Of a stretch of DNA of 64,000 nucleotides, positions 1 through 64,000 are shown one piece after another (position 1 is the stretch's first letter; every line of letters starts with the position of its first letter). Below the pieces are notes generated by a model that was not told the DNA's origin, made no database searches, and worked only from the letters and a program-made list of their open reading frames with translations. Source of the stretch: Candidatus Rokuibacteriota bacterium (lineage in GTDB: Bacteria > Methylomirabilota > Methylomirabilia > Rokubacteriales > CSP1-6); contig QHSC01000086.1 in assembly GCA_003220345.1 (NCBI GenBank), positions 1-64,000 on the forward strand. Direction: 5' to 3'. The position numbers and the translations under genes were made by a program.

Positions 1-81
1 CTCGAGAAGTTCGCGGGGGATGGCATCGACGAGGTCCGCCGCAACTACCAGGGCTATCTCGACTACCTCAAGACCTGGTAG
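1..81 (+). CDS. C-terminal fragment of an unidentified protein
   Basis: The window opens inside an open frame that ends with TAG at 79-81. The visible 26 residues end in RRNYQGYLDYLKTW, a charged, probably helical tail. It stops 12 bases before aroB and may share its transcript. The fragment is too short to assign a family. A TIM-barrel sugar-phosphate isomerase tail is conceivable, but nothing visible proves it. Confidence 0.6.
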   Translation, partial: LEKFAGDGIDEVRRNYQGYLDYLKTW

Positions 82-93
82 CCTGGACGTCCG

Positions 94-1203
94 ATGATCG
101 ACGTCCCCGTCAAGCTCGGCGCCCGCTCGTACCGCATCCTCGTGGGCGCTGGTCTGCTCTCGCAGGCCGGTCCGGAGATCTCCCGGCTCGGCGTGGGACG
201 CAGGCTCGCCCTCCTCACCGATCCCGCCATCCAGTCCCTCTACGGCGAGATCGTCGCGCAGAGCCTGGCCGGGGCCGGCTTCGACGTGACCACGGTGCTC
301 CTGCCCGAGGGCGAGCGCGCCAAGACGCTCGAGGTCGCCGCCAGCACTTGGGATCGGCTGCTCGAGGCAGGGCTCGACCGGGGCTCGGCCGTGGTTGCCC
401 TCGGGGGCGGCGCGGTGGGCGATCTCGCGGGCTTCGTGGCCGCCACCTACATGCGCGGCATGCACTTCGTCCAGCTTCCCACCACCCTCCTCGCCCAGGT
501 GGATGCTTCCATCGGCGGCAAGACGGCCATCGACCATCCGCGCGCCAAGAACCTGATCGGCGCGTTTCACCAGCCGCGCCTCGTGCTCGCCGATACGGGC
601 GCGCTCCAGAGCCTGCCCGAGCGCGAGTATCGCTCGGGGCTGGCCGAGGTCATCAAGCACGGCATCGTGCTCGATGCCGGGTACTTCGACGAGGTCGAGC
701 GGAACGCGGCCGCTCTCGCCAAGCGCGAGCCCGAGATCCTCGAGCGGATCGTGGCCGGCTCGTGCCGCCTCAAGGCCTCCGTGATCGAGCGCGACGAGCA
801 AGAGGCGGAGCTACGTCACGTGCTCAACTATGGGCACACCATCGGACACGCCATCGAGTCGGTCACCGGCTATGCGCGCTTCGCCCACGGCGAGGCGGTG
901 TCGCTCGGGATGGCGGCGGAAGCGGGCGTGGCGGAGCGCCTGGGGCTGGCCGCCGCCGGGACGCGCGCCCGCCAGGTGCGCCTACTCGAGACGATGGGCC
1001 TGCCCGTGCGCGAGGTGGGAGAGGCGCCCGCGCGGGTGGTCGAGGCCATGGCGCGCGACAAGAAAGCCAAGGAGGGGCGCGTGCCCTTCGTGCTGGCGCC
1101 GGCGATCGGTGGCTTCCGACTGGTTTTCGACGTGCCGAGAGCGATCCTCCTCGAGGCGCTTACCGAGGTTGGCCTCGGCCGGGGACTGGGATTCTTGGTG
1201 TGA
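94..1203 (+). CDS. aroB: 3-dehydroquinate synthase
   Basis: Second enzyme of the shikimate pathway, converting DAHP to 3-dehydroquinate with NAD and a divalent metal in the cytoplasm. The 369-residue length is normal for the family. Family blocks visible are the glycine-rich GGGAVGDLAGFVAATYMRG, the substrate block QVDASIGGKTAIDHPRAKNLIGAF, and the metal-binding HVLNYGHTIGHAIE plus FAHGEAVSLGM histidines. ATG 94 is the first start after the upstream stop and keeps the usual N-terminus (IDVPVKLGARSYRI). The extreme C-terminus (RGLGFLV) is ordinary. No aroK is visible next to it, unlike the common aroK-aroB pairing. Confidence 0.97.
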   Translation: MIDVPVKLGARSYRILVGAGLLSQAGPEISRLGVGRRLALLTDPAIQSLYGEIVAQSLAGAGFDVTTVLLPEGERAKTLEVAASTWDRLLEAGLDRGSAVVALGGGAVGDLAGFVAATYMRGMHFVQLPTTLLAQVDASIGGKTAIDHPRAKNLIGAFHQPRLVLADTGALQSLPEREYRSGLAEVIKHGIVLDAGYFDEVERNAAALAKREPEILERIVAGSCRLKASVIERDEQEAELRHVLNYGHTIGHAIESVTGYARFAHGEAVSLGMAAEAGVAERLGLAAAGTRARQVRLLETMGLPVREVGEAPARVVEAMARDKKAKEGRVPFVLAPAIGGFRLVFDVPRAILLEALTEVGLGRGLGFLV

Positions 1204-1228
1204 CTTTTCACGCCATGGTGCCGAGAGC

Positions 1229-1645
1229 TTGAGGATCGGCCAGCCTCCCATCAATTCGCCGTCGCCTCCGGGAGCGACTCCGTCGCCCAACCCTTACCCG
1301 AGTTACGGCACGCCGATCACGCCTCCCTCGAATACGCTGCGGACGCCGTCAAACAATCCGTATCCGGTGCTGCCGTGGGGAGACGGGCAAATCGGAGCTT
1401 CGACGGCCTACGGTTCACCAGTTCGGACCTGGGAAGTTCCCGAGCGCAGCTACGTACTCGACATGATGGTGCCGCAGCCTGGCAGCCTTCCGGCGACGTG
1501 GGAGTCTGTGCCGGTAACCGTACCTGGATATGTTGTCGTCGAGACTACGAGAGGGTACGGCTATCCAGGGCGATGGACGGTGGTGCAGGTTGCCGTCGGC
1601 GGCTATCAGTGGCAGTGGGTCCCCCCAGCCTTCTACCCGAAGTAA
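1229..1645 (+). CDS. Hypothetical protein, possibly an N-terminally truncated remnant
   Basis: An open frame beyond aroB encodes a proline/serine-rich stretch (about residues 5-45, PSPNPYPSYGTP type) followed by an aromatic, beta-like C-terminus (VPGYVVVETTRGYGYPGRW, then YQWQWVPPAFYPK). That composition looks like real exported-protein sequence, not random translation. The frame stays open upstream inside aroB in another frame, and the only start after aroB is TTG 1229 without a proper Shine-Dalgarno. There is no signal peptide. It could therefore be a gene that lost its 5-prime end, or a mis-started small gene. The family is not recognised. Confidence 0.4.
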   Translation: MRIGQPPINSPSPPGATPSPNPYPSYGTPITPPSNTLRTPSNNPYPVLPWGDGQIGASTAYGSPVRTWEVPERSYVLDMMVPQPGSLPATWESVPVTVPGYVVVETTRGYGYPGRWTVVQVAVGGYQWQWVPPAFYPK

Positions 1646-1820
1646 CGCGGATCGGAGACTCCGTCCTCGATCACTCGTTGTAGCAACGTACCTTTTTGGT
1701 CCGTTCTCGCCTCCATGGACCGGTGTCACAATTCTCTCCGAGGGGCTTCGAGGAGCGTGTTAGAAGTAGATCATTACCCTGCCACCCGCCGTCCACGATA
1801 GTTCCGTCGAACAGCCGCGC

Positions 1821-2945
1821 ATGACGACACGGCTCGGCTACCACCCTGCGCTCGACGGCATCCGCGCCATCTCCATCCTCGCCGTCATGCTCTACCACTC
1901 GGGGCTGATCCACGGCGGCTTCCTCGGCGTGGACGTCTTCTTCACCCTGAGCGGCTTCCTCATCACCACGCTCCTGCTCGAGGAGCGCGCGAATATAGGA
2001 AGCATCTCCCTGCGTGACTTCTACTTCCGCCGGGCCCTTCGGCTTCTCCCCGCCCTCGTGCCCGTGGTCATCGTCTCCGGCGTGGCCATGATCGCCACCG
2101 CGGGCCCCGCCCGCGTCGGCGGCATGTCGCTCTTCGTCCTCGCCGTGATTTTCTACGTGGCGAACTGGGCGGCCATCGCGGGGCTTCCTCAGGGCATGCT
2201 CGGGCACGCCTGGTCGCTGTCGATCGAGGAGCAGTTCTATCTCGTGTGGCCACCCGTCCTCGCCCTGCTCCTCCGCCGCGTGCGCGCGCGATGGCTGCTC
2301 GTGGCCGGTCTCCTCCTCGCCGCCCTGGGATCGATCCTCCTCCGTTATCACCTGGCGGTGAGCGGAGCGACGGGCCGGCGCTTCTACCTCGGCACGGACG
2401 CGCACGCAGATCCCATCCTCATCGGGTGCGCCACGGCCTGCCTCGTGTCGTGGGGGTACATCCGCGGCGGGAGCAACCCGTCGGCCTCGACGAGGTGGCG
2501 ATGGCAGGCCGCCGCGCTGGCCGCTGCCGCCGTGCTGGTGGCAGTTCTCGTGATGGCGCGCCTGCCCGACGACTATGCGCGGCGGGGGGCGAGCACCATC
2601 GTGGCGGTGGCCGCGGGTATCCTCATCGTGGACGTGCTGCGGCCCGGATCGCGCCTGGCTCTCCTTCTCGCCTGGTCACCGCTCGTGTGGATCGGGAAGC
2701 GCTCCTACGCCCTCTACCTGTGGCACCTTCCCGTGTTCTTCCTCGCGGGAGCCCTGTGGGCCTCAGGTATCCTCGAATACCTCCCGTCGCGAATCGTGCC
2801 GGCGTGGGTGATCACGTTTGCCATGGCCGCGGCCTCCTACCGCTGGATCGAGGCGCCGGCCCTTCGCCTGAAATCGCGATTCGCGGCGCGGCCCGCCGAT
2901 CGCACGCCCGTCGCGCCCTCCGCGGCCGTCGCGCCCGCCCTCTAG
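1821..2945 (+). CDS. Acyltransferase 3 family membrane protein (OafA/YrhL-like)
   Basis: Integral membrane O-acyltransferase of the acyltransferase-3 family, which acetylates or otherwise acylates cell-surface glycans. The N-terminus carries the family signature: LDGIRAISILAVMLYH with the catalytic-type His, then GGFLGVDVFFTLSGFLITTLL and FYFRRALRLLPALVPV. About ten hydrophobic segments follow and the C-terminus is a short basic/alanine tail with no SGNH domain. Length 374 residues is typical for the stand-alone form. It stands alone between aroB and a convergent TMTC-like gene, so its substrate cannot be inferred. ATG 1821 starts exactly at the family N-terminus. Confidence 0.93.
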   Translation: MTTRLGYHPALDGIRAISILAVMLYHSGLIHGGFLGVDVFFTLSGFLITTLLLEERANIGSISLRDFYFRRALRLLPALVPVVIVSGVAMIATAGPARVGGMSLFVLAVIFYVANWAAIAGLPQGMLGHAWSLSIEEQFYLVWPPVLALLLRRVRARWLLVAGLLLAALGSILLRYHLAVSGATGRRFYLGTDAHADPILIGCATACLVSWGYIRGGSNPSASTRWRWQAAALAAAAVLVAVLVMARLPDDYARRGASTIVAVAAGILIVDVLRPGSRLALLLAWSPLVWIGKRSYALYLWHLPVFFLAGALWASGILEYLPSRIVPAWVITFAMAAASYRWIEAPALRLKSRFAARPADRTPVAPSAAVAPAL

Positions 2946-3001
2946 CGGCCCGTCCAAGCAATTCCCGTCTCCTCGCGAGCAAGACTGTTCCGCTTCGCTA
3001 T

Positions 3002-4780
3002 CTAGCGACCCAGCAGCCGCTGCGCCTGCTCCAGGTTTCTCCGCGCGTCGATCCATTCGGGATTCAGCGCGACCGCGCGCGCGAACTGCTCGGCCGCCTC
3101 CCGCAGCTTGCCGTCCTGGGCCAGGGCAAGACCGAGATTGTTCCGCGCCTCCGCGTAATCCGGGTTCAGGCGGAGCGCCTCCCGGAAGTGCGAGAGCGCC
3201 TCGTCCCGCCGCCCCTGCACGGCCAGGGCCGCCCCGAGATTGTTGTGCGCTTCGGCGAAGCGCGGCCACAGCCTGAGCGCTTCGCTGAAGTGCGGCACCG
3301 CCCCCGCGGGATCGCCCCCCTGCGCCAGCATGAGGCCGAGGCTCAGATGGGCATCTGGATAGCCAGGCCGGAGACGGATGGCCTCTCGCAATTCCGCCAT
3401 CGCCTCCTCGGTCCGGCCGTGGGCGCTGAGGGCCGCGCCGAGGTTCGCGCGCGCGATCCCTGAGCGCGGATCGACGTCGACGGCGCGCCGCCACACCGTC
3501 TCGTTGTCGTGCCAGATTTTCGCCTGCGTCCAGGTCAGCCCACCCAGCGTCGCGATGACGAGAAGGGCGGGCAGCGCCGCCGCGCGGCCGAGAGCGGCCA
3601 CGCCGGCGCCGGCCAGCATCGACCAGCCGAGGCAGGCGAGATAGCTGTACCGATCCGCGGCGATCTGGTAGCCCGACTGCACGATGCCGCTGGGGGGAAG
3701 CAGGATGACGACGTAGGCGGCCCACGCGATCAGCGCCGCGGGCACGCGGCGGCGGAGGGCGAGAGCGCATGCCGTGACCGCCGCCACCGTCGCCACGCTC
3801 AGGGCGATCCGCCAAGTCTCCAGCGCGAGAGGCAGCCTGAGCTCGTAGAGGATGGCGAGGTTCGTGGGGACGAGGGTCTTCCCGAGGTAAAAGGCGAGCT
3901 GGTAGCCCAGGATGGCCAGGCGCCCCGACCACGGCAAGGCCTCGAGGGGAACCGGGCTCCCCCCGGCCAGCTGCGCCCAGAGGGCAAGCGCGGAGGCGCC
4001 GGCGCAGAGAGCGACGAAGGGAAGCTTCTCCACCAAGACGGCTCTGGCCGCGGGACCCAGCCAGCCGCGAGGCCCATCGCCCAGACGACGCAACGGATAC
4101 ACATCGAGCAAGAGCAGGATGACGGGCAGGCTCACGGCCATGACCTTCGACATGAGCGCCAGTCCGCACAGGACCACGGCCGCCCAGTACGGCCACCGCC
4201 CACCCCCGTCCGCGGAGGCTCGAGCCTCGCAATACTTCAGATAGGCCCAGATGGCGAGGAGGAAGAAGAGCCCGGAGAGCACGTCCCGGCGCTCGGTCAC
4301 CCACGCTACCGACTCGACCCGCAGCGGGTGCAGCGAGAACGTGAGGGCGGCGACGAGCGCGCCCACCCTGACCCGCATGCGGTCGGAGGTGAGCCGCTCG
4401 GGCAGTGACAGGAGAAGGAGCTTCGAGGCGAGGGCATAGACCACGGCGGCATTGGTCGCGTGGAGCAGCAGGTTCGTCAGGTGATAGCCGAACGGCGTCA
4501 TGCCCCAGACGGCGTGGTCGAGGCCGAAGGAGATCCAGTTGAGCGGCATCCAGTGACCCATGAGGCGGCTCGTGAACATCCACCGGAGCTGGTCGGGCCC
4601 GAGCCCACGGTAATGAGGATTGCGCAGGAGCAGAGGACTGTCGTCCCAGTCGATGAACCCATTGGAGAGAGCGGGAAGGTAGCAAAGAAAGGTCAGGACG
4701 ACCGCTGCCAGGGGGAGCAGAAAGCGCCCCTGGTCAGACACGTGGGGACGCGCGGAACCTGAGTCGGCGTCACCTTGCAT
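3002..4780 (-). CDS. TMTC-like GT-C membrane protein with C-terminal TPR repeats
   Basis: A 592-residue polytopic protein of the bacterial TMTC/DUF1736-like class. These are GT-C fold putative glycosyl (mannosyl-type) transferases followed by tetratricopeptide repeats. Visible are the first-loop acidic motif NGFIDWDDSPLLLRNPHY, the HLTNLLLHATNA block, the hallmark HPLRVESVAWVTERRDVLSG and QIAADRYSYL. About ten membrane segments run to residue ~410, then roughly four or five TPRs (NNLGLALAQDGKLREAAEQF type). ATG 4780 places the start just before the first helix; an open frame extends further upstream but has no membrane-like N-terminus. Two paralogues lie at 8647 and 10390. The actual transferase activity is inferred, not shown. 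Confidence 0.85.
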   Translation of the reverse strand: MQGDADSGSARPHVSDQGRFLLPLAAVVLTFLCYLPALSNGFIDWDDSPLLLRNPHYRGLGPDQLRWMFTSRLMGHWMPLNWISFGLDHAVWGMTPFGYHLTNLLLHATNAAVVYALASKLLLLSLPERLTSDRMRVRVGALVAALTFSLHPLRVESVAWVTERRDVLSGLFFLLAIWAYLKYCEARASADGGGRWPYWAAVVLCGLALMSKVMAVSLPVILLLLDVYPLRRLGDGPRGWLGPAARAVLVEKLPFVALCAGASALALWAQLAGGSPVPLEALPWSGRLAILGYQLAFYLGKTLVPTNLAILYELRLPLALETWRIALSVATVAAVTACALALRRRVPAALIAWAAYVVILLPPSGIVQSGYQIAADRYSYLACLGWSMLAGAGVAALGRAAALPALLVIATLGGLTWTQAKIWHDNETVWRRAVDVDPRSGIARANLGAALSAHGRTEEAMAELREAIRLRPGYPDAHLSLGLMLAQGGDPAGAVPHFSEALRLWPRFAEAHNNLGAALAVQGRRDEALSHFREALRLNPDYAEARNNLGLALAQDGKLREAAEQFARAVALNPEWIDARRNLEQAQRLLGR

Positions 4781-4829
4781 CCGCGCGAGTCTGTCACGCC
4801 GCGCCGAAGGGGGCAAGCGGGGAAAAGCA

Positions 4830-4858
4830 TTGACTCTCGCGCCTTTGGCGCATATAAA
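4830..4858 (+). promoter_or_regulatory. Sigma70-type promoter with palindromic spacer
   Basis: TTGACT (4830-4835), a 17-base spacer and TATAAA (4853-4858) make a near-consensus promoter reading into the TPR gene at 4868. The spacer contains the perfect inverted repeat GCGCC-TTT-GGCGC (4839-4851), in the position of a repressor operator. The expected transcription start (about 4865) lies only 2-3 bases before the ATG, which implies a leaderless or nearly leaderless message. Confidence 0.65.
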
Positions 4859-4867
4859 GGATGAGCC

Positions 4868-5530
4868 ATGGCGAACCCGATCCCCCAGGTCGGAGGGGCC
4901 GTTGCCGCCCCCGATCCCGTGGCGGCCGGCGCAATCCGTCGCTACGAAGAACGCCTCGCCAAAGACCCGGCTGGACTCGCCTTTGCCCCGCTGGCCGACG
5001 CGTATCGCAAGGTCGGCCGGGCGCGTGAGGCCATCCGGCTCTGTCAGCAGGGCCTCGTCCGCTTTCCTCAGTACACGACGGCGCGCCTCATCCTGGCCAG
5101 GGCATATCTCGACGAAGGCAACGGGGAAGAGGCGCTCGGAGAGCTCGTGCGCATCCTGGAGGCGAGCCCGAAGGACACGCAGGCGCATCGTCTCGCCGCG
5201 GACATCCATCGCAAGGCCGGTCGGTGGAACGAGGCCCGGGAGCATCTCGAGCGCGTGGTCAAGCTCGAGCCGAGCGACCGCGAGGCGCGGCTCACCCTGG
5301 AGGCCCTCCAGGCGGGCGGTCGCGCGGGCGAGGGCTCACCCCTCGGTCGCGTCCTCGAGGACGACACGTTCGCGACGATGAGCTTCGGCGCCCTGTGCCT
5401 CGAGCAGGGCCTGCCCGACGAGGCAGCGCAGATCTTCCTGCGCCTCGTGAAGAAGAACCCGGGCGATGCCCGGGTCCGCGAGCGCCTGGACGAGGCGCTC
5501 CGGGCCAAGACCCAGAAACGGAAAGGTTGA
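4868..5530 (+). CDS. TPR repeat protein
   Basis: A 220-residue soluble protein with no signal peptide or membrane helix, built from about five TPR-like helical hairpins, for example ADAYRKVGRAREAIRLCQQG, ILARAYLDEGNGEEALGELV and FGALCLEQGLPDEAAQIF. TPR proteins are scaffolds, so a partner is needed to assign a role. It is four bases from efp and likely heads the efp-accB-accC-thiE transcript. ATG 4868 is preceded by AAGGA six bases upstream, but the strong promoter at 4830 would start transcription after that AAGGA. C-terminus is basic (KTQKRKG). Confidence 0.85.
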   Translation: MANPIPQVGGAVAAPDPVAAGAIRRYEERLAKDPAGLAFAPLADAYRKVGRAREAIRLCQQGLVRFPQYTTARLILARAYLDEGNGEEALGELVRILEASPKDTQAHRLAADIHRKAGRWNEAREHLERVVKLEPSDREARLTLEALQAGGRAGEGSPLGRVLEDDTFATMSFGALCLEQGLPDEAAQIFLRLVKKNPGDARVRERLDEALRAKTQKRKG

Positions 5531-5534
5531 GCGC

Positions 5535-6104
5535 ATGCAGGTGTCCACGGCCGAATTCAAGAAGGGACTCAAGATCCAGCACGACGGGCAGCCGTACACC
5601 ATCGTCGACTTCCAGCACGTCAAGCCGGGCAAGGGCGGCGCCTTCGTGCGCACCAAGCTCAAGCACATGCGGCAGGGGCGGGTCATCGACAATACCTTCC
5701 GCGCGGGCGAGAAGGTGGAGCTGGTCGACTTCGACGAGAAGCACATGCAGTACATGTACAAGGACGACCGCTACCATTTCATGGACACGGAGACGTACGA
5801 TCAGATCTCGCTCTCGCCCGACGAGGTGGGCGACGCGCGCGACTTCCTCAAGGAGAACACCGAGGTCGACATCCTGTTCATCGATGGCAGCCCGGTCACC
5901 GTGGAGCTTCCCAACTTCATGGAGCTGACCATCGTCAAGACCGATCCGGGCATCCGCGGCGACACCGCCTCGGGCGGATCGAAGCCCGCCCAGCTCGAGT
6001 CGGGCGCCGTGATCCAGGTGCCGCTCTTTCTCAACCAGGGCGACGTCGTCAAAGTGGACACGCGGACGGCCGAGTACCTGAGCCGCGTGGCTACGGCCGG
6101 CTAG
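5535..6104 (+). CDS. efp: Elongation factor P
   Basis: Binds between the ribosomal P and E sites and promotes peptide bond formation at polyproline stretches. The 189 residues show the KOW-like N-terminal domain (KKGLKIQHDGQPYTIVDF), the loop HVKPGKGGAFVRTKLKHM and the C-terminal OB domain ending in DTRTAEYLSRV. The modified-residue loop has Lys in KPGKGGAF, as in lysine-type EF-P. No modification enzyme (EpmA/EpmB, EarP or YmfI) is seen in the window. ATG 5535 follows the TPR gene by four bases. The next gene is accB, a widely conserved efp-accB-accC arrangement. Confidence 0.97.
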   Translation: MQVSTAEFKKGLKIQHDGQPYTIVDFQHVKPGKGGAFVRTKLKHMRQGRVIDNTFRAGEKVELVDFDEKHMQYMYKDDRYHFMDTETYDQISLSPDEVGDARDFLKENTEVDILFIDGSPVTVELPNFMELTIVKTDPGIRGDTASGGSKPAQLESGAVIQVPLFLNQGDVVKVDTRTAEYLSRVATAG

Positions 6105-6140
6105 GGCATGAGATAGAGCATGGCCAAGGAGCGCGTGACC

Positions 6141-6599
<459 letters not shown>

Positions 6600-6614
6600 C
6601 GGCGGGCCGCGCCC

Positions 6615-7949
<1,335 letters not shown>

Positions 7950-7952
7950 CGC

Positions 7953-8591
7953 GTGACGCTGCCCAGCCCCCTCTACGTCATCCTGGATGGGCAGGCGTCC
8001 GGGGGGAGGCGCCTCGACGAGCTGCTGGACGCGGTGCTCGCGGGAGGCTGCCGGATCGTGCAGCTTCGCGAGAAGACCATGCCGCCGGCCGGACTCTTCC
8101 CGCTCGCCCAGGGCTTGCGCAGGCGCTGCCGGGAGGCCGGAGCGCTCTTCATCGTGAACGATCGCGTCGACCTGGCCCTGGCCGTGCAGGCCGACGGGGC
8201 GCATGTCGGTCAGGACGACCTGCCCGCCCGCGAAGCCCGCCGGCTCTTGCCTCCGCCCATGATCCTCGGCGTCTCGACCCACAACCAAGACCAGGCGCGA
8301 CGCGCGCGTGACGACGGCGCCGACTATGTCGCGGTGGGCAGCATGTTCCCGACGGGGAGCAAGGTCGGCTTCGAGCTCGTGGGACCGGAGCTGGTCAGAC
8401 GCGTGCGCGCGGACATCCCCGTCCCCCTCGTGGCCATCGGCGGGATCACCCGGGACAATCTGAGCCAGGTCATGGAGGCCGGCGCCGACGCCGTCGCCGT
8501 GATCTCCGCCGTAGGCAACGCGCGGGATCCCGCCGCCGCCGTTCGCGGATTCCTCGAGACGATTCGCTCGGCCCAGGGCGGCGCTCGTTGA
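7953..8591 (+). CDS. thiE: Thiamine-phosphate synthase
   Basis: Joins HMP diphosphate and thiazole phosphate to give thiamine phosphate. The 212-residue TIM barrel shows the family blocks VQLREKTMP, FIVNDRVDLALAVQADGAHVGQDDLP, LGVSTHNQDQARRARDDGADYVAVGSMFPT and the phosphate-binding VAIGGITRDN. The start is GTG 7953, just after the accC stop. It lies far from the other thiamine gene in the window, thiL at 47273. No THI-box riboswitch was recognised upstream, as expected for a gene embedded in the accC transcript. Confidence 0.96.
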   Translation: MTLPSPLYVILDGQASGGRRLDELLDAVLAGGCRIVQLREKTMPPAGLFPLAQGLRRRCREAGALFIVNDRVDLALAVQADGAHVGQDDLPAREARRLLPPPMILGVSTHNQDQARRARDDGADYVAVGSMFPTGSKVGFELVGPELVRRVRADIPVPLVAIGGITRDNLSQVMEAGADAVAVISAVGNARDPAAAVRGFLETIRSAQGGAR

Positions 8592-8646
8592 GCTTTTCGA
8601 GCCGAGACGCTGCTCGGTCGATCTCGCAGGCCGGGCGAGTGCTGAG

Positions 8647-10378
8647 ATGAACCCGTCCCGGCTCTTCTGGCCCGTGGGCATCGCGCTCGCGGCCAGCCTG
8701 CCCTTTCTCCCGTCGCTTCAGGGTCAGTTCCTCTACTGGGACGACGTCACGAACTTCCTGATGAACGAGGGCTATCGGGGACTCGGCTGGCCTCAGCTTC
8801 GCTACATGCTCACGACCACGCTCCTGGGCCACACCTCGGCAATCTCCTGCTCCACTCGGCCAATGCCGTCTGCCTCTACTTCATCGCCCGACGACTCCTG
8901 GCCAGCGCCTCCGGGGAGACGCCCGCGCGCGTGATCGAGAGCATGCCCGCCCGCGTGGGCGCGGCCTTCGCGGCCCTCGTCTTCGCGGTTCATCCCCTGC
9001 GGGTGGAGTCGGTGGCCTGGATCACCGAGCGCCGCGACGTGCTCTCCGGGCTCTTCTTCCTGCTGTCGATCCTCTTCTACCTTCGCGCGACGGACGGCGG
9101 CGGCTTCATCCGCGGGCGCTGGCGCACCGCCTCGCTCCTGGCCTTTGCCGGGGCGTTCCTGTCCAAGTCCATCGTCATGACGCTGCCCGGCGTCCTCCTC
9201 CTGCTCGACGTCTACCCGCTTCGCCGCCTGCGCCTGGGCTGGCGTGCCCTTCTTCTCGAGAAGTGGCCGTACGCGGCCATCACTGCGGCGGGCGCCGTCG
9301 TGGCCATGCTTGCCCTTCGCATCGGCGCGTCCGCCTCGGCCTGGAGCCAGACGGGCATGGGCGCGCGCGTCGGGGTCGTCGCCTATGCCTTCTGGTTCTA
9401 TCCCTCGCGCTGGGTGTGGCCCGCGGGCCTGTCACCGCTCTACGAGCTGCCCCCGCGCGTGGACCTCGGGCAGGGGCGCTTTCTTGGTCCGCTCGTGGCG
9501 CTCTTTGCCGTGACGGCTTCCAGCTCGCCCATGACCGCTACAGCTATCTCTCGGGGCTCGGCTTTGCCGTGGTGGCGGGCGGCGCGCTCTGGGCGCTGCT
9601 TCGCGCCGAGGGCGCAGGCCGGCTCGGCAGGGCGCCCGTGACGCTGGCGCTGGCGGTGGCCGTCGTGGTCGTCCTTGGTCTTGGCGCGGCCAGCTGGGGG
9701 CAAACCCGGATATGGCGCGACTCCGACTCGCTCTGGGAGCGTGCGGTGGCGCTGGACGCGGATTGCGTCGTCTGCGCCAACAACCTGGCCGCGGCCCTCG
9801 TGCGGCGCCGGGAGCCCTCGTCCGCCGTAATCGACAGGGCCGAGGCCCTCGTGCGCCATGCCATCGAGCTGCGCGCCGATCACTTCACGTCGTACGACAC
9901 GCTGGGCGTCATCCTGACGAACCGCGGACGGACGGCCCAGGCGGAAGAGGCCTTCCGTCACGCGCTGAGCCTGGCGCCCAACCAGGGCGCCCCCGCGGCC
10001 AACCTCGGCGCGCTCCTGGCCAGACAAGGGCGCTATGCCGAGGCCGTGCCCTGGCTGCGCAAGGCCACCGCGGCGCAGCCGGCGTTTCCTGGTCTCCGGA
10101 GCAATCTAGGCTATGCTCTACGCAACCATGGCATCGAGCTCGCGCGGCAGGGCAAGCTCGACGAGGCGGTGTCCCTGCTCACCGAGGCCTCCCAGATCCT
10201 GACCCAGGACCCGGACACGCATCGCAATCTCGGTCAGGCGCTCATGGAGCGCGGCCGGGGCGCCGACGCGGTGCCCGTGCTCGAGCGCGCCCTCGCCCTC
10301 GACGGCGGCTCGGAAGCCACCCGGTTCCTGCTCGCCCAGGCACGCCTCCAGGCTGGGCCGCGGCCGACCCCACGGTGA
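8647..10378 (+). pseudogene. Decayed TMTC-like GT-C/TPR gene with two frame-breaking deletions
   Basis: The reading frame is intact in three pieces. Frame one (8647 to about 8832) encodes an N-terminus with QFLYWDDVTNF and ends ...TTTLLGH. Frame three (about 8832-9515) resumes at HLGNLLLHSANAVCLYF and carries HPLRVESVAWITERRDVLSG. Frame two (about 9515-10378) resumes at FQLAHDRYSYLSGLG and holds four or more TPRs. Against the intact neighbour, about 23 residues are missing at the first junction and about 34 at the second. Both deletions have length 1 mod 3, and short shared bases (CAC, GGC) sit at the joints. Real pseudogenisation or an assembly fault are both possible. Confidence 0.85.
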
Positions 10379-10389
10379 GCAACCGGGCG

Positions 10390-12186
10390 ATGAGCATCGC
10401 GCGCCGCGCGCTCCTCCCCATCCTTGTCTTCGCTGTGGCCTTCCTGACTTTCTGGCCGGGGTTGACCGGTGAGTTCGTCAACTGGGATGACCACGACAAC
10501 ATCGTCAACAACCCGGGCGTGCACGGGCTCGGCCGCGCGCAGCTCGAGTGGATGTGGACGAGCGCGGTGCTGGGGCACTACATCCCGTTGACCTGGATGA
10601 GCTTCGGCCTGAACTTCGCGCTCGGTGGCCTCAACCCGCGCGGCTACCACCTCGTGAACCTGCTGCTTCACGCGGCCAATGCCACCCTCTTCTTCTGGAT
10701 CGCGCGGCGGCTCCTGAGGGCGGCGCGCTCGTCCGACACCCCGGACGAGGCTGCGTCACCGGGCCCGGTGGACTTCGGCGCGGCGTTCGCCGCCCTTCTC
10801 TTCGCGGTTCACCCGCTTCGCGTGGAATCCGTGGTGTGGATCACCGAGCGAAAGGACGTGCTCTCCGCTTTCTTCTTCCTGCTCTCGATCCTGGCTTATC
10901 TCCGCTCCGTCGCCACCGAGACGATCCGGCCCGTGTGGAGAGGGCTCTCCCTGCTCGCGTTCGCGGCGGCCCTGCTCTCCAAGGCCTCGGCCATGCCCTT
11001 GCCCGCCGTGCTCCTCCTGCTCGACGCCTATCCTCTGGGAAGGATCCGGCGGCTCGGCTGGCGGCGCTGCCTCCTGGAAAAGCTGCCGTGGGCCGTGATC
11101 GGGGCCGCGGGGGCTCTGCTCGCCCTCACCGTCGTCCTCAAGGGCACGGGCGTCACCGGGTACGAGAGCTACGGGGTGGCGGCGCGCGTCGCCATGACCG
11201 CCTACGCCTTCATGTTCTACCCGGCGCGCTGGCTCTGGCCCGTGCAGCTCATCCCCCTCTACGAGCTGCCCCCGCGCCTCGATCCTTTCTCCACCCGATT
11301 CGTCGTGCCCATGGTCGCCTTCGTCCTGATCACCGCGGCGCTGATCGCCCTGCGGAAACGGTGGCCGGCCGGCCTCGCGGCCTGGACGCTCTCCGTGGTG
11401 ATGCTGCTTCCCATCAGCGGCGCCGTCCACTCGGGCCACCAGCTCGCCCACGACCGCTACAGCTATCTCTCGAGCCTGGGCCTGGCCTTGCTCCTCGGAG
11501 GCGGGCTCACGCGCCTCCTCGACGCGGACATGCGACGCCGACTGGGTCCCGTGATCGTGCGGAGCGTCGCCCTGGGGGCGGCCGTGCTCGTCCTCATGCT
11601 GGGGGTGGCGACCTGGGACCAGAGCAAGATCTGGCAGGACTCCGAGACGCTGTGGCGCTGGGCCGTGGCCATCGATCCCCAGTGCGCGGTGTGCTGGAAC
11701 AATTTCGGGACGTCGCTGACGGCCCAGAAGCGGCATCCCGAGGCGGAGGAGGCCTACCGGCGGGCGCTCGGGCTCAGGCCCAAACGCGCGACCGTGGCCA
11801 ACAACATCGCCACCGCCCTCCATGGCCAGCGCAAGGACGTGGAGGCGGAGGAAATGCTGCGCCTGGCCCTCAAGCTCGATCCCAACCTCACGGGCGCGCT
11901 CGCCAACATGGGAGCGCTGTATGCACAGACCGGCCGCCTCGCCGAGTCGCTTCCGTATTTCCGCCGCGCCTGGGCCCAGGACCCATACTTCGCGAATCTC
12001 GCCCACGATTATGCCGCGGCGCTCCTCGAGATCGCCAAGTCCGAGCGCGAGGCCGGCCGCGGCATCCAGGCCATGGCCCTCCTGCAGGAGACGCTGGTCG
12101 TCTCGCCTGCCGATACCGAGGCGCGACGCCAGCTCGACGCCATGACGGCGACGCGCACCCGGGCCGCGGCCCGCTCCGACCGTTGA
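10390..12186 (+). CDS. TMTC-like GT-C membrane protein with C-terminal TPR repeats
   Basis: An intact 598-residue paralogue of the genes at 3002 and 8647. In order it shows a first helix, EFVNWDDHDNIVNNPG, YIPLTWMSFGLNFALGG, HLVNLLLHAANATLFF, HPLRVESVVWITERKDVLS, the late HQLAHDRYSYLSSLG, then about four TPRs (WNNFGTSLTAQKRHPEAEEA onward). The class is a putative GT-C glycosyltransferase with a periplasmic or cytoplasmic TPR tail; the substrate is unknown. ATG 10390 is used. GTG 10375 overlapping the upstream TGA would add five residues and couple it to the pseudogene. Tandem with the pseudogene, consistent with duplication. Confidence 0.86.
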   Translation: MSIARRALLPILVFAVAFLTFWPGLTGEFVNWDDHDNIVNNPGVHGLGRAQLEWMWTSAVLGHYIPLTWMSFGLNFALGGLNPRGYHLVNLLLHAANATLFFWIARRLLRAARSSDTPDEAASPGPVDFGAAFAALLFAVHPLRVESVVWITERKDVLSAFFFLLSILAYLRSVATETIRPVWRGLSLLAFAAALLSKASAMPLPAVLLLLDAYPLGRIRRLGWRRCLLEKLPWAVIGAAGALLALTVVLKGTGVTGYESYGVAARVAMTAYAFMFYPARWLWPVQLIPLYELPPRLDPFSTRFVVPMVAFVLITAALIALRKRWPAGLAAWTLSVVMLLPISGAVHSGHQLAHDRYSYLSSLGLALLLGGGLTRLLDADMRRRLGPVIVRSVALGAAVLVLMLGVATWDQSKIWQDSETLWRWAVAIDPQCAVCWNNFGTSLTAQKRHPEAEEAYRRALGLRPKRATVANNIATALHGQRKDVEAEEMLRLALKLDPNLTGALANMGALYAQTGRLAESLPYFRRAWAQDPYFANLAHDYAAALLEIAKSEREAGRGIQAMALLQETLVVSPADTEARRQLDAMTATRTRAAARSDR

Positions 12187-12210
12187 CCTCCCTCGCAAAC
12201 CCGCTATAAT
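12183..12210 (+). promoter_or_regulatory. Consensus sigma70 promoter for the first Liv operon
   Basis: TTGACC (12183-12188), a 16-base spacer and a perfect TATAAT (12205-12210). The -35 box overlaps the stop codon of the upstream gene. Transcription would start near 12217 and give a leader of about 40 bases containing the strong Shine-Dalgarno GGAGGAGGA (12242-12250) in front of ATG 12257. One of the best promoters in the window, fitting strong expression of a periplasmic binding protein. Confidence 0.75.
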
Positions 12211-12256
12211 GGCGCCGCCCGTCAACCCCGACGTCCCGCGTGGAGGAGGACACCGA

Positions 12257-13450
12257 ATGAAGACCCTGCGATTCCGCCACCTGCTGAGCGCTCTCGCCAT
12301 CGCGGCCCTCGTGCTGCCCGGCGCCGAGCCCGCGGATGCCCAGTCCAAAGGCACAATCAAGATCGCCACGCAGAGCCCGCTGTCGGGCGGCCAATCCGCC
12401 CTGGGCGAGGGCATCAAGCTCGGCGCCCAGCTCGGCATGGAGAAGTTCAAGGGCAACCTCGAGAAGAAGGGCTACAAGGTCGAGCTCGTGCCCTTCGACG
12501 ACCAGGCCAAGCCGGACGTCGGCGTCGCCAACGCGAAGAACATCATCTCCGACAAGGACATCATGGTCGTCATCGGCCACCTCAACTCCGGCGTGGCCAT
12601 CCCCTCGTCCGAGGTCTACAAGGAAGTCGGCCTGGCCATGATCTCGCCGGCCAACACGAACGAGAAGGTGACCGATCGCGGGTACCCGAACGTGAACCGC
12701 GTGTGCGGGCGTGACGACGTGCAGGGCCCGGTGGGCGGGGAGTTCGCGGCCACCGTCATGAAGGCGAAGTCGGTCTACATCGTGCACGACAAGACCACGT
12801 ACGGCCAGGGCGTGGCCGAGGCCTTCAAGAGCGACGTCGAGAAGAAGGGCGTGAAGGTGCTCGGTTTCGAGGGCACCGAGGAGAAGTCCAACTTCGATCC
12901 GATCATCACCCCCATCAAGGCCAAGAATCCCGACCTCGTCTACTTCGGCGGCATCTACGATCAGGGAGCGCCGTTCTTCAAGCAGGCGCGCGAGAAGGGA
13001 CTCAAGGCGAAGTTCCTCGGGCCCGACGGCTTCGACTCGTCGGACCTGGTGAAGATCGCCGGCAAGACGGTGGTCGGCATGTACTACACGACGGCGGCGG
13101 CGCCGACCTCGAGCCCGGCGGCCAAGCAGTTCGTGGACGAGTTCAAGAAGAAGTTCGGCAAGAACCCCGAGCCCTATGCGGCCGAGTCCTACGTCGCGAC
13201 GGGCATCGCCATCAAGGCGCTCGAGTCCGTGGTCGCCGGGGGCAAGGCCCCGACCCGCGAGGCGGTGGCGAGCGCCATTCGCAAGGTCAAGTATGCGGGC
13301 ATGACCGGCACCATCGAGTTCGACGACAAGGGTGATCCGAAGAAGGCCTCGTACTACGTGATGCAGGTCAGCAGCGACAACCCCGAGAAGTGGTCCGAGA
13401 ACAAAGAGGCCAAGCGGCTCGCCATCGCTGCGCCCGCGGCCAAGAAATAG
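12257..13450 (+). CDS. Branched-chain amino acid/amide ABC transporter, substrate-binding protein
   Basis: Periplasmic type I solute-binding protein (Peripla_BP_6, LivJ/K-like). The first 27 residues are a Sec signal peptide ending in AEPADAQ. The mature protein opens with IKIATQSPLSGGQSALGEGIKLGAQL and later shows VVIGHLNSGVAIPSSEVY and VYIVHDKTTYGQGVAEAF, all family-typical. Mature length of about 370 residues is standard. ATG 12257 has the Shine-Dalgarno GGAGGAGGA. It is the first gene of an SBP-H-M-G-F operon, separated from livH by a stable hairpin. The ligand is not predictable from sequence alone. Confidence 0.94.
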   Translation: MKTLRFRHLLSALAIAALVLPGAEPADAQSKGTIKIATQSPLSGGQSALGEGIKLGAQLGMEKFKGNLEKKGYKVELVPFDDQAKPDVGVANAKNIISDKDIMVVIGHLNSGVAIPSSEVYKEVGLAMISPANTNEKVTDRGYPNVNRVCGRDDVQGPVGGEFAATVMKAKSVYIVHDKTTYGQGVAEAFKSDVEKKGVKVLGFEGTEEKSNFDPIITPIKAKNPDLVYFGGIYDQGAPFFKQAREKGLKAKFLGPDGFDSSDLVKIAGKTVVGMYYTTAAAPTSSPAAKQFVDEFKKKFGKNPEPYAAESYVATGIAIKALESVVAGGKAPTREAVASAIRKVKYAGMTGTIEFDDKGDPKKASYYVMQVSSDNPEKWSENKEAKRLAIAAPAAKK

Positions 13451-13466
13451 CCGAGCGCGGGAACCC

Positions 13467-13497
13467 GGCGGGAGGGCGGCCTCTGCCCCCTCCCGCC
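13467..13497 (+). promoter_or_regulatory. Intercistronic stem-loop between SBP gene and livH
   Basis: A perfect 10-base-pair stem GGCGGGAGGG (13467-13476) / CCCTCCCGCC (13488-13497) with an 11-base loop, 17 bases after the stop of the binding-protein gene. It is followed by the pyrimidine stretch TTCCCTTCT. This is the position in which binding-protein operons use partial terminators or 3-prime stabilisers to make much more SBP than permease. Whether it attenuates or stabilises cannot be told from sequence. Confidence 0.7.
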
Positions 13498-13522
13498 TTC
13501 CCTTCTCTGGGACCGAGTGCCG

Positions 13523-14494
13523 ATGGACGTTGAGCTCCTGCTCGGCATCTTCCCGCAGGTCCTCCTCGACGGCATCACCCTCGGCTTCATGTACGCCCTC
13601 ATCGCGCTCGGCTACACCATGGTGTACGGCGTCCTCGAGTTCATCAACTTCGCGCACTCCGAGATCTTCATCTTCGGCGCCTTCGTCGGGGTGGAGCTGT
13701 TGCTGACCTTCAAGGCGGCCGGTTGGCTCGACGTGCTGCCCTGGATCGTCGTGCTCGTCGTGGTCTTGCTGGCGGGCATGGCCGCCTCCGGGCTTCTCGC
13801 CGTCCTCGTGGAGCGCACCGCCTACCGCCCCCTCCGGCACGCCCCGCGCCTGATCCCGCTGATCTCGGCCATCGGCGTCTCCTTCTTCCTCCAGGACACC
13901 ATTCGCCTCGCCGAGTCGCTCTGGCGCAATGCCTTCAACCTCGTGTACCCGTCCATGGACGCGCTCAATCACCGCTTCGAGCTGACCCAGACCATCGACG
14001 TCTCCATGAAGTCGCTCGTGGTCATCGTGGCCGCGCTCCTCATGCTGTGGGGCCTGCATAGCCTCGTCAACCGGACGAAGGTCGGCAAGGCCATCCGCGC
14101 CGTCGCGGAGGACCAGGCCGCGGCCAGCCTCATGGGCATCAACGTCAATCGCATGATCTCGCTGACCTTCCTGATCGGCGGCGCCATGGGCGGCGGGGCG
14201 GGCGTGCTGTTCGGCATGCAGTACAGCCTGATCAATCCCTACACGGGCTTCATTCCCGGGCTCAAGGCCTTCACGGCGGCGGTCCTGGGAGGCATCGGCA
14301 ACATCCCGGGCGCGATGCTCGGCGGGCTCTTGCTGGGAATCCTCGAGGCCTTCGGCGCCTCCTATCTTTCCCTCCTCACGGGCGGAGCCTTCGGAGCGGA
14401 GTACAAGGACATCCTTGCCTTCTCGATCCTCATCCTCATCCTGATCTTCCGGCCCAAGGGTCTCCTCGGCGAGATCGTCCGGGAGCGCGCGTGA
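13523..14494 (+). CDS. livH: Branched-chain amino acid/amide ABC transporter permease, LivH type
   Basis: Membrane subunit of the HAAT-type importer with about eight hydrophobic segments. LivH hallmarks are LLDGITLGFMYALIALGYTMVYGVLEFINFAHSEIFIFGAF at the start and AAVLGGIGNIPGAMLGGLLLG near residue 250, where the coupling region contacts the ATPases. ATG 13523 is preferred; GTG 13517 would add only two residues. The stop overlaps livM (GTGA), so the two permeases are coupled. Length 323 residues is slightly above the common 290-310. Confidence 0.94.
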   Translation: MDVELLLGIFPQVLLDGITLGFMYALIALGYTMVYGVLEFINFAHSEIFIFGAFVGVELLLTFKAAGWLDVLPWIVVLVVVLLAGMAASGLLAVLVERTAYRPLRHAPRLIPLISAIGVSFFLQDTIRLAESLWRNAFNLVYPSMDALNHRFELTQTIDVSMKSLVVIVAALLMLWGLHSLVNRTKVGKAIRAVAEDQAAASLMGINVNRMISLTFLIGGAMGGGAGVLFGMQYSLINPYTGFIPGLKAFTAAVLGGIGNIPGAMLGGLLLGILEAFGASYLSLLTGGAFGAEYKDILAFSILILILIFRPKGLLGEIVRERA

Positions 14495-15762
14495 TCACGG
14501 GGCTCCTCGAGAAGCCCCTGTTCGCAACACCCCTCGTGGTCGGGCTGCTCGCCCTCACCACCTGGGGCGTGACTCGCTCTCCGCGCTCGATCGTGCTGTT
14601 CATGCTCTTCCAGGCCTCGATCCTGGTCCTCTACTTCGCGCGGATCCCGCGCGGGCCCAAGACCCTCCTGACCGCCGTCACCCTCGGCGTGCTCATGCCC
14701 GTGCTCGGGACCATCAACGCCTACTACATGGAGATCGCCATCCAAGTCGGCATCTTCGTGGCCCTGGCTCTCGGTCTCAACATCGTGGTGGGGCTGGCCG
14801 GGCTCCTGGACCTGGGCTATGTCGCCTTCTTCGCGGTCGGAGCCTACTCCTGGGCCATCTTCGGATCGCCCCAGGCCAATCAGATGTTCGGGGGAAGCGC
14901 CTTCCCGCTGTCGCCGTGGTGGTTCTTCGTCTTCCTCCTGGTCGGCGTCGGCGTGGCCGCGGGAGCGGGCATTCTCCTGGGCCTGCCCGTGCTGAGGCTC
15001 CACGGCGACTACCTGGCCCTCGTGACCCTCGGCTTCGGCGAGGTCATCCGGGTGCTCGCCAACAACCTCGACAAGCCCATCAACGTCACCAACGGTCCCA
15101 AGGGCATCACGCCCATCGGACGACCGCCCATCTTCTTCGCCCCGCTCCTGCAGGCCGTCGGGATCGACCCGAGCTCCAACGTGATCTACCCGCTCTATCT
15201 CTACGCCCTCGTGCTGCTGATCGTCGGCGTCACCGTGCTCGTCAACCGGCGGCTGGAGGACTCGCACATCGGCCGGGCCTGGGAGGCGATCCGCGAGGAC
15301 CAGACGGCCGCGCAGGCCATGGGCGTGCCGCTCGTGCGCATGAAGCTCCTGGCCTTCGCCTGCGGCGCCTCCTTCGCGGGGGCGGTCGGCGTGCTCTTCT
15401 CGGCCAAGCAGATCTTCATCAACCCGGAGTCCTTCACCTTCATGGAGTCCATCGGCGTGCTCGCCATGATCATCCTGGGGGGCATGGGCTCCATCCCCGG
15501 GGCGATCCTCGGCGCCGCCGTCGTCACCATTCTGAACCTCCAGGTCCTCAAGGGTTTCTCCCTCTGGCTCAACGAGCTCCGCAACGCGGGCACCATGATC
15601 CTCGGCTACAACCTCGCCAACCTGCCCACCCAGCTCGAGCCGGCCAAGTACGAGCGCATGATCTTCGGCCTCATCCTCGTGCTCATGATGATCTTCCGGC
15701 CGCAGGGCATCCTGCCCGCGCGGCGCCGCACGCGCGAGCTCCAGGAGCCGGCGGAGCCCTGA
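14491..15762 (+). CDS. livM: Branched-chain amino acid/amide ABC transporter permease, LivM type
   Basis: Second permease of the importer, 423 residues. An extra N-terminal hydrophobic part of about 75 residues precedes the LivM core (IAIQVGIFVALALGLNIVVG). Other LivM marks are the long GDYLALVTLGFGEVIRVLANN block and MIILGGMGSIPGAILGAAVV. Starts at GTG 14491 inside the livH stop and ends with TGATG shared with livG. The extended N-terminus resembles the long LivM form of Escherichia coli, unlike the shorter paralogue at 25574. Confidence 0.93.
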   Translation: MITGLLEKPLFATPLVVGLLALTTWGVTRSPRSIVLFMLFQASILVLYFARIPRGPKTLLTAVTLGVLMPVLGTINAYYMEIAIQVGIFVALALGLNIVVGLAGLLDLGYVAFFAVGAYSWAIFGSPQANQMFGGSAFPLSPWWFFVFLLVGVGVAAGAGILLGLPVLRLHGDYLALVTLGFGEVIRVLANNLDKPINVTNGPKGITPIGRPPIFFAPLLQAVGIDPSSNVIYPLYLYALVLLIVGVTVLVNRRLEDSHIGRAWEAIREDQTAAQAMGVPLVRMKLLAFACGASFAGAVGVLFSAKQIFINPESFTFMESIGVLAMIILGGMGSIPGAILGAAVVTILNLQVLKGFSLWLNELRNAGTMILGYNLANLPTQLEPAKYERMIFGLILVLMMIFRPQGILPARRRTRELQEPAEP

Positions 15763-16551
15763 TGGCAGCGCTTCTCGAGGCGCGCGGCGTCACCAAGCGA
15801 TTCGGCGGGCTGATCGCGCTGAACAAGGTCGACTTCATCCTCGAGGAAGGCCGCATCGCCTCCATCATCGGGCCCAACGGCGCGGGCAAGACCACGTTCT
15901 TCAACGTCTTCACGGGCCTCTACGTGCCCGAAGAGGGAACGGTGAGCTTCCGGGGCGCTCCTCTCCTGGGCCTCCGATCCGATCAGATCACCGCTCTCGG
16001 CGTCTGCCGCACCTTCCAGAACATCCGCCTCTTTCGCAACATGACCGCGGTGGAGAACGTCCTCGTGGGCATGCACGCGCGGGTCGGCGCGGGGCTGTGG
16101 AGCGCGCTGTCGCGAAACCGGCGCTTCAAGACGGAGGAGCGGGCCCTGTGGGCGCGGGCGGCGGAGCTGCTCGACACCGTGGGGCTCCGGGGACGGGCCA
16201 ACGAGATCGCCCGCAACCTGCCCTATGGCGACCAGCGCCGCCTCGAGATCGGGCGCGCCCTCGCCTCGCGGCCCGCCCTCCTCCTCCTCGACGAGCCCAC
16301 GGCCGGGATGACCCAGGGCGAGGCGCGGGATCTCATGGCGCTCCTGCGCCGCCTCATCGCCGACCTCGGCCTCACCATCCTGCTCATCGAGCACAACATG
16401 CGCGTGGTCATGGAGGTCTCGGACCACGTCACCGTTCTCGACTACGGCGAGAAGATCGCCGAGGGGCGCGCCGTCGAGGTGCAGCGGGATCCGCGCGTGA
16501 TCGAGGCGTACCTGGGGCGGCGGAAGTGGACGCCCGCGGCGGGGGACGGCC

Positions 16552-16559
<8 letters not shown>
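15762..16559 (+). CDS. livG: Branched-chain amino acid/amide ABC transporter ATPase, LivG type
   Basis: Cytoplasmic ATP-binding subunit, 265 residues. Walker A is GPNGAGKTTFFNVFTG, the Q-loop region CRTFQNIRLFRNMTAVENV, the signature segment LPYGDQRRLEIGRALAS and Walker B LLLLDEPTAGM followed by the switch His in IEHNMRVVMEVSDHV. The C-terminal LivG extension ends VIEAYLGRRKWTPAAG. ATG 15762 overlaps the livM stop. The downstream livF starts within its last codons, so all five Liv genes form one coupled unit. Confidence 0.95.
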
Positions 16560-17256
<697 letters not shown>

Positions 17257-17282
17257 CCAACAATTCACCAGAGGGGGGCGCG

Positions 17283-17744
17283 ATGAGAACGCACGGATTG
17301 ACCTACGAGGAGCACGCCCCCGGCGCCACGTACGAGACGCGGGGCCGCACGGTGACGGAGGCGGACGTCTGCGCCTTCGTCAACCTGTGCGGCTTCAACG
17401 AGCCGCTCTTCTACGACATGGAGTTCGTGCAGACCTCCTCGGTCTTCAAGGGCCGCCCCGCCCCCGGCGCCTTCACCTTCTGCCTCTCCGAGGGGCTCGT
17501 CATGCAGACGGGCCTCATCCACGGCACGGGCATGTCGTATCTGGGCAGCGAGATCAAGATCGTCGCCCCCGTGCTCGTGGGCGATACGCTCCGCGTTCGC
17601 GTGGTCATCACGGAGAAGCGCGAGACGAAGAAGCCCGACCGCGGTATCGTCACGTATCGGCACGAAGTGGTCAACCAGCGCGGCGAGCTCGTCCTGGAGG
17701 CCGTGATCAAGCGCATGATCCGGCGGGCCGCCGCGACGTCCTGA
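17283..17744 (+). CDS. MaoC-like hotdog-fold dehydratase
   Basis: A 153-residue single-hotdog protein of the MaoC/R-specific enoyl-CoA hydratase superfamily. Visible are the N-terminal GATYETRGRTVTEADVCAFVNLCGFNEPLFYD and central FKGRPAPGAFTFCLSEGL, matching the family layout; the usual Asp-His pair is not clearly conserved (NEPLFYD instead of NPIH), so activity may be altered. ATG 17283 is chosen because AGAGGGGGG lies just upstream; GTG 17253 overlapping livF would add ten residues. Sits between the importer and MOSC/flavoenzyme genes, suggesting CoA-ester chemistry on an imported substrate. Confidence 0.8.
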   Translation: MRTHGLTYEEHAPGATYETRGRTVTEADVCAFVNLCGFNEPLFYDMEFVQTSSVFKGRPAPGAFTFCLSEGLVMQTGLIHGTGMSYLGSEIKIVAPVLVGDTLRVRVVITEKRETKKPDRGIVTYRHEVVNQRGELVLEAVIKRMIRRAAATS

Positions 17745-17760
17745 TCCGGGAGGGTCTCCT

Positions 17761-18237
17761 GTGAGCGTGAAGGGCCGAGTGGTCCAGATCAATATCTCTC
17801 CGGGGGGCGTGCCCAAGCTCCCGGTCGCCGCCGCGCGCGTGACGCCGGACGGGCTCGAAGGCGACGGGCACCGCGACCTCGAGCACCACGGCGGCCCCGA
17901 GCGGGCCCTCTGTCTCTTCTCGCTCGAGCAGATTCGCGCCCTTCAGGCCGAGGGCCATCCGGTGACGCCCGGAGCCATCGGCGAGAACCTGACCCTCGAA
18001 GGTGTCGACTGGGAGCGCGTGCAGCCGGGCGCCGTCCTGGAGCTGGGCGAGGAGGTCCGCATCGAGATCACCCGCTACACGAGCCCCTGCTTCAACATCG
18101 AGCCGAGCTTCGCGGGCGGTGACTTCGCGCGCGTCTCCCAGAAGCGGCATCCCGGCTGGAGCCGCGTCTACGCCAAGGTGCTCCAGCCGGGGCCGATCAG
18201 ACAGGGCGACCCCGTCCGGCTTCTCGATCCCGTATGA
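17761..18237 (+). CDS. MOSC domain protein
   Basis: A 158-residue stand-alone MOSC (molybdenum cofactor sulfurase C-terminal) domain protein. Typical parts are GRVVQINISPGGVPKLPV, GLEGDGHRDLEHHGGPERALCLFS, VTPGAIGENLTLEGVDW and the conserved-cysteine region RYTSPCFNIEPSF. MOSC domains bind molybdenum or pyridoxal-type cofactors and handle sulfur or N-hydroxylated substrates; small bacterial ones (YiiM-like) detoxify N-hydroxy compounds. Starts at GTG 17761 after GGGAGG; its stop overlaps the next ATG. The role inside this amide/hydantoin island is unknown. Confidence 0.88.
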   Translation: MSVKGRVVQINISPGGVPKLPVAAARVTPDGLEGDGHRDLEHHGGPERALCLFSLEQIRALQAEGHPVTPGAIGENLTLEGVDWERVQPGAVLELGEEVRIEITRYTSPCFNIEPSFAGGDFARVSQKRHPGWSRVYAKVLQPGPIRQGDPVRLLDPV

Positions 18238-19403
18238 GAGCGGCCGACGCCGTCATCATCGGTGGCGGCGTCACCGGCTGTTCGCTCGCCTTTCACCTGG
18301 CCGGCGCCGGCCTCGGCCGCGTCCTCGTCCTGGAGCGGCGCTTCGTGGGGGCGGGCGGCACTGGCCGCTCCGTGGGCATCATCCGGCAGCTCTACCCGAC
18401 GCCGGAGACCACGCTCATGGTCCTGCGCTCGCTCGACGTCTTCGAGCGCTTCGACGACGCGGTGGGAGGCGAGGCCGGCTTCCATCGCTGCGGCGTCCTC
18501 ATCGGCGTCAGCGCCGCCATGCGCCCCACCCTCGAGAAGACTCTGGCCCTTCAGCGAGGTCTCGGTGTGCGAGCGGAGATCCTCGATCCCGCCGATCTCC
18601 ACCGCCTGGAGCCGCGCATCGATCCCGCCGGGCTCGGCGCCGTCCTCCACGAGCCCGGCTCGGGATACGGGGACCCTCCCGCCGTCAACGCGGGGTACGC
18701 CGAGGCCGCGCGACGGCGCGGCGCCGTCATCGAGCAAGGGGTGGAGGTGGTCTCGCTCCGGACGTCGAGCGGCAAGATCACGGGCGTCGTCACCGCCGCG
18801 GGGGACGAGATCTCGTGCCCGGTCGTCGTCAATGCCGCCGGGCTCTGGTCTCCGGCGGTGGCCCGGCTTGCCGACATCGAGCTGCCCATCGTCATCGGAC
18901 GGCATCCCGTCTTCGTCGTGGAGCGCGATCCCGGCTTCGGTCCCGACCACATGGTCTACATGGATCTTGCGGGGGGGAGCTATCTTCGCCCAGAGACGGG
19001 TGGTCTCACCCTGACCGGCTCGCTCATCGACGACGAGACCCAGCACCCCATGGATCCCGAGCTGCTCGGCGCCGAGCCTTCCTTCGACGAGGCGAGCGTG
19101 GCCCTCGAGCGCACGAGCCGGGCGGTGCCGCGAATGGCGGAGGCCCGTTACGCGCGCGGCTGGGCCGGCGCCTTCGACATCACGCCCGACTGGATGCCCA
19201 TCCTCGACGAGACGGGCCTCGAAGGCTTCTTCGTGGCGGCGGGCATGTCGGGCCACGGCTTCAAGCTCGCGCCGGCCGTGGGCGAGATAATGGCCGCCCT
19301 CATCTCGGGCGCCCCGCCCCCGGTCGACCCTGCCCCCTTCCGCCTCTCGCGCTTCGCGGGCCGCGCCATCAGCGGCACGTTCGTATCCTCGTATCTCGGC
19401 TGA
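18234..19403 (+). CDS. FAD-dependent oxidoreductase, DAO family (sarcosine oxidase beta-like)
   Basis: A 389-residue D-amino-acid-oxidase-fold flavoenzyme. The N-terminal dinucleotide motif is VIIGGGVTGCSLAFHLAG, followed by the RSVGIIRQLYP region, VVNAAGLWS mid-protein, and the C-terminal FAD signature GWAGAFDITPDWMPILDE with GMSGHGFKLAPAVGE. The layout best resembles sarcosine oxidase beta-subunit or dimethylglycine oxidase-type enzymes that oxidise N-methyl or secondary amines. ATG 18234 overlaps the MOSC stop. Position directly before hyuAB suggests the substrate is an amine released from a hydantoin- or lactam-type compound. This is inference. Confidence 0.87.
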   Translation: MRAADAVIIGGGVTGCSLAFHLAGAGLGRVLVLERRFVGAGGTGRSVGIIRQLYPTPETTLMVLRSLDVFERFDDAVGGEAGFHRCGVLIGVSAAMRPTLEKTLALQRGLGVRAEILDPADLHRLEPRIDPAGLGAVLHEPGSGYGDPPAVNAGYAEAARRRGAVIEQGVEVVSLRTSSGKITGVVTAAGDEISCPVVVNAAGLWSPAVARLADIELPIVIGRHPVFVVERDPGFGPDHMVYMDLAGGSYLRPETGGLTLTGSLIDDETQHPMDPELLGAEPSFDEASVALERTSRAVPRMAEARYARGWAGAFDITPDWMPILDETGLEGFFVAAGMSGHGFKLAPAVGEIMAALISGAPPPVDPAPFRLSRFAGRAISGTFVSSYLG

Positions 19404-19413
19404 GGTCCGCAGC

Positions 19414-19441
19414 TTGACGGTAGTTCGTCGCCATGTACACT
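19414..19441 (+). promoter_or_regulatory. Sigma70-type promoter for hyuA, leaderless geometry
   Basis: TTGACG (19414-19419), 16-base spacer, TACACT (19436-19441). Only eight bases separate the -10 box from the ATG of hyuA at 19450, so transcription would begin at or within a base or two of the start codon. The same layout, including the sequence TGAGCCATG at the start, is found at 4830-4870. Confidence 0.6.
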
Positions 19442-19449
19442 CCTGAGCC

Positions 19450-21555
19450 ATGACAAGCCCTGCCGCTCAATCCTCGCGCATCGGCGTCGACATCGGCGGC
19501 ACCTTCACCGACCTCGTCTGGGTCGACGACGCCACGGGGGCCGTCAAGGTCGGCAAGCTCCTGACCACACCCAAGGACCCCTCGCAGGCCGTCGAGCAGG
19601 GCGTGGTGACGCTCCTCGCCGACGCGGGCGGCGCCGCCGCGGAGGTGCGGTCGGTCATCCACGGGACGACGCTGGCCACCAACGCCCTCATCGAGCGCAA
19701 GGGCGCGCGGACGGGACTCCTGACCACCGCGGGCTTCCGCGACGCCGTCGAGATCGGGCACGAAGGCCGCTACGACATGTACGACATCTTCATCGACTCG
19801 CCCGCGCCGCTCGTCCCCCGCCACCTGCGGCTCGAGGTGACGGAGCGCATGGCCGCGGACGGTCGTGTCCTCGTGCCACTCGACGACGGGAGCGCGCGGG
19901 CGGCCATCGCCAGGCTCCGCGACGCGGGCGCCGAGGCCATCGCCATCTGCCTGCTCCACGCCTATCGCAATCCCGTCCACGAGCGGGCGCTCGAGCAGCT
20001 CTGCGCGGAGCTCGCTCCCGGCGTGCCCGTCTCCACCTCGTCCGAGGTGGTGCCCGAGATCCGCGAGTACGAGCGGACCTCGACCACGTGCGGCAACGTC
20101 TACGTCATGCCGCTCATGGCGCGCTATCTCGACGACCTCGAGCGCAAGCTCCACGATCTGGGAATCCCCGGCCACTTCTACATCATGCTCTCCTCGGGCG
20201 GGGTGGCCACGCCGGCCACCGCCAAGCGCGTGCCCATCCGTCTCGTCGAATCGGGCCCAGCCGCGGGCGCCCTCGCGGCCGCGCGCATGGCGCGCGAGCT
20301 GGGCGAGCCCAAGCTGCTCTCCTTCGACATGGGCGGCACCACCGCCAAGGCCTGCGTGATCGACAAGGGCGAGCCCCTCCTCGCCCGGGAGTTCGAGGTC
20401 GCGCGCGCCGACCGCTTCAAGAAGGGCTCGGGGCTGCCCGTCCGCGTTCCCTGCATCGAGATGATCGAGATCGGCGCGGGTGGCGGCTCCCTGGCGCGCG
20501 TGGATCGCATGGGTCTGCTCAAGGTCGGCCCCGACAGCGCGGGCGCGGATCCCGGGCCGGCCTGCTATGCCTCGGGCGGCCAGGTGCCGACGGTGACCGA
20601 CGCGGATCTGCTCCTCGGATATCTCGATCCCGGCTTCTTCCTGGGCGGGCGCATGCGCCTCGACGTGGAGGCGGCCCGTCGCGCCGTCGAGGAGAAGGTG
20701 GCGCGCCCGATGGGGCTGACCACGACGGAGGCCGCCTGGGGCATACACCGCGTGGTCAACGAGAACATGGCCGCCGCCGCGCGCGTGCACGGCATCGAGC
20801 GCGGCAAGGACTTGCGCGCCTATCCGCTCTTCGCCTTCGGGGGCGCCGGCCCCGTGCATGCCTGGCAGGTGGGACGCATTCTCAAGGTACCGCGCGTCCT
20901 CGTCCCCTTCGGCGCCGGGGCCATGTCGGCCTATGGCCTTCTCGCCGCTCCTCTCGCCTTCGACTTCGTCCGCACGGCCACCCAGCGGCTCGACGCGGCC
21001 GACTGGACGCAGATCAACGCCCTCTTCGGCGAGATGGAGGAGGAAGGCCGCGCCGTCCTGCGCCGCGCGGAGGTGGACGCCACCGACATCACCATCCGCC
21101 GAACGGCCGAGATGCGCTACACGGGCCAGGGCCACGAGGTCGAGGTCGAGGTACCGGCGGGCACGCTCTCGGTGGCCAGCCTGGCCACGATCACGGCCAA
21201 TTTCGAGGCGGCCTACCGCGCCCTCTACAGCCGCACCCCCCTGGGCGTGCCCATCGAGGCACTGAACTTCCGCGTCGTGGTCTCGGGTCCGGTGCCCGAG
21301 ATCTCGGTCTCGGGCCCGAAGAGCGGCGCGCCGGCCGCGCGTGTCGCGCTCGCGCCGAAGTCGACGCGCAAGGCCTATTTCCCGGAGGCGCGCGGCTACG
21401 TCGACACGCCGGTCTATGACCGCTACGCCCTCCAGCCGGGCGCGGCCTTCCAGGGTCCCGCCATCATCGAGGAGCGCGAGTCCACCACGGTGGCCGGCCC
21501 CGGCGCGATGCTCCGCGTGGACGACCGCCTCACGCTGATCATGGAGCCGAGCTGA
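19450..21555 (+). CDS. hyuA: Hydantoinase/oxoprolinase subunit A
   Basis: A 701-residue HyuA-type subunit (5-oxoprolinase/N-methylhydantoinase/acetone-carboxylase-related), an actin-like ATPase partner for HyuB that opens lactam or hydantoin rings with ATP. Visible are RIGVDIGGTFTDLVWVDD at the N-terminus, VIHGTTLATNALIERKGART, LLSFDMGGTTAKACVIDKG, IGAGGGSLARVD and FAFGGAGPVHAWQVGRILK. Length is typical. Starts at ATG 19450 with no Shine-Dalgarno, consistent with the leaderless promoter. The stop shares TGATG with a 44-codon mini-ORF leading into hyuB. Confidence 0.95.
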   Translation: MTSPAAQSSRIGVDIGGTFTDLVWVDDATGAVKVGKLLTTPKDPSQAVEQGVVTLLADAGGAAAEVRSVIHGTTLATNALIERKGARTGLLTTAGFRDAVEIGHEGRYDMYDIFIDSPAPLVPRHLRLEVTERMAADGRVLVPLDDGSARAAIARLRDAGAEAIAICLLHAYRNPVHERALEQLCAELAPGVPVSTSSEVVPEIREYERTSTTCGNVYVMPLMARYLDDLERKLHDLGIPGHFYIMLSSGGVATPATAKRVPIRLVESGPAAGALAAARMARELGEPKLLSFDMGGTTAKACVIDKGEPLLAREFEVARADRFKKGSGLPVRVPCIEMIEIGAGGGSLARVDRMGLLKVGPDSAGADPGPACYASGGQVPTVTDADLLLGYLDPGFFLGGRMRLDVEAARRAVEEKVARPMGLTTTEAAWGIHRVVNENMAAAARVHGIERGKDLRAYPLFAFGGAGPVHAWQVGRILKVPRVLVPFGAGAMSAYGLLAAPLAFDFVRTATQRLDAADWTQINALFGEMEEEGRAVLRRAEVDATDITIRRTAEMRYTGQGHEVEVEVPAGTLSVASLATITANFEAAYRALYSRTPLGVPIEALNFRVVVSGPVPEISVSGPKSGAPAARVALAPKSTRKAYFPEARGYVDTPVYDRYALQPGAAFQGPAIIEERESTTVAGPGAMLRVDDRLTLIMEPS

Positions 21556-21689
21556 TGTTCGAGCCGAAACGGGGCCCGCAGTTCGAGTTGAGCGACAGCC
21601 GGAGGCCGGCGGGAGACGAGAGCTGGATTGATACCGCAGGTGTGGCAGTTCGAGCTGAAGGGCGAAGCCCTGAGGCGAGGGCTGAGTAA
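21555..21689 (+). CDS. Possible 44-residue coupling mini-ORF between hyuA and hyuB
   Basis: ATG 21555 overlaps the hyuA stop (TGATG), and TAA at 21687-21689 directly abuts the hyuB ATG at 21690. The peptide starts MFEPKRGPQFELSDSRR and ends RSPEARAE. It resembles no family I know. The exact stop-start junctions at both ends suggest a reading frame that hands ribosomes from hyuA to hyuB, but a chance open frame in GC-rich spacer DNA cannot be excluded. The spacer also has two diverged copies of a CAGTTCGAGYTGA segment (21579 and 21645 areas). Confidence 0.4.
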   Translation: MFEPKRGPQFELSDSRRPAGDESWIDTAGVAVRAEGRSPEARAE

Positions 21690-21712
21690 ATGCCCGGTGA
21701 GGCGAGGGCTGA
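21671..21712 (+). repeat. 15-bp direct repeat spanning the hyuB start
   Basis: TGAGGCGAGGGCTGA occurs at 21671-21685 and again at 21698-21712, a 27-base offset. The second copy lies inside the hyuB coding start, so the residues EARAE appear both at the end of the preceding mini-ORF and at the beginning of HyuB. Just upstream is a small hairpin GGGC-GAA-GCCC. Confidence 0.7.
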
Positions 21713-23315
21713 AATAGAGTTTGATCCGATCACCCTCGACATCTGCTGGAACCGGCTGATCGGCGTCGTCAACGAGCAGGCGGCCGCGCTGATGCGCACG
21801 TCCTTCACGTCCATCGTGCGCGAGGCGGGCGATCTGTCCGCGGGTGTCTTCGACCGGCGAGGCTGGATGGTGGCGCAGGCGGTGACGGGCACGCCGGGGC
21901 ACATCAACTCCATGGCCCTCGCCATGAAGCACGTTCTCGACGTGTATCCGGTGGACGCGTGGGAGCCCGGGGACGTGGTCATCACCAACGACCCGTGGAA
22001 GACGTCGGGCCACCTCAACGACGTCACCATCTGCAACCCCGTCTTCCGGGGAGGCGACCTCATCGCCTTCTTCGCCTCCACCTGCCACTCCGCGGATATC
22101 GGCGGCCACGTCCTCTCCGCGGAGGCGCGCGAGGTGTACGAGGAAGGGCTCTTCATTCCCATCATGAAGCTCTACGAGGGCGGCCGGATCAACGCGTCGC
22201 TCGAGGCCATGATCCGATCCAACGTGCGCGTGCCCGACCTCGTCATGGGCGACTTCCATGCCCAGATCGCCGGGGGAGCCGTGGGCGGCGATCGCCTCCT
22301 CGAGTTCATGGAGGAGTTCGGGCTCGAGCGCCTGGAGCCGCTCTCCGACGAGATCGTCACGCGGACCGAGCGCGCCATGCGCGAAGCCATCGGGCGCCTG
22401 CGGCCCGGCACCTACGAGTACGCCATCACCTCCGACGGCTACGGCGAGCCCGTGACCATCACCTGCCGCTGCGAGGTCAAGGGCGACAGGCTCTGGGTCG
22501 ACTTCACCGGCTCCTCGGCCGCGAGCCGGCGCGGCGTCAACGTCGTCATGAACTACACGGAGGCGTACACGACGTACGGGGTCAAGGTCATCGTCAGCCC
22601 CGACGTGCCGAACAACGAGGGCGCCTTCCGCGTGCTTCGCATCACGGCGCCCGAGGGAAGCATCCTGAACGTGCAGCACCCCGCGCCCGTGGCCGCGCGC
22701 CACGTCGTCGGCCACTTCCTCCCCCACGTGGTGGCGGGCGCCCTCAAGCAGGCGCTGCCCGACCATGTCATGGCCGAGGGCTCGGCGAACATCTGGGGGA
22801 TCCAGCTCTCGGGCCAGGACAGGGAGAGGAAGCCCTTCGTCTACACCTTCTTCGGCTCGGGCGGCACGGGCGCGCGTCCCACCAAGGACGGTCTCTCCGC
22901 CACCGCGTTCCCCTCCGGCGTGCTGGGCACGCCCGTGGAGGTCGTGGAGACGCTCGCCCCCCTCCTCGTCGAGCGCAAGGCGCTGCGGGATGGCTCCGGC
23001 GGCGACGGCCGCTTCCGGGGAGGGCTCGGCCAGGTGATGGGCTTCCGCGTCCTCTCCGATGACCCCGCGACCTGCTCGGTCTTCTGCGACAGGACGACCA
23101 TCCCGGCCCAGGGCTTCTTCGGAGGCGAGCCGGGCGCGAAGGGGGCGCTCCTCATCAACGGCAAGGCGCCCGCAAACCCCAAGGCGGAGCAGGTCCTGCT
23201 GCCGGGCGACCTCATCGAGCTCTTCATGCCGGGCGGCGGCGGCTTCGGCCCGCCGGCGGAGCGCGATCCCGCCCTGCGGGCGCGCGACCGCCTCGAGGGC
23301 TACGCGACGACATAG
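21690..23315 (+). CDS. hyuB: Hydantoinase/oxoprolinase subunit B
   Basis: A 541-residue HyuB-type catalytic subunit working with HyuA. Family marks are FDPITLDICWNRLIGVVNEQ, TSFTSIVREAGDLSAGVFD, the metal/substrate block GDVVITNDPWKTSGHLNDVT, FFASTCHSADIGG and the C-terminal glycine segment LPGDLIELFMPGGGGFGPP. Length is normal. ATG 21690 starts in a repeat. If the true start were later, the first ten residues (MPGEARAEIE) would be lost without harm. Together with HyuA it could hydrolyse 5-oxoproline, N-methylhydantoin or a related amide; specificity is not readable. Confidence 0.94.
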   Translation: MPGEARAEIEFDPITLDICWNRLIGVVNEQAAALMRTSFTSIVREAGDLSAGVFDRRGWMVAQAVTGTPGHINSMALAMKHVLDVYPVDAWEPGDVVITNDPWKTSGHLNDVTICNPVFRGGDLIAFFASTCHSADIGGHVLSAEAREVYEEGLFIPIMKLYEGGRINASLEAMIRSNVRVPDLVMGDFHAQIAGGAVGGDRLLEFMEEFGLERLEPLSDEIVTRTERAMREAIGRLRPGTYEYAITSDGYGEPVTITCRCEVKGDRLWVDFTGSSAASRRGVNVVMNYTEAYTTYGVKVIVSPDVPNNEGAFRVLRITAPEGSILNVQHPAPVAARHVVGHFLPHVVAGALKQALPDHVMAEGSANIWGIQLSGQDRERKPFVYTFFGSGGTGARPTKDGLSATAFPSGVLGTPVEVVETLAPLLVERKALRDGSGGDGRFRGGLGQVMGFRVLSDDPATCSVFCDRTTIPAQGFFGGEPGAKGALLINGKAPANPKAEQVLLPGDLIELFMPGGGGFGPPAERDPALRARDRLEGYATT

Positions 23316-23317
23316 CC

Positions 23318-23333
23318 CGCGGCCGGCGCCGCG
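23318..23333 (+). terminator. Short GC hairpin after hyuB
   Basis: CGCGGC (23318-23323), loop CGGC, GCCGCG (23328-23333), followed by GACGTTTG. It could end part of the hyuAB transcript before the next promoter, but it lacks a proper T-run and may simply be a GC-rich structure. Confidence 0.35.
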
Positions 23334-23340
23334 ACGTTTG

Positions 23341-23349
23341 TGCTAGACT
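23341..23349 (+). promoter_or_regulatory. Extended -10 promoter candidate for the second Liv operon
   Basis: TGC-TAGACT (23341-23349) fits an extended -10 element; no clear -35 is seen. Transcription would start near 23356, giving a leader of about 60 bases with the Shine-Dalgarno AGAGGAGGA in front of ATG 23415. Confidence 0.35.
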
Positions 23350-23414
23350 CCCGTTCCAGTCCCGCGGTCACTGCCGACCTGTAGGCTCAATTTCGGCGTA
23401 GAGGAGGATCCCAG

Positions 23415-24698
23415 ATGCGACGTGCCATTGGCCTGCTCTCTCTGGCGCTGTCGGCCGTGCTCGCGACCGCGTCCATGTCCCACGCGCAGGCGCCCAAGGA
23501 AGTCGTGATCGGCGCCATCTATCCCCTCAGCGGCAACCTGGCCCAGATCGGCATCGATTCCATCACCGCCATGAGAATGGCGGTGGAGCTCTACAACGGG
23601 AAGTCCGACCTCAACCTGCCCGGAATGAAGAAGACGACGGAGGGGTTGCCGGGACTCGGCGGCGCCAAGATCCGGCTCATCGTCGTGGACCACCAGGGCA
23701 AGCCGGACGTGGGCCAGGCCGAGGCCGAGCGGCTCATCACGCAAGAGAAGGTGACGGCGCTCATCGGGGCCGTGTTTTCCAGCGTCAGCGCGACGACGAG
23801 CCAGGTCGCCGAGCGCTACGGCGTGCCGCACATGAACGGCGAGTCCTCATCGCCCACGCTGACGGAGCGCGGCTTCAAGTGGTTCTTTCGCACCTCGCCG
23901 CACGACGGCCACTTCACCCTCGCCATGTTCGAGTTCCTGAAGGACTTCGAGAAGAAGAAGGGGGTCAAGGTCAAGACGGTCGGTCTCATGCACGAGGACA
24001 CCCTCTTCGGCGCCGACTCGGGCAAGGTGCAGGAGGAGCTGGCGAAGAAGTACGGCTACGAGGTGGTGGTCAACATGGCGTACCGCGCCAAGACGACCAG
24101 CCTCGACGCCGAGGTGGGCAAGCTCAAGGCCGCCGCTCCCGACGTGTTCCTGCCCACCTCGTATACCTCGGACGCCGTGCTCTACATCAAGACGGCCAAG
24201 ACCCTCGAGTACGTTCCGCGGATGCTCATCGCCCAGAACGCGGGGTGGGTGGATCCGCAGTTCGTCGCGGAGATGAACAAGGACATCGAGGGGCACATCA
24301 CGCGCTCGCCCTTCGCCCTCGATCTCCAGGCCAAGAAGCCCCTCATCCGTCAGGTCAACGAGCTGTTCAAGAAGCAGAAGGACAACCCCGGCGGCCGCGA
24401 CATCTCCGAGGCGCCCTCGCGCGCCCTCACCGCTTTCACCGTGCTCGTGGACGCCATCAATCGTGCCCGGTCCACCAGCCCCGAGGAGATCCGCAAGGCG
24501 CTCGTGGCCACCAATGTCCCGGCCGACCAGCTCCTGATGCCGTGGACGGGCGTCCGCTTCGACGAGAAGGGACAGAACAGCGGCGTGCGCGCGATCCTCC
24601 AGCAGATCCAGAAGGGCGCGTACGCGACCGTCTGGCCCTTCGACCTGGCCGCCGCGGACGTCATCTATCCCCTCCCGGGCTTCAAAGACAAGAAGTAG
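23415..24698 (+). CDS. Branched-chain amino acid/amide ABC transporter, substrate-binding protein (second system)
   Basis: Periplasmic type I solute-binding protein of 427 residues. A Sec signal peptide covers about residues 1-25 (ending SMSHAQ), then VVIGAIYPLSGNLAQIGIDS. Other family parts are LIVVDHQGKPDVGQAEAERLI, LIGAVFSSVSATTSQVAERY and MHEDTLFGADSGKVQEEL. It is clearly diverged from the SBP at 12257 (longer, with an insertion near residue 70), so it probably recognises another ligand. It carries AGAGGAGGA before ATG 23415 and is followed nine bases later by a livH gene without an intervening hairpin. Confidence 0.94.
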   Translation: MRRAIGLLSLALSAVLATASMSHAQAPKEVVIGAIYPLSGNLAQIGIDSITAMRMAVELYNGKSDLNLPGMKKTTEGLPGLGGAKIRLIVVDHQGKPDVGQAEAERLITQEKVTALIGAVFSSVSATTSQVAERYGVPHMNGESSSPTLTERGFKWFFRTSPHDGHFTLAMFEFLKDFEKKKGVKVKTVGLMHEDTLFGADSGKVQEELAKKYGYEVVVNMAYRAKTTSLDAEVGKLKAAAPDVFLPTSYTSDAVLYIKTAKTLEYVPRMLIAQNAGWVDPQFVAEMNKDIEGHITRSPFALDLQAKKPLIRQVNELFKKQKDNPGGRDISEAPSRALTAFTVLVDAINRARSTSPEEIRKALVATNVPADQLLMPWTGVRFDEKGQNSGVRAILQQIQKGAYATVWPFDLAAADVIYPLPGFKDKK

Positions 24699-24707
24699 CC
24701 GCACCCC

Positions 24708-25574
24708 GTGACGGCCGAGGTGCTCGTCCAGGGGCTGGTCAGCGGCCTCCTGATGGGCTTCGTCTACGCGCTGATCGCCGCCGGACTCTCCCTGATCTTC
24801 GGCCTCATGGAGATCGTCAACTTCGCCCACGGGGAATTCCTCATGGGCGCGATGTTCGCCACGTTCTGGGCGTGGGCGCTCCTGAAGCTCGATCCCCTCG
24901 TCTCGCTGCCCCTCACCGTCCTCCTCCTAGCCCTCTTCGGTCTGCTCGTCTACCACGGGCTCATCCGGTGGATCCTGGGCGCTCCCATGCTCGCCCAGAT
25001 CTTCGCCACCTTCGGTCTTGCCATCTTCCTGCGCGCCGCCGCCCAGGCGCTCTGGGGCGCGGACTTCCGGCTCGTCAAGGGCCCGCTCGTCGACGGCCGC
25101 ATCTCGCTCGCGGGCATCTTCATCGGCTTGCCCCAGCTCGTGGCGAGCGTGGGGGCGCTCTGCGCCTTCGGCCTCCTCTACTGGTTCATCCGGAAGACGG
25201 AGACGGGGCTGGCCCTCCAGGCGACGTCCCAGGACCGCCAGGCCGCCATGCTCATGGGCATCGACACGCAGAGGATGTTCGCCCTCGGCTGGGCCATCGG
25301 GGCCGGCTGCGTGGGCGCGGCGGGCGCCCTTCTCGCCATGTTCTTCTACATCTTCCCCGACGTGGGAGCGACGTTCGCCCTTCTTGCGTATGTCGCGGTC
25401 GCCCTCGGCGGCTTCGGCAATGTCCCCGCCACCCTCCTGGCCGGCGTCATCGTGGGCATCGTCGAGGTGCTGGGCGGGCTCCTGATCGCCCCCGCCCTCA
25501 AGTACGCCGTGGTGTTCTCGCTCTACCTCGTGGTCGTGCTCTGGCGCCCCCAGGGCCTCCTGGGACGCTTCTGA
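24708..25574 (+). CDS. livH: Second Liv-type permease, LivH
   Basis: A 288-residue membrane permease with about eight hydrophobic segments. LivH marks are LVSGLLMGFVYALIAAGLSLIFGLMEIVNFAHGEFLMGAM and YVAVALGGFGNVPATLLAGVIVGIVE. Compared with the first LivH, the coupling-region sequence is GGFGN rather than GGIGN. Starts at GTG 24708, nine bases after the binding-protein gene, and ends in TGATG shared with the next permease. Confidence 0.94.
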   Translation: MTAEVLVQGLVSGLLMGFVYALIAAGLSLIFGLMEIVNFAHGEFLMGAMFATFWAWALLKLDPLVSLPLTVLLLALFGLLVYHGLIRWILGAPMLAQIFATFGLAIFLRAAAQALWGADFRLVKGPLVDGRISLAGIFIGLPQLVASVGALCAFGLLYWFIRKTETGLALQATSQDRQAAMLMGIDTQRMFALGWAIGAGCVGAAGALLAMFFYIFPDVGATFALLAYVAVALGGFGNVPATLLAGVIVGIVEVLGGLLIAPALKYAVVFSLYLVVVLWRPQGLLGRF

Positions 25575-26551
25575 TGCCGCCCGTGGCGCGCTGGCCCGTG
25601 GTGCGCTGGACAGGCGCCGGTACCCTGCTCCTCCTTCTCCTGGCCTTTCCCCTCGTCTTCACCCAGCCTCATCCGCGCCACGTCGTCATCACGATCTTCC
25701 TGTTCGCCATGCTCGCCCAGGCCTGGAATCTCCTCGCGGGCTATTGCGGCCAGATCTCCCTCGGGCACGCGGTCTTCTTCGGAGCGGGAGCGTATACGTC
25801 CACGCTGCTGGGAAAGTACTTCGATCTCTCCCCCTGGATCGGCATGGTCGTGGGCGCCGTGGTGGCCGTGGCCGTCTCCCAGCTCATCGGATATCCGGTC
25901 TTCCGGCTGCGCGGCCACTACTTCGCCATCGCCACCATCGCGGTGGGCGAGATCGTCAACACGCTCATGATCAACTGGGACTGGGCGGGCGGTGCGCGCG
26001 GGCTCTTCGTGCCCATCAAGCGTCCCGACTCGCTCGCGAATCTGCAGTTCCACCAGAGCAAGCAGAACTACTACTACATCGCCCTCGGGCTCCTGCTCTT
26101 GGCATTCTGGATCACCCGCAAGGTGGAGGTCTCGCGCATGGGCTATTACCTGCGCGCCATCCGCGAGGACCAGGACGCGGCGGCGAGCCTGGGTATCCCC
26201 GTGGCCGCGTACAAGCAGCGGGCCATGGCGCTGTCGGCCGCCCTCACCGCGCTCGGGGGCAGCTTCTACGCGCAGTACATCCTCTTCATCGACCCGGACT
26301 CGGTGTTCCCCACCGCGCTGAGCATCCTGATCTGCCTGGTGGCCGTGCTCGGCGGCATCGGCACGCTCTGGGGCCCGCTCATCGGGGCGGCCATCCTCAT
26401 CCCGCTCGGAGAGTGGACGCGCATCTATTTCGGCGGCACGGGCAAGGCCATCGATCTTCTGATCTACGGCGCCCTCATCATGCTGGTCTCCGTCATCCAG
26501 CCGGGCGGCATCATGGCCCTCGCTCAGCGCGGCCGCCGGCGGACCGGTTAG
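25574..26551 (+). CDS. livM: Second Liv-type permease, LivM
   Basis: A 325-residue permease. The LivM core starts early: IFLFAMLAQAWNLLAGYCGQISLGHAVFFGAGAYTS, then FRLRGHYFAIATIAVGEIVNTLM, IREDQDAAASLGIPVAAYK and VLGGIGTLWGPLIGAAILIPL. It lacks the extra N-terminal helices of the LivM at 14491. ATG 25574 overlaps the livH stop. A long alternative frame upstream is a shadow of the preceding genes. Confidence 0.94.
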   Translation: MPPVARWPVVRWTGAGTLLLLLLAFPLVFTQPHPRHVVITIFLFAMLAQAWNLLAGYCGQISLGHAVFFGAGAYTSTLLGKYFDLSPWIGMVVGAVVAVAVSQLIGYPVFRLRGHYFAIATIAVGEIVNTLMINWDWAGGARGLFVPIKRPDSLANLQFHQSKQNYYYIALGLLLLAFWITRKVEVSRMGYYLRAIREDQDAAASLGIPVAAYKQRAMALSAALTALGGSFYAQYILFIDPDSVFPTALSILICLVAVLGGIGTLWGPLIGAAILIPLGEWTRIYFGGTGKAIDLLIYGALIMLVSVIQPGGIMALAQRGRRRTG

Positions 26552-26553
26552 GC

Positions 26554-27288
26554 ATGCCCGTGGCCACCATGCTGCTCGACGTCCGCGGCGTCACCAAGCG
26601 CTATGGCGGCCTGGTGGCGAACAGCAACATCTCCTTCCAGGTCGGCTATGGCGAGCTCGTCGGCATCATCGGGCCCAATGGAGCGGGCAAGTCCACGCTC
26701 TTCGACCTCGTGACGGGCTTCCAGCCGGCCGACGAGGGCCAGGTGCTCCTCGAGGGCGAGTCCGTCACGCGACTCCGCCCCGATGAGATCAGCCGACGCG
26801 GCGTCGCGCGCACCTTCCAGAAGCTCAAGCCCTTCACCCAGATGACCGTGGTCGAGAACGTCATGGTCGGCGCCTTCCAGAAAACCACGGTTCCCGCCCG
26901 CGCCCGCCGAGAGGCCATGGAGGCCCTCGACCGCGTGGGGCTGGCCGACAAGGCCGAGGCGCACGCGCGCGTGCTCTCCACGGGCCAGCGCAAGCGCCTC
27001 GAGCTCGCGCGCGCCCTCGCCACCCAGCCGCGATTGCTCCTCCTGGACGAAGTCACGGGCGGCGTGGACCAGCGCAGCATCCCGGCGCTCGTGGATCTCG
27101 TGCGCAGGCTCCACGGCGAAGGCGCCTCCCTCATCGTCATCGAGCACAACATGAGCGTGATCATGGGCATCTCTCAGCGCATCGTCGCCCTGAACCTGGG
27201 CGAAGTCATCGCCGACGGGCCGCCCGCCGTCGTGGGGCGTGACCCGCGCGTGGTCGAGGCCTACCTGGGCCAGGCCTATGTCGCCTGA
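26554..27288 (+). CDS. livG: Second Liv-type ATPase, LivG
   Basis: A 244-residue ATP-binding subunit. Walker A GPNGAGKSTLFDLVTG, Q-loop ARTFQKLKPFTQMTVVENV, signature LSTGQRKRLELARALA, Walker B LLLLDEVTGGVDQRSI and H-loop IEHNMSVIMGISQR. The residue after the catalytic Glu is Val instead of the near-universal Pro (DEVTGG), and the signature is LSTGQ rather than LSGGQ. Both are tolerated in some LivG proteins but differ from the paralogue at 15762. ATG 26554 is two bases after the livM stop. Confidence 0.93.
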   Translation: MPVATMLLDVRGVTKRYGGLVANSNISFQVGYGELVGIIGPNGAGKSTLFDLVTGFQPADEGQVLLEGESVTRLRPDEISRRGVARTFQKLKPFTQMTVVENVMVGAFQKTTVPARARREAMEALDRVGLADKAEAHARVLSTGQRKRLELARALATQPRLLLLDEVTGGVDQRSIPALVDLVRRLHGEGASLIVIEHNMSVIMGISQRIVALNLGEVIADGPPAVVGRDPRVVEAYLGQAYVA

Positions 27289-28012
27289 GGCCGCCCAGGC
27301 TGCCATGCTCGAGGCCCAGGGCCTCAACGTGCTCTACGGCGACTACCAGATCCTCTGGGACGTCTCCTTTCGCGCCCCCGCGGGAGAGGTGATCGCCATT
27401 CTCGGTCCCAATGGCTCGGGCAAGTCCACCCTCATGAACACGCTCTCCGGGCTCCTCCGCTCTCGCACGGGAGCGATCAGCTTTCGAGGCGCGCGCATCG
27501 ATGGGCTGCCCCCGCACAAGATCGTGGGACAGGGCCTCGCCCACGTCCTCGAGCGGCGCCGCCTCTTCCCGTACCTGACGGTGAGCGAGAACCTGCTCCT
27601 GGGCGCCTATCATCCGAGCGCCAAGGCCCGCCGGCAGGAGACCCTGGACGACGTCGAGGCGCTGTTCCCTCGCCTGCGGGAGCGCCGCGCCCAGCTCGCG
27701 GGCACGCTCTCGGGCGGCGAGCAGCAGATGGTGGCCATCGGCCGCGGGCTCATGGCCCGGCCGGCCCTGCTCATGATCGACGAGCCGTTTCTCGGGCTGG
27801 CGCCGAAGGTCGTCGAGCAGATCGCCGGCGTCATCTCCGCCATCAACCGTGAGCGGGGCATCACCATCGTCTTCATCGAGCAGAACGTGGAGCTGGCTCT
27901 CCGGATGGCCCATCGCGGCTACATCCTCGAGTCCGGGCGGGCCATTCTCGAGGGCCCCTCGGCCGACCTCCTGGCTTCGGCCGAGGTGAAGCGCATCTTC
28001 CTCGGTCATTGA
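27278..28012 (+). CDS. livF: Second Liv-type ATPase, LivF
   Basis: A 244-residue ATPase, last gene of the island. Walker A GPNGSGKSTLMNTLSG, LivF-type HVLERRRLFPYLTVSENLLLG, signature LSGGEQQMVAIGRGLM, Walker B LLMIDEPFLGLAPK and terminal IVFIEQNVELALRMAHRGY. ATG 27278 overlaps livG by eleven bases; ATG 27305 is an alternative that would start at the family N-terminus LEAQGLNVLYG. A strong hairpin follows the stop at 28059. Confidence 0.94.
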   Translation: MSPEAAQAAMLEAQGLNVLYGDYQILWDVSFRAPAGEVIAILGPNGSGKSTLMNTLSGLLRSRTGAISFRGARIDGLPPHKIVGQGLAHVLERRRLFPYLTVSENLLLGAYHPSAKARRQETLDDVEALFPRLRERRAQLAGTLSGGEQQMVAIGRGLMARPALLMIDEPFLGLAPKVVEQIAGVISAINRERGITIVFIEQNVELALRMAHRGYILESGRAILEGPSADLLASAEVKRIFLGH

Positions 28013-28058
28013 CCTACGCCGGCGCGCCGATCGCACGCCCCGGGGGCCGTACACACGT

Positions 28059-28084
28059 GGGGCCCAGGATCACTCCTGGGCCCC
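28059..28084. terminator. Bidirectional hairpin terminator
   Basis: A perfect 11-base-pair stem GGGGCCCAGGA (28059-28069) / TCCTGGGCCCC (28074-28084) with loop TCAC, centred between the convergent livF (ends 28012) and PEP-CTERM gene (ends 28116). No T-run follows on either side, as is common in very GC-rich genomes. Confidence 0.8.
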
Positions 28085-28115
28085 GCGATTCGAATGGGTT
28101 GGACGGCGAAAGAGA

Positions 28116-28841
28116 TCAGCGCGTCGGACTCGCCTCTCCCTTGCGCCGGCGCCACGCGCACGCACCCAGGCCGAGGACGCCGAGCCCGAGGAGTGTCAGC
28201 GTGGCGGGCTCCGGCACCACCCTCAACTCCGTGTCGAAGCTGGTGACGCCAGGGCCAGCGAAATGGATGCTCACGATCTCGGTCAGCGAATAGGGCGCAA
28301 CAGGAAAGCTCCCCGCGAGGAGGAGCCCGCTGAAGGCACCCGGGCCGAACGTCGCAGGCCCGATATGCAGCCCACTCGTGCCGAAAATCGTGTTGGTGTT
28401 GTCTTCGTACCCGTCGAAGCTGATCGTGTTGCCGGATCCCGTCAGCGTGCCCCCGAGGGACATGACGAGGTGTGTCGCACCCTGCGGGAAGGAAAAGTCC
28501 GTGTCGCTCAGCTGGAGGATGAAGTTCTGAGCCCCGGCCGAGGTGCTCGTGACCTCGATGGCGCTCAGGTCGATGGTGCCCGGAAACGGATGCACGGGCT
28601 TCGAGATGCCGGTGTCGACGGTGACGAGCAGACCCGGAAACGGGCCTCCCCCTCCCGGAGCGTACAGGATGACACCCACGGTCGGATCTGAATCACCGGG
28701 GCCGTTGTCCAGCACGGTCACTGTCGTCACGCCGTCGGAGATCTTGAACTGCGCCCCAGCATGCGCGGCGCTCACCCAGACCGCGAGCGTCAACGCGAGT
28801 ATCGCGAGAATACGTATCCAGCTCGAACTGCTCTTTGCCAT
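28116..28841 (-). CDS. PEP-CTERM sorting domain protein
   Basis: Exported protein of 241 residues. The N-terminal signal peptide is SWIRILAILALTLAVWVSAAHA; a beta-rich middle without cysteines follows; the C-terminus is a complete PEP-CTERM signal: VPEPATLTLLGLGVLGLGA then basic RRRKGE. Such proteins are processed and sorted by exosortase (EpsH) and are linked to exopolysaccharide. No exosortase is in the window. ATG 28841 is chosen because AAAGGGGA precedes it at normal spacing; an upstream start at 28889 would add 16 basic residues. Single gene with terminator at 28059. Confidence 0.9.
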   Translation of the reverse strand: MAKSSSSWIRILAILALTLAVWVSAAHAGAQFKISDGVTTVTVLDNGPGDSDPTVGVILYAPGGGGPFPGLLVTVDTGISKPVHPFPGTIDLSAIEVTSTSAGAQNFILQLSDTDFSFPQGATHLVMSLGGTLTGSGNTISFDGYEDNTNTIFGTSGLHIGPATFGPGAFSGLLLAGSFPVAPYSLTEIVSIHFAGPGVTSFDTELRVVPEPATLTLLGLGVLGLGACAWRRRKGEASPTR

Positions 28842-29226
28842 TTGGCGTTTCCCCTTTCTTCGAGACCTGCTGGACAGAGTCTCTAGCAAGGGGCGCGCCG
28901 ACGTGAAATCACAAGGGAGAGCAACACTTCAAGCCACTTGCGGGCGAAAAGATTCTGGGCGGGGGCATGTCGTAAAGGCCTCCGACATGGAGCGCCCAGG
29001 AACTGGCCGACGGCGCCCTCGAGAACGTCGCCCGCATGGGCCGGCGGCGTGAGAGGGAGCGGACCCCCTTGGCCCCGCCTAATGCCCGGCCAGATTGGCT
29101 GTTTTGCGTGCCCCTTCTGGGGCTGTCGGGCCTGGCTCACCCCCGTGCTATGCTGGCTGGCAAGTCTCAGACCGGCTTAAAAGCTCGGCCGACAGTGGCT
29201 TCACCAGCCAGGGGGAGTCGATCGAC
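28842..29226. other. 385-base divergent intergenic region
   Basis: This holds the start regions of the PEP-CTERM gene (minus strand) and the TPR/Roadblock gene (plus strand). Visible items are the nested palindrome at 28955-28999, a possible extended -10 TGCTATGCT (29146-29154) and the Shine-Dalgarno AGGGGGAG (29210-29217). No protein-coding frame in it looks real. It could hide a small RNA. Confidence 0.6.
28955..28999. repeat. Nested interrupted palindrome
   Basis: Outer arms CTGGGCG (28955-28961) and CGCCCAG (28993-28999); inner arms CATGTCG (28966-28972) and CGACATG (28983-28989) around a ten-base loop. Each pair is a perfect inverted repeat, so the 45 bases can fold into one long stem with small internal asymmetry. 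Candidate operator or structured RNA in the divergent spacer. Confidence 0.65.
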
Positions 29227-30033
29227 GTGGGTTTAATGAGGCTGCTGGCGCGCATCTGGGAGGCGATCACCAGCATCACACGTCCGCCCAATGCCGCCAC
29301 GCTGTTCCGGCGGGCCGACCTCTACCGCCAGGAAGGCCGCTTCGAGGAGGCGGCCGAGCTCGTGGCCCAGGGGCTTCGGCTCCAGCCAAACAACGGCGTC
29401 GGCCATCTCCTCTCAGCCTACCTGCACCTGGCCTTCAGGCAGATCGGTCCGGCCAAGGCCGAGTTCCAGACGGTCCTCGGCGTGGATCCCTATCACCCCC
29501 GCGCCCTCCTTGGATTGGCCAGGATCGCCCTCGAGGAAAGAGACCTCGCCGCCTGCCGGCCTTTCCTGGACAAGGCCCTCCAGTACTATCCCGACTTTCC
29601 CGAGGCGCGCGCGCTCCAGGAGATGGTCGCCGGCTGGGCGGACGTGGCGGTACCCGCCGGACAGCGTCCGGCCTACGCCGGGCCGCCCCTGGCCGCGGAG
29701 AGGCTCAAGCCGCCCGCGGCGGGTCGCGAGTTCGTCCTCACGCAGGCCGATGGCACCCTCGTCTTCTCGCAGCAGGGGGACAAGGACGCCGAGGACCTGG
29801 CCGCGCACGTGACGCAGGTGTACCGGATCGCCGCGGCCACGCTCGCCCGTGCGGGTCTGGGCGCCCTCCGGCGCGGCATCGTGCAGGCGACCACGGAGAC
29901 GACGTTCTTCCGGAGCAATGACCGGCTCATCCTCGCCCTGACCTTCCCGCAGGACGTCAAGATCGGCTTCGGGCTTCTCGAGACGGACAAGATGTGGACG
30001 AACTCCCTGCGCGAGCTCGGAGTGCGCGCATGA
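29227..30033 (+). CDS. TPR protein with C-terminal Roadblock-like domain
   Basis: A 268-residue cytoplasmic protein. Residues about 25-150 form three or four TPRs (LFRRADLYRQEGRFEEAAEL, YHPRALLGLARIALEERD). Residues about 165-268 (FVLTQADGTLVFSQQGDKD through NSLRELGVRA) resemble a Roadblock/LC7 alpha-beta domain, by pattern only. I chose GTG 29227 since AGGGGGAG lies nine bases upstream; ATG 29236 is the alternative. Its stop overlaps the next Roadblock gene (ATGA). The pair converges on the mglB end of the signalling operon, suggesting a shared GTPase-regulation role. Confidence 0.75.
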   Translation: MGLMRLLARIWEAITSITRPPNAATLFRRADLYRQEGRFEEAAELVAQGLRLQPNNGVGHLLSAYLHLAFRQIGPAKAEFQTVLGVDPYHPRALLGLARIALEERDLAACRPFLDKALQYYPDFPEARALQEMVAGWADVAVPAGQRPAYAGPPLAAERLKPPAAGREFVLTQADGTLVFSQQGDKDAEDLAAHVTQVYRIAAATLARAGLGALRRGIVQATTETTFFRSNDRLILALTFPQDVKIGFGLLETDKMWTNSLRELGVRA

Positions 30034-30497
30034 GCGCCGAGCCCGTGCCTCCCGGACAGCCCGTGGCGGGCACGGCCCCGCTCGCGGCCGCTTCGCGCTC
30101 CTCGCGCGCCCGTGAGTTCCGCCGGATCCTCGCCGAGATGCTCAGGATCGATCGCGTGCGCGGAGGCCTCGTGGTGGCCGCCGATGGGCTCGTCATCACC
30201 TCGAGCGTGCCGCGGAACATCGCCATCGAGCCTCTGGCCGCCCTCACGGCCACCCTCGGCCGCGAGCTCGAGGCGGGAGGCGACCGGCTCAAGCGCAGCA
30301 CCTTTCACACGGCGCTCTTTTCGGCGGACGACGGCACGCTGTTTCTGGGCGCGTGCCCGGTGGGCTTCGTGGTGGTGCTGGGAGACCGCGAGGTCAACGT
30401 GGGGCTGGTGCAGTGGGCGCTCCGGAAGGCGCTCGCTACCCTCGAGGGCACGTGGGGCGCGAGAGACCAGGTCCCCGCCACGCCCGAGGAGATGTAG
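30030..30497 (+). CDS. Roadblock/LC7 domain protein
   Basis: A 155-residue protein. After a flexible Ala/Pro N-terminus (1-25) it has the Roadblock fold pattern: helix REFRRILAEMLRIDRVRG, strands GLVVAADGLVITSSV, long helix EPLAALTATLGRELEAGG, FHTALFSADDGTLFLGA and final helix VGLVQWALRKALATLEG. Roadblock proteins are regulators or scaffolds of small Ras-like GTPases such as MglA. Starts at ATG 30030 inside the previous stop. It lies convergent with mglB, with a 14-base tandem repeat between them. Confidence 0.85.
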   Translation: MSAEPVPPGQPVAGTAPLAAASRSSRAREFRRILAEMLRIDRVRGGLVVAADGLVITSSVPRNIAIEPLAALTATLGRELEAGGDRLKRSTFHTALFSADDGTLFLGACPVGFVVVLGDREVNVGLVQWALRKALATLEGTWGARDQVPATPEEM

Positions 30498-30511
30498 CGC
30501 GTCCTTCCGTC

Positions 30512-30566
30512 GTGAGGCCGCCAGTGTGAGGCGGCCAGTGTCAGGCCGCCGATGTGAGGTCCGCGG
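30512..30566. repeat. Four 14-bp tandem repeats in a convergent gap, hairpin-forming
   Basis: Units are GTGAGGCCGCCAGT, GTGAGGCGGCCAGT, GTCAGGCCGCCGAT and GTGAGGTCCGCGG. Because unit 2 carries GGCGGCC where units 1 and 3 carry GGCCGCC, neighbouring units pair perfectly: GGCCGCC (30516-30522) with GGCGGCC (30530-30536), or the latter with 30544-30550. This probably acts as a two-way terminator between the convergent Roadblock genes. Confidence 0.7.
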
Positions 30567-30604
30567 CTGTCCCCGGCGCCGCGAACCGCTCCCGCCGGCC
30601 GCTC

Positions 30605-31075
30605 TTATGCCTTCTTCTCTCCGAAGCCCGTGCGCGACTCCTCGGCGGTGAGCGGCGTGGACATCTCCTTCATGTCCTTGGGCCTCTCCCGCGCCTCGGC
30701 GAGGATCTTGCCGACGGAGATGGCCGCCTCCTTGGCGAAGAGCCGGACCATGCCCACGGTCGTCCGCTCGCCGAAGATGGCGAGCAGAATGGCCTGATCG
30801 TCCACCGTGGAGACATGCATGCTCTCCTTGGCGCCCTGATGGAAGAGAACGGTGAACTCCGTCTCTCCCAACAGCTGGGCCAGCGCGCCCGTCGAGCTGA
30901 AGGCGCCGGCGGCGAGGGCGGAGATGGAGACGGTGTCGAGCGCACGGTTGGCGCCCGTCATGGACAGGAGCTGGCCGCTCCGGTCGATGAGCAGCGCCTC
31001 GCTGGCCCCGGACTCGCCCAGGAAGGTCGTCAGGACCTGGTTGATCTTCTCGGAATCGATCTCGCGGATCACCAT
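30605..31075 (-). CDS. mglB: MglB-like Roadblock/LC7 protein
   Basis: A 156-residue Roadblock protein of the MglB type, the GTPase-activating partner of MglA in polarity control. The core reads KINQVLTTFLGESGASEALLIDRSGQLLS, ISALAAGAFSSTGALAQLLGE, STVDDQAILLAIFGERTTVGMVRLFAKEA. The charged C-terminal tail (PKDMKEMSTPLTAEESRTGFGEKKA) is variable in the family. ATG 31075 lies one base after the mglA stop; GTG 31093 overlapping mglA is an alternative. It is the last gene of the signalling operon, in the order mglA-mglB rather than the mglB-mglA order of Myxococcus. Confidence 0.9.
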   Translation of the reverse strand: MVIREIDSEKINQVLTTFLGESGASEALLIDRSGQLLSMTGANRALDTVSISALAAGAFSSTGALAQLLGETEFTVLFHQGAKESMHVSTVDDQAILLAIFGERTTVGMVRLFAKEAAISVGKILAEARERPKDMKEMSTPLTAEESRTGFGEKKA

Positions 31076-31076
31076 G

Positions 31077-31697
31077 TTATGCGGTCTGCTCACGGTCTGC
31101 CCCCTTTTCTTGCCCGAACTCGCCGACCAGGACCATGCGGGACACGGTGTTCAGCGTATCGAACACGCCGTCACCGTTGACCGCCACGGCCTCGAAGGAC
31201 GGGACCCGACGGGCCCGCCGGTTGAGGAGAAATTCCATGTACTCGAGCGGCGCGATGTTAGCGAGGTCGCGCTTGTTGTACTGAATCACGTACGGGATCT
31301 CGTCGATGTTGTAGCTGTACTCGCGGAGGTTCTCCTCCAGGTTGCGGAAGCTCTCGACGTTCTCGCGCAGCCGGTCCCACTGCGAGTCGGCCACGAAGAC
31401 GAGCCCGTCGCATCCGCGCAGGACGAGCTTGCGCGTCATGTTGTAGTAGACCTGCCCCGGCACCGTGTAGAGTTGGAACTTCGCCGTGAAGCCGCGCACG
31501 GTCAGCGCGGAGACGGGAAGGAAGTCGAAGAAGAGGGTGCGGTCGTCGCCCGCGGCCAGCGAGATCATGTTGCCCTTGCTGTCGCCCGGCAGGCTCCGGT
31601 GGATGTGCTGGAGGTTGGCCGTCTTGCCGGCCACCCCGGGGCCGTAGTAGACGACCTTGAAGTTGATGACCTTCTGCGCGTAGTTGATGATCGCCAT
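31077..31697 (-). CDS. mglA: MglA-like Ras-family GTPase
   Basis: A 206-residue small GTPase. The P-loop is GPGVAGKT (19-26), the G3 motif is TVPGQ (78-82), the MglA-specific form where Ras has DTAGQ, and G4 is NKRD (141-144). The N-terminus MAIINYAQKVINFKVVYYGP matches MglA exactly in style. MglA-GTP marks a cell pole and drives motility machinery; MglB removes it from the other pole. It starts six bases after the large membrane-protein gene and is followed by mglB, so the switch and its regulator are co-expressed with the chemosensory genes upstream. Confidence 0.95.
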   Translation of the reverse strand: MAIINYAQKVINFKVVYYGPGVAGKTANLQHIHRSLPGDSKGNMISLAAGDDRTLFFDFLPVSALTVRGFTAKFQLYTVPGQVYYNMTRKLVLRGCDGLVFVADSQWDRLRENVESFRNLEENLREYSYNIDEIPYVIQYNKRDLANIAPLEYMEFLLNRRARRVPSFEAVAVNGDGVFDTLNTVSRMVLVGEFGQEKGADREQTA

Positions 31698-31703
31698 ATC
31701 GCC

Positions 31704-34700
31704 TCAGGCTCCCAGAAGCCGCGCCGCCGCCCGCTCGACCTGCAGGCGCGCGAGACCAGGCCGGCCAGTGTCTGCGCCGCCCACGAGGAGGACAGCGGCG
31801 GCTCCGGCGGCCGACGGCAGCCGGCGCACCTCGAGCCGCTTCGGTCCTGATCGCAGCACGGCAGAGTGAAAGGATCCAAAGCCTCCCGCGGGGCCCTCGA
31901 CGCTCATGGCCGCGACCAGTGCGCAGCCGAAGGCGGCAAGGGGCGCCGCGGCCGCCTCGGGGGGAAGGAAGCAGTGCACGAGCGCGCCTCGCTCGATGTC
32001 GCGGAAGCTCGAGGCGGTGAGCTTGCCAAAGGCGTCGAGGGCCTCCGCCACCTCCGAGCCGGACGCCGGCTCGGGCCCTGGCTCGAGGCGCGGTAGCCCC
32101 GTGCCATCGGGCGGCCGATGAGGGTGGCCCGTCGCCTCGCTCACGGCGTGCCCGGCCGCCGCCCGACGCGCCAGCATTTCCAGCCGAGCCAGCGAGCCGC
32201 CCGAGCGCAGCCCCACCGCGATGACCGCGCCCGTTGCCCAGCTCGAGCCCACCGGCGTGAGCACGAGCGCGCCGCCCACGGCCCTGAGCGTCACCTGCTC
32301 CACGGGCCACGGAGCATGAGCGGCCAGCAGCGTCGACAGCGTCCCCGCCGCCGAGGTCAGCGTCTCGCCGGCGAGCCCCGCCGCGCCCGCCGTGATGACG
32401 GTGAAGCCTCCTATCCGGGCCTCGTCCACGACCAGCGCGTCCCACTGGGACAGCAGCGACGAGAGCCTCGAGAGATCACCGTGTGTCACCTCGGGAGCGG
32501 TCGTGATCGTCGGCGCTGGAGGGGCAGCGGGGGAGACCGACGGAGTCGCCCCGGCCGCGGGCGATGTTTCGGGCCTCGGTGACGGACGCTCCTGGATGAC
32601 GCCCGGGGCGACGGGGGGAGCCGAAACGGGGGTCGCGACAGGAGCCGGGCTCTCGACCACCGCAGGCGGCGGTGCGGCCACTGTCGCTGCGGGCGCCTCG
32701 TGCCCTATGGGCTTGAAGGGTGCGGGGAAACCCTCGATCCCCGGCACCTCGAGGGGACCGCGCGTCATGAACGCCGCGAAGAGATCGGGAGGCAGCTGAC
32801 CCATGATCTCGTCGAGCGGGAGAACGAGGCTGCCGTTGGCGATGCGCTGGGTCACCTCGGCCGCAGGCACCGCGAGGACATCGGCGGGAAACTGGTCCGC
32901 CACCGCGTCCCACGTCACGTGCACCGCGCCCTCGGTCAGCTGGGGCAGCACGACCGATTGCGGCACGAGCAGGACACGGCTCGTGGCAAGCCGCGCCCCC
33001 ACCTGCGCGAGCGGGAGGCGGAAGACGCCGGGCGGCAGCTGCCCCATCACGCGCTCGAAGGGGATGCGGATGACCGCTTCCGTGGGAACGGTCGCCGCAA
33101 CCGCGGGAGGCTCCACGACCTCTTCGGGAATCGCGACGTTGGACACCGCGCCCTCGGGCAGGGCCACCTCGAGCGGCACGAGGCCAGCCGGGGTGACTTC
33201 CGGCTCGACGATGTCGGGCAGGGCGATGCCGGCCTGAGCGATGTTGGCCTGAGCAACGGGGCTCGCGCCCGCGGCATGCAGGTCGTCGAGGAGACTGTTC
33301 ACGTCGATGTCTGCCGGCACCTCGTCGATCTCGACGATATTCGCGGGAGCCGGATCATCCTCGATGACCAAGTCGGCGGCGGCAAACTGGCTCGCCGGCT
33401 CGGCGGGAGCGTCCTCGATGCGCTCGAGAAGCGGCGACACGGGCGTGGGCGTTCGCTCCGACTCGACGGCGGGGACCACGGGGGGAAGCGAGGCAAGCCC
33501 GAGATCATGCGCCACGAGGTCGGCGTCCGGCACCTCGATGGCAAAGGTCTCGGGCTCGAGATCGACCGGCGCGACGGAGGCCGTCGCGTCCGGGGGCATC
33601 GCTCCCGCTCCTGCGGTGGGAGCGATCTCCACGGCCGTGCGTCCCTCTTCCCAACCCGGGGGTCTGAACGGGGCGGGAAACTCCTCGAGCCCGGGCATCT
33701 CCACCGGCCCGCGCGCCATGGACGCCGCGAACACGTCGCGCGAGAGCTGGCGCACGATCTCGTCGAGAGGCAATAGCAGCCGTCCATTGACGATGCGTGT
33801 GGCGACCTCGGACAAGGGCACGGCGAAGACCTCGGGGGGAAACTGGTCCGCTACCACGTCCCATTCCACCTGCACGACGCCTTCACCGAGCTGGGGCACG
33901 ATGAGGGCCTGCGGCACCACGAGCACCTCGCGCTCCGCGAGCTGAGCTCCTACCTGGTGCAAGGGCAGCCGGAAGGCGCCCGGAGGGAGCTGCCCCATCA
34001 CGCGCTCGAAGGGAATGCGGATCGCGCTGCCGACCTCGGTGGGCCGCGCGGTGACGGGCTCTGTGGGCAGCACTGACGGCTCGACCGCTTCCGGAAGCTC
34101 CTCCGTCTCCGCGGCGTCCGCGGGACGCGAATCCTCCTCCGTGGCGAGATCGCCGAAGAGCTCCTTGAGGGCCTGACGGAAATCAGGCAGCGGCGCCGGC
34201 CCCGCCTGCGCGGTCTCGGAGGCGGCGGGCACGTCCTCCAGCGTCTCCGCCTGGACGCCATTGGTGCTCGACAAGGTCGGGGCCGGAACGAGCGGCTCTT
34301 CCACCACCAAGGAATGCGTGGGCACCACGGAATGCGTGGGGGGAAGCGCGGGCGACGCAACCTCCGGGACGACATCTGGAAGCTGGGGGGAGGGCTCGGG
34401 CTCGGCAATCGCCGCGCCGGCGGCTTCCGTCAACGCCGCGCCCGCCGTGGTCACCCCGACGGCGGCGCCCGCGGCAGCCGAGAGGGGGGCGCCGCCCACG
34501 GCGAGCGTGCGCCCTTCGGTCGCGGTCTCGACGGGGCCGCCCGCGCGGGCCCAGGTCTCTCGCCTCTTGCCCTCCGCCGCCGCGGGCTTCGCGGCCGCCG
34601 GGCGCGCCGATTTCTTGGCCGCCGCGCGATCCACGGAGCGGGGCGCGAGCGCGTCGAGGAATGGCAGCGTCATGACGAGAGAGCCGACCATGTCGAGCAC

Positions 34701-35054
34701 GAGGGCCGGGGGGAAGCTCCAGAAGGCCGGCGCCACGAGTTGCCGGATGGGCAGGAACGTGACCGCGGAGTAGAGCCACGCCGTCGTGGCGCCAAGGGCC
34801 ACATGAAGCACGCTCAGGATGCCGAAGCCCGCGAGCCACCCGCCGATGCGCAGGCTGGGCACGCAGAGGGGCAAGATCAGCGCATAGATGGCGGCGGGGG
34901 CGGCGATGGCCGTCCACCAGGGAAGCGTCAGCTTCACGCTCGGGTTGAGGACGTAGAGCGCCGTCGACGAGGCGAGGACGAGACAGAGAGCGGCCAGGGC
35001 CGCCAGCCACGCCCAGGGCTTCTTGAGGTTTGCGGAGCGCGCCCTCGTCGCCAT
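31704..35054 (-). CDS. Large membrane protein with repeated PPxxF modules and Roadblock-like C-terminus
   Basis: 1116 residues, family not recognised. Residues 12-135 form about four membrane helices, then a basic K/A linker (about 140-170). A long acidic, proline- and valine-rich region contains two near-identical modules at about 343-468 and 662-785. Each starts IRIPFERVMGQLPPG and ends GLEEFPAPF or GIEGFPAPF. Inside each module the pattern xxVxxQhPPxxFxhPLxxVxxxh repeats two to three times (MGQLPPGAF, ADQFPPEVF, MGQLPPDLF). The C-terminal 260 residues (from about 855) look like two divergent Roadblock/LC7-like alpha-beta domains. Located directly before mglA, it is a candidate membrane anchor for the GTPase. 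The function is inferred. Confidence 0.8.
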   Translation of the reverse strand: MATRARSANLKKPWAWLAALAALCLVLASSTALYVLNPSVKLTLPWWTAIAAPAAIYALILPLCVPSLRIGGWLAGFGILSVLHVALGATTAWLYSAVTFLPIRQLVAPAFWSFPPALVLDMVGSLVMTLPFLDALAPRSVDRAAAKKSARPAAAKPAAAEGKRRETWARAGGPVETATEGRTLAVGGAPLSAAAGAAVGVTTAGAALTEAAGAAIAEPEPSPQLPDVVPEVASPALPPTHSVVPTHSLVVEEPLVPAPTLSSTNGVQAETLEDVPAASETAQAGPAPLPDFRQALKELFGDLATEEDSRPADAAETEELPEAVEPSVLPTEPVTARPTEVGSAIRIPFERVMGQLPPGAFRLPLHQVGAQLAEREVLVVPQALIVPQLGEGVVQVEWDVVADQFPPEVFAVPLSEVATRIVNGRLLLPLDEIVRQLSRDVFAASMARGPVEMPGLEEFPAPFRPPGWEEGRTAVEIAPTAGAGAMPPDATASVAPVDLEPETFAIEVPDADLVAHDLGLASLPPVVPAVESERTPTPVSPLLERIEDAPAEPASQFAAADLVIEDDPAPANIVEIDEVPADIDVNSLLDDLHAAGASPVAQANIAQAGIALPDIVEPEVTPAGLVPLEVALPEGAVSNVAIPEEVVEPPAVAATVPTEAVIRIPFERVMGQLPPGVFRLPLAQVGARLATSRVLLVPQSVVLPQLTEGAVHVTWDAVADQFPADVLAVPAAEVTQRIANGSLVLPLDEIMGQLPPDLFAAFMTRGPLEVPGIEGFPAPFKPIGHEAPAATVAAPPPAVVESPAPVATPVSAPPVAPGVIQERPSPRPETSPAAGATPSVSPAAPPAPTITTAPEVTHGDLSRLSSLLSQWDALVVDEARIGGFTVITAGAAGLAGETLTSAAGTLSTLLAAHAPWPVEQVTLRAVGGALVLTPVGSSWATGAVIAVGLRSGGSLARLEMLARRAAAGHAVSEATGHPHRPPDGTGLPRLEPGPEPASGSEVAEALDAFGKLTASSFRDIERGALVHCFLPPEAAAAPLAAFGCALVAAMSVEGPAGGFGSFHSAVLRSGPKRLEVRRLPSAAGAAAVLLVGGADTGRPGLARLQVERAAARLLGA

Positions 35055-35067
35055 CAGGTCGTGGCCA

Positions 35068-35841
35068 TCAGATCGCCCGGAGCAAGTCCGGCAAGATCTT
35101 CTTCACGTAGTAGCGCAGCTTGCCGAGCGCGGTCGCGTCGCGCAGCACCACGGCCAGGACGGCTCCCGGCCCCACCGCGTGCAGCACCACCATGCCCGAT
35201 TCGTAGTCGAGAATCATGCTCTGGAGCATCCCCCGCCCCAGCTCGCGTCCGATGCCCTCGGAGGACTCGGCGAGGCATGACGCGAGCGCGCCGGCAACCT
35301 CCGCCCCGATGGCCACGTCGCCCGCCGCTTCGATGAGAAAACCCTCGCGATCGACGAGCGTGGCGAGCCCGACGCCCGGCATGGCCGCGAGCTGCCCGAG
35401 CATGCCCTTGAGGTCGGGCATGGCCACGAGCTCTTCGGGCAGAGCGCCCGCGGACGCCGGCGCCCCGGGCCGCGGACGCGCGGCGAGGAGCTCGTCCACC
35501 TTCCGGGCCAGCTCGTCAGCCGTGAACGGCTTGCGGAGCACGGCGTTGGAGCGCACGTGCGCGGCCCGCTCGAGCACGCTCGCGTTGACGATGCCCGAGA
35601 TCAGGAGGACGGGGGTGCTTCCCAGGGCGGGATGCGCTCGCACGAACTCGCAGATCCGGTAGCCGTCGATGTCCGGCATCACGACGTCGCACACCACGAG
35701 ATCGGGCATGGCCCCGCCGATGCGCTCCATGGCCTCGGTGCCGGAGGAAGCCGCGAGCACCTCGAAGCCCTTGGTCTGCAGCGAGCGCTCGACCATCTTG
35801 CGCACGGACAGGCTGTCGTCCACCACGAGGACGCGGGGCAC
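35068..35841 (-). CDS. Response regulator receiver fused to Roadblock domain
   Basis: 257 residues. Residues 1-122 are a complete CheY-like receiver: acidic pair in VLVVDDSLSVRK, phospho-acceptor Asp52 in VVCDVVMPDIDG, conserved Thr/Ser region LLISG and Lys in LRKPFTADEL. After a Pro/Ala linker (about 123-140), residues 141-257 form a Roadblock/LC7-like domain (LKGMLGQLAAMPGVGLATLVDREGFLIEAAGD, then VVLHAVGPGAVLAVVLRD). The fusion ties phosphorylation from the CheA hybrid upstream to a GTPase-regulating domain. Start is GTG 35841, three bases after the previous stop. Confidence 0.9.
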   Translation of the reverse strand: MPRVLVVDDSLSVRKMVERSLQTKGFEVLAASSGTEAMERIGGAMPDLVVCDVVMPDIDGYRICEFVRAHPALGSTPVLLISGIVNASVLERAAHVRSNAVLRKPFTADELARKVDELLAARPRPGAPASAGALPEELVAMPDLKGMLGQLAAMPGVGLATLVDREGFLIEAAGDVAIGAEVAGALASCLAESSEGIGRELGRGMLQSMILDYESGMVVLHAVGPGAVLAVVLRDATALGKLRYYVKKILPDLLRAI

Positions 35842-35844
35842 GGG

Positions 35845-36699
35845 CTACGTCGTCCTCGGGGGCGGCGGCGGCGCGCGCCCCTCGTCGATCTCGGAGGCCA
35901 CGGAGATCAGGAGCTGGTCGAGATTCTTCTGGATGGTGCGCGGGCCCGCGTCGGCTCCGGTGGCGGGCTTGAACCGGAAGGTGCCTTCCGGGTCGTGCTG
36001 GGCGGCGGCAACGAGGGCGGCGAAGGCGCTCTCGCCCGTGAGTCCCGCGAACTCCGCGTGGATCACCCGTCCCGATTCGAAGAGCACCGAGCCATCCCCC
36101 ACCGAGAGCGCCAGGGCCAGGCGACCCGTCTTGCCCCCGAGACCTATCGCCTGCGTCACCTCGGTCAGGTCGAGGGCCCCGAACGATCCCTGGAACGTGC
36201 GTCCGCCCACCTCCGCCCTGGGCATGCCAGGAAGGCCCGAGGCGGACGCCGCGGATGCCGGACGCGCGGCCGGGAGTGGCCCGGGCTCGGGGACCGCGGA
36301 GCCGGACTCGCCCGGCACGACGTGACGCAGCAGCTTGGAGATTCTGTCGAGCACGGCCGAGACGACGAAGTCGCCCGCCAGAAGCATGTCCACGCCCGCC
36401 TGCGCCACCGCCCACGGGGTCGGGCGCGTGGGCCCCGACAGCAGCAGGAACGGGATGTCATGGGTGGCGGGATCGCTCCGGATGATGGAGCAGAACTCGA
36501 CGCCGTCCATGTCTTCCGTGCGCGCGCCGCTCACGATCAGGTCGGGCCGGTCGCGCTCGAGCGTGGTCAGCGCGAAGGACGCGCTCGTGGCCGAGGTGAC
36601 CTTGTAGGCGGCCGCGGCCAGCGCCGATCGCAAGGCGCCGAGCTTGGCGGGATCGGCGTCCACGATCAGCACCTTGGCGAGAGGGTGGCCAGGGCTCAC
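35845..36699 (-). CDS. Pseudo-receiver with C-terminal DUF4388 (PATAN-like) domain
   Basis: 284 residues. Residues 8-125 have a receiver fold (KVLIVDADPAKLGALRSAL), but the phospho-acceptor position is Gly (LIVSGARTEDMDG, where VxxDxxMPxMDG is expected) and the conserved Lys-Pro is missing. It is probably not phosphorylated. A linker rich in Pro/Ala/Ser follows, then residues about 163-275 match DUF4388: FQGSFGALDLTEVTQAIGLGGKTGRLAL, GSVLFESGRVIHAEFAGLTGESAF. DUF4388 proteins are common next to Frz/Che and gliding-motility systems. GTG 36699 overlaps the cheA stop. Confidence 0.85.
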   Translation of the reverse strand: MSPGHPLAKVLIVDADPAKLGALRSALAAAAYKVTSATSASFALTTLERDRPDLIVSGARTEDMDGVEFCSIIRSDPATHDIPFLLLSGPTRPTPWAVAQAGVDMLLAGDFVVSAVLDRISKLLRHVVPGESGSAVPEPGPLPAARPASAASASGLPGMPRAEVGGRTFQGSFGALDLTEVTQAIGLGGKTGRLALALSVGDGSVLFESGRVIHAEFAGLTGESAFAALVAAAQHDPEGTFRFKPATGADAGPRTIQKNLDQLLISVASEIDEGRAPPPPPRTT

Positions 36700-39674
36700 G
36701 AGGCGGCCTCCGCGCCGGAGACGCGGGCGGTCAGCGAGTCCACGAGCCTGACGAAGGCGTCCTCGTCCACGGGCTTGGTGACGTAGTGGGTGATGCCGAG
36801 GCGCCGGGCCAGGCTGACGTGCTTGGCGCCCGCGCGGGTCGTGAGCACCACGACGGGCAAGGCCCGCGTGGCGGCGCGGCTGCGCATGTCCTCGATGAGC
36901 TCGTACCCGCTCACGCGCGGCATCTCGAGATCGGTGATCACCGCGTCCACGGACGATTCGGCGAGCCGGCGGAGGGCTTCGGCGCCGTCGGTGGCCGTGA
37001 GCACCTCGAAGCCTGCCCGCTCGAGCATCTGGCCGACGAACTTGCGAATGCTGACGGAGTCGTCCACGAGGAGGACGCGGCGTCCCTGCGGCTCCCGACG
37101 CGCGCGGGCCGCCGCCTGCGCGCGCGCGGCCCGTGCCTCACCCGCTCTCCCCGCCCACGCCTGATCGGTCAGGCGTGAGGGATCGACGAGCAAGATGACG
37201 CGGCCGTCGCCGGAGATGGTCGCCCCGCCGAAGGGCCCGACGCTCTCCAGCACGCCACCCACGCTCTTGATGACCACTTCCTCCTTGCCCACCAGCTCGT
37301 CCACCGCGACGGCCAGGGGTCGCACGCCGGAGCGGAACACGAGCACGGGCAGCCGCGCCGGGGTGGCGCCCCCGGGGAGCGCCAGCACGCGGTCGAGACG
37401 GAGCAGCTCGATCTCTTCCCCCTCGATCATGACCCATTCCCGGTCGTCCGTGGCGCGGATTTCCTGAGGGCGCGGCTGGGCGATGCTGCGGATGGCGGGC
37501 ATGGGAATCGCGAAGGTCTCGCCACCCGCCCGCACGAGCAAGGCGTCGGAGATGACCACGGTCAGCGGCAGCTTGATGGTGACGCGCGTGCCCACCCCCT
37601 GCTCGCTGTGGAGGTCGATCTCGCCGCTGAGCCGGCTGACGTTGGTCCGCACCACGTCCATCCCGACGCCACGGCCCGAGGTCGTCGTCACCGCCCCCGC
37701 CGTGCTGAAGCCGGGCAGGAAGACGAGGGTCAGCGCCTCGCGGTCGCTGAGCGCGGCGGCCTGCTCGGGGCGCAGGAACCCCTGGCGGGAGGCGTGCTTA
37801 CGCAGGGCGGCCGGATCCATCCCCCGGCCGTCGTCGGCGATCTGGACGTAGACGAAGCTGCCCTGGGGATACGCGCGAAGGGTCACGGTGGCTTGCCCGG
37901 GCTTGCCCGCGCCCCGTCGCTCCTCGGGAGACTCGATGCCGTGATCGATGGCGTTGCGCACGAGATGGAGCAGGGGGTCGGCGATCAGCTCCATGACCGC
38001 GTTGTCCACCTCGACGCTCTCTCCCTCCAGGGCGAGCGTCACCTGCTTGCCCGCCTCGCGGGCGGCCTCCCGCGCCGGGCGCGTGAAGCGCGAGAAGAGG
38101 CGGCCGATGGGGACCATGCGCGCCCGCGTCACCTCGGCGCGGAGGCTGCCCGTCAGCCGGTGCACCTGCGCCGTGTCCTCGCTGATGCCCCGGATGAGCC
38201 CCGCCAGCTGCGCCTGGATCTCGGACACGTCGGCCGAGATCTCCGCCACGCCGCGCGCGAAGATGTTGAAGTCGTCGTAGCGGTCGAACTCGAGCTCGGC
38301 GAAGAGCTTGCTGAAGGGCTCCCCTGCCGTCTCCTCCGCGGGCGCGGGCGTCGTCTCGTGTCCCGGCTCCACGGGAGCGTCCGGCGCCAACGGCAGCTGA
38401 GTATACCGGTGCTTCTCCTCGAAGTCGCGCACGGCCTGGGCCATGCGCGAGCGGCTGAAGAGGAGCAGCTCGTTGACGCGCTCGACCTGACTCATGCGCT
38501 GGTCGAGGCGGCTGCGCGCGATGACGAGCTCCCCGACCATGTTCATGAGCGAATCGAGGCGGTCGAGATGCACGCGGATGCTCGGACGCGCGCCCGCGGG
38601 ATCGATGGCGCGGCGCACCCCGGCATCGGGGGGCGGGAGAACGAATCGCGGAAGGCTCGGCGCGGACGCGGCGGCGTGCGTCTCGAGCTCGACCCCGAGG
38701 GCAGGCTCGACCCCGAGGGCAGGCTCCCCGATGACCACGGGGGCCGGCATCGGACGGAGCGCATCCAGCACCTGCAGCGTGCGAGCCACCGCCCCGCGCA
38801 CGTCGGGCGAGGAGACCCGGGCCGAGCCGAGGAAGAGGCGGAGGACGTCCACGCCCGCGAAGATGCCTTCGATGACCGGTGGGGTCAGAGCGAGACGCCG
38901 CTCGCGCACCGCCTCCAGCATGTCCTCGATGCGGTGCGCGAGATCACCCACGGGCGCGCATCCGACGGTATAGGCCGCGCCCTTGAGGGTGTGCACGGCG
39001 CGGAAGAGTGTCGCCACTTCTTCAGGCAGACTGGTCGCCTCGCCTGCGGCTGCGGCTCCCACTTCCATGCTATCGGCCGTGGGCGACTGCTCGAGGACGA
39101 GGAGGGAGCGGGTCATGGTGTCGAGATGCTCGGCCGCCTCGGGAGCGAAATAGGGCACCGAGTCCGCGTGCTCGGCGAAGAATCGGTCGAGGTCCCCGAG
39201 CATGCGGTCGACCACACCCTGGTCCGAGCCCGGGTCTCCCGCCCGCTCCGTTCCGGGCGAGGGGGACAGGGTCGGCGGACCCGCGAAGTGCTCGGGGTGG
39301 CGCGCGTGAAGCTCGGAGACGATCTCCGCGTTCTCGCGGCCGTCCGCCCCGATCGAATCGAGCATGCGCTTGACGACGCCCACCATGTCGCCAAGGGCCT
39401 GGGTGGATCGGGAGCGCCCGCCGGCCGTGGTCGCGGGCAGCGCCTCCAGGACCTCTTCCATCACGAGGGCCACCGCGGAGACCGCGGGATAGCCGTGGAG
39501 TCCCGCGGCGCCCTTGAGCCGATGCGAGACGACCACGAGCGGCGTGACGAGCTCGGGGGAGGGAGCCTCACCCGCGGTGAGACGGCGCACGCCTTCCTCG
39601 ACCGCGGCCACGGTTTCCCAGGCCTCCATCAGGAAGATGCCGAGGATGAACTCGTTGTCCTGGTCTTCGAGCAT
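36696..39674 (-). CDS. cheA: CheA hybrid histidine kinase with two Hpt domains and C-terminal receiver (FrzE-like)
   Basis: 992 residues. Two phosphotransfer domains with histidines at about 51 (SHRLKGAAG) and 228 (VHTLKGAAY). A dimerisation region begins near 365 (LDRLDSLMNMVGELVIARSRL), with a longer than usual insert to about 500. The kinase core has N box DPLLHLVRNAIDHG (566-579), G1 DDGRGMD (614-620) and G2 GRGVGMDVV (667-675). A CheW-like domain spans about 706-835 and a receiver 866-985 with Asp915 (VITDLEMPRVSG). CheA-CheY fusions are typical of FrzE/ChpA-type pathways. No cheR or cheB is present in the window. Confidence 0.95.
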   Translation of the reverse strand: MLEDQDNEFILGIFLMEAWETVAAVEEGVRRLTAGEAPSPELVTPLVVVSHRLKGAAGLHGYPAVSAVALVMEEVLEALPATTAGGRSRSTQALGDMVGVVKRMLDSIGADGRENAEIVSELHARHPEHFAGPPTLSPSPGTERAGDPGSDQGVVDRMLGDLDRFFAEHADSVPYFAPEAAEHLDTMTRSLLVLEQSPTADSMEVGAAAAGEATSLPEEVATLFRAVHTLKGAAYTVGCAPVGDLAHRIEDMLEAVRERRLALTPPVIEGIFAGVDVLRLFLGSARVSSPDVRGAVARTLQVLDALRPMPAPVVIGEPALGVEPALGVELETHAAASAPSLPRFVLPPPDAGVRRAIDPAGARPSIRVHLDRLDSLMNMVGELVIARSRLDQRMSQVERVNELLLFSRSRMAQAVRDFEEKHRYTQLPLAPDAPVEPGHETTPAPAEETAGEPFSKLFAELEFDRYDDFNIFARGVAEISADVSEIQAQLAGLIRGISEDTAQVHRLTGSLRAEVTRARMVPIGRLFSRFTRPAREAAREAGKQVTLALEGESVEVDNAVMELIADPLLHLVRNAIDHGIESPEERRGAGKPGQATVTLRAYPQGSFVYVQIADDGRGMDPAALRKHASRQGFLRPEQAAALSDREALTLVFLPGFSTAGAVTTTSGRGVGMDVVRTNVSRLSGEIDLHSEQGVGTRVTIKLPLTVVISDALLVRAGGETFAIPMPAIRSIAQPRPQEIRATDDREWVMIEGEEIELLRLDRVLALPGGATPARLPVLVFRSGVRPLAVAVDELVGKEEVVIKSVGGVLESVGPFGGATISGDGRVILLVDPSRLTDQAWAGRAGEARAARAQAAARARREPQGRRVLLVDDSVSIRKFVGQMLERAGFEVLTATDGAEALRRLAESSVDAVITDLEMPRVSGYELIEDMRSRAATRALPVVVLTTRAGAKHVSLARRLGITHYVTKPVDEDAFVRLVDSLTARVSGAEAAS

Positions 39675-39714
39675 GAGGCTTCTGTATCAGATCACGAATG
39701 GGGCCAGGGACATG

Positions 39715-41535
39715 TCATTCGGCGAGCTTGAATCGCGCCAGGCTCGCGGTGAGCTCCTCGGCAAGCTGGGCGAGCTCGTCCACGGTGCGACGAGCCTCGA
39801 GGACTCCCTTTTCCGTCTGGCCCGCCACCTCCTGAATGGCCTGCATGGCCTGCGTCACGTTCTCGGCTCCGCGCACCTGCTGCTGGGTCGCGTCCGAGAT
39901 GCTGGCGGCGAGGTCGGCGGAGCGGCGCGAGACCTCGGCGATCGCCTTGAGGCTCTCGCCCGCCTGCACGGTCACCCGGTAGCCTGACTCCACTTCCTGC
40001 GTCCCCTGCTCCATGACCACCACGGCTTCCTGGGTGTCCGTCTGGACGTTCTTGATGAGGACGGCGATGTCCTTCGTCGCCTTGGCCGAGCGCTCCGCGA
40101 GCTTGCGCACCTCGTCGGCGACCACGGCAAAGCGCAGCCCCGCCTCACCCGCTCCCGCGGCCTCGATGGCGGCGTTGAGGGCCACGAGGTTGGTCTGGGA
40201 GGCGATGTCCTCGATGGTGTTGACGATCTCCGAGATCTCCATGGAGCGATCGCCCAGGCTCTTGATCTTCTTCGAGATGGCCTGCACCTCGCCGCGGATC
40301 CGCTGCATGCCCTGCAGGCTGTCGCGCACCGCCGCGTCGCCGCGCTGGGCGGCGTCGAGAGCTTCCCGGGCGGCCGCCGCCGAGGACTGGGCGCTCTCCG
40401 CCACCTGCCGCACGAGCTGGGTCAGGGCCGAGACGGCCGAGGCCACCCGCGCCGCCTCGCGGGCCTGGTCCTGGACGCCCTGGGCCATACGCCCCGTGGA
40501 GCCGCTCATCTGGTTGGCGCTCACCGACACCTGCATGGCCGCCACGCGCACCTCGGCGATGATGGCGGCGATCTCGGCGACCATGAGGTTGATGGCGTCG
40601 ACGACGTTGCCGAGGACGTCGGAGGTGACCTCGCCGCGCTTGGTCAGATCGCCCTGGGAGACCTCCATGGCCGTGTCGAGGAACTTGATGATGTTCTCCT
40701 GCAGCTCTTCGCGGCGCCGGCGCTCGTCGTCACGCTCGGACTCCGTCTGCACCTGCGAGCGCAGCCGCACGATGGCCTCGTTGAAGGCCTGGCCGAGAGC
40801 GCCGATCTCGTCGCGCGAGCGGACGGGCACGGTATCGGAGAGGTCGCCCTGGCCGACGCGCTGGGCCGCCTGCACGAGCTGGGTCACGGGCCGCACGATG
40901 CGATCGGCGAGGAGCACGCCGCCGATGAGCACGAGGGCGGCCACGCCGCCGAAGAGGAGGAGGAGTTCGCGGCCCGCGGCCGTTGCCGCCTCGTTGATGA
41001 TGGCCCGGTCCATGCCTACCCGCACCGTGCCGATCTTGCCCCCGGCCATGGGCATGCCGATGTCCGTGATCTGGCGCGTGGCGCGCCGCGCGGGATCCTG
41101 GTATTCGATCTCGCGCACCTGCCGGGCGACATTGCCGGGCACGGGGTTCTTGTCGACGATGCCGGCGGGGACGACGGGCGAGAAGGTGTGGGCGATGAGC
41201 GTCTTCTGGGGGTCATACACCAGGACGTACGCGACGCCGCGGATCTTGGCGAACTCGTCCACCAGCGATTGCACCGACGAGGCGTCGCGCGTGGAGATCA
41301 GGTCGACGCCGGAGGTGGCTAGGCTGGAGGCGATGGCCTCGCCCTTGGAGCTGAACTCCGCGGCCATGCTGGTCCGCAGCGATCGGGCGGAGACGTACCA
41401 CGTGATGGCGGCGAGGGGAATCAGGGCCGCCACGAGGAAGAGCACCATCTTCCCGCGGAGACCGAGCCGGATCCGCGCTCGCGGCCGCGTCTCCCTGCCC
41501 TGCTCGTTGGCCTGCTCGTCGTTTCGCCGTGCCAT
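39715..41535 (-). CDS. Methyl-accepting chemotaxis protein
   Basis: 606-residue transmembrane chemoreceptor. A basic cytoplasmic N-terminus, TM1 at 30-50, periplasmic sensor of about 140 residues (51-189, single-Cache-like length), TM2 190-211, HAMP 211-263 and a second HAMP-like linker to about 330. The signalling region to 606 has the conserved hairpin tip [23 protein letters not shown] around 435-457. The C-terminus [10 protein letters not shown] has no CheR-binding pentapeptide. The preceding gene encodes an exported solute-binding protein, which may present ligand to the sensor domain. Confidence 0.94.
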
Positions 41536-41553
41536 GGAATTCTCCTTGGAGCC

Positions 41554-42885
41554 TCAGGCCCGAACCGCCGCGCTCCAGTCGGCCACGGGCACCCAGCGCC
41601 CGTTGTCGACCCGGGTGAAATACACGTTGTCGAGTCCCTGGTGTCGCTCCGGTCCGAACGTCAGCGGGGCGCCGATGCCGAGATCGAATCCGTTGAGTGT
41701 CTCGAGGGCCTGCCGGAGGCTCGCGCGGGTCGGGTTGGCGCCGGCCCGGCGCAGCCCTTCCGCGGCGACCTTGGCATTGATGAAGCCTTCGAGGCTGATG
41801 AAGCTGTAGCGCTGGAGCGTGTAGGCGCGGTCGCGGAGCGCCTCGGGCGGCGCGGGGCTGTGCTTGTCCATGAGCGCGCGGTACTCCGCGACGCCGGGCA
41901 GGCCCGTGTCGTCATAGGTCGGCACGACCTGGGAGTTGACGAGGCTCCGCGTGTAGTCGCGCCCGGTCGTCTTGCCGTGCTTGAGGAGCAGCTGCAGCAT
42001 GGCGTCCGAGCCTACGAAGGAGACGTTGGCGATGGGCACCGTCCAGCCGGCATCGCGGGCCGTCCGCACGAAGGCGCCACAGCCCTGGTAGGCGCCCGTG
42101 CAGAGCACGACGTCGCAGCCGACCTGGCGCAACGCGGTCACCGCCGGACCCATGTCCTCCTCGAAGCGGGCCCCGCGCACGTACGTCGCCTCCGCGGTGA
42201 TCTTGGACCCCCGGTGGGCGAGGGCCCGGGCCACGCCATCGGCGCCGCTTCGCCCGTAGGCGTCGATCTGGTAGAAGACGCCGAACTTGCGCGCCCCCTG
42301 CGTCCAGAAGCGCTCGACCAGGCCTGCCATCTCCTGGCGATACGACGCGCGGATGTTGAAGACCCAGTCGACGTAGGGCGCCTCGCGCTGCGGCTGGGCC
42401 CCCGTGAAGTTGCCGACCATCACGATGTCGCCGTAGCGCTTGATGAGGGGGAGGGCGCGCGTCAGGGTGGGCGTGCCCACGTAGTTCGCGAGGAAGAAGA
42501 CCTGCTCCTTCTCCACGAGGTCGATGGTGTTCCGCATGCACGGCTCGGGCTGATAACCGTCGTCGAGCGCGGCGACCACGAGCTGCCGGCCGTTGATGCC
42601 GCCCCGCGCGTTCACCTCCGAGTAGTACGCGGCCGCGCCGCGCCAGAGCTCGGTGCCGAGACCCGCCGCCGCGCCCTTGAAGGCCGCCGACATGCCGATC
42701 TTGATGTCGCGCGCGCTCACGCCGGGCGCGCTGGCCTGGGGTGGCTCGAGCCGCGGCGTGACCGCGCGTCCGCCGGCCCGCGGGGATGCGCCCTGGGCGA
42801 GGGCGCGCCCGCGTCCGCCGAAGAGGGGGCCGGCGGCAATGAGGCCGCCCGAGGTCAAGCCGAGAAAGCGCCGCCGGTCCATCAT
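41554..42885 (-). CDS. Tat-exported ABC-type solute-binding protein in the chemosensory operon
   Basis: 443 residues of the Peripla_BP_6 (LivJ-like) family. The N-terminus MDRRRFLGLTSGGLIAAGPLFG is a twin-arginine signal with cleavage near RALAQG. The mature part begins DIKIGMSAAFKGAAAGLGTELWRGA and shows GINGRQLVVAALDDGYQPEPCM and VFFLANYVGTPTL. No permease or ATPase accompanies it. It lies between cheW and the chemoreceptor, so a sensory role (ligand presentation) is likelier than transport. ATG 42885 is chosen one base after the cheW stop; GTG 42897 would add four residues. Confidence 0.9.
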   Translation of the reverse strand: MMDRRRFLGLTSGGLIAAGPLFGGRGRALAQGASPRAGGRAVTPRLEPPQASAPGVSARDIKIGMSAAFKGAAAGLGTELWRGAAAYYSEVNARGGINGRQLVVAALDDGYQPEPCMRNTIDLVEKEQVFFLANYVGTPTLTRALPLIKRYGDIVMVGNFTGAQPQREAPYVDWVFNIRASYRQEMAGLVERFWTQGARKFGVFYQIDAYGRSGADGVARALAHRGSKITAEATYVRGARFEEDMGPAVTALRQVGCDVVLCTGAYQGCGAFVRTARDAGWTVPIANVSFVGSDAMLQLLLKHGKTTGRDYTRSLVNSQVVPTYDDTGLPGVAEYRALMDKHSPAPPEALRDRAYTLQRYSFISLEGFINAKVAAEGLRRAGANPTRASLRQALETLNGFDLGIGAPLTFGPERHQGLDNVYFTRVDNGRWVPVADWSAAVRA

Positions 42886-42886
42886 G

Positions 42887-43360
42887 TCAGCTCCCACCCG
42901 CGGGGACGGTAGACGCGCCGCCGAGCGCCGTCAGGATGCGCGAGACATCGAGAAGCACGGCCGCGCCCGCAGAGCGCTCGAGATGGCCCGCGATGAACTC
43001 GCCCTCGTCCGGATCCGGCGCGGTCAGGCGCTCGAGGGGCTCGAGCCCGACGACGTCGTCGATGAGAAAGGCCGCCGTCAGCTGATCGCGCTCGACGACG
43101 AGGGCCTTGGCACCGCGCGTGGCGCGCGCGGGCTCGAGCCCCAGGAGGGGGCGCAGGTCCACGAGGGGCACGAGGCGGCCTCTCAGGTTGGCCACCCCGA
43201 TCAGGTGCGGGGGCGCCAGGGGTACCTGCGTGTACTCGTCGAAGACCACGACCTCGCGCGCGAATCGCACTTCCGCCGCGTAGAGAGCGTTGCCGAGCCT
43301 GATCAGGCACGCGCGCGCCTGCGCAGGGGCCGGCGGCGATACCGCGGGCGCCGTGGTCAC
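42887..43360 (-). CDS. cheW: CheW coupling protein
   Basis: 157 residues linking chemoreceptor and CheA. Family features are CLIRLGNALYAAEVRFAREVV at the start, PLAPPHLIGVANLRGRLVPLVDLRPLLGL in the middle and FLIDDVVGLEPLERL toward the end, matching the CheW SH3-like fold. A Pro/Ala N-terminal extension of about 15 residues precedes the domain. Starts at GTG 43360, overlapping the stop of the receiver gene (GTGA), and ends just before the binding-protein gene. Confidence 0.93.
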   Translation of the reverse strand: MTTAPAVSPPAPAQARACLIRLGNALYAAEVRFAREVVVFDEYTQVPLAPPHLIGVANLRGRLVPLVDLRPLLGLEPARATRGAKALVVERDQLTAAFLIDDVVGLEPLERLTAPDPDEGEFIAGHLERSAGAAVLLDVSRILTALGGASTVPAGGS

Positions 43361-43719
43361 TTGACGAACTGCCTCACCATGCTGACGAGCTGCTCGGGCG
43401 TGAAGGGCTTGCCCAGGTATTCGTCGGCGCCCTGGCGCTTCCCCCAGACGCGATCGCTATCCTGGTTCTTGGAGCTGACGAGCACGACGGGCGTGTGCCG
43501 CGTGCGCGCGTCGCGCTTGATGCTGCGGAGAAGCTCGTAGCCGTTGCGGTTGGGCATGACGATGTCGAGGAGCAGGAGGTCCGGACGCTCCGTCACGAGC
43601 TTGTCCTCGAGCTTGTCGCCGTCCAGGCTCGTCACGACGTCGAGGCCAGCGGACTTGAGGATGACTTCCATGAGCTTGAGCTCCGAGTAGGCGTCGTCGA
43701 CCACCATGACCTTGGCCAT
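43357..43719 (-). CDS. Single-domain response regulator (CheY/PilH-like)
   Basis: 120-residue receiver domain without output domain. Acidic pocket in VMVVDDAYSELK, phospho-acceptor Asp52 (LLLLDIVMPNRNG), Ser in VLVSSKNQDSDR and Lys in YLGKPFTPEQL. The MPNRNGYELLRSIK block and the QDSDRVWGKRQGADEYLGKPF segment are close to PilH/PilG-type regulators. First gene of the signalling operon; ATG 43719 has GAGGAGCTCA upstream. A promoter candidate lies about 110 bases upstream. Confidence 0.93.
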   Translation of the reverse strand: MAKVMVVDDAYSELKLMEVILKSAGLDVVTSLDGDKLEDKLVTERPDLLLLDIVMPNRNGYELLRSIKRDARTRHTPVVLVSSKNQDSDRVWGKRQGADEYLGKPFTPEQLVSMVRQFVK

Positions 43720-43828
43720 TGAGCTCCTCGCCCCTTCGATAGGGTGATCGACATCGGCTGGCCTGCCCCGGAAGGCCCCCGACCCAGGCCCATCATGCGC
43801 CGCAACCTACTGGAACCTTGGGATTTTC

Positions 43829-43858
43829 AGAATCACAGGTGGACCCGGAAAGTGTCAA
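43829..43858 (-). promoter_or_regulatory. Promoter candidate for the chemosensory-MglAB operon
   Basis: Reading leftward: perfect -35 TTGACA (43858-43853), an 18-base spacer and a weak -10 GATTCT (43834-43829). It would give a leader of about 100 bases before ATG 43719. The long weak-spaced layout suggests a need for an activator. Confidence 0.4.
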
Positions 43859-43880
43859 GAGAATCCGCTCCGGGGCCGCC

Positions 43881-43909
43881 TTGCGATGCCCGGGGGGCTA
43901 TGCTAGCGT
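43881..43909 (+). promoter_or_regulatory. Promoter candidate for the MscS-like gene
   Basis: TTGCGA (43881-43886), 17-base spacer and TAGCGT (43904-43909) with TG one base before it. An overlapping TATGCT (43899-43904) is another possible -10. Either way the start of transcription is only about 8-13 bases before ATG 43924, so the leader is very short. Confidence 0.35.
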
Positions 43910-43923
43910 AGGTCTGCGTTTTT

Positions 43924-44610
43924 ATGGACCTGCAAGCCGCCGTCCTCGAGCCTGGCCGAGCCCTCGCCGCCCAGACGGTTGCCTACCTCCCCAGCCTGCT
44001 GGCCGCCCTCCTCATCGTCGCCTTTGGGTGGCTACTCGCTAAGTTCGCGCGGCTATTGGTATTTCGCTTTCTCCTGATCATCCGTTTCGACATGGCCTCG
44101 GAGAGGGCAGGTGTCGACGATGTCCTGGTCAAAGCCGATATCCGCCAGAGCCCGGCTGAGCTGGTAGCGATCATGGCCCAGTGGGCGGTCGGGCTGGCGG
44201 TGCTTCTCACGGCCGCCTCGGTCCTGGGCCTGACTCCGGTGTCCGAGCTGCTGAACCACGTGGTCCTCTACGTTCCCAAGGTCATCGCCGCCGTCGTGGC
44301 GCTCATCCTGGGCCTCTTCGTGGCCAATGTGCTCGCGGCCGGCGTGAGGACGGCGGCGGCCAATGCCGGGCTGGCCGAGACCGATGTGCTGGCGGCGCTC
44401 ACGCGCTACGCCGTCGTCGCGTTCACCGTGGCCGTCACCCTCGAGGAGCTCGGCATCGCGCCCGAGCTGGTTCGCTGGGCCTTCGTCATCGTCCTGGGCG
44501 GAGCGTGTCTGGGGCTCGCCCTCGCCTTCGGGCTCGGCTGCAAGGACCTGGCGCGTGACTGGATGGTCCGATATCTCGATGGCGCGCGCGCCCGCCGGAA
44601 GTCCCACTAA
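43924..44610 (+). CDS. MscS-type conserved TM-helix membrane protein
   Basis: 228 residues with about five membrane helices. Two copies of the conserved TM-helix repeat found at the N-terminus of mechanosensitive channels are visible: LPSLLAALLIVAFGWLLAKFARLL (about 22-45) and YVPKVIAAVVALILGLFVANVL (about 118-140). A third helix pair near the end includes FVIVLGGACLGLALAFGLG. The MscS pore/beta domains are missing, so it is a short stand-alone form whose role is unproven. It precedes thioredoxin by 16 bases. ATG 43924 is almost at the predicted transcription start. Confidence 0.8.
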   Translation: MDLQAAVLEPGRALAAQTVAYLPSLLAALLIVAFGWLLAKFARLLVFRFLLIIRFDMASERAGVDDVLVKADIRQSPAELVAIMAQWAVGLAVLLTAASVLGLTPVSELLNHVVLYVPKVIAAVVALILGLFVANVLAAGVRTAAANAGLAETDVLAALTRYAVVAFTVAVTLEELGIAPELVRWAFVIVLGGACLGLALAFGLGCKDLARDWMVRYLDGARARRKSH

Positions 44611-44626
44611 AGGAGACCTGAGCCAT

Positions 44627-44953
44627 ATGTCTGACGCGACCCTGCATCTCGACGAGGCGACCTTCGACGCCGAGGTTGGCAAGCACAAGGAAATCCTGAT
44701 GGTGGATTTCTGGGCCGAGTGGTGCGCGCCCTGCCGCGCCATCGCCCCCGCTCTCGAGGAGCTCGCCACGGACTCCAAGGGCACGGTCAGCCTCGCCAAG
44801 GTGAACGTGGACGACAGTCCCGCCCTGGCGGCGCGCTACGGCATCCGCTCCATTCCCACCATCCTCTTCATGAAGGAGGGCAAGGTGGTGGACCAGGTCA
44901 TCGGAGCCGTGCCGAAGTCCCAGCTCAAGAAGAAGCTGGACTCGCTCGCCTAG
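44627..44953 (+). CDS. trxA: Thioredoxin
   Basis: 108-residue cytoplasmic dithiol protein. Active site is EWCAPC (Cys33, Cys36), an Ala in place of the usual Gly, in the context VDFWAEWCAPCRAIAPALEEL. The cis-proline segment IRSIPTILFMKEGKVVDQVIGA is intact. Strong Shine-Dalgarno AAGGAGA upstream of ATG 44627. It lies ten bases before trpE, so both are probably co-transcribed. Confidence 0.96.
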   Translation: MSDATLHLDEATFDAEVGKHKEILMVDFWAEWCAPCRAIAPALEELATDSKGTVSLAKVNVDDSPALAARYGIRSIPTILFMKEGKVVDQVIGAVPKSQLKKKLDSLA

Positions 44954-44963
44954 CGGAGAGGCC

Positions 44964-46532
44964 ATGACCACGGTGGGGCACGCGCTGCCCCCGCTCTCCC
45001 CGTCGCGCGAGGAGTTCCGCCGGCTGGCCGCCGGTGGCAACCTCGTGCCCGTCTATGCCGAGGTGGCGGCGGACCTGGACACGCCGCTCTCCGCCTTCCT
45101 GCGCCTGCGCCCCGGGCCGTATGCCTTCCTCCTCGAGTCGGTGGAAGGAGGCGAGAAATGGGCGCGCTACTCCTTCCTGGGATCCGAGCCGTCCATGGTC
45201 TTCACGGCCAAGGGCAGCCGCATGTCGGTGCGGCACGCCGACGGGCGCGTCGAGACCATCGAGGCGCGGAGCCCCTTCGAGGCCCTCCGGGGCCTCCTCG
45301 CGCGATACCAGCCGGTGACCGTCCCGGGCCTGCCGCGCTTCCAGGGCGGGGCCGTGGGCTACATCTCCTACGACATGGTTCGTCACGTCGAGGAGCTGCC
45401 GCGCCGGGCCAAGGACGACCTCAAGCTGCCGGACGCCGTGTTCATGTTCACGGACAGCCTGCTCGTCTTCGACAACCTGCGCCATCGCCTGCTTCTCATC
45501 GCCAATGCCCACATCTCCGGCCGCGATTCCTCCTCGCTCGATCGCGCCTACGACGAGGCGGCCGTGAAGATCGGCATGCTCATGGCCAAGCTGGCGCGCC
45601 CCGCGCGCCCGCCCGCGCCCCTCACCTTCACCGCGGTGGAGCCCTTGCTCGCCATGGGCGAGGAGGGCTTCGCGTCGACCATGGACGAGCCCACCTACAT
45701 GGAGCGCGTGCGCGAGGCAAAGGAATACATCGCCGCGGGCGACGCCTACCAGATCGTGGTCGCCCGCCGGCTCGACAGGGAGCTGCGCGCGGACCCCTTC
45801 ACCGTCTACCGCGCGCTCCGGACCATCAATCCCTCCCCCTATCTGTTCTTCCTGCGCCTGGGCAAGACGAGCATCGTCGGCTCCTCGCCCGAGGTCCTGG
45901 TGCGGCTGGAGGACGGCCGCGTGGAGGAGCGGCCCATCGCGGGCACGCACCCGCGCGGGCGGACGGAGGAGGACGACGCGCGGCTGGCCGCCGAGATGGC
46001 CGCCGATCCCAAGGAGCGCGCCGAGCACGTGATGCTCGTGGACCTGGGCCGCAACGACGTGGGACGGGTGAGCACGCTCGGCAGCGTCGAGGTCTCCGAG
46101 TTCATGGTGGTGGAGCGCTATTCCCACGTCATGCACCTGGTCAGCCACGTGCGCGGCCAGCTCGACGAGGGGCGCGATGCCTTCGACGTGCTCGAGGCGT
46201 GCTTCCCCGCGGGCACCCTGACGGGGGCTCCCAAGATCCGGGCCATGGAGATCATCGAAGAGCTCGAGCCCACCCGCCGCGGCCCCTACGGAGGAGCCGT
46301 CGGGTACATCTCCTACTCGGGCACCCTGGACTCGTGCATCACCATCCGGACGGTGGTCTGCCACGGCGGCCGCGCCTCCATCCAGGTGGGCGCGGGCATC
46401 GTCGCCGACTCCGATCCCAAGACGGAGTGGCTCGAGACCGGCTCGAAGGCGCGCGGCATGATCCTCGCCATCCGGATGGCACAGCAAAGCGGGAGACAAG
46501 ACGCAACGCCACGCCAAGGAGAAGCACGGTGA
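44964..46532 (+). CDS. trpE: Anthranilate synthase component I
   Basis: 522 residues; makes anthranilate from chorismate with ammonia from TrpG. The N-terminal feedback motif LLES is present (AFLLESVEGGEKWARYSFLG), predicting inhibition by tryptophan. Catalytic blocks: GSSPEVLVRLEDGRVEERPI, AGTHPRGRTEEDD, VDLGRNDVGRVS and GAPKIRAMEIIEELEPTRRG. The C-terminus continues QQSGRQDATPRQGEAR, and its TGA overlaps the GTG of the first mini-ORF. trpDCFBA are not in the window. Confidence 0.97.
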   Translation: MTTVGHALPPLSPSREEFRRLAAGGNLVPVYAEVAADLDTPLSAFLRLRPGPYAFLLESVEGGEKWARYSFLGSEPSMVFTAKGSRMSVRHADGRVETIEARSPFEALRGLLARYQPVTVPGLPRFQGGAVGYISYDMVRHVEELPRRAKDDLKLPDAVFMFTDSLLVFDNLRHRLLLIANAHISGRDSSSLDRAYDEAAVKIGMLMAKLARPARPPAPLTFTAVEPLLAMGEEGFASTMDEPTYMERVREAKEYIAAGDAYQIVVARRLDRELRADPFTVYRALRTINPSPYLFFLRLGKTSIVGSSPEVLVRLEDGRVEERPIAGTHPRGRTEEDDARLAAEMAADPKERAEHVMLVDLGRNDVGRVSTLGSVEVSEFMVVERYSHVMHLVSHVRGQLDEGRDAFDVLEACFPAGTLTGAPKIRAMEIIEELEPTRRGPYGGAVGYISYSGTLDSCITIRTVVCHGGRASIQVGAGIVADSDPKTEWLETGSKARGMILAIRMAQQSGRQDATPRQGEAR

Positions 46533-46682
46533 GATTGCAAGAGCTGGTGGGGGGGCCCGGGGGAGGAGCGACAGCTGGCGCTCCCCCCCGGATCCGATCA
46601 GGAGAAAACCGGTGATCTTACAAGAGCTGGTGGGGGGGCCCGGGGGAGGAGCGACAGCCGGCGTTCCCCCCCGGATCCGGTA
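46517..46682 (+). repeat. 83-bp tandem duplication carrying GC-rich hairpin element
   Basis: Unit 1 spans 46517-46599 and unit 2 46600-46682. Each begins with a Shine-Dalgarno-like AGGAGAA, then CGGTGA, CAAGAGCTGGTGGGGGGG and the hairpin GGGGGAGGAGCG / CGCTCCCCCCC (46559-46570 with 46579-46589 in unit 1), ending GGATCCG. Over the 59-base core only two bases differ. The element recurs, diverged, at 62369-62410 on the other strand. The hairpin stem contains GGAGG, so a ribosome-binding sequence is buried in it. Confidence 0.9.
46529..46615 (+). CDS. Putative 28-residue mini-ORF 1 in the trpE-trpG gap
   Basis: GTG 46529 overlaps the trpE stop (GTGA) and has AGGAGAA five bases before it. The peptide contains LQELVGGPGGGATAGAPP and ends RSGENR; its TGA overlaps the GTG of mini-ORF 2. 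The same frame is kept in the second copy and in the rplP-rpmC copy. It may be a translated coupling peptide or a folded RNA element that happens to stay open; translation is inferred. Confidence 0.5.
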   Translation: MRLQELVGGPGGGATAGAPPRIRSGENR

Positions 46683-46683
46683 A
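46612..46683 (+). CDS. Putative 23-residue mini-ORF 2 in the trpE-trpG gap
   Basis: GTG 46612 overlaps the stop of mini-ORF 1 and is preceded by AGGAGAA. The peptide repeats LQELVGGPGGGATAGVPPRIR and ends at TAA 46681-46683, five bases before the trpG ATG. Relative to copy 1 the core differs by one silent change and one Ala-to-Val change. trpG itself has no Shine-Dalgarno, so its translation may depend on ribosomes leaving this frame. Confidence 0.5.
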   Translation: MILQELVGGPGGGATAGVPPRIR

Positions 46684-46688
46684 AATCC

Positions 46689-47272
<584 letters not shown>

Positions 47273-47273
<1 letters not shown>

Positions 47274-48328
47274 TGGGCAACGCCGACCCTCCAAGTCCCT
47301 CGCCGCGACGTTCCTCTCCACCTGATCCTTCCCCGGCCACGGAGCTCGAGCTCATCCGTCTCATCCGGACCGCCGTGGCCGCAGGCGACGCGACGGGCGT
47401 GGTGATGGGCATCGGCGACGACACCGCGGTGCTGGAGCCGACGCCGCGGGCCCGCCTGCTCGCCACCACCGATCTGCTGATCGAGGGTGTTCATTTCCGC
47501 CGCGCCTGGGCCACGCCCTTCGACATCGGCTGGAAGGCCATGGCCGTGAACCTCTCCGACATCGCGGCCAAGGGCGGCCGTCCCCGCTGGGCGCTCGTCG
47601 GCCTCGCCCTGCCCGCGCCCGCGAATCCCGCGGATGTCGCCTCGCTCTACGACGGCATGCGCCAGGCCGCCACTCCCCACGGCGTCATCGTGGTCGGCGG
47701 CGACACTTCAGTCTCTCCCGCCGGCTGGTTCGTCAACCTCACACTGCTGGGCGAGCACGACGGGTCGCCGCCTCTTCGCTCCGGGGCCAAGCCGGGCGAC
47801 CTGATAGCCGTCACGGGAGAGCTCGGGCGCAGCGCGGCCGGGCTCGCCGCCCTCGAGGCCGGCCGGCGTGCGGAGAGCCCCGCTTCCGAGGCGTGCGCGC
47901 TCGCGCATCTGCGACCGACGGCGCGCGTGGCCGAGGGACGATGGCTCGGGGCTGCCGCGGGCGTCCACGCCATGATGGACCTCTCCGACGGGCTCAGCGC
48001 TGATCTCGGTCACGTCTGCCGGGAGAGCGGCGTGGGGGCCCGCGTGGCCGTCGATCGCGTCCCTGTCGACGGCGGCGCGCGAGAAATCGCGCGGGCTCTC
48101 GGGGCCGAGCCTCTCGACTGGGCCATCGGGGGTGGCGAGGACTACGAGCTGCTCCTGACCTGCGCTGCCGCCGAGGCGGAGGCCCTCGCGGACGGCCTGA
48201 GACGAGCGACGGGCGCCACGCTCACCGTCATCGGGGAGATCGAGGGGCTCAAGGCGGGGGTCGTCTTCGTGGACGCGGCCGGACATCGGGTCGCCATGCC
48301 GGCGGGCTACGAGCACTTCCGTGCATAG
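47273..48328 (+). CDS. thiL: Thiamine-monophosphate kinase
   Basis: 351 residues; phosphorylates thiamine phosphate to thiamine diphosphate. Marks: IGDDTAVLEPTPRARLLATTDLLIEGVHF, AVNLSDIAAKGGRPRWALVGLALP, VGGDTSVS, and MDLSDGLSADLGHV in the C-terminal AIR-synthase-type half. A Pro/Ser-rich N-terminal extension of about 20 residues precedes the domain; a later start is possible, but ATG 47273 is coupled to the trpG stop. Complements thiE at 7953. Confidence 0.95.
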
Positions 48329-49598
48329 CGTGAGCTCGCTCGAGCTGCTGGGCCTGATCGCGCTCCTCCTCATCTCCGCGCTGCTGACGGGCGCCGAGGC
48401 CGCCTACTTCTCCCTGGGACGGGCGCGGCTCAAGCGGCTGGCCGAAGAGCGCGGCGCGGGGGACAGCGCGCTCCAGCCGCTGCTCAAGCGCCCCCACGAC
48501 CTTCTCGTCACGCTTCTCGTCGGGACGACCCTCGTGCAGATCGCGGCGTCCGCCTTTGCCGCCGCCATCGCGGCCAAGATGTTCGGCCCCGTGGGCCTGC
48601 CCATCGCCATCGGCGCCATGACCGTGCTCCTCGTCGTCTTCGGCGAGGTGCTGCCCATGACCCTGGCCGTGGAGCACCCGGAGCGCTATTCCGCGTGGGT
48701 CAATCGCCCCGTGAGGTGGCTCTCCGTCCTCGTGTGGCCCTTTCGTGTCCTCCTCGGCGGGCTGACCGCGCTCACCCTGCGCGTGGTCGGGTCGGAGCGG
48801 AAGCAGGGGGAGCCGGAGATCTCCGAGGAGGAGCTGCGCACCCTCGTCGACGTGGGGGCCCGCGAGGGCATCGTGGACCGCACCGAGCGCGAGATGATCC
48901 ACAAGGTCTTCGAGCTCGAGGATACGCTGGTGCGCGAGGTCATGGTGCCGCGGCCGGACATGTTCTGTCTGGACCTCGCCACCCCTCCCCCGGACATCCT
49001 GCCCCTCCTGCGCGAGCACCTCCACTCGCGCGTGCCCGTCTTCGACGAGACCGTCGACCAGATCGTGGGCGTCCTCTACACCAAGGACCTCCTCCCCTAC
49101 CTCCGTGGGCTGCCCCCCGGCTTCGACGTCCGCGCGCACCTGCATCCGCCCTACTTCGTGCCCGAGTCCAAGCGGGCCGACGCCCTCCTGCGCGAGTTCC
49201 AGGCCAAGAAGCTCCACCTCGCCATCGTGGTGGACGAGTACGGCGGCACCGCGGGTCTGGTGACGCTCGAGGACTTGCTCGAGGAGCTGGTGGGCGAGAT
49301 CCGGGACGAGTTCGACGAGGAGGAGCGCCTCATCCAGAAGCTGGATGCCACCACCTACCGCGTGTCCGGCAAGCTCTCCATCGAGGAGCTCAATGCCGCC
49401 ACCGGGCTCAACCTGCCCAACGAGTCCTTCGATACCGTCGGAGGCTGGGTCCTCGATCTCTTCGGACGGGTCCCCCACAAGGGCGAGAAGGCGCATACCG
49501 ACGAGGTCACGGTGGCGGTGGAGAAGGTGCAGCGCACGCGGATCGTCGAGGTCCTCCTCCAGCTGCGCCAGCGCGTGGGCGGGAGCCGCGCGGCATGA
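48321..49598 (+). CDS. CorC/HlyC-type protein with CNNM and CBS domains (first of pair)
   Basis: 425 residues. Residues 1-190 form the four-helix CNNM/DUF21 domain ([26 protein letters not shown]); then two CBS domains ([15 protein letters not shown] through [25 protein letters not shown]); then the C-terminal CorC/HlyC transporter-associated domain ([16 protein letters not shown]...[17 protein letters not shown]). Members are linked to Mg or Co efflux. Start is GTG 48321 overlapping thiL by eight bases; GTG 48330 is an alternative. Its stop overlaps the paralogue downstream. Confidence 0.93.
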
Positions 49599-50836
49599 TC
49601 TATTTCTGGGCCATCGTCGCGGCCGTGCTCTTGACGGCGGTGCTCTCGGCGGCGGAGATGGCTTTCATCGCCGCGAACCGGGTGCGCATGCGGCATCTCG
49701 CGGAAAGCGGCGATCCCGTGGCCGCGCGCTACCTGGAGGCCTTCCGCCATCCCGAGCATGTCCTGTCGGCGGCCATGATCGGCGTCACCGTTGCCCACAT
49801 CGCGGCCTCCTCCCTCGCCACCTGGGCCCTCCTCCCCGTCGCGGGCGGCTGGGCGGCCTTCGTGGCCACCGTGGCCCTGGTGCCCGTCATGCTGATCTTC
49901 GGTGAGGTCATCCCCAAGACGGCGGCGCGGGAGTGGGCCACCGTTCTCATCCGCCGCCTCTTCCGGGTGCTGGAGCTGACCACGGTGATCCTGGCGCCCC
50001 TGACCTGGATGGCGAGGGCGCCGGTGGGGGGTCTCCTCCAGGCCGTGGGGCTCCGCAAGACGACGGCCCGGCTGTTCGTCTCGCGCGAAGAGCTGCAGCT
50101 CCTCCTGCAGCTCGAGCCGGAAGAGGCCGATGTCACCTCCTCCGAAGCCGAGATGATCGACAAGATCTTCGAGCTGGGCGACACCGCCGTGCGGGAGATC
50201 ATGGTCCCCCTCGTGGACGTGGTCGCGCTTCCGGAGACGGCCACCGCGGACGAGGCCATCCGTCTCATCCAGGAGCGCGGCTTCTCGCGCATTCCCGTCT
50301 ATGCCGACCGCGAGCTCAACATGGTGGGCATGGTCACGGCCATGGATCTGCTGCGGCGGGGCGCGGACGCTCCCGACCTCAAGACCCTGATGCGCCCGGC
50401 GCGCTACGTGCCCGAGACGAGGCGGATCGACGAGCTCCTGGCGGAGATGCAGAAGGCGCGCGTACAGCTCGAAGTGGTGGTGGACGAGTACGGCGCCGCC
50501 GTGGGCATCGTCACCGTCGAGGACATCGTGGAGCAGATCGTGGGCGAGATCCACGACGAGCGCGACCGCGCCCCCGCCGCCGTGGAGCGGCTGCCCGACG
50601 GCAGCTACCGCGTGGCCGGCCGGGAGCGGGTGGAGGAGCTCAACGACGCTCTCGACTGGAGCCTGCCCAGAGGAGACTACGAGACGGTGGCCGGCCTCAT
50701 CCTCGCCACCGTGCACCGCATCCCCCTCGTGGGCGAGGAGTTCCAGGTGGCCGGCTACACCTTCACGGTGCTCGAGGCCGACGAGCGCAGCGTGCGCACG
50801 GTGCGCATCACCCCTCCGGCCGCTCAGGCCGGCTGA
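49595..50836 (+). CDS. CorC/HlyC-type protein with CNNM and CBS domains (second of pair)
   Basis: 413 residues, same architecture as its upstream neighbour. CNNM domain: [23 protein letters not shown] and [16 protein letters not shown], where the PKT motif is present and the first copy has LPMTLA. CBS pair: [21 protein letters not shown] to [26 protein letters not shown]-terminal domain: [24 protein letters not shown]. Starts at ATG 49595 overlapping the previous stop. Paired CNNM-CBS genes are common and may act as a heteromer. Confidence 0.93.
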
Positions 50837-50871
50837 GACGCAAACCCTCTCACCGCAGGAGGCCATTCGCC

Positions 50872-51546
50872 ATGGCAGGAAAGATGGTCCAGTTCCCGAG
50901 CAATGGGCACACCACGGACGGCTACCTCGCCACCCCGGCGAGCCGGAAAGGTCCCGGCGTCGTGGTGATTCAGGAGTGGTGGGGGCTGGTCGGGCACATC
51001 AAGTCGGTCTGCGATCGCTTCGCGGCCGCCGGCTTCTCCGCCCTCGCCCCCGACATGTACCACGGGAAGACGGCGAGCGAGCCGGACGGCGCGGGCAAGC
51101 TCTTCATGGCCCTGAACATCGAGCAGGCCGAGAAGGACCTGCGCGGCGCCGTCAAGTACCTGGCCGGGCATTCATCCACGGCCAAGCTCGGCGCGGTGGG
51201 CTTCTGCATGGGGGGCCAGCTCGCCCTCTTCGCCGGCTGCACCAATCCATCCATCGGCGCCGTCGTGAATTTCTACGGGGTACACCCGAACGTCAAGCCG
51301 GACTATTCGAAGCTCTCGGGGCCCGTCCTCGGGCTCTTCGGCGAGAAGGACGGCTTCGTGAGCCCCGAGGTCGCGCGCGGGGTGGAGGCGGCCATCAAGA
51401 AGGCGGGCAAGCAGGTCGAGATCAAGATCTACCCCGGTCGCGACCACGCCTTCTTCAACGACGAGAACAAGGCCGCCTACGACAAGGCCGACGCCGACGA
51501 CGCCTGGATGCGCACCACGGATTTCTTCAAGCAGCACCTGAAGTAG
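50872..51546 (+). CDS. Dienelactone hydrolase family protein
   Basis: 224-residue alpha/beta hydrolase. Nucleophile Cys112 in GFCMGGQLAL, Asp in FGEKDGFVSPE and His in GRDHAFFND form the DLH triad; VVVIQEWWGLVGHIKSVCDRFAAAGFSALAPDMYHG is the family N-terminus. Cytoplasmic, no signal peptide. Dienelactone hydrolases act in chloroaromatic degradation, but most genomic members have unknown substrates. ATG 50872 has GCAGGAGG upstream. Convergent with the ribosomal block. Confidence 0.93.
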   Translation: MAGKMVQFPSNGHTTDGYLATPASRKGPGVVVIQEWWGLVGHIKSVCDRFAAAGFSALAPDMYHGKTASEPDGAGKLFMALNIEQAEKDLRGAVKYLAGHSSTAKLGAVGFCMGGQLALFAGCTNPSIGAVVNFYGVHPNVKPDYSKLSGPVLGLFGEKDGFVSPEVARGVEAAIKKAGKQVEIKIYPGRDHAFFNDENKAAYDKADADDAWMRTTDFFKQHLK

Positions 51547-51562
51547 AAGAGCCTGCGTTCGA

Positions 51563-51581
51563 GCGCCGGCACCGCCGGCGC
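51563..51581. terminator. Hairpin terminator, gap between dlh and rplQ
   Basis: Perfect stem GCGCCGGC (51563-51570) / GCCGGCGC (51574-51581) with a three-base loop, 16 bases after the hydrolase stop. Likely ends the plus-strand transcript. Confidence 0.65.
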
Positions 51582-51603
51582 AACAGATTGGGGGAGGCTC
51601 GGA

Positions 51604-51622
51604 GGGGGCCGTCGAGGCCCCC
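51604..51622. terminator. Hairpin terminator after rplQ
   Basis: Stem GGGGGCC (51604-51610) / GGCCCCC (51616-51622) with loop GTCGA, starting eight bases beyond the rplQ stop on the minus strand. Likely the end of the whole ribosomal-protein transcript; no T-run. Confidence 0.65.
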
Positions 51623-51630
51623 TTCGATAC

Positions 51631-52122
51631 TTAGCCCGCGGCGGCCGCGGCCTTCTTCCGGCGGCCCTTCTGGGCCGGCGCCGAGGCCTCGCCCTTGTCG
51701 CCCTTCTCGGCCTTGGGCTTCTTCTCGGCCTTGGCGTCCGACTTGGTCTTTTCCTTGGGCGCTTCGGGACGATCCACCAGCTCGAGCACGACCATGGGGG
51801 CGCGGTCGCCGGGCCGGGTGCCGGCTCTGAGGATCCGCGTGTAGCCGCCGTGGCGCTCACCAAAGCGCGCCACGATCGTGTCGAAGAGCTTTCTCACCAC
51901 TTCCGCGTCGGGGACCATGGCGAGCACCTGCCGGCGGGCGTGCAGGTTGTCGCGCTTGGCGAGCGTGACCATCTGATCCGCGAGCCCACGGATGGCCTTG
52001 GCTTTCGCCTCCGTCGTCATGATTCGCTCGTGACGGAAGAGGGCCACGAGAAGGTTCCGGAAGAGCGCCCAGCGGTGCGCGGTGACCCGCCCCAGCTTGA
52101 ACCCCGCCTTGCCGTGCCTCAT
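51631..52122 (-). CDS. rplQ: Ribosomal protein L17
   Basis: 163 residues. The L17 core (MRHGKAGFKLGRVTAHRWAL...RHERIMTTEAKAKAIRGLADQMVTLAK...GYTRILRAGTRPGDRAPMVVLELV) ends near residue 118 and is followed by about 45 residues of Lys/Ala/Glu low-complexity sequence (KKPKAEKGDKGEASAPAQ). Standard L17 is about 115-125 residues, so the tail is an extension. ATG 52122 overlaps the rpoA stop (ATGA). Last gene of the block. Confidence 0.97.
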   Translation of the reverse strand: MRHGKAGFKLGRVTAHRWALFRNLLVALFRHERIMTTEAKAKAIRGLADQMVTLAKRDNLHARRQVLAMVPDAEVVRKLFDTIVARFGERHGGYTRILRAGTRPGDRAPMVVLELVDRPEAPKEKTKSDAKAEKKPKAEKGDKGEASAPAQKGRRKKAAAAAG

Positions 52123-53105
52123 TTCACGCCCCCGCGTCCAAGTGTCCCCAGGAGGTTGGGATCGATGCGCATGCCGAGCGAGAGACCCATGGTCCCCAGC
52201 ACCGCCTTGATCTCCTCGATGGACTTGTCGCCGAGGTTCTTGACCTGCTCGAGATCCTCGTCCGTCTTCTGGACGAGATCCGCCACCACCTGCATCTCCG
52301 CGCTCTTGAGGGCATTGATGGCCCGCGCGGGCAGGGGAAGGTCGTCCAGCGACTTGCCGAGGCTCTCGTGGAGGAATCCCTCCCCGGCGGCTTCCGCCTC
52401 CTCTTCTTCCTCCTCGCCGCCTTCGGGAGCGAGGAGAGTGAACTGGTCGCGCATGTGCGAGGCGGCCCGCGTCAGGGCCTCGTCGGGAGACACCGCGCCG
52501 TTCGTCCACACCTCGAGGGTGAGCTTCTCGTAGTCCGTGATCTTGCCCAGCCGCGCGGGCTCGACGTTGTACGAGACGCGCTGGATGGGCGAGAACGCCG
52601 CGTCGAGGGCGATCGTCCCCGCGGGCACCGTCCCCGCGGGATGGCGGTCCGCCGACACGTACCCGCGGCCGATGCCGATGCCCAGGTCGATCACGAGCGA
52701 CGCGCCCGCTTCGAGCGTGCAGATCTGCAGCTCCGGGTTCAGGACCTCGACGCCGGTGGCCTCGGACACGTCCGCCCCCGTGACGGCCTTGGGACCCGTG
52801 GCCTCCAGCCGCGTCTCCATGGGCTCGCCCGAAGGGACGTTGACGGCGAGCTTCTTCAGGTTGAGGAGCACGTCCTGCGTGCTTTCGGGCACTCCGGGAA
52901 GCGGAGTGTCGGAGTCCCGCACGCCCTTGATACGCGCCCAGGCCACCGCCGCTCCGGGAATGATGCTGAGCAGGGTGCGCCGCAGAGAGTTGCCGACGGT
53001 CAGGGCATAGCCCTTCTCGAAGGGCTCGGCCACCAGCCGGCCGTAGCGGTCCGAGAGGATCTGCCACTCGATCGTCTTCGGTTTCTGAAATGGAATCCGT
53101 GCCAT
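52119..53105 (-). CDS. rpoA: RNA polymerase alpha subunit
   Basis: 328 residues. N-terminal dimerisation domain with [31 protein letters not shown] and the [32 protein letters not shown] block; an acidic linker [15 protein letters not shown] near 232-245; C-terminal domain [57 protein letters not shown] that contacts UP elements and activators. The segment [16 protein letters not shown] replaces the usual HEFSTIPGVxED, a mild divergence. Lies between rpsD and rplQ as in most bacteria. Confidence 0.97.
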   Translation of the reverse strand: [328 protein letters not shown]

Positions 53106-53131
53106 ACGTCCCCTCTTTGCGCGCTCGCGCC

Positions 53132-53755
53132 TTACTTCGAGAACAGCTCGACGATCATCTGCTCCTGCACCGGGATCTGGATGTCCTCCCGGATGGGCAG
53201 CCCGCGCACGGTGCCTTTCTTCTCGTTCACGTCCACCTCGAGCCAGGCCGGCACCGCGCCGCGGCCGGCGCCGAGATTGTCGACCACGCGCTCCTGCATC
53301 TTCGAGGTGGGGCGGAGCTGGACCACTTCACCCACCCTCACGATGTACGAGGGCACCGAGACCTTGCGTCCATTGACCTGGATGTGCCCGTGGCCGACCA
53401 TCTGCCGGGCCTCGCGACGAGAGGCGGCCATGCCGAGGCGGAAGACCACGTTGTCCAGCCGGCGCTCCAGCAGCTTGAGCAGGTTCTCGCCCGTGCCCCC
53501 GCGCTCTCGCTCCGCCATGTGGAAGTAGCGGCGGAACTGCGTCTCCAGGACGCCGTAGATGCGCTTGGCCTTCTGCTTCTCGCGCAGCTGGATGCCGTAG
53601 TTCGTGGGCTTCGTCCGGGAGAGCCCGTGCTGCCCCGGCGGGTAGTTCCGCCGCTCGATGGCGCACTTCTCCGTGAAGCAGCGCGCCCCCTTCAAGAACA
53701 GCTTGATGCCTTCGCGCCGGCACTGCCGGCATGCTGCGGCTCGATATCGCGCCAC
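53132..53755 (-). CDS. rpsD: Ribosomal protein S4
   Basis: 207 residues, normal length. N-terminus [36 protein letters not shown] contains four cysteines of the zinc-binding C+ form. The S4 RNA-binding domain follows ([41 protein letters not shown]). It starts within 12 bases of the rpsK stop. Confidence 0.97.
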
Positions 53756-53767
53756 GCTCTCTCCTCC

Positions 53768-54208
53768 CTACACCCGACGCCGCTTGGGCGGACGGCACCC
53801 GTTGTGCGGAATCGGCGTCACGTCACGAATGGCGGTGATCTCGAGGCCCACGGCCTGGAGCGACCGGATGGCCGCCTCGCGGCCGGCCCCCGGACCCCGC
53901 ACGAACACCTCGACCTGCTTGAGCCCCAGGTCCATGGCCTTGCGGGCCGCGTTCTCCGCCGCCGTCTGGGCGGCGAAGGGCGTGCTCTTCCGCGAGCCCT
54001 TGAATCCCACGCTGCCCGCGCTCGCCCAGGAGACCACGTTCCCCATCTTGTCGGTGAGGGTCACGATGGTGTTGTTGAAGGTGGCCTGGACGTGGGCGAT
54101 GCCCACCCGGACCTCCTTGCGCTCGCGCTTGCGCCCGCCCTTGCGGGGTGCCGCGGGGGCCTTGGCTTCGTCCTTCTCCGCTGTCTTCTCGACCGCTTCG
54201 TCTGCCAT
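53768..54208 (-). CDS. rpsK: Ribosomal protein S11
   Basis: 146 residues. The core ([49 protein letters not shown]...[18 protein letters not shown]) is complete. The first 32 residues ([20 protein letters not shown], then basic) are an N-terminal extension beyond the common 129-residue protein. ATG 54208 has GGAG upstream. Confidence 0.97.
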
Positions 54209-54220
54209 GCGCTGGGCTCC

Positions 54221-54631
54221 TTACTTCTTTGGCGGCGGCGAGGCGGCGGGCGACGCCGCCACCGGCTTCTTCTTGACCATGACGCCCTTGCTCTTGCCCT
54301 TGCGGGTGCGCGCGTTGGTGTGGGTGCGCTGCCCGCGCACGGGCAGCCCCTTGCGGTGACGGATCCCGCGGTAGCAGCCGATGTCCATGAGGCGCTTCAC
54401 GCTCATGGAGACCTCGCGCCGCAGATCGCCCTCGACCTTGAACTCGCGCTCGATGATGTCGCGAACGCGCGCCGTCTCCTCGTCGGACCAGGCCTTGACC
54501 CGCTTGTTGGGATCCACGCGCGCATCCGCCATCACTTTCTTGGCCGAGGGGATGCCGATACCGTAGATGTACTGGATCGCGATCTGGCCGCGCTTGTCGC
54601 GCGGCAGGTCGACTCCGGCTATGCGTGCCAT
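54221..54631 (-). CDS. rpsM: Ribosomal protein S13
   Basis: 136 residues. [26 protein letters not shown], the helix-two-turn-helix region and the tail [22 protein letters not shown] are all conserved; about 16 further residues rich in Lys, Ala and Pro ([20 protein letters not shown]) extend the C-terminus beyond the usual end. Confidence 0.97.
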
Positions 54632-54647
54632 GAGCAGTGCTCCTCTC

Positions 54648-54761
54648 TCAACCCTGGCGCTGTTTGTGGCGCGGGTTCTTGCAGATGATCCGGACGACGC
54701 CGCTGCGCCGCACGATCTTGCAGTGCTCGCAGCGCACCTTGATCGACGGTCGGACTTTCAT
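54648..54761 (-). CDS. rpmJ: Ribosomal protein L36
   Basis: 37 residues: begins [19 protein letters not shown] and ends [12 protein letters not shown]. The zinc ribbon Cys11-Cys14-Cys27-His32 is present (C+ type). It sits between infA and rpsM in the canonical place, with ATG 54761 seven bases after the infA stop. Confidence 0.97.
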
Positions 54762-54768
54762 GGAAACC

Positions 54769-54987
54769 TCACTTGAAGCGGTACGTGATCCGGCCGCGCG
54801 TCAGGTCGTACGGCGACAGCTCCACCTTGACCTTGTCGCCCGGCAGGATCCGGATGAAGTTCATGCGCATCTTTCCCGAGACGTGGGCCAGCACCTTGTG
54901 ACCGTTCTCCAGCTCCACGCGGAACATCGCGTTCGGCAACGGCTCCACCACCGTGCCCTCGACCTCGATCGCGTCTTCTTTTGGCAT
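54769..54987 (-). CDS. infA: Translation initiation factor IF-1
   Basis: 72-residue OB-fold factor that occupies the 30S A site during initiation. [72 protein letters not shown] is family-typical throughout in content and length, so only the key blocks ([34 protein letters not shown]) are needed to recognise it. Follows map by four bases. Confidence 0.97.
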
Positions 54988-54991
54988 ATCC

Positions 54992-55747
54992 CTAGGCCGC
55001 GATTCTCGTGAGGATGTCGGGGCCGTCGTCGGTGATGGCGATGGTGTCCTCGAAGTGCGCGGCCAGGCTGCCGTCGGCGGTCACCGCCGTCCAGCGGTCG
55101 TCGAGCACCCGGACCTCCCACGACCCCAGGGTGATCATGGGCTCGATGGCCAGCACCATGCCGGCCTTGAGGGCCTGCCCGCGGCCGGGTTCCCCGAAAT
55201 TGGGCACCTGGGGCTCCTCGTGGAGGGCGCGGCCGATCCCGTGTCCCACGAAGGCGCGCACCACGCCGAAGCCGTGGCTCTCGCAGTGGCTCTGCACGGC
55301 GTGCGAGATGTCGCCGATCCGGTTGCCCACGCGACACTGGACGATCGCCTTGTCGAGGCTCTCCCGCGTGACGTCCAGGAGCTCCTGGACTCTCGCGGGG
55401 ACGGGCCCGACGGGCAGGGAGATCGCGCAGTCGGCGTAGTACCCCTCGACGATGCAGCCGAGGTCGAGCCCGATGATGTCGCCCTCCTTGAGCTTGCGCT
55501 TGGGCGACGGGATGCCGTGAACCACTTCCTCGTTGATCGAGGTGCAGACGGTGGCAGGGTAGCCGCGGTAGCCCTTGAAGGCCGACTGGGCCCCCTTCGA
55601 TAGGATGAAGGCTTCGACCTTGTCGTCGATCTCCTTGGTCGACACGCCCGCCCTCACGATCTCGCGGAGCAGCGCCTTGACCTCGGCGAGGATGCGGCCG
55701 GCCGCCCGCATGTGCTCGAGCTCGCGCGGCGACTTGAGGAGGATCAT
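54992..55747 (-). CDS. map: Methionine aminopeptidase, type I
   Basis: 251 residues; removes the N-terminal methionine from nascent proteins. Metal ligands are visible in [19 protein letters not shown] (Asp pair), [14 protein letters not shown] (His), VLAIEPMIT (Glu) and [11 protein letters not shown] (Glu). Residues [14 protein letters not shown] hold the catalytic His. Starts at ATG 55747 within the adk stop (ATGA), preceding infA as in many bacteria. Confidence 0.97.
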
Positions 55748-56406
55748 CGCGCCACCGGCTGGCCCACGGCCTTGCGAATCGCGCGGGCGACCTCGGCCAC
55801 GGGCCCTTCGCCCGAGATCTCGGCGAGGAGGTGGCGCTCGCGGTAGTAGTCCAGGAGCGGGGCCGTCTGCTTCTCGTAGACGTCCAGGCGGTTGGCCACC
55901 GTCGCCTCGCTGTCGTCCGGACGCTGGTAGAGCTCCCCGCCGCAGACGTCGCACTTCCCGGCCACCTTCGGAGGCGCCGAGACGAGCTGATAGGTGTGGC
56001 CGCACGTGCGGCAGACCCGCCGCCCCGTCAGGCGGCGGAGCAGCTCGGGGCGCGACACGTTGAAGTAGATCACCCGGTCGAGCGTGAGACTCTTTCGCGC
56101 GAAGAGGGCGTCGAGGGCCTGGGCCTGCGCCACCGTGCGCGGGAAGCCGTCGAGCACGCAGCCGGCCTTGGCGTCGGGCTGCTCGAGACGCTCGCCCACG
56201 AGCCCGATGACCACGTCGTCGGGGACGAGGCCGCCCGAGTCCATGTATCGCTTGGCCTCGAGCCCGAGGGACGTCTTGTCGGCCACGGCCTCGCGCAGCA
56301 TGTCGCCGGTGGCGACGTGGGGCACGCGCGACGACGCCGCAAGCTCTCGCGCCTGGGTGCCCTTGCCCGCGCCGGGCGGTCCGAGAAAGATGACGCGGAG
56401 ACTCAC
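55744..56406 (-). CDS. adk: Adenylate kinase, zinc-lid type
   Basis: 220 residues; interconverts ATP+AMP and 2 ADP. P-loop FLGPPGAGKGTQ, AMP region ATGDMLREAV, DGFPRTVAQAQALD, and a lid with CRTCGHTYQLVSAPPKVAGKC followed by CGG, giving a four-cysteine zinc site. Starts at GTG 56406 within the secY stop. The secY-adk-map order is canonical. Confidence 0.97.
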   Translation of the reverse strand: MSLRVIFLGPPGAGKGTQARELAASSRVPHVATGDMLREAVADKTSLGLEAKRYMDSGGLVPDDVVIGLVGERLEQPDAKAGCVLDGFPRTVAQAQALDALFARKSLTLDRVIYFNVSRPELLRRLTGRRVCRTCGHTYQLVSAPPKVAGKCDVCGGELYQRPDDSEATVANRLDVYEKQTAPLLDYYRERHLLAEISGEGPVAEVARAIRKAVGQPVAR

Positions 56407-57716
56407 GCCTGCGCCCGCGCCTTCTTGCGGAGGAAGCCTTCGTAGTTCCGCATGAGCAGGTGCGATTCCATCTGGCGCACGGTGTCCAGGGCCACTCCGA
56501 CCACGATGAGGAGGCTCGTGCCCCCGAAGTAGAAGGGGGTGTTGAACCAGCGGATCAGGAAGTCGGGGAGCACGGAGATCAGGGCCAGGAAGATCGCCCC
56601 CGGCAGGGTGATCCGCGTCAGCGTGCGGTCGATGTACTCCGCGGTCTTCTTGCCCGGTCGCACGCCGGGGATGAAGCCGCCGTACTTCTTCATGTTGTCC
56701 GCGAGGTCGATGGGGTTGAACACGATGGCGGTGTAGAAGTACGTGAAGAAGATGATGAGGGCGCAGTAGAGCGCCGTGTACATGGCGTGCCCGGGCGAGA
56801 GCGCTTCGGAGATGGCCTGCATCCACGGATGCTGGATGAAGCGGGTCAAGGTGGCCGGGAACAGGATGAGGGACGAGGCGAAGATGACGGGGATGACGCC
56901 CGCCGTGTTGATGCGCAGCGGGATGTGGGTGGACTGCCCCCCGTACATGCGGCGGCCGACCATGCGCTTGGCGTACTGGACAGGGATCTTGCGCTGCCCC
57001 TCCTGCATCACGATGACGGCCGCGGTCACGGCCACCATCATGAGGATGAGCCCGATGAAGACGAACAGCTTGAGCTCGCCCGTGGCGATCAGGGTGTAGG
57101 AGGAGATCACCGCCGAGGGCAGGCGGACCACGATGCCCGCGAAGATGATGAGCGAGATGCCGTTGCCGATGCCCTTCTCCGAGATCTGCTCGCCGAGCCA
57201 CATGATGAGGGCGGTGCCCGTGGTCAGGGTGAGCATGGTGAGGAGCCGGAAGCCCCAGCCCGGATCGGGGACGAGCGTGGCTCCGCTCGTGCTCCGCATT
57301 CCCTCGAGGCCGACGGCGATGCCGAAGGACTGCACGAGCGAGAGCACGATGGTGCCGTAGCGGGTGTACTGGGTGATCTTCTTCTTGCCCGCCTCGCCCT
57401 CCTTGGCCAGCCGCTCCAGGGCGGGAATGACCACGGTGAGGAGCTGGAGGATGATGGAGGCCGAGATGTACGGCATGATGCCGAGGGCGAACACGGTGAG
57501 CCGCCGCAGGTTGCCGCCCGAGAACAGATCGACCATGCCGAGCAGGGTGCCCTGCACCTGGTTGAAGAACTCGGCGAGGGCGGCGGCGTCGATGCCCGGC
57601 GTGGGCACGTGCGCGCCCAGGCGATAGGCGGCCAGGAGCCCCAGCGTCACCAGGACCCGGCGCTTGAGCTCGGGGATCTTGAAGATGTTCTGGAAGCTCT
57701 GCAGTCCTTCCATCAT
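56403..57716 (-). CDS. secY: Protein translocase subunit SecY
   Basis: 437 residues, ten predicted helices, the pore of the Sec translocon. Family blocks: RVLVTLGLLAAYRLGAHVPTPGID, LGIMPYISASIILQLL, GIVVRLPSA, the cytoplasmic VQYAKRMVGRRMYGGQSTHIPLRIN and NMKKYGGFIPGVRPGKKTAEYI. Start ATG 57716 overlaps the rplO stop. Confidence 0.97.
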   Translation of the reverse strand: MMEGLQSFQNIFKIPELKRRVLVTLGLLAAYRLGAHVPTPGIDAAALAEFFNQVQGTLLGMVDLFSGGNLRRLTVFALGIMPYISASIILQLLTVVIPALERLAKEGEAGKKKITQYTRYGTIVLSLVQSFGIAVGLEGMRSTSGATLVPDPGWGFRLLTMLTLTTGTALIMWLGEQISEKGIGNGISLIIFAGIVVRLPSAVISSYTLIATGELKLFVFIGLILMMVAVTAAVIVMQEGQRKIPVQYAKRMVGRRMYGGQSTHIPLRINTAGVIPVIFASSLILFPATLTRFIQHPWMQAISEALSPGHAMYTALYCALIIFFTYFYTAIVFNPIDLADNMKKYGGFIPGVRPGKKTAEYIDRTLTRITLPGAIFLALISVLPDFLIRWFNTPFYFGGTSLLIVVGVALDTVRQMESHLLMRNYEGFLRKKARAQA

Positions 57717-58189
57717 GAGGCGGGCCCCCCGGCTTTCGCGGACAGGACCTCGATCCGCCCGCCCGCCGCCTCGAGCTTCTGCTTCGCCGACTCGCTCACC
57801 CGGTGCACCTTGACGGTCAGGGCATGGCCGACCTCTCCGTCGCCCAGCACCTTGATGGCCCCCCGCTCCCCCCGCTTGACGAGCCCGGCTTCCACGAGGC
57901 CGTCGGGATCGACCACGCTGCCCGCCGCGAAGCGGGCGGCGAGGTCCTTCACGTTGACCACGGCGTACTCGGTCTTCCCGCCATGGGGAAGGAAACCGCG
58001 CTTGGGCAGACGCCGGTAGAGCGGCATCTGGCCGCCCTCGAAGCCGGGGCGCGAGCCTCCGCCGGAGCGGGCATTGAGACCCTTGTGGCCCTTGCCCGAC
58101 GTCTTGCCGGTGCCGGAGGCCGGGCCCCGGCCGAGACGCTTGCGCTTCTTGGTCGAGCCCTTGGCCGGCCGCAGATCTTCCAGTCTCAT
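57713..58189 (-). CDS. rplO: Ribosomal protein L15
   Basis: 158 residues. [37 protein letters not shown] and GFEGGQMPLYRRLPKRGF are diagnostic; the C-terminal half is the conserved L15/L18e-like domain. Its start overlaps the rpmD stop by four bases and its stop overlaps secY. Confidence 0.97.
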   Translation of the reverse strand: MRLEDLRPAKGSTKKRKRLGRGPASGTGKTSGKGHKGLNARSGGGSRPGFEGGQMPLYRRLPKRGFLPHGGKTEYAVVNVKDLAARFAAGSVVDPDGLVEAGLVKRGERGAIKVLGDGEVGHALTVKVHRVSESAKQKLEAAGGRIEVLSAKAGGPAS

Positions 58190-58371
58190 TTCGCCGTCTC
58201 CACCTGGAGGCAGAAGGGCACCGTGGCGATCATGCCGCGAATGGTCGGCGTGTCGTCGTGCTCGACCGTCTGGCGGATGTGACGCAGGCCGAGCGCCTTC
58301 ACCGTCGCCTCCTGGGTGGGAGACATTCCGATGATGCTCTTGACCAGCGTGATCTTGAGGCTCTTAGCCAC
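58186..58371 (-). CDS. rpmD: Ribosomal protein L30
   Basis: 61 residues, normal for bacterial L30: [42 protein letters not shown]. Start is GTG 58371 (VAKSLK), overlapping the end of rpsE by eight bases; the longer upstream frame is a shadow of rpsE. Confidence 0.96.
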
Positions 58372-58885
58372 CGGCGGCCTCCTGCCCGTCACCCTCGGTC
58401 GACTTCCGTCGCGCGTTGTACGTCCCTTGCAGCCGCTTGAGGCGGCGGAAGGCATCGATGGTCGCCTTGAGGACATTGTGCGGATTGTTTGTGCCGAGCG
58501 TCTTGGTCAGGATGTCCTGCACCCCGGCCGCCTCGAGCACGGGCCGAACGGCCCCGCCCGCGATGACCCCGGTGCCCTGCGAGGCGGGGCGCAGGAAAAC
58601 GCGCGCCGCCCCGAAGTGACCCGTGATCTCGCAGGGAATCGTCGTGTCCTTGAGCGGCACGAGGATCAGATCCTTCTTGGCGTGCTCGACCGACTTCCGG
58701 ATCGCCTCGGGCACCTCGCGGGCCTTGCCCAGTCCCACGCCCACGTGTCCCCGCCCATCCCCCACCACGACCAGCGCGGTGAAGGAGAATCGCCGGCCAC
58801 CCTTGACCACCTTGGCGACCCGGTTGATGGCGACCACCCGGTCCGTCAGGTCCAGCGCGCTTGCGTCTATCTTTGCCTCAGCCAC
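58364..58885 (-). CDS. rpsE: Ribosomal protein S5
   Basis: 173 residues. [52 protein letters not shown] shows the double-stranded RNA-binding S5 domain; the C-terminal domain has [39 protein letters not shown] 34-base spacer separates it from rplR, one of the larger gaps in the block. Confidence 0.97.
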
Positions 58886-58919
58886 TCACGTCTCCTTTAA
58901 TAAATGATGCGCCCGATCG

Positions 58920-59288
58920 CTAGAAGGCCAGGCCGCCCGCGCGGGCCGCCTCGGCCAGCGCCTTGACGCGCCCGTGGTACTGATATCCGCCCCGGTCGAA
59001 CACGACCTGGCCGATGCCGCTCTGCTTTGCCTTTTGCGCGACGAGCTCGCCCACGATCTTGGCCGCGGCGACGTTGCCCCCGGATTTCGACTTGCCGCGG
59101 AAATCGGGCGAGCGGCTGTCCACGGAGACGAGGGTGCGTCCGCTCGTGTCGTCCACGACCTGGGCGTAGATGTGGTTGAGGCTCCGGAACACGGCGAGCC
59201 GCGGCCGCTCCGCGGTGCCCTTGACCTTCGTGCGCACCCGGAGGTGCCGGACCTTCCGCCCCTCGACCTTGGCCTCGCTCCGCATCAC
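58920..59288 (-). CDS. rplR: Ribosomal protein L18
   Basis: 122 residues, normal. [30 protein letters not shown] and [26 protein letters not shown] are typical 5S rRNA-binding L18 blocks. Start ATG 59288 overlaps the rplF stop. Confidence 0.97.
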
Positions 59289-59827
59289 TTCGCCCCCGCC
59301 TTCTTGCCCACTTTTCTCCGGATGTATTCATCAGCGTACTTGATGCCCTTGCCCTTGTAGGGGTCCGGCTTCCGCAGGGCGCGCAGCTTGGCCGCCGTCT
59401 GGCCGACGAGCGCCTTGTCGGCGCCCTTGAGCGTGATGGACACCTGCCGCTCGACCTCCGCCTGCACCCCCTCGGGGAGCGGGAAGATGATCGGGTGCGA
59501 GTAGCCGAGGGCGAGCTGCAGGTTCTTGCCCTGCAGCTGGCAGCGGTAGCCGATGCCCACGATCTCGAGCTTGCGCTCGAAGCCGTCCTTGACGCCGTGG
59601 ACCATGTTGGCGAGCAGCGAGCGCATCAGTCCGTGCAGCGCGCGGACCTGACGCTGGTCGGAGCTCCGTCCCACCGTCAGCACGTTCTGGTCCAGCGACA
59701 CGGAGAGCGCGTCGTGCACCGTCTGACTCAGCTTGCCCTTGGGCCCCTCCGCCTTGACGATCTGGCCGTCCACGGCGACCTTGACGCCCTGGGGGACGGG
59801 GATGGGCTTCTTGCCGATTCGAGACAT
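59285..59827 (-). CDS. rplF: Ribosomal protein L6
   Basis: 180 residues. [17 protein letters not shown] at the N-terminus fixes the start at ATG 59827; the frame stays open 24 bases upstream but without family sequence. Two L6 repeats and the C-terminal signature [23 protein letters not shown] are intact. Confidence 0.97.
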
Positions 59828-59844
59828 GGCGTGCGCTCCTGTCG

Positions 59845-60243
59845 CTACCACACGTAGGCGAGGACTTCCCCGCCCAGCTTCTGCTTTTTCACGTCGCGGT
59901 CCGTCATCACCCCGCGGGAGGTGGACAGGATCACCACGCCCATGCCGCCGAGGATGGTGGGGATCTTGTCCTTGGCCACGTACACCCGCCGACCGGGCTT
60001 CGACACCCGCACGAGGCCCGAGATGATCCTCTCGTTGCCCGCGCCATACTTGAGGTACACGCGGAGCATTCCCTGCTTCTTGTCCTCGATGAGGCGGTAG
60101 TTCTTGATGAAGCCCTCGTCCTTCAGGATCTCGGCCAGCCGCACCTTGAGCTTGGAGGAGGGGATGTCCACCTTCTCGTGCTCGGCGCGGCTCGCGTTGC
60201 GGATGCGCGTGAGGAGATCGGCGATGGGATCGCTCATCGACAT
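59845..60243 (-). CDS. rpsH: Ribosomal protein S8
   Basis: 132 residues. [29 protein letters not shown] and the C-terminal [26 protein letters not shown] are diagnostic. ATG 60243; the third residue is also Met, so a start at 60237 is equally possible. Confidence 0.97.
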
Positions 60244-60256
60244 GACGCCGCGCCTC

Positions 60257-60451
60257 CTACCAGCTCGCCTTGATCACGCCCGGCACCTCGCCCTTGAGGG
60301 CGAGCTCCCGGAAGCAGATCCGGCAGAGCTGGAACTTCCTGAGGAAGCCGCGCGGCCGCCCGCACAGCTTGCAGCGGCTGTAGACGCGCGACTTGAACTT
60401 CGAGGCCTTCTGCAGCCGCTCGGACTTCATGATGAGGGCGGTCTTCGCCAT
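60257..60451 (-). CDS. rpsN: Ribosomal protein S14, zinc-binding type Z
   Basis: 64 residues, the short S14 form. Cysteine pairs in [12 protein letters not shown] and [10 protein letters not shown] bind zinc (C+ type). The N-terminus [20 protein letters not shown] is complete. Lies between rplE and rpsH as usual. Confidence 0.97.
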
Positions 60452-60454
60452 GCT

Positions 60455-61165
60455 TTAGGACTCCCTGAAGGGGACACCGAGGTGCGTGAGGAGGGCCTTG
60501 GCTTCCTCGTCCGTCCGCGCCGAGGTGACCATGACCACGTCCATGCCTCGCACCTTGTCCACCCTGTCGTACACGATCTCGGGAAAGATGACCTGCTCCT
60601 TGAGCCCGAGGGCGTAGTTGCCACGGCCGTCGAAGGCCTTGGGAGCCACGCCCTTGAAGTCGCGCACCCGCGGCAGCGCGATGTTGACGAGCCGGTCGAG
60701 GAACTCGTACATGCGCGCGCCGCGCAGGGTCACCTTGCACCCGATGGGCACGTTCTCGCGGAGCTTGAAGTTCGCGATCGACTTCTTGGCCCGCGTGATC
60801 ACCGGCTTCTGGCCGGTGATGGTCTGCAGGTCGGCCGTGGCGAAATCCAGGATCTTGGGATTCTCCTTGCCCTCGCCCACGCCCATGTTGATGACGATCT
60901 TCTCGAGGCGCGGCACCTGGAAGGGGTTGGTGTACCCCCGCTCCTTCATGAGGGCGGGGATGACCGCCGTCCTGAACCGGTCGCGGAGCCGCGGGGGAAC
61001 GTCGCCCGTCACGCGCGCGCGTGTCGCCACGGGGGCGGCGGCCGGCGCGGCCGCCGCGCCGCCCTTACCGCTCCGAGGCTTGCCGCCCGGCGCGGGCTTG
61101 CCGCCTTGCGGGGCCTTGCCGCCCTGCGGGGGCTTCGGCTTGCTCGCCTTGCTCTCGTCAGCCAT
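60455..61165 (-). CDS. rplE: Ribosomal protein L5 with N-terminal extension
   Basis: 236 residues against a usual 179. The L5 core starts at about residue 56 ([43 protein letters not shown]) and is complete to [20 protein letters not shown]. The extra N-terminus is low-complexity Gly/Pro/Lys/Ala with repeats [20 protein letters not shown] 61165 lies three bases from the rplX stop; no start with better Shine-Dalgarno was seen at the core boundary. Confidence 0.96.
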
Positions 61166-61168
61166 GGC

Positions 61169-61495
61169 TTACGCCTTGTCCATGATCTCGCCCGACCGGC
61201 GGGCGATCCGGGCCTTCTTGCCATCCGCGAGCTCGCGCACGCCGACCCGGGTGGGCTTGCTCGTCTGTGGATCCACCAGCATCACGTTGGACAGGTGGAT
61301 CGCCCCCTCGCGCTCGATGATGCCGCCCTGGCGCAGCTTCTGCGTCGGGCGCTGGTGCTTCTTGATCATGTTGATCTTCTCCACCACCACGCGGCCCTTT
61401 CCCGGCACCACGCGCAGGACCTTCCCGCGCTTACCGCGGTCCTTGCCCGCCACCACCACCACCGTGTCTCCCCTCCGCACGTGCGCCATGGCCAT
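61169..61495 (-). CDS. rplX: Ribosomal protein L24
   Basis: 108 residues. KOW motif [25 protein letters not shown] and [37 protein letters not shown] are typical. Start at 61495, where MAMAH may alternatively begin two residues later. Confidence 0.97.
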
Positions 61496-61505
61496 GGGCG
61501 TGTCC

Positions 61506-61874
61506 TCAGATCACTTCGGGAGCCAGAGAAATGATCTTCGTGAACTGTCGATCCCGCAACTCGCGGGCCACCGGCCCGAAGATGCGCGTGCCCACGGGGT
61601 TGTCATCCGTCTTGAGGAGAACGACGGCGTTGCGGTCGAAGCGGATGTAGGAGCCGTCCTTGCGGCCGACCTCCTTCACCGTGCGCACGACCACGGCCCG
61701 GGCCACCTCGCCCTTCTTCACCGTTCCGTCCGGCACCGCTTCCTTGACGGCGACGATCACGATGTCGCCGAGGGAGGCGTAGCGTTTGTTGGAGCCGCCC
61801 ATGACGCGGATGCACTGCGCCTTCTTGGCGCCGGAGTTGTCCGCGACGTCGAGCATGCTTCTCGGCTGGATCAT
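61506..61874 (-). CDS. rplN: Ribosomal protein L14
   Basis: 122 residues, standard. [57 protein letters not shown] and [14 protein letters not shown] match the family end to end. Confidence 0.98.
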
Positions 61875-61893
61875 GGCGCGCTCTCCCCGCTCC

Positions 61894-62142
61894 TCACGAC
61901 GCCCGGCTCAGGACCTGACGGATGCGCCACCGCTTCTCCTTCGACATCGGGCGCGTCTCCTCGATCAGGACCCGGTCACCGACCTTGGTCGCGTTCGTCT
62001 CGTCGTGGGCCTTGAGCCGCTTCGATCGGGTGATGACCCGCTCGTAGCGGGGGTGGCGATAGACGCGCTCGATCCTCACCACGCGCGTCTTCGTCATCTT
62101 GTCGCTCACCACCACGCCTTCCTTGGTCTTGATCTGCGACAC
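61894..62142 (-). CDS. rpsQ: Ribosomal protein S17
   Basis: 82 residues. [42 protein letters not shown] and [20 protein letters not shown] are the OB-fold S17 blocks. Start is GTG 62142, 15 bases after rpmC, with GGAGG upstream. Confidence 0.97.
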
Positions 62143-62157
62143 GAGGCTCCTCTCCTC

Positions 62158-62358
62158 CTAGCTCGCGCTCTTGAGCTGACGCTCGCGCTGCACCGTCTTG
62201 GCGCGCGCGAGATCTCGCTTGGCCTGCTGCACCCGCGAGGGGTTCTTGGCCACGCCCATGGACAGCTGGAAGCGGAGGTTGAAGAGCTCTTCCGTCAGCT
62301 CCTTGACCTTCTGCTCCAGGTCATCGCCGCTCATCTCCCTCCAGGTCTCCGCTTTCAT
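62158..62358 (-). CDS. rpmC: Ribosomal protein L29
   Basis: 66 residues. MKAETWREMSGDDLEQKVKELTEELFNLRFQ and the KNPSRVQQAKRDLARAKTVQRER helix are typical. No Shine-Dalgarno precedes ATG 62358; upstream is the hairpin element whose mini-ORF stop overlaps this start (ATGA), suggesting translational coupling. Confidence 0.97.
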   Translation of the reverse strand: MKAETWREMSGDDLEQKVKELTEELFNLRFQLSMGVAKNPSRVQQAKRDLARAKTVQRERQLKSAS

Positions 62359-62444
62359 GTTGTGTTCTGGGGGGGAGCGACCGCCGCTCCTCCCCCAGAC
62401 CCCCCCACCGGTTCGAAGTCGCCCGAATATCGGTAACTGCTCAT
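62355..62444 (-). CDS. Putative 29-residue mini-ORF between rplP and rpmC
   Basis: ATG 62444 to TGA overlapping the rpmC start. The peptide ends DFEPVGGSGGGAAVAPPQNTT, sharing VGGxGGGAxxxAPP and its reading frame with the two mini-ORFs in the trpE-trpG gap. Its core is three bases shorter, so the frame is kept. A still smaller ATG AGG CTG ACA TGA frame overlaps its start. Translation is not proven. Confidence 0.5.
   Translation of the reverse strand: MSSYRYSGDFEPVGGSGGGAAVAPPQNTT
62369..62410 (-). repeat. Third copy of the GC-rich hairpin element
   Basis: Read on the minus strand: GGTGGGGGGGTCTGGGGG, then AGGAGCG, a five-base loop and CGCTCCCCCCC. It is clearly related to the tandem copies at 46517-46682. 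The stem again contains GGAGG. It lies ten bases upstream of the rpmC start. Confidence 0.8.
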
Positions 62445-62480
62445 GTCAGCCTCATGGTCGCCGCAGCGCTCCGGCTCTGT

Positions 62481-62897
62481 CTAGAGTGCCCGGGTGCGGG
62501 ACACGAACTTGGTCTTGATGCCGATCTTCTGGGCGGCGAGCCGGAAGCCTTCCTTGGCCGTCACCTCGTCCACGCCCTCCATCTCGTACATGATGCGTCC
62601 CGGCTTGACCACGGCGACCCAGAACTCCGGATTGCCCTTGCCCTTGCCCATGCGCGTCTCCGCGGGCTTCTTCGTCACCGGCTTGTCCGGGAAGATGCGG
62701 ATGAAGATCTTGCCTCCGCGCTTCACCGAGCGCGCCAGCGACACGCGCGCCGCCTCGATCTGCCGGTTGGTCACCCAGCCCGGCTCGAGGGCCTTGAGCC
62801 CGAAGTCCCCGAAAGCCAGGGTGGAGCCGCGCTGGGCCTTGCCCCTCATGCGCCCGCGCTGGGCCTTCCGGTACTTGACGCGCTTCGGCATCAGCAT
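62481..62897 (-). CDS. rplP: Ribosomal protein L16
   Basis: 138 residues, normal. [88 protein letters not shown] is typical throughout; key blocks are [12 protein letters not shown] and [18 protein letters not shown]. It is followed by an unusually long 122-base gap before rpmC. Confidence 0.98.
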
Positions 62898-62903
62898 GAC
62901 GTC

Positions 62904-63554
62904 TTAGGCCTCCGCGATGGCGCGCTGGGCGGGGAGCACCTCGCCCTTGAAGATCCAGACCTTGACGCCGATGGCGCCATACGTGGTATGCGCCTCGGCC
63001 AGGCCGTAGTCGATGTCGGCGCGGATCGTGTGGAGCGGCACCCGCCCGTCGCGGTACCACTCGCGGCGGGCGATCTCGGCGCCGCCCAGCCGCCCCGCGC
63101 AGGCGATCCTGATCCCGTCCGCGCCCAGCCGCAGGGCGGAGGTGACCGCCTTCTTCATGGCGCGGCGGAAGGCCACCCGCTTCTGGAGCTGGAGGGCCAC
63201 GTTCTCGGCCACGAGCTGGGCGTCGAGCTCGGGATGCACCACTTCTTCGATGTTGAGGTAGACCTCCTTGGCCGTGCGCGTCTGGATCTCGTTCTTCAGC
63301 TTCTCGACCTCGGCGCCCTTGCGGCCGATGATGATGCCCGGCCGCGCCGTGAAGATGGTGATCCGCGCCCGGTTGGCCGAGCGCTCGATGTCGATCCGGG
63401 AGATGCCGGCGTGGTACAGCGAGGACTTGATGAAGCGCCGGATCTTGACGTCCTCGTGCAGCAGCCCGGCATAGCCCTTGGTGGCGAACCACCGCGAGCT
63501 CCACGTCCGCGTGGCGCCCAGCCGGAACCCGATCGGATGAGTCTTCTGCCCCAT
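62904..63554 (-). CDS. rpsC: Ribosomal protein S3
   Basis: 216 residues. [23 protein letters not shown], the KH domain with [22 protein letters not shown] and the C-terminal domain [13 protein letters not shown] are complete. Starts three bases after the rplV stop. Confidence 0.98.
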
Positions 63555-63557
63555 TGG

Positions 63558-63923
63558 CTACCTCTGGGCGGCCCGCGAGGGTCGCGCCGGCTCGTCGGAA
63601 AGCTCGATCGTGAGATGGCTGGTCCGGTGCTTGACGAAGAAGGCCCGCCCCATGGCCCGGGGGGACACGCGCTTCATGGACGGCCCGCCGTCGGCCGTGG
63701 CCTTGGTCACGCGGAGATCGTCCAGATCGCGCACCTGGTGGTTGTGCTCGGCGTTCGCGATGGCCGAGCGCAGCACCTTCTCGATGAGGCGGCCGGCCGC
63801 CTTCGGCGTGAACTGCAGGGTGGCCAGGGCCTCCCCCACCGACTTGCCCCGGATGTGCTCGAGGACGAGCCGGGCCTTGGAGGCGGGGACACGGATATAG
63901 CGCGCGGTGGCGCGAGTCTTCAT
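63558..63923 (-). CDS. rplV: Ribosomal protein L22
   Basis: 121 residues. RYIRVPASKARLVLEHIRGKSVGEALATLQFTPKAAGRLIEKVLRSAIANAEHN is the L22 core and RAMGRAFFVKHRTSHLTIEL its exit-tunnel hairpin region. ATG 63923 lies seven bases from the end of rpsS. Confidence 0.98.
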   Translation of the reverse strand: MKTRATARYIRVPASKARLVLEHIRGKSVGEALATLQFTPKAAGRLIEKVLRSAIANAEHNHQVRDLDDLRVTKATADGGPSMKRVSPRAMGRAFFVKHRTSHLTIELSDEPARPSRAAQR

Positions 63924-63930
63924 GCCGTCC

Positions 63931-64000
63931 TCAGGATTTCCCCGTGGGGGACACGGTGGCCTTCTCGGCCTGTCCGTGGGCCTTGAAGGTGCGGGTCAGC
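63931..64000 (-). CDS. rpsS: Ribosomal protein S19, C-terminal fragment
   Basis: The last 22 codons of a minus-strand gene cut by the window edge. LTRTFKAHGQAEKATVSPTG followed by KS is the S19 tail (TRTFxGHG type), in the position expected upstream of rplV in the S10 operon. Confidence 0.9.
   Translation of the reverse strand, partial: LTRTFKAHGQAEKATVSPTGKS

Follow-up and report, generated by a model that had tools for sequence, protein, structure and literature searches.

Proteins with a PATAN domain are typical of the cyanobacterial Pix/Pil systems, in which PATAN-REC regulators act on PilB. PATAN domains bind PilB in Synechocystis, as cited in PMC10519157. In Myxococcus, the connection between the Frz chemosensory pathway and the MglA polarity module was stated as unknown in 2025 (PMC12719032). 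MglA, a small Ras-like GTPase, determines the polarity of cells in gliding bacteria. RomR, a receiver protein, binds MglC, a Roadblock protein that in turn binds MglB (PMC12719032). MglA acts on pili and activates them via the TPR protein SgmX (PMC11580455). The mglA genes of Myxococcus and Bdellovibrio are not located near the genes of their signalling partners (survey of 1,611 genomes, PMC4316618).

The window analysed here comprises the first 64 kb of contig C73 from a metagenome-assembled genome (MAG) of 5.6 Mb in 429 contigs (96.6% complete, 7.3% contamination). It possesses a run of ten ORFs on the minus strand (43719 to 30605), all ten confirmed, followed by two genes on the plus strand. 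The features are, in order of transcription for the ten and with the two neighbours at the end:

43357..43719, minus strand: single-domain receiver REC1, CheY-like (Pfam Response_reg 5e-25)
42887..43360, minus strand: CheW adaptor (Pfam CheW 5e-24)
41554..42897, minus strand: twin-arginine periplasmic binding protein, branched-chain amino-acid type (Pfam Peripla_BP_6 1.5e-50)
39715..41535, minus strand: membrane chemoreceptor with sCache_3_2, HAMP and MCP signalling domain (Pfam)
36696..39674, minus strand: CheA-REC hybrid kinase with two Hpt domains (Pfam)
35845..36699, minus strand: pseudo-receiver with PATAN domain (Pfam DUF4388 6e-13)
35068..35841, minus strand: REC-Roadblock, a receiver fused to Roadblock/LC7 (Pfam REC 3e-22, Robl_LC7 8e-10)
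31704..35054, minus strand: 1116-aa membrane protein (hydropathy, AF2 model)
31077..31697, minus strand: MglA, small Ras-like GTPase (PDB 3t12, 5ymx, 6h17, 6hjh, about 1e-67; Pfam Ras/Arf-like)
30605..31093, minus strand: MglB, Roadblock-type GTPase regulator (M. xanthus MglB 6h5b, E 8e-25; Pfam Robl_LC7)
29994..30497, plus strand: stand-alone Roadblock protein, convergent to mglB (Pfam Robl_LC7 4.5e-6)
29095..30033, plus strand: TPR protein with a C-terminal Roadblock fold (Pfam TPR; AF2 and Foldseek)

Intergenic distances are, in order of transcription, -4, -11, +18, +40, -4, +3, +13, +6 and -17 bp. A consensus scan of the operon yields no sigma-70 promoter and no clear terminator, so that operon status rests on this geometry and on the conservation of gene order, which together suggest that the ten genes form one operon. 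The earlier note had described a ten-gene run joining che genes to mglAB with stop-start overlaps, and both points are borne out: the run by ORFs, gaps, Pfam and PDB matches and its order in 21 genomes, the overlaps by the junctions of -4, -11, -4 and -17 bp. Its extent, in contrast, was drawn too narrowly. The conserved unit is larger than ten genes and includes the neighbouring TPR-Roadblock and Roadblock genes (29095-30497, plus strand), which are conserved with the operon. Liv-type ABC genes adjoin the operon and were considered as a transporter partner of the binding protein; outside the same genus, the stretches compared have no matching gene at that place.

The chemosensory genes keep their catalytic residues. 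REC1 has D8, D9 and D52 in 30/30 sequences and K104 in 29/30, the remaining sequence not being aligned. The CheA-REC hybrid shows the Pfam architecture Hpt(x2) + H-kinase_dim + HATPase + CheW + REC, with both Hpt histidines, the N/G boxes and the REC Asp kept wherever aligned (24-30 sequences each). The binding protein matches PDB 4kv7 (Leu/Ile/Val-type, E 6e-50) and carries a twin-arginine motif at its N-terminus in most orthologues examined. The chemoreceptor is membrane-bound, with Cache domain, HAMP and hydrophobic segments; its pairing with a twin-arginine binding protein is in keeping with the extracellular small-molecule input proposed earlier. CheR and CheB are absent from the operon according to the ORF and Pfam survey. 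A second che cluster, located on contig C427, encodes a binding protein, Cache receptor, CheR, CheB and REC of its own.

Three further proteins are encoded between the kinase and mglA. In all 27 aligned orthologues, the receiver of the PATAN protein carries Gly, Arg or another residue, and never Asp, where the phospho-Asp would be, which agrees with its earlier description as a pseudo-receiver in a DUF4388 protein. The receiver of REC-Roadblock, by comparison, keeps its catalytic residues in 28/28 aligned sequences, and hhalign gives a 90% match between its Roadblock part and the MglB profile. Between-genome distances of MglA correlate with those of REC-Roadblock (r 0.85) and, at a lower level, with those of CheA (r 0.63). 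The 1116-aa membrane protein belongs to no Pfam family. It comprises about four N-terminal hydrophobic segments according to hydropathy, a long disordered linker, two IRIPFERVMGQLPP-type repeats and two C-terminal alpha/beta domains with a Roadblock-like order of elements in the AF2 model. Foldseek searches with these C-terminal domains return no match at E<=0.001, and the hhalign signal is weak. A link of the IRIPFERVMGQLPP repeats to mglA is ruled out, as one repeat is kept in relatives without mglAB.

Judged by sequence, MglA and MglB are genuine members of their families. Matches of MglA to solved MglA structures span near full length; Thr78 (PM3 motif), Gln82 and NKxD are found in 21/21 aligned sequences and the P-loop Lys in 20/21. 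The stand-alone Roadblock protein, whose gene is conserved alongside the operon, has a profile match to solved Roadblock structures. The C-terminal fold of the TPR-Roadblock protein (AF2) matches M. xanthus MglB 6hjm in Foldseek with a target-normalised TM of about 0.66.

The survey of the order covers 60 genomes, of which 21 possess the operon-type mglA and 39 lack it. This mglA is found only alongside an orthologous cheA (21/21; Fisher p about 1e-10 for the co-occurrence, a value that overstates the evidence since the genomes are related). Gene order is identical in all 21 as far as the contigs reach, with the exception of G027, in which the binding-protein gene is missing and MglB is not detectable. 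The locus in G003 is closely similar, with an MglA 96% identical. The earlier note had named, as an observation that would refute it, che and mgl halves that are never found together in relatives; they are together in the 21 mglA-positive genomes, and the proposed linkage is not refuted.

Seven genomes have the cheA without operon-type mglA. Contig breaks account for two of them (G029, G045), and assembly gaps are ruled out as a cause for the other five (G043, G050, G052, G054 and G059), which keep the chemosensory genes and the membrane protein with no mglAB alongside. Unrelated genes follow the membrane protein in G043, G052 and G054, and the downstream stretch of G050 contains no mglAB match. 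In G059, a shorter membrane protein is the last one of the operon, and the 490 bp beyond it contain no mglA. An MglA search at 1e-10 finds no match in four of the five; G043 has an MglA of a different type only, located elsewhere in the genome. The che and mgl halves are, therefore, separable, and the che half must do something without mglAB or is decaying in those relatives. These five genomes, together with adaptation enzymes that were found in the C427 cluster, speak against the "self-contained" system of the earlier note. The TPR-Roadblock gene is present in 19/21 mglA-positive and 1/39 mglA-negative genomes and absent from all five cheA-bearing relatives without mglAB, hence it belongs with mglAB. 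Depending on the genus, the TPR-Roadblock/Roadblock pair adjoins either mglB or the REC gene, and it is near the operon wherever found.

A search of the genome for type IV pilus genes detects two PilT-type ATPases over cut-off, one of them adjoining a PilB-type ATPase, and PilM over its curated cut-off. PilQ-like matches stay below cut-off, one set being located on the PilM contig. FlhA is not found in the genome. Nearly all relatives possess type IV pilus genes, with or without the operon, and G017, which carries the operon, has no PilT over cut-off. Being near universal in the order, these genes do not discriminate; they permit a pilus output and do not prove it. The operon probably acts on type IV pili. 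For the polarity or surface-motility switch suggested earlier, a pilus target is available and FlhA absent, while the output itself is one that we infer.

Outside the conserved set, 139 mglA neighbourhoods were sampled, with flanks of up to 10 kb where the contig allows and more upstream for some. The sample is not exhaustive, 40/139 are Verrucomicrobia, and L092 represents the second type of mglA in G043. Profile searches find a PATAN gene in 35/139 and a convincing CheA within 10 kb in 3/139. Two loci, L187 and L188, contain REC/CheY, CheA, a long TPR protein, PATAN proteins, MglA, CheB and CheD within 20 kb, with MglB-profile matches adjoining MglA; L187 additionally possesses a TPR-Roadblock gene, CheR, CheW and MCP. 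In L208, mglAB and a DUF4388 gene have che genes of the opposite strand as neighbours. The flanks of MglA loci from one contig scan (almost only Verrucomicrobia) contain no CheA, CheW or MCP. Linkage of che and mgl genes is rare, but recurs in distant genomes (L187, L188).

What the analysis establishes for this locus is which genes it contains, how they are arranged, that they are conserved, which domains they encode, and that the catalytic residues are kept. The explanation that we regard as best, and as somewhat probable, is a chemosensory pathway encoded in one locus with the MglA/MglB polarity switch as its output; all interactions, the signal direction, the ligand and the pilus output in it are what we infer. 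The exported binding protein would capture a ligand and present it to the Cache receptor, which would control the CheA-REC hybrid through CheW. The kinase would phosphorylate its own receiver, REC1 and the receiver of REC-Roadblock. The Roadblock half of the latter would pair with MglB, just like MglC, a paralogue of MglB, in Myxococcus, and phosphorylation of REC-Roadblock would alter the action of MglB on MglA. The TPR-Roadblock protein and the PATAN pseudo-receiver would sense MglA-GTP and act on the type IV pilus motors, with the 1116-aa membrane protein anchoring the complex. The analogies to RomR-MglC-MglB, SgmX and PATAN-PilB lead to this route from CheA via REC-Roadblock and MglB/MglA to TPR-Roadblock plus PATAN and the pili. 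REC-Roadblock resembles a single-chain combination of the RomR receiver with MglC, and a receiver and a GTPase-regulator fold in one protein suggest a direct way in which sensing could guide movement on surfaces. More tentatively, REC-Roadblock may be the direct, one-step link from CheA to MglA, phosphorylated by CheA, pairing with MglB and switching MglA.

Support for the polarity switch as output comes from the compact single-strand geometry and a gene order shared by 21 genomes, from REC and an MglB-like Roadblock in one polypeptide with catalytic residues kept, and from a TPR-Roadblock gene that tracks mglA rather than the che genes. The co-occurrence of mglA and cheA, the MglA/REC-Roadblock distance correlation, the L187/L188 clusters, and the presence of type IV pilus genes with FlhA absent argue for it as well. 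It is weakened by the five relatives without mglAB, by pilus genes that are not operon-specific, by G017 without PilT over cut-off, by the lack of CheR/CheB in the operon, and by the Roadblock identity of the membrane protein, unconfirmed in Foldseek.

Some of these points agree with other explanations. The pathway might control another surface property (exopolysaccharide, adhesion, gene expression) while MglA/MglB position a secretion or envelope machine, a possibility that we consider unlikely. The Dif and Wsp systems control surface properties of this kind. CheA-REC hybrids occur in non-motility systems, too, which counts in its favour, as do the che half kept without mglAB in five relatives and the presence of pilus genes in genomes other than operon carriers. 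The conserved block, however, includes no diguanylate cyclase or polysaccharide gene, and publications link PATAN and TPR partners to type IV pili (PMC10519157, PMC11580455).

Still less probable are two units that share one transcript without direct signalling, i.e. a chemosensory array acting on pili through the PATAN protein, and MglA/MglB with the TPR-Roadblock and Roadblock proteins. Such a division would be consistent with the joint absence of mglAB and the TPR-Roadblock gene where che genes remain, and with a TPR gene at either operon end depending on the genus. It is at odds with REC-Roadblock, which is located in the che part and unites both sides in one polypeptide, with an operon-type mglA that never occurs without orthologous cheA in the order, and with clusters of the same gene kinds in distant genomes. 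That the gene set is a product of decay or an assembly artefact of the MAG, for which the contamination of 7.3% might speak, is highly improbable and refuted by conservation: a similar locus is present in G003, the order is the same in other mglA-positive genomes of the order, and catalytic residues are kept.

With sensor, kinase, receivers and GTPase in one conserved operon, and receiver and Roadblock fused, the locus offers a small set of proteins that could be purified to measure a step of the Frz-to-polarity type. If REC-Roadblock is the direct link, it would represent a one-step route in the place of the Frz-to-polarity connection of Myxococcus. The locus also puts a little-studied lineage among those in which an MglA switch is likely to be under chemosensory control.

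The locus resembles the Frz/MglA/MglB/RomR/MglC system of M. xanthus in that chemosensory control is expected upstream of MglA/MglB, with a receiver protein and a Roadblock paralogue in between and a TPR partner. Frz likewise has a CheA-CheY fusion kinase (FrzE), a feature shared with other systems. In contrast, the Frz receptor is the cytoplasmic FrzCD, whereas the operon encodes a membrane Cache receptor plus binding protein; the Frz locus has CheR (FrzF) and CheB (FrzG), a pair that sits on C427 here; and Frz has the double receiver FrzZ, whereas Pfam finds a single REC and REC-Roadblock in the operon. Furthermore, receiver and Roadblock are fused in one protein, a PATAN protein is present, and mglA, apart from its partner genes in Myxococcus (PMC4316618), is together with them.

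The cyanobacterial Pix/Pil/Tax systems share the PATAN regulator, small REC, CheW, MCP, hybrid CheA and type IV pili as likely target. They differ from the operon, whose PATAN protein has an N-terminal receiver without phospho-Asp (27/27) and whose locus adds MglA/MglB, Roadblock proteins and the binding protein. The operon fits the Pix/Pil systems at least as well as Frz, and the label "Frz-like" given earlier is too specific, considering the membrane receptor, the lack of CheR/CheB and FrzZ, and a PATAN protein typical of Pix/Pil. Actinobacterial conservons (CvnA-D) also combine a sensor kinase, an MglB-type Roadblock and an MglA-type GTPase in one operon, and include CvnC, but lack the chemoreceptor array, CheA/CheW and PATAN. 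Closer in content are L187 and L188, with CheA, CheY, PATAN, TPR, MglA and adjacent MglB-profile matches, plus TPR-Roadblock in L187. Unlike in the operon, their CheA has no REC, CheB/CheD are present (in L187 also CheR), PATAN is fused to TPR, and neither a binding protein nor the 1116-aa membrane protein is seen. Chemosensory control of an MglA switch, the probable role of the locus, is of a known kind, and is encoded here in one operon with a fused receiver-Roadblock protein.

Next to the operon, the window contains the following genes, read by eye:
28116-28889, minus strand: ORF with a PEP-CTERM-like sorting signal at its end (VPEPATLTLLGLG...WRRRKG)
25744-28012, plus strand: two ABC ATPases of the branched-chain amino-acid transporter type

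The ORF adjoins the TPR-Roadblock gene, and the ABC ATPases, near the operon as well, have a counterpart at the equivalent position only within the same genus among the relatives compared. Certain relatives (L080, L081, L127) possess additional CheW-domain matches in the interval from cheA to the PATAN (DUF4388) gene.

The source genome possesses another chemosensory cluster, on contig C427:
L130:1492-9163: Peripla_BP_6 binding protein, sCache_3_2 receptor, CheW, CheA, CheR, REC and CheB

The pairing of a Peripla_BP_6 binding protein with an sCache_3_2 receptor is present here as in the operon, and this lineage may habitually couple the two. The operon is also present in a genome assigned to a different family of the same class (L075, G090:C258), with an MglA 80% identical; this assembly has a contamination of 8%, and the locus could represent either a misbinned contig or a transfer.

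Many Verrucomicrobia carry mglAB and a PATAN/DUF4388 gene a few kb apart (L031-L070), with no che genes in the flanks examined around mglAB. Clusters from two families other than that of the source (L187, G223:C6; L188, G296:C3) both unite CheA, CheY, PATAN proteins, MglA, CheB/CheD and a TPR protein of ~900 aa, and in L187 a DnaA-ATPase-like gene is placed between PATAN-TPR and mglA.
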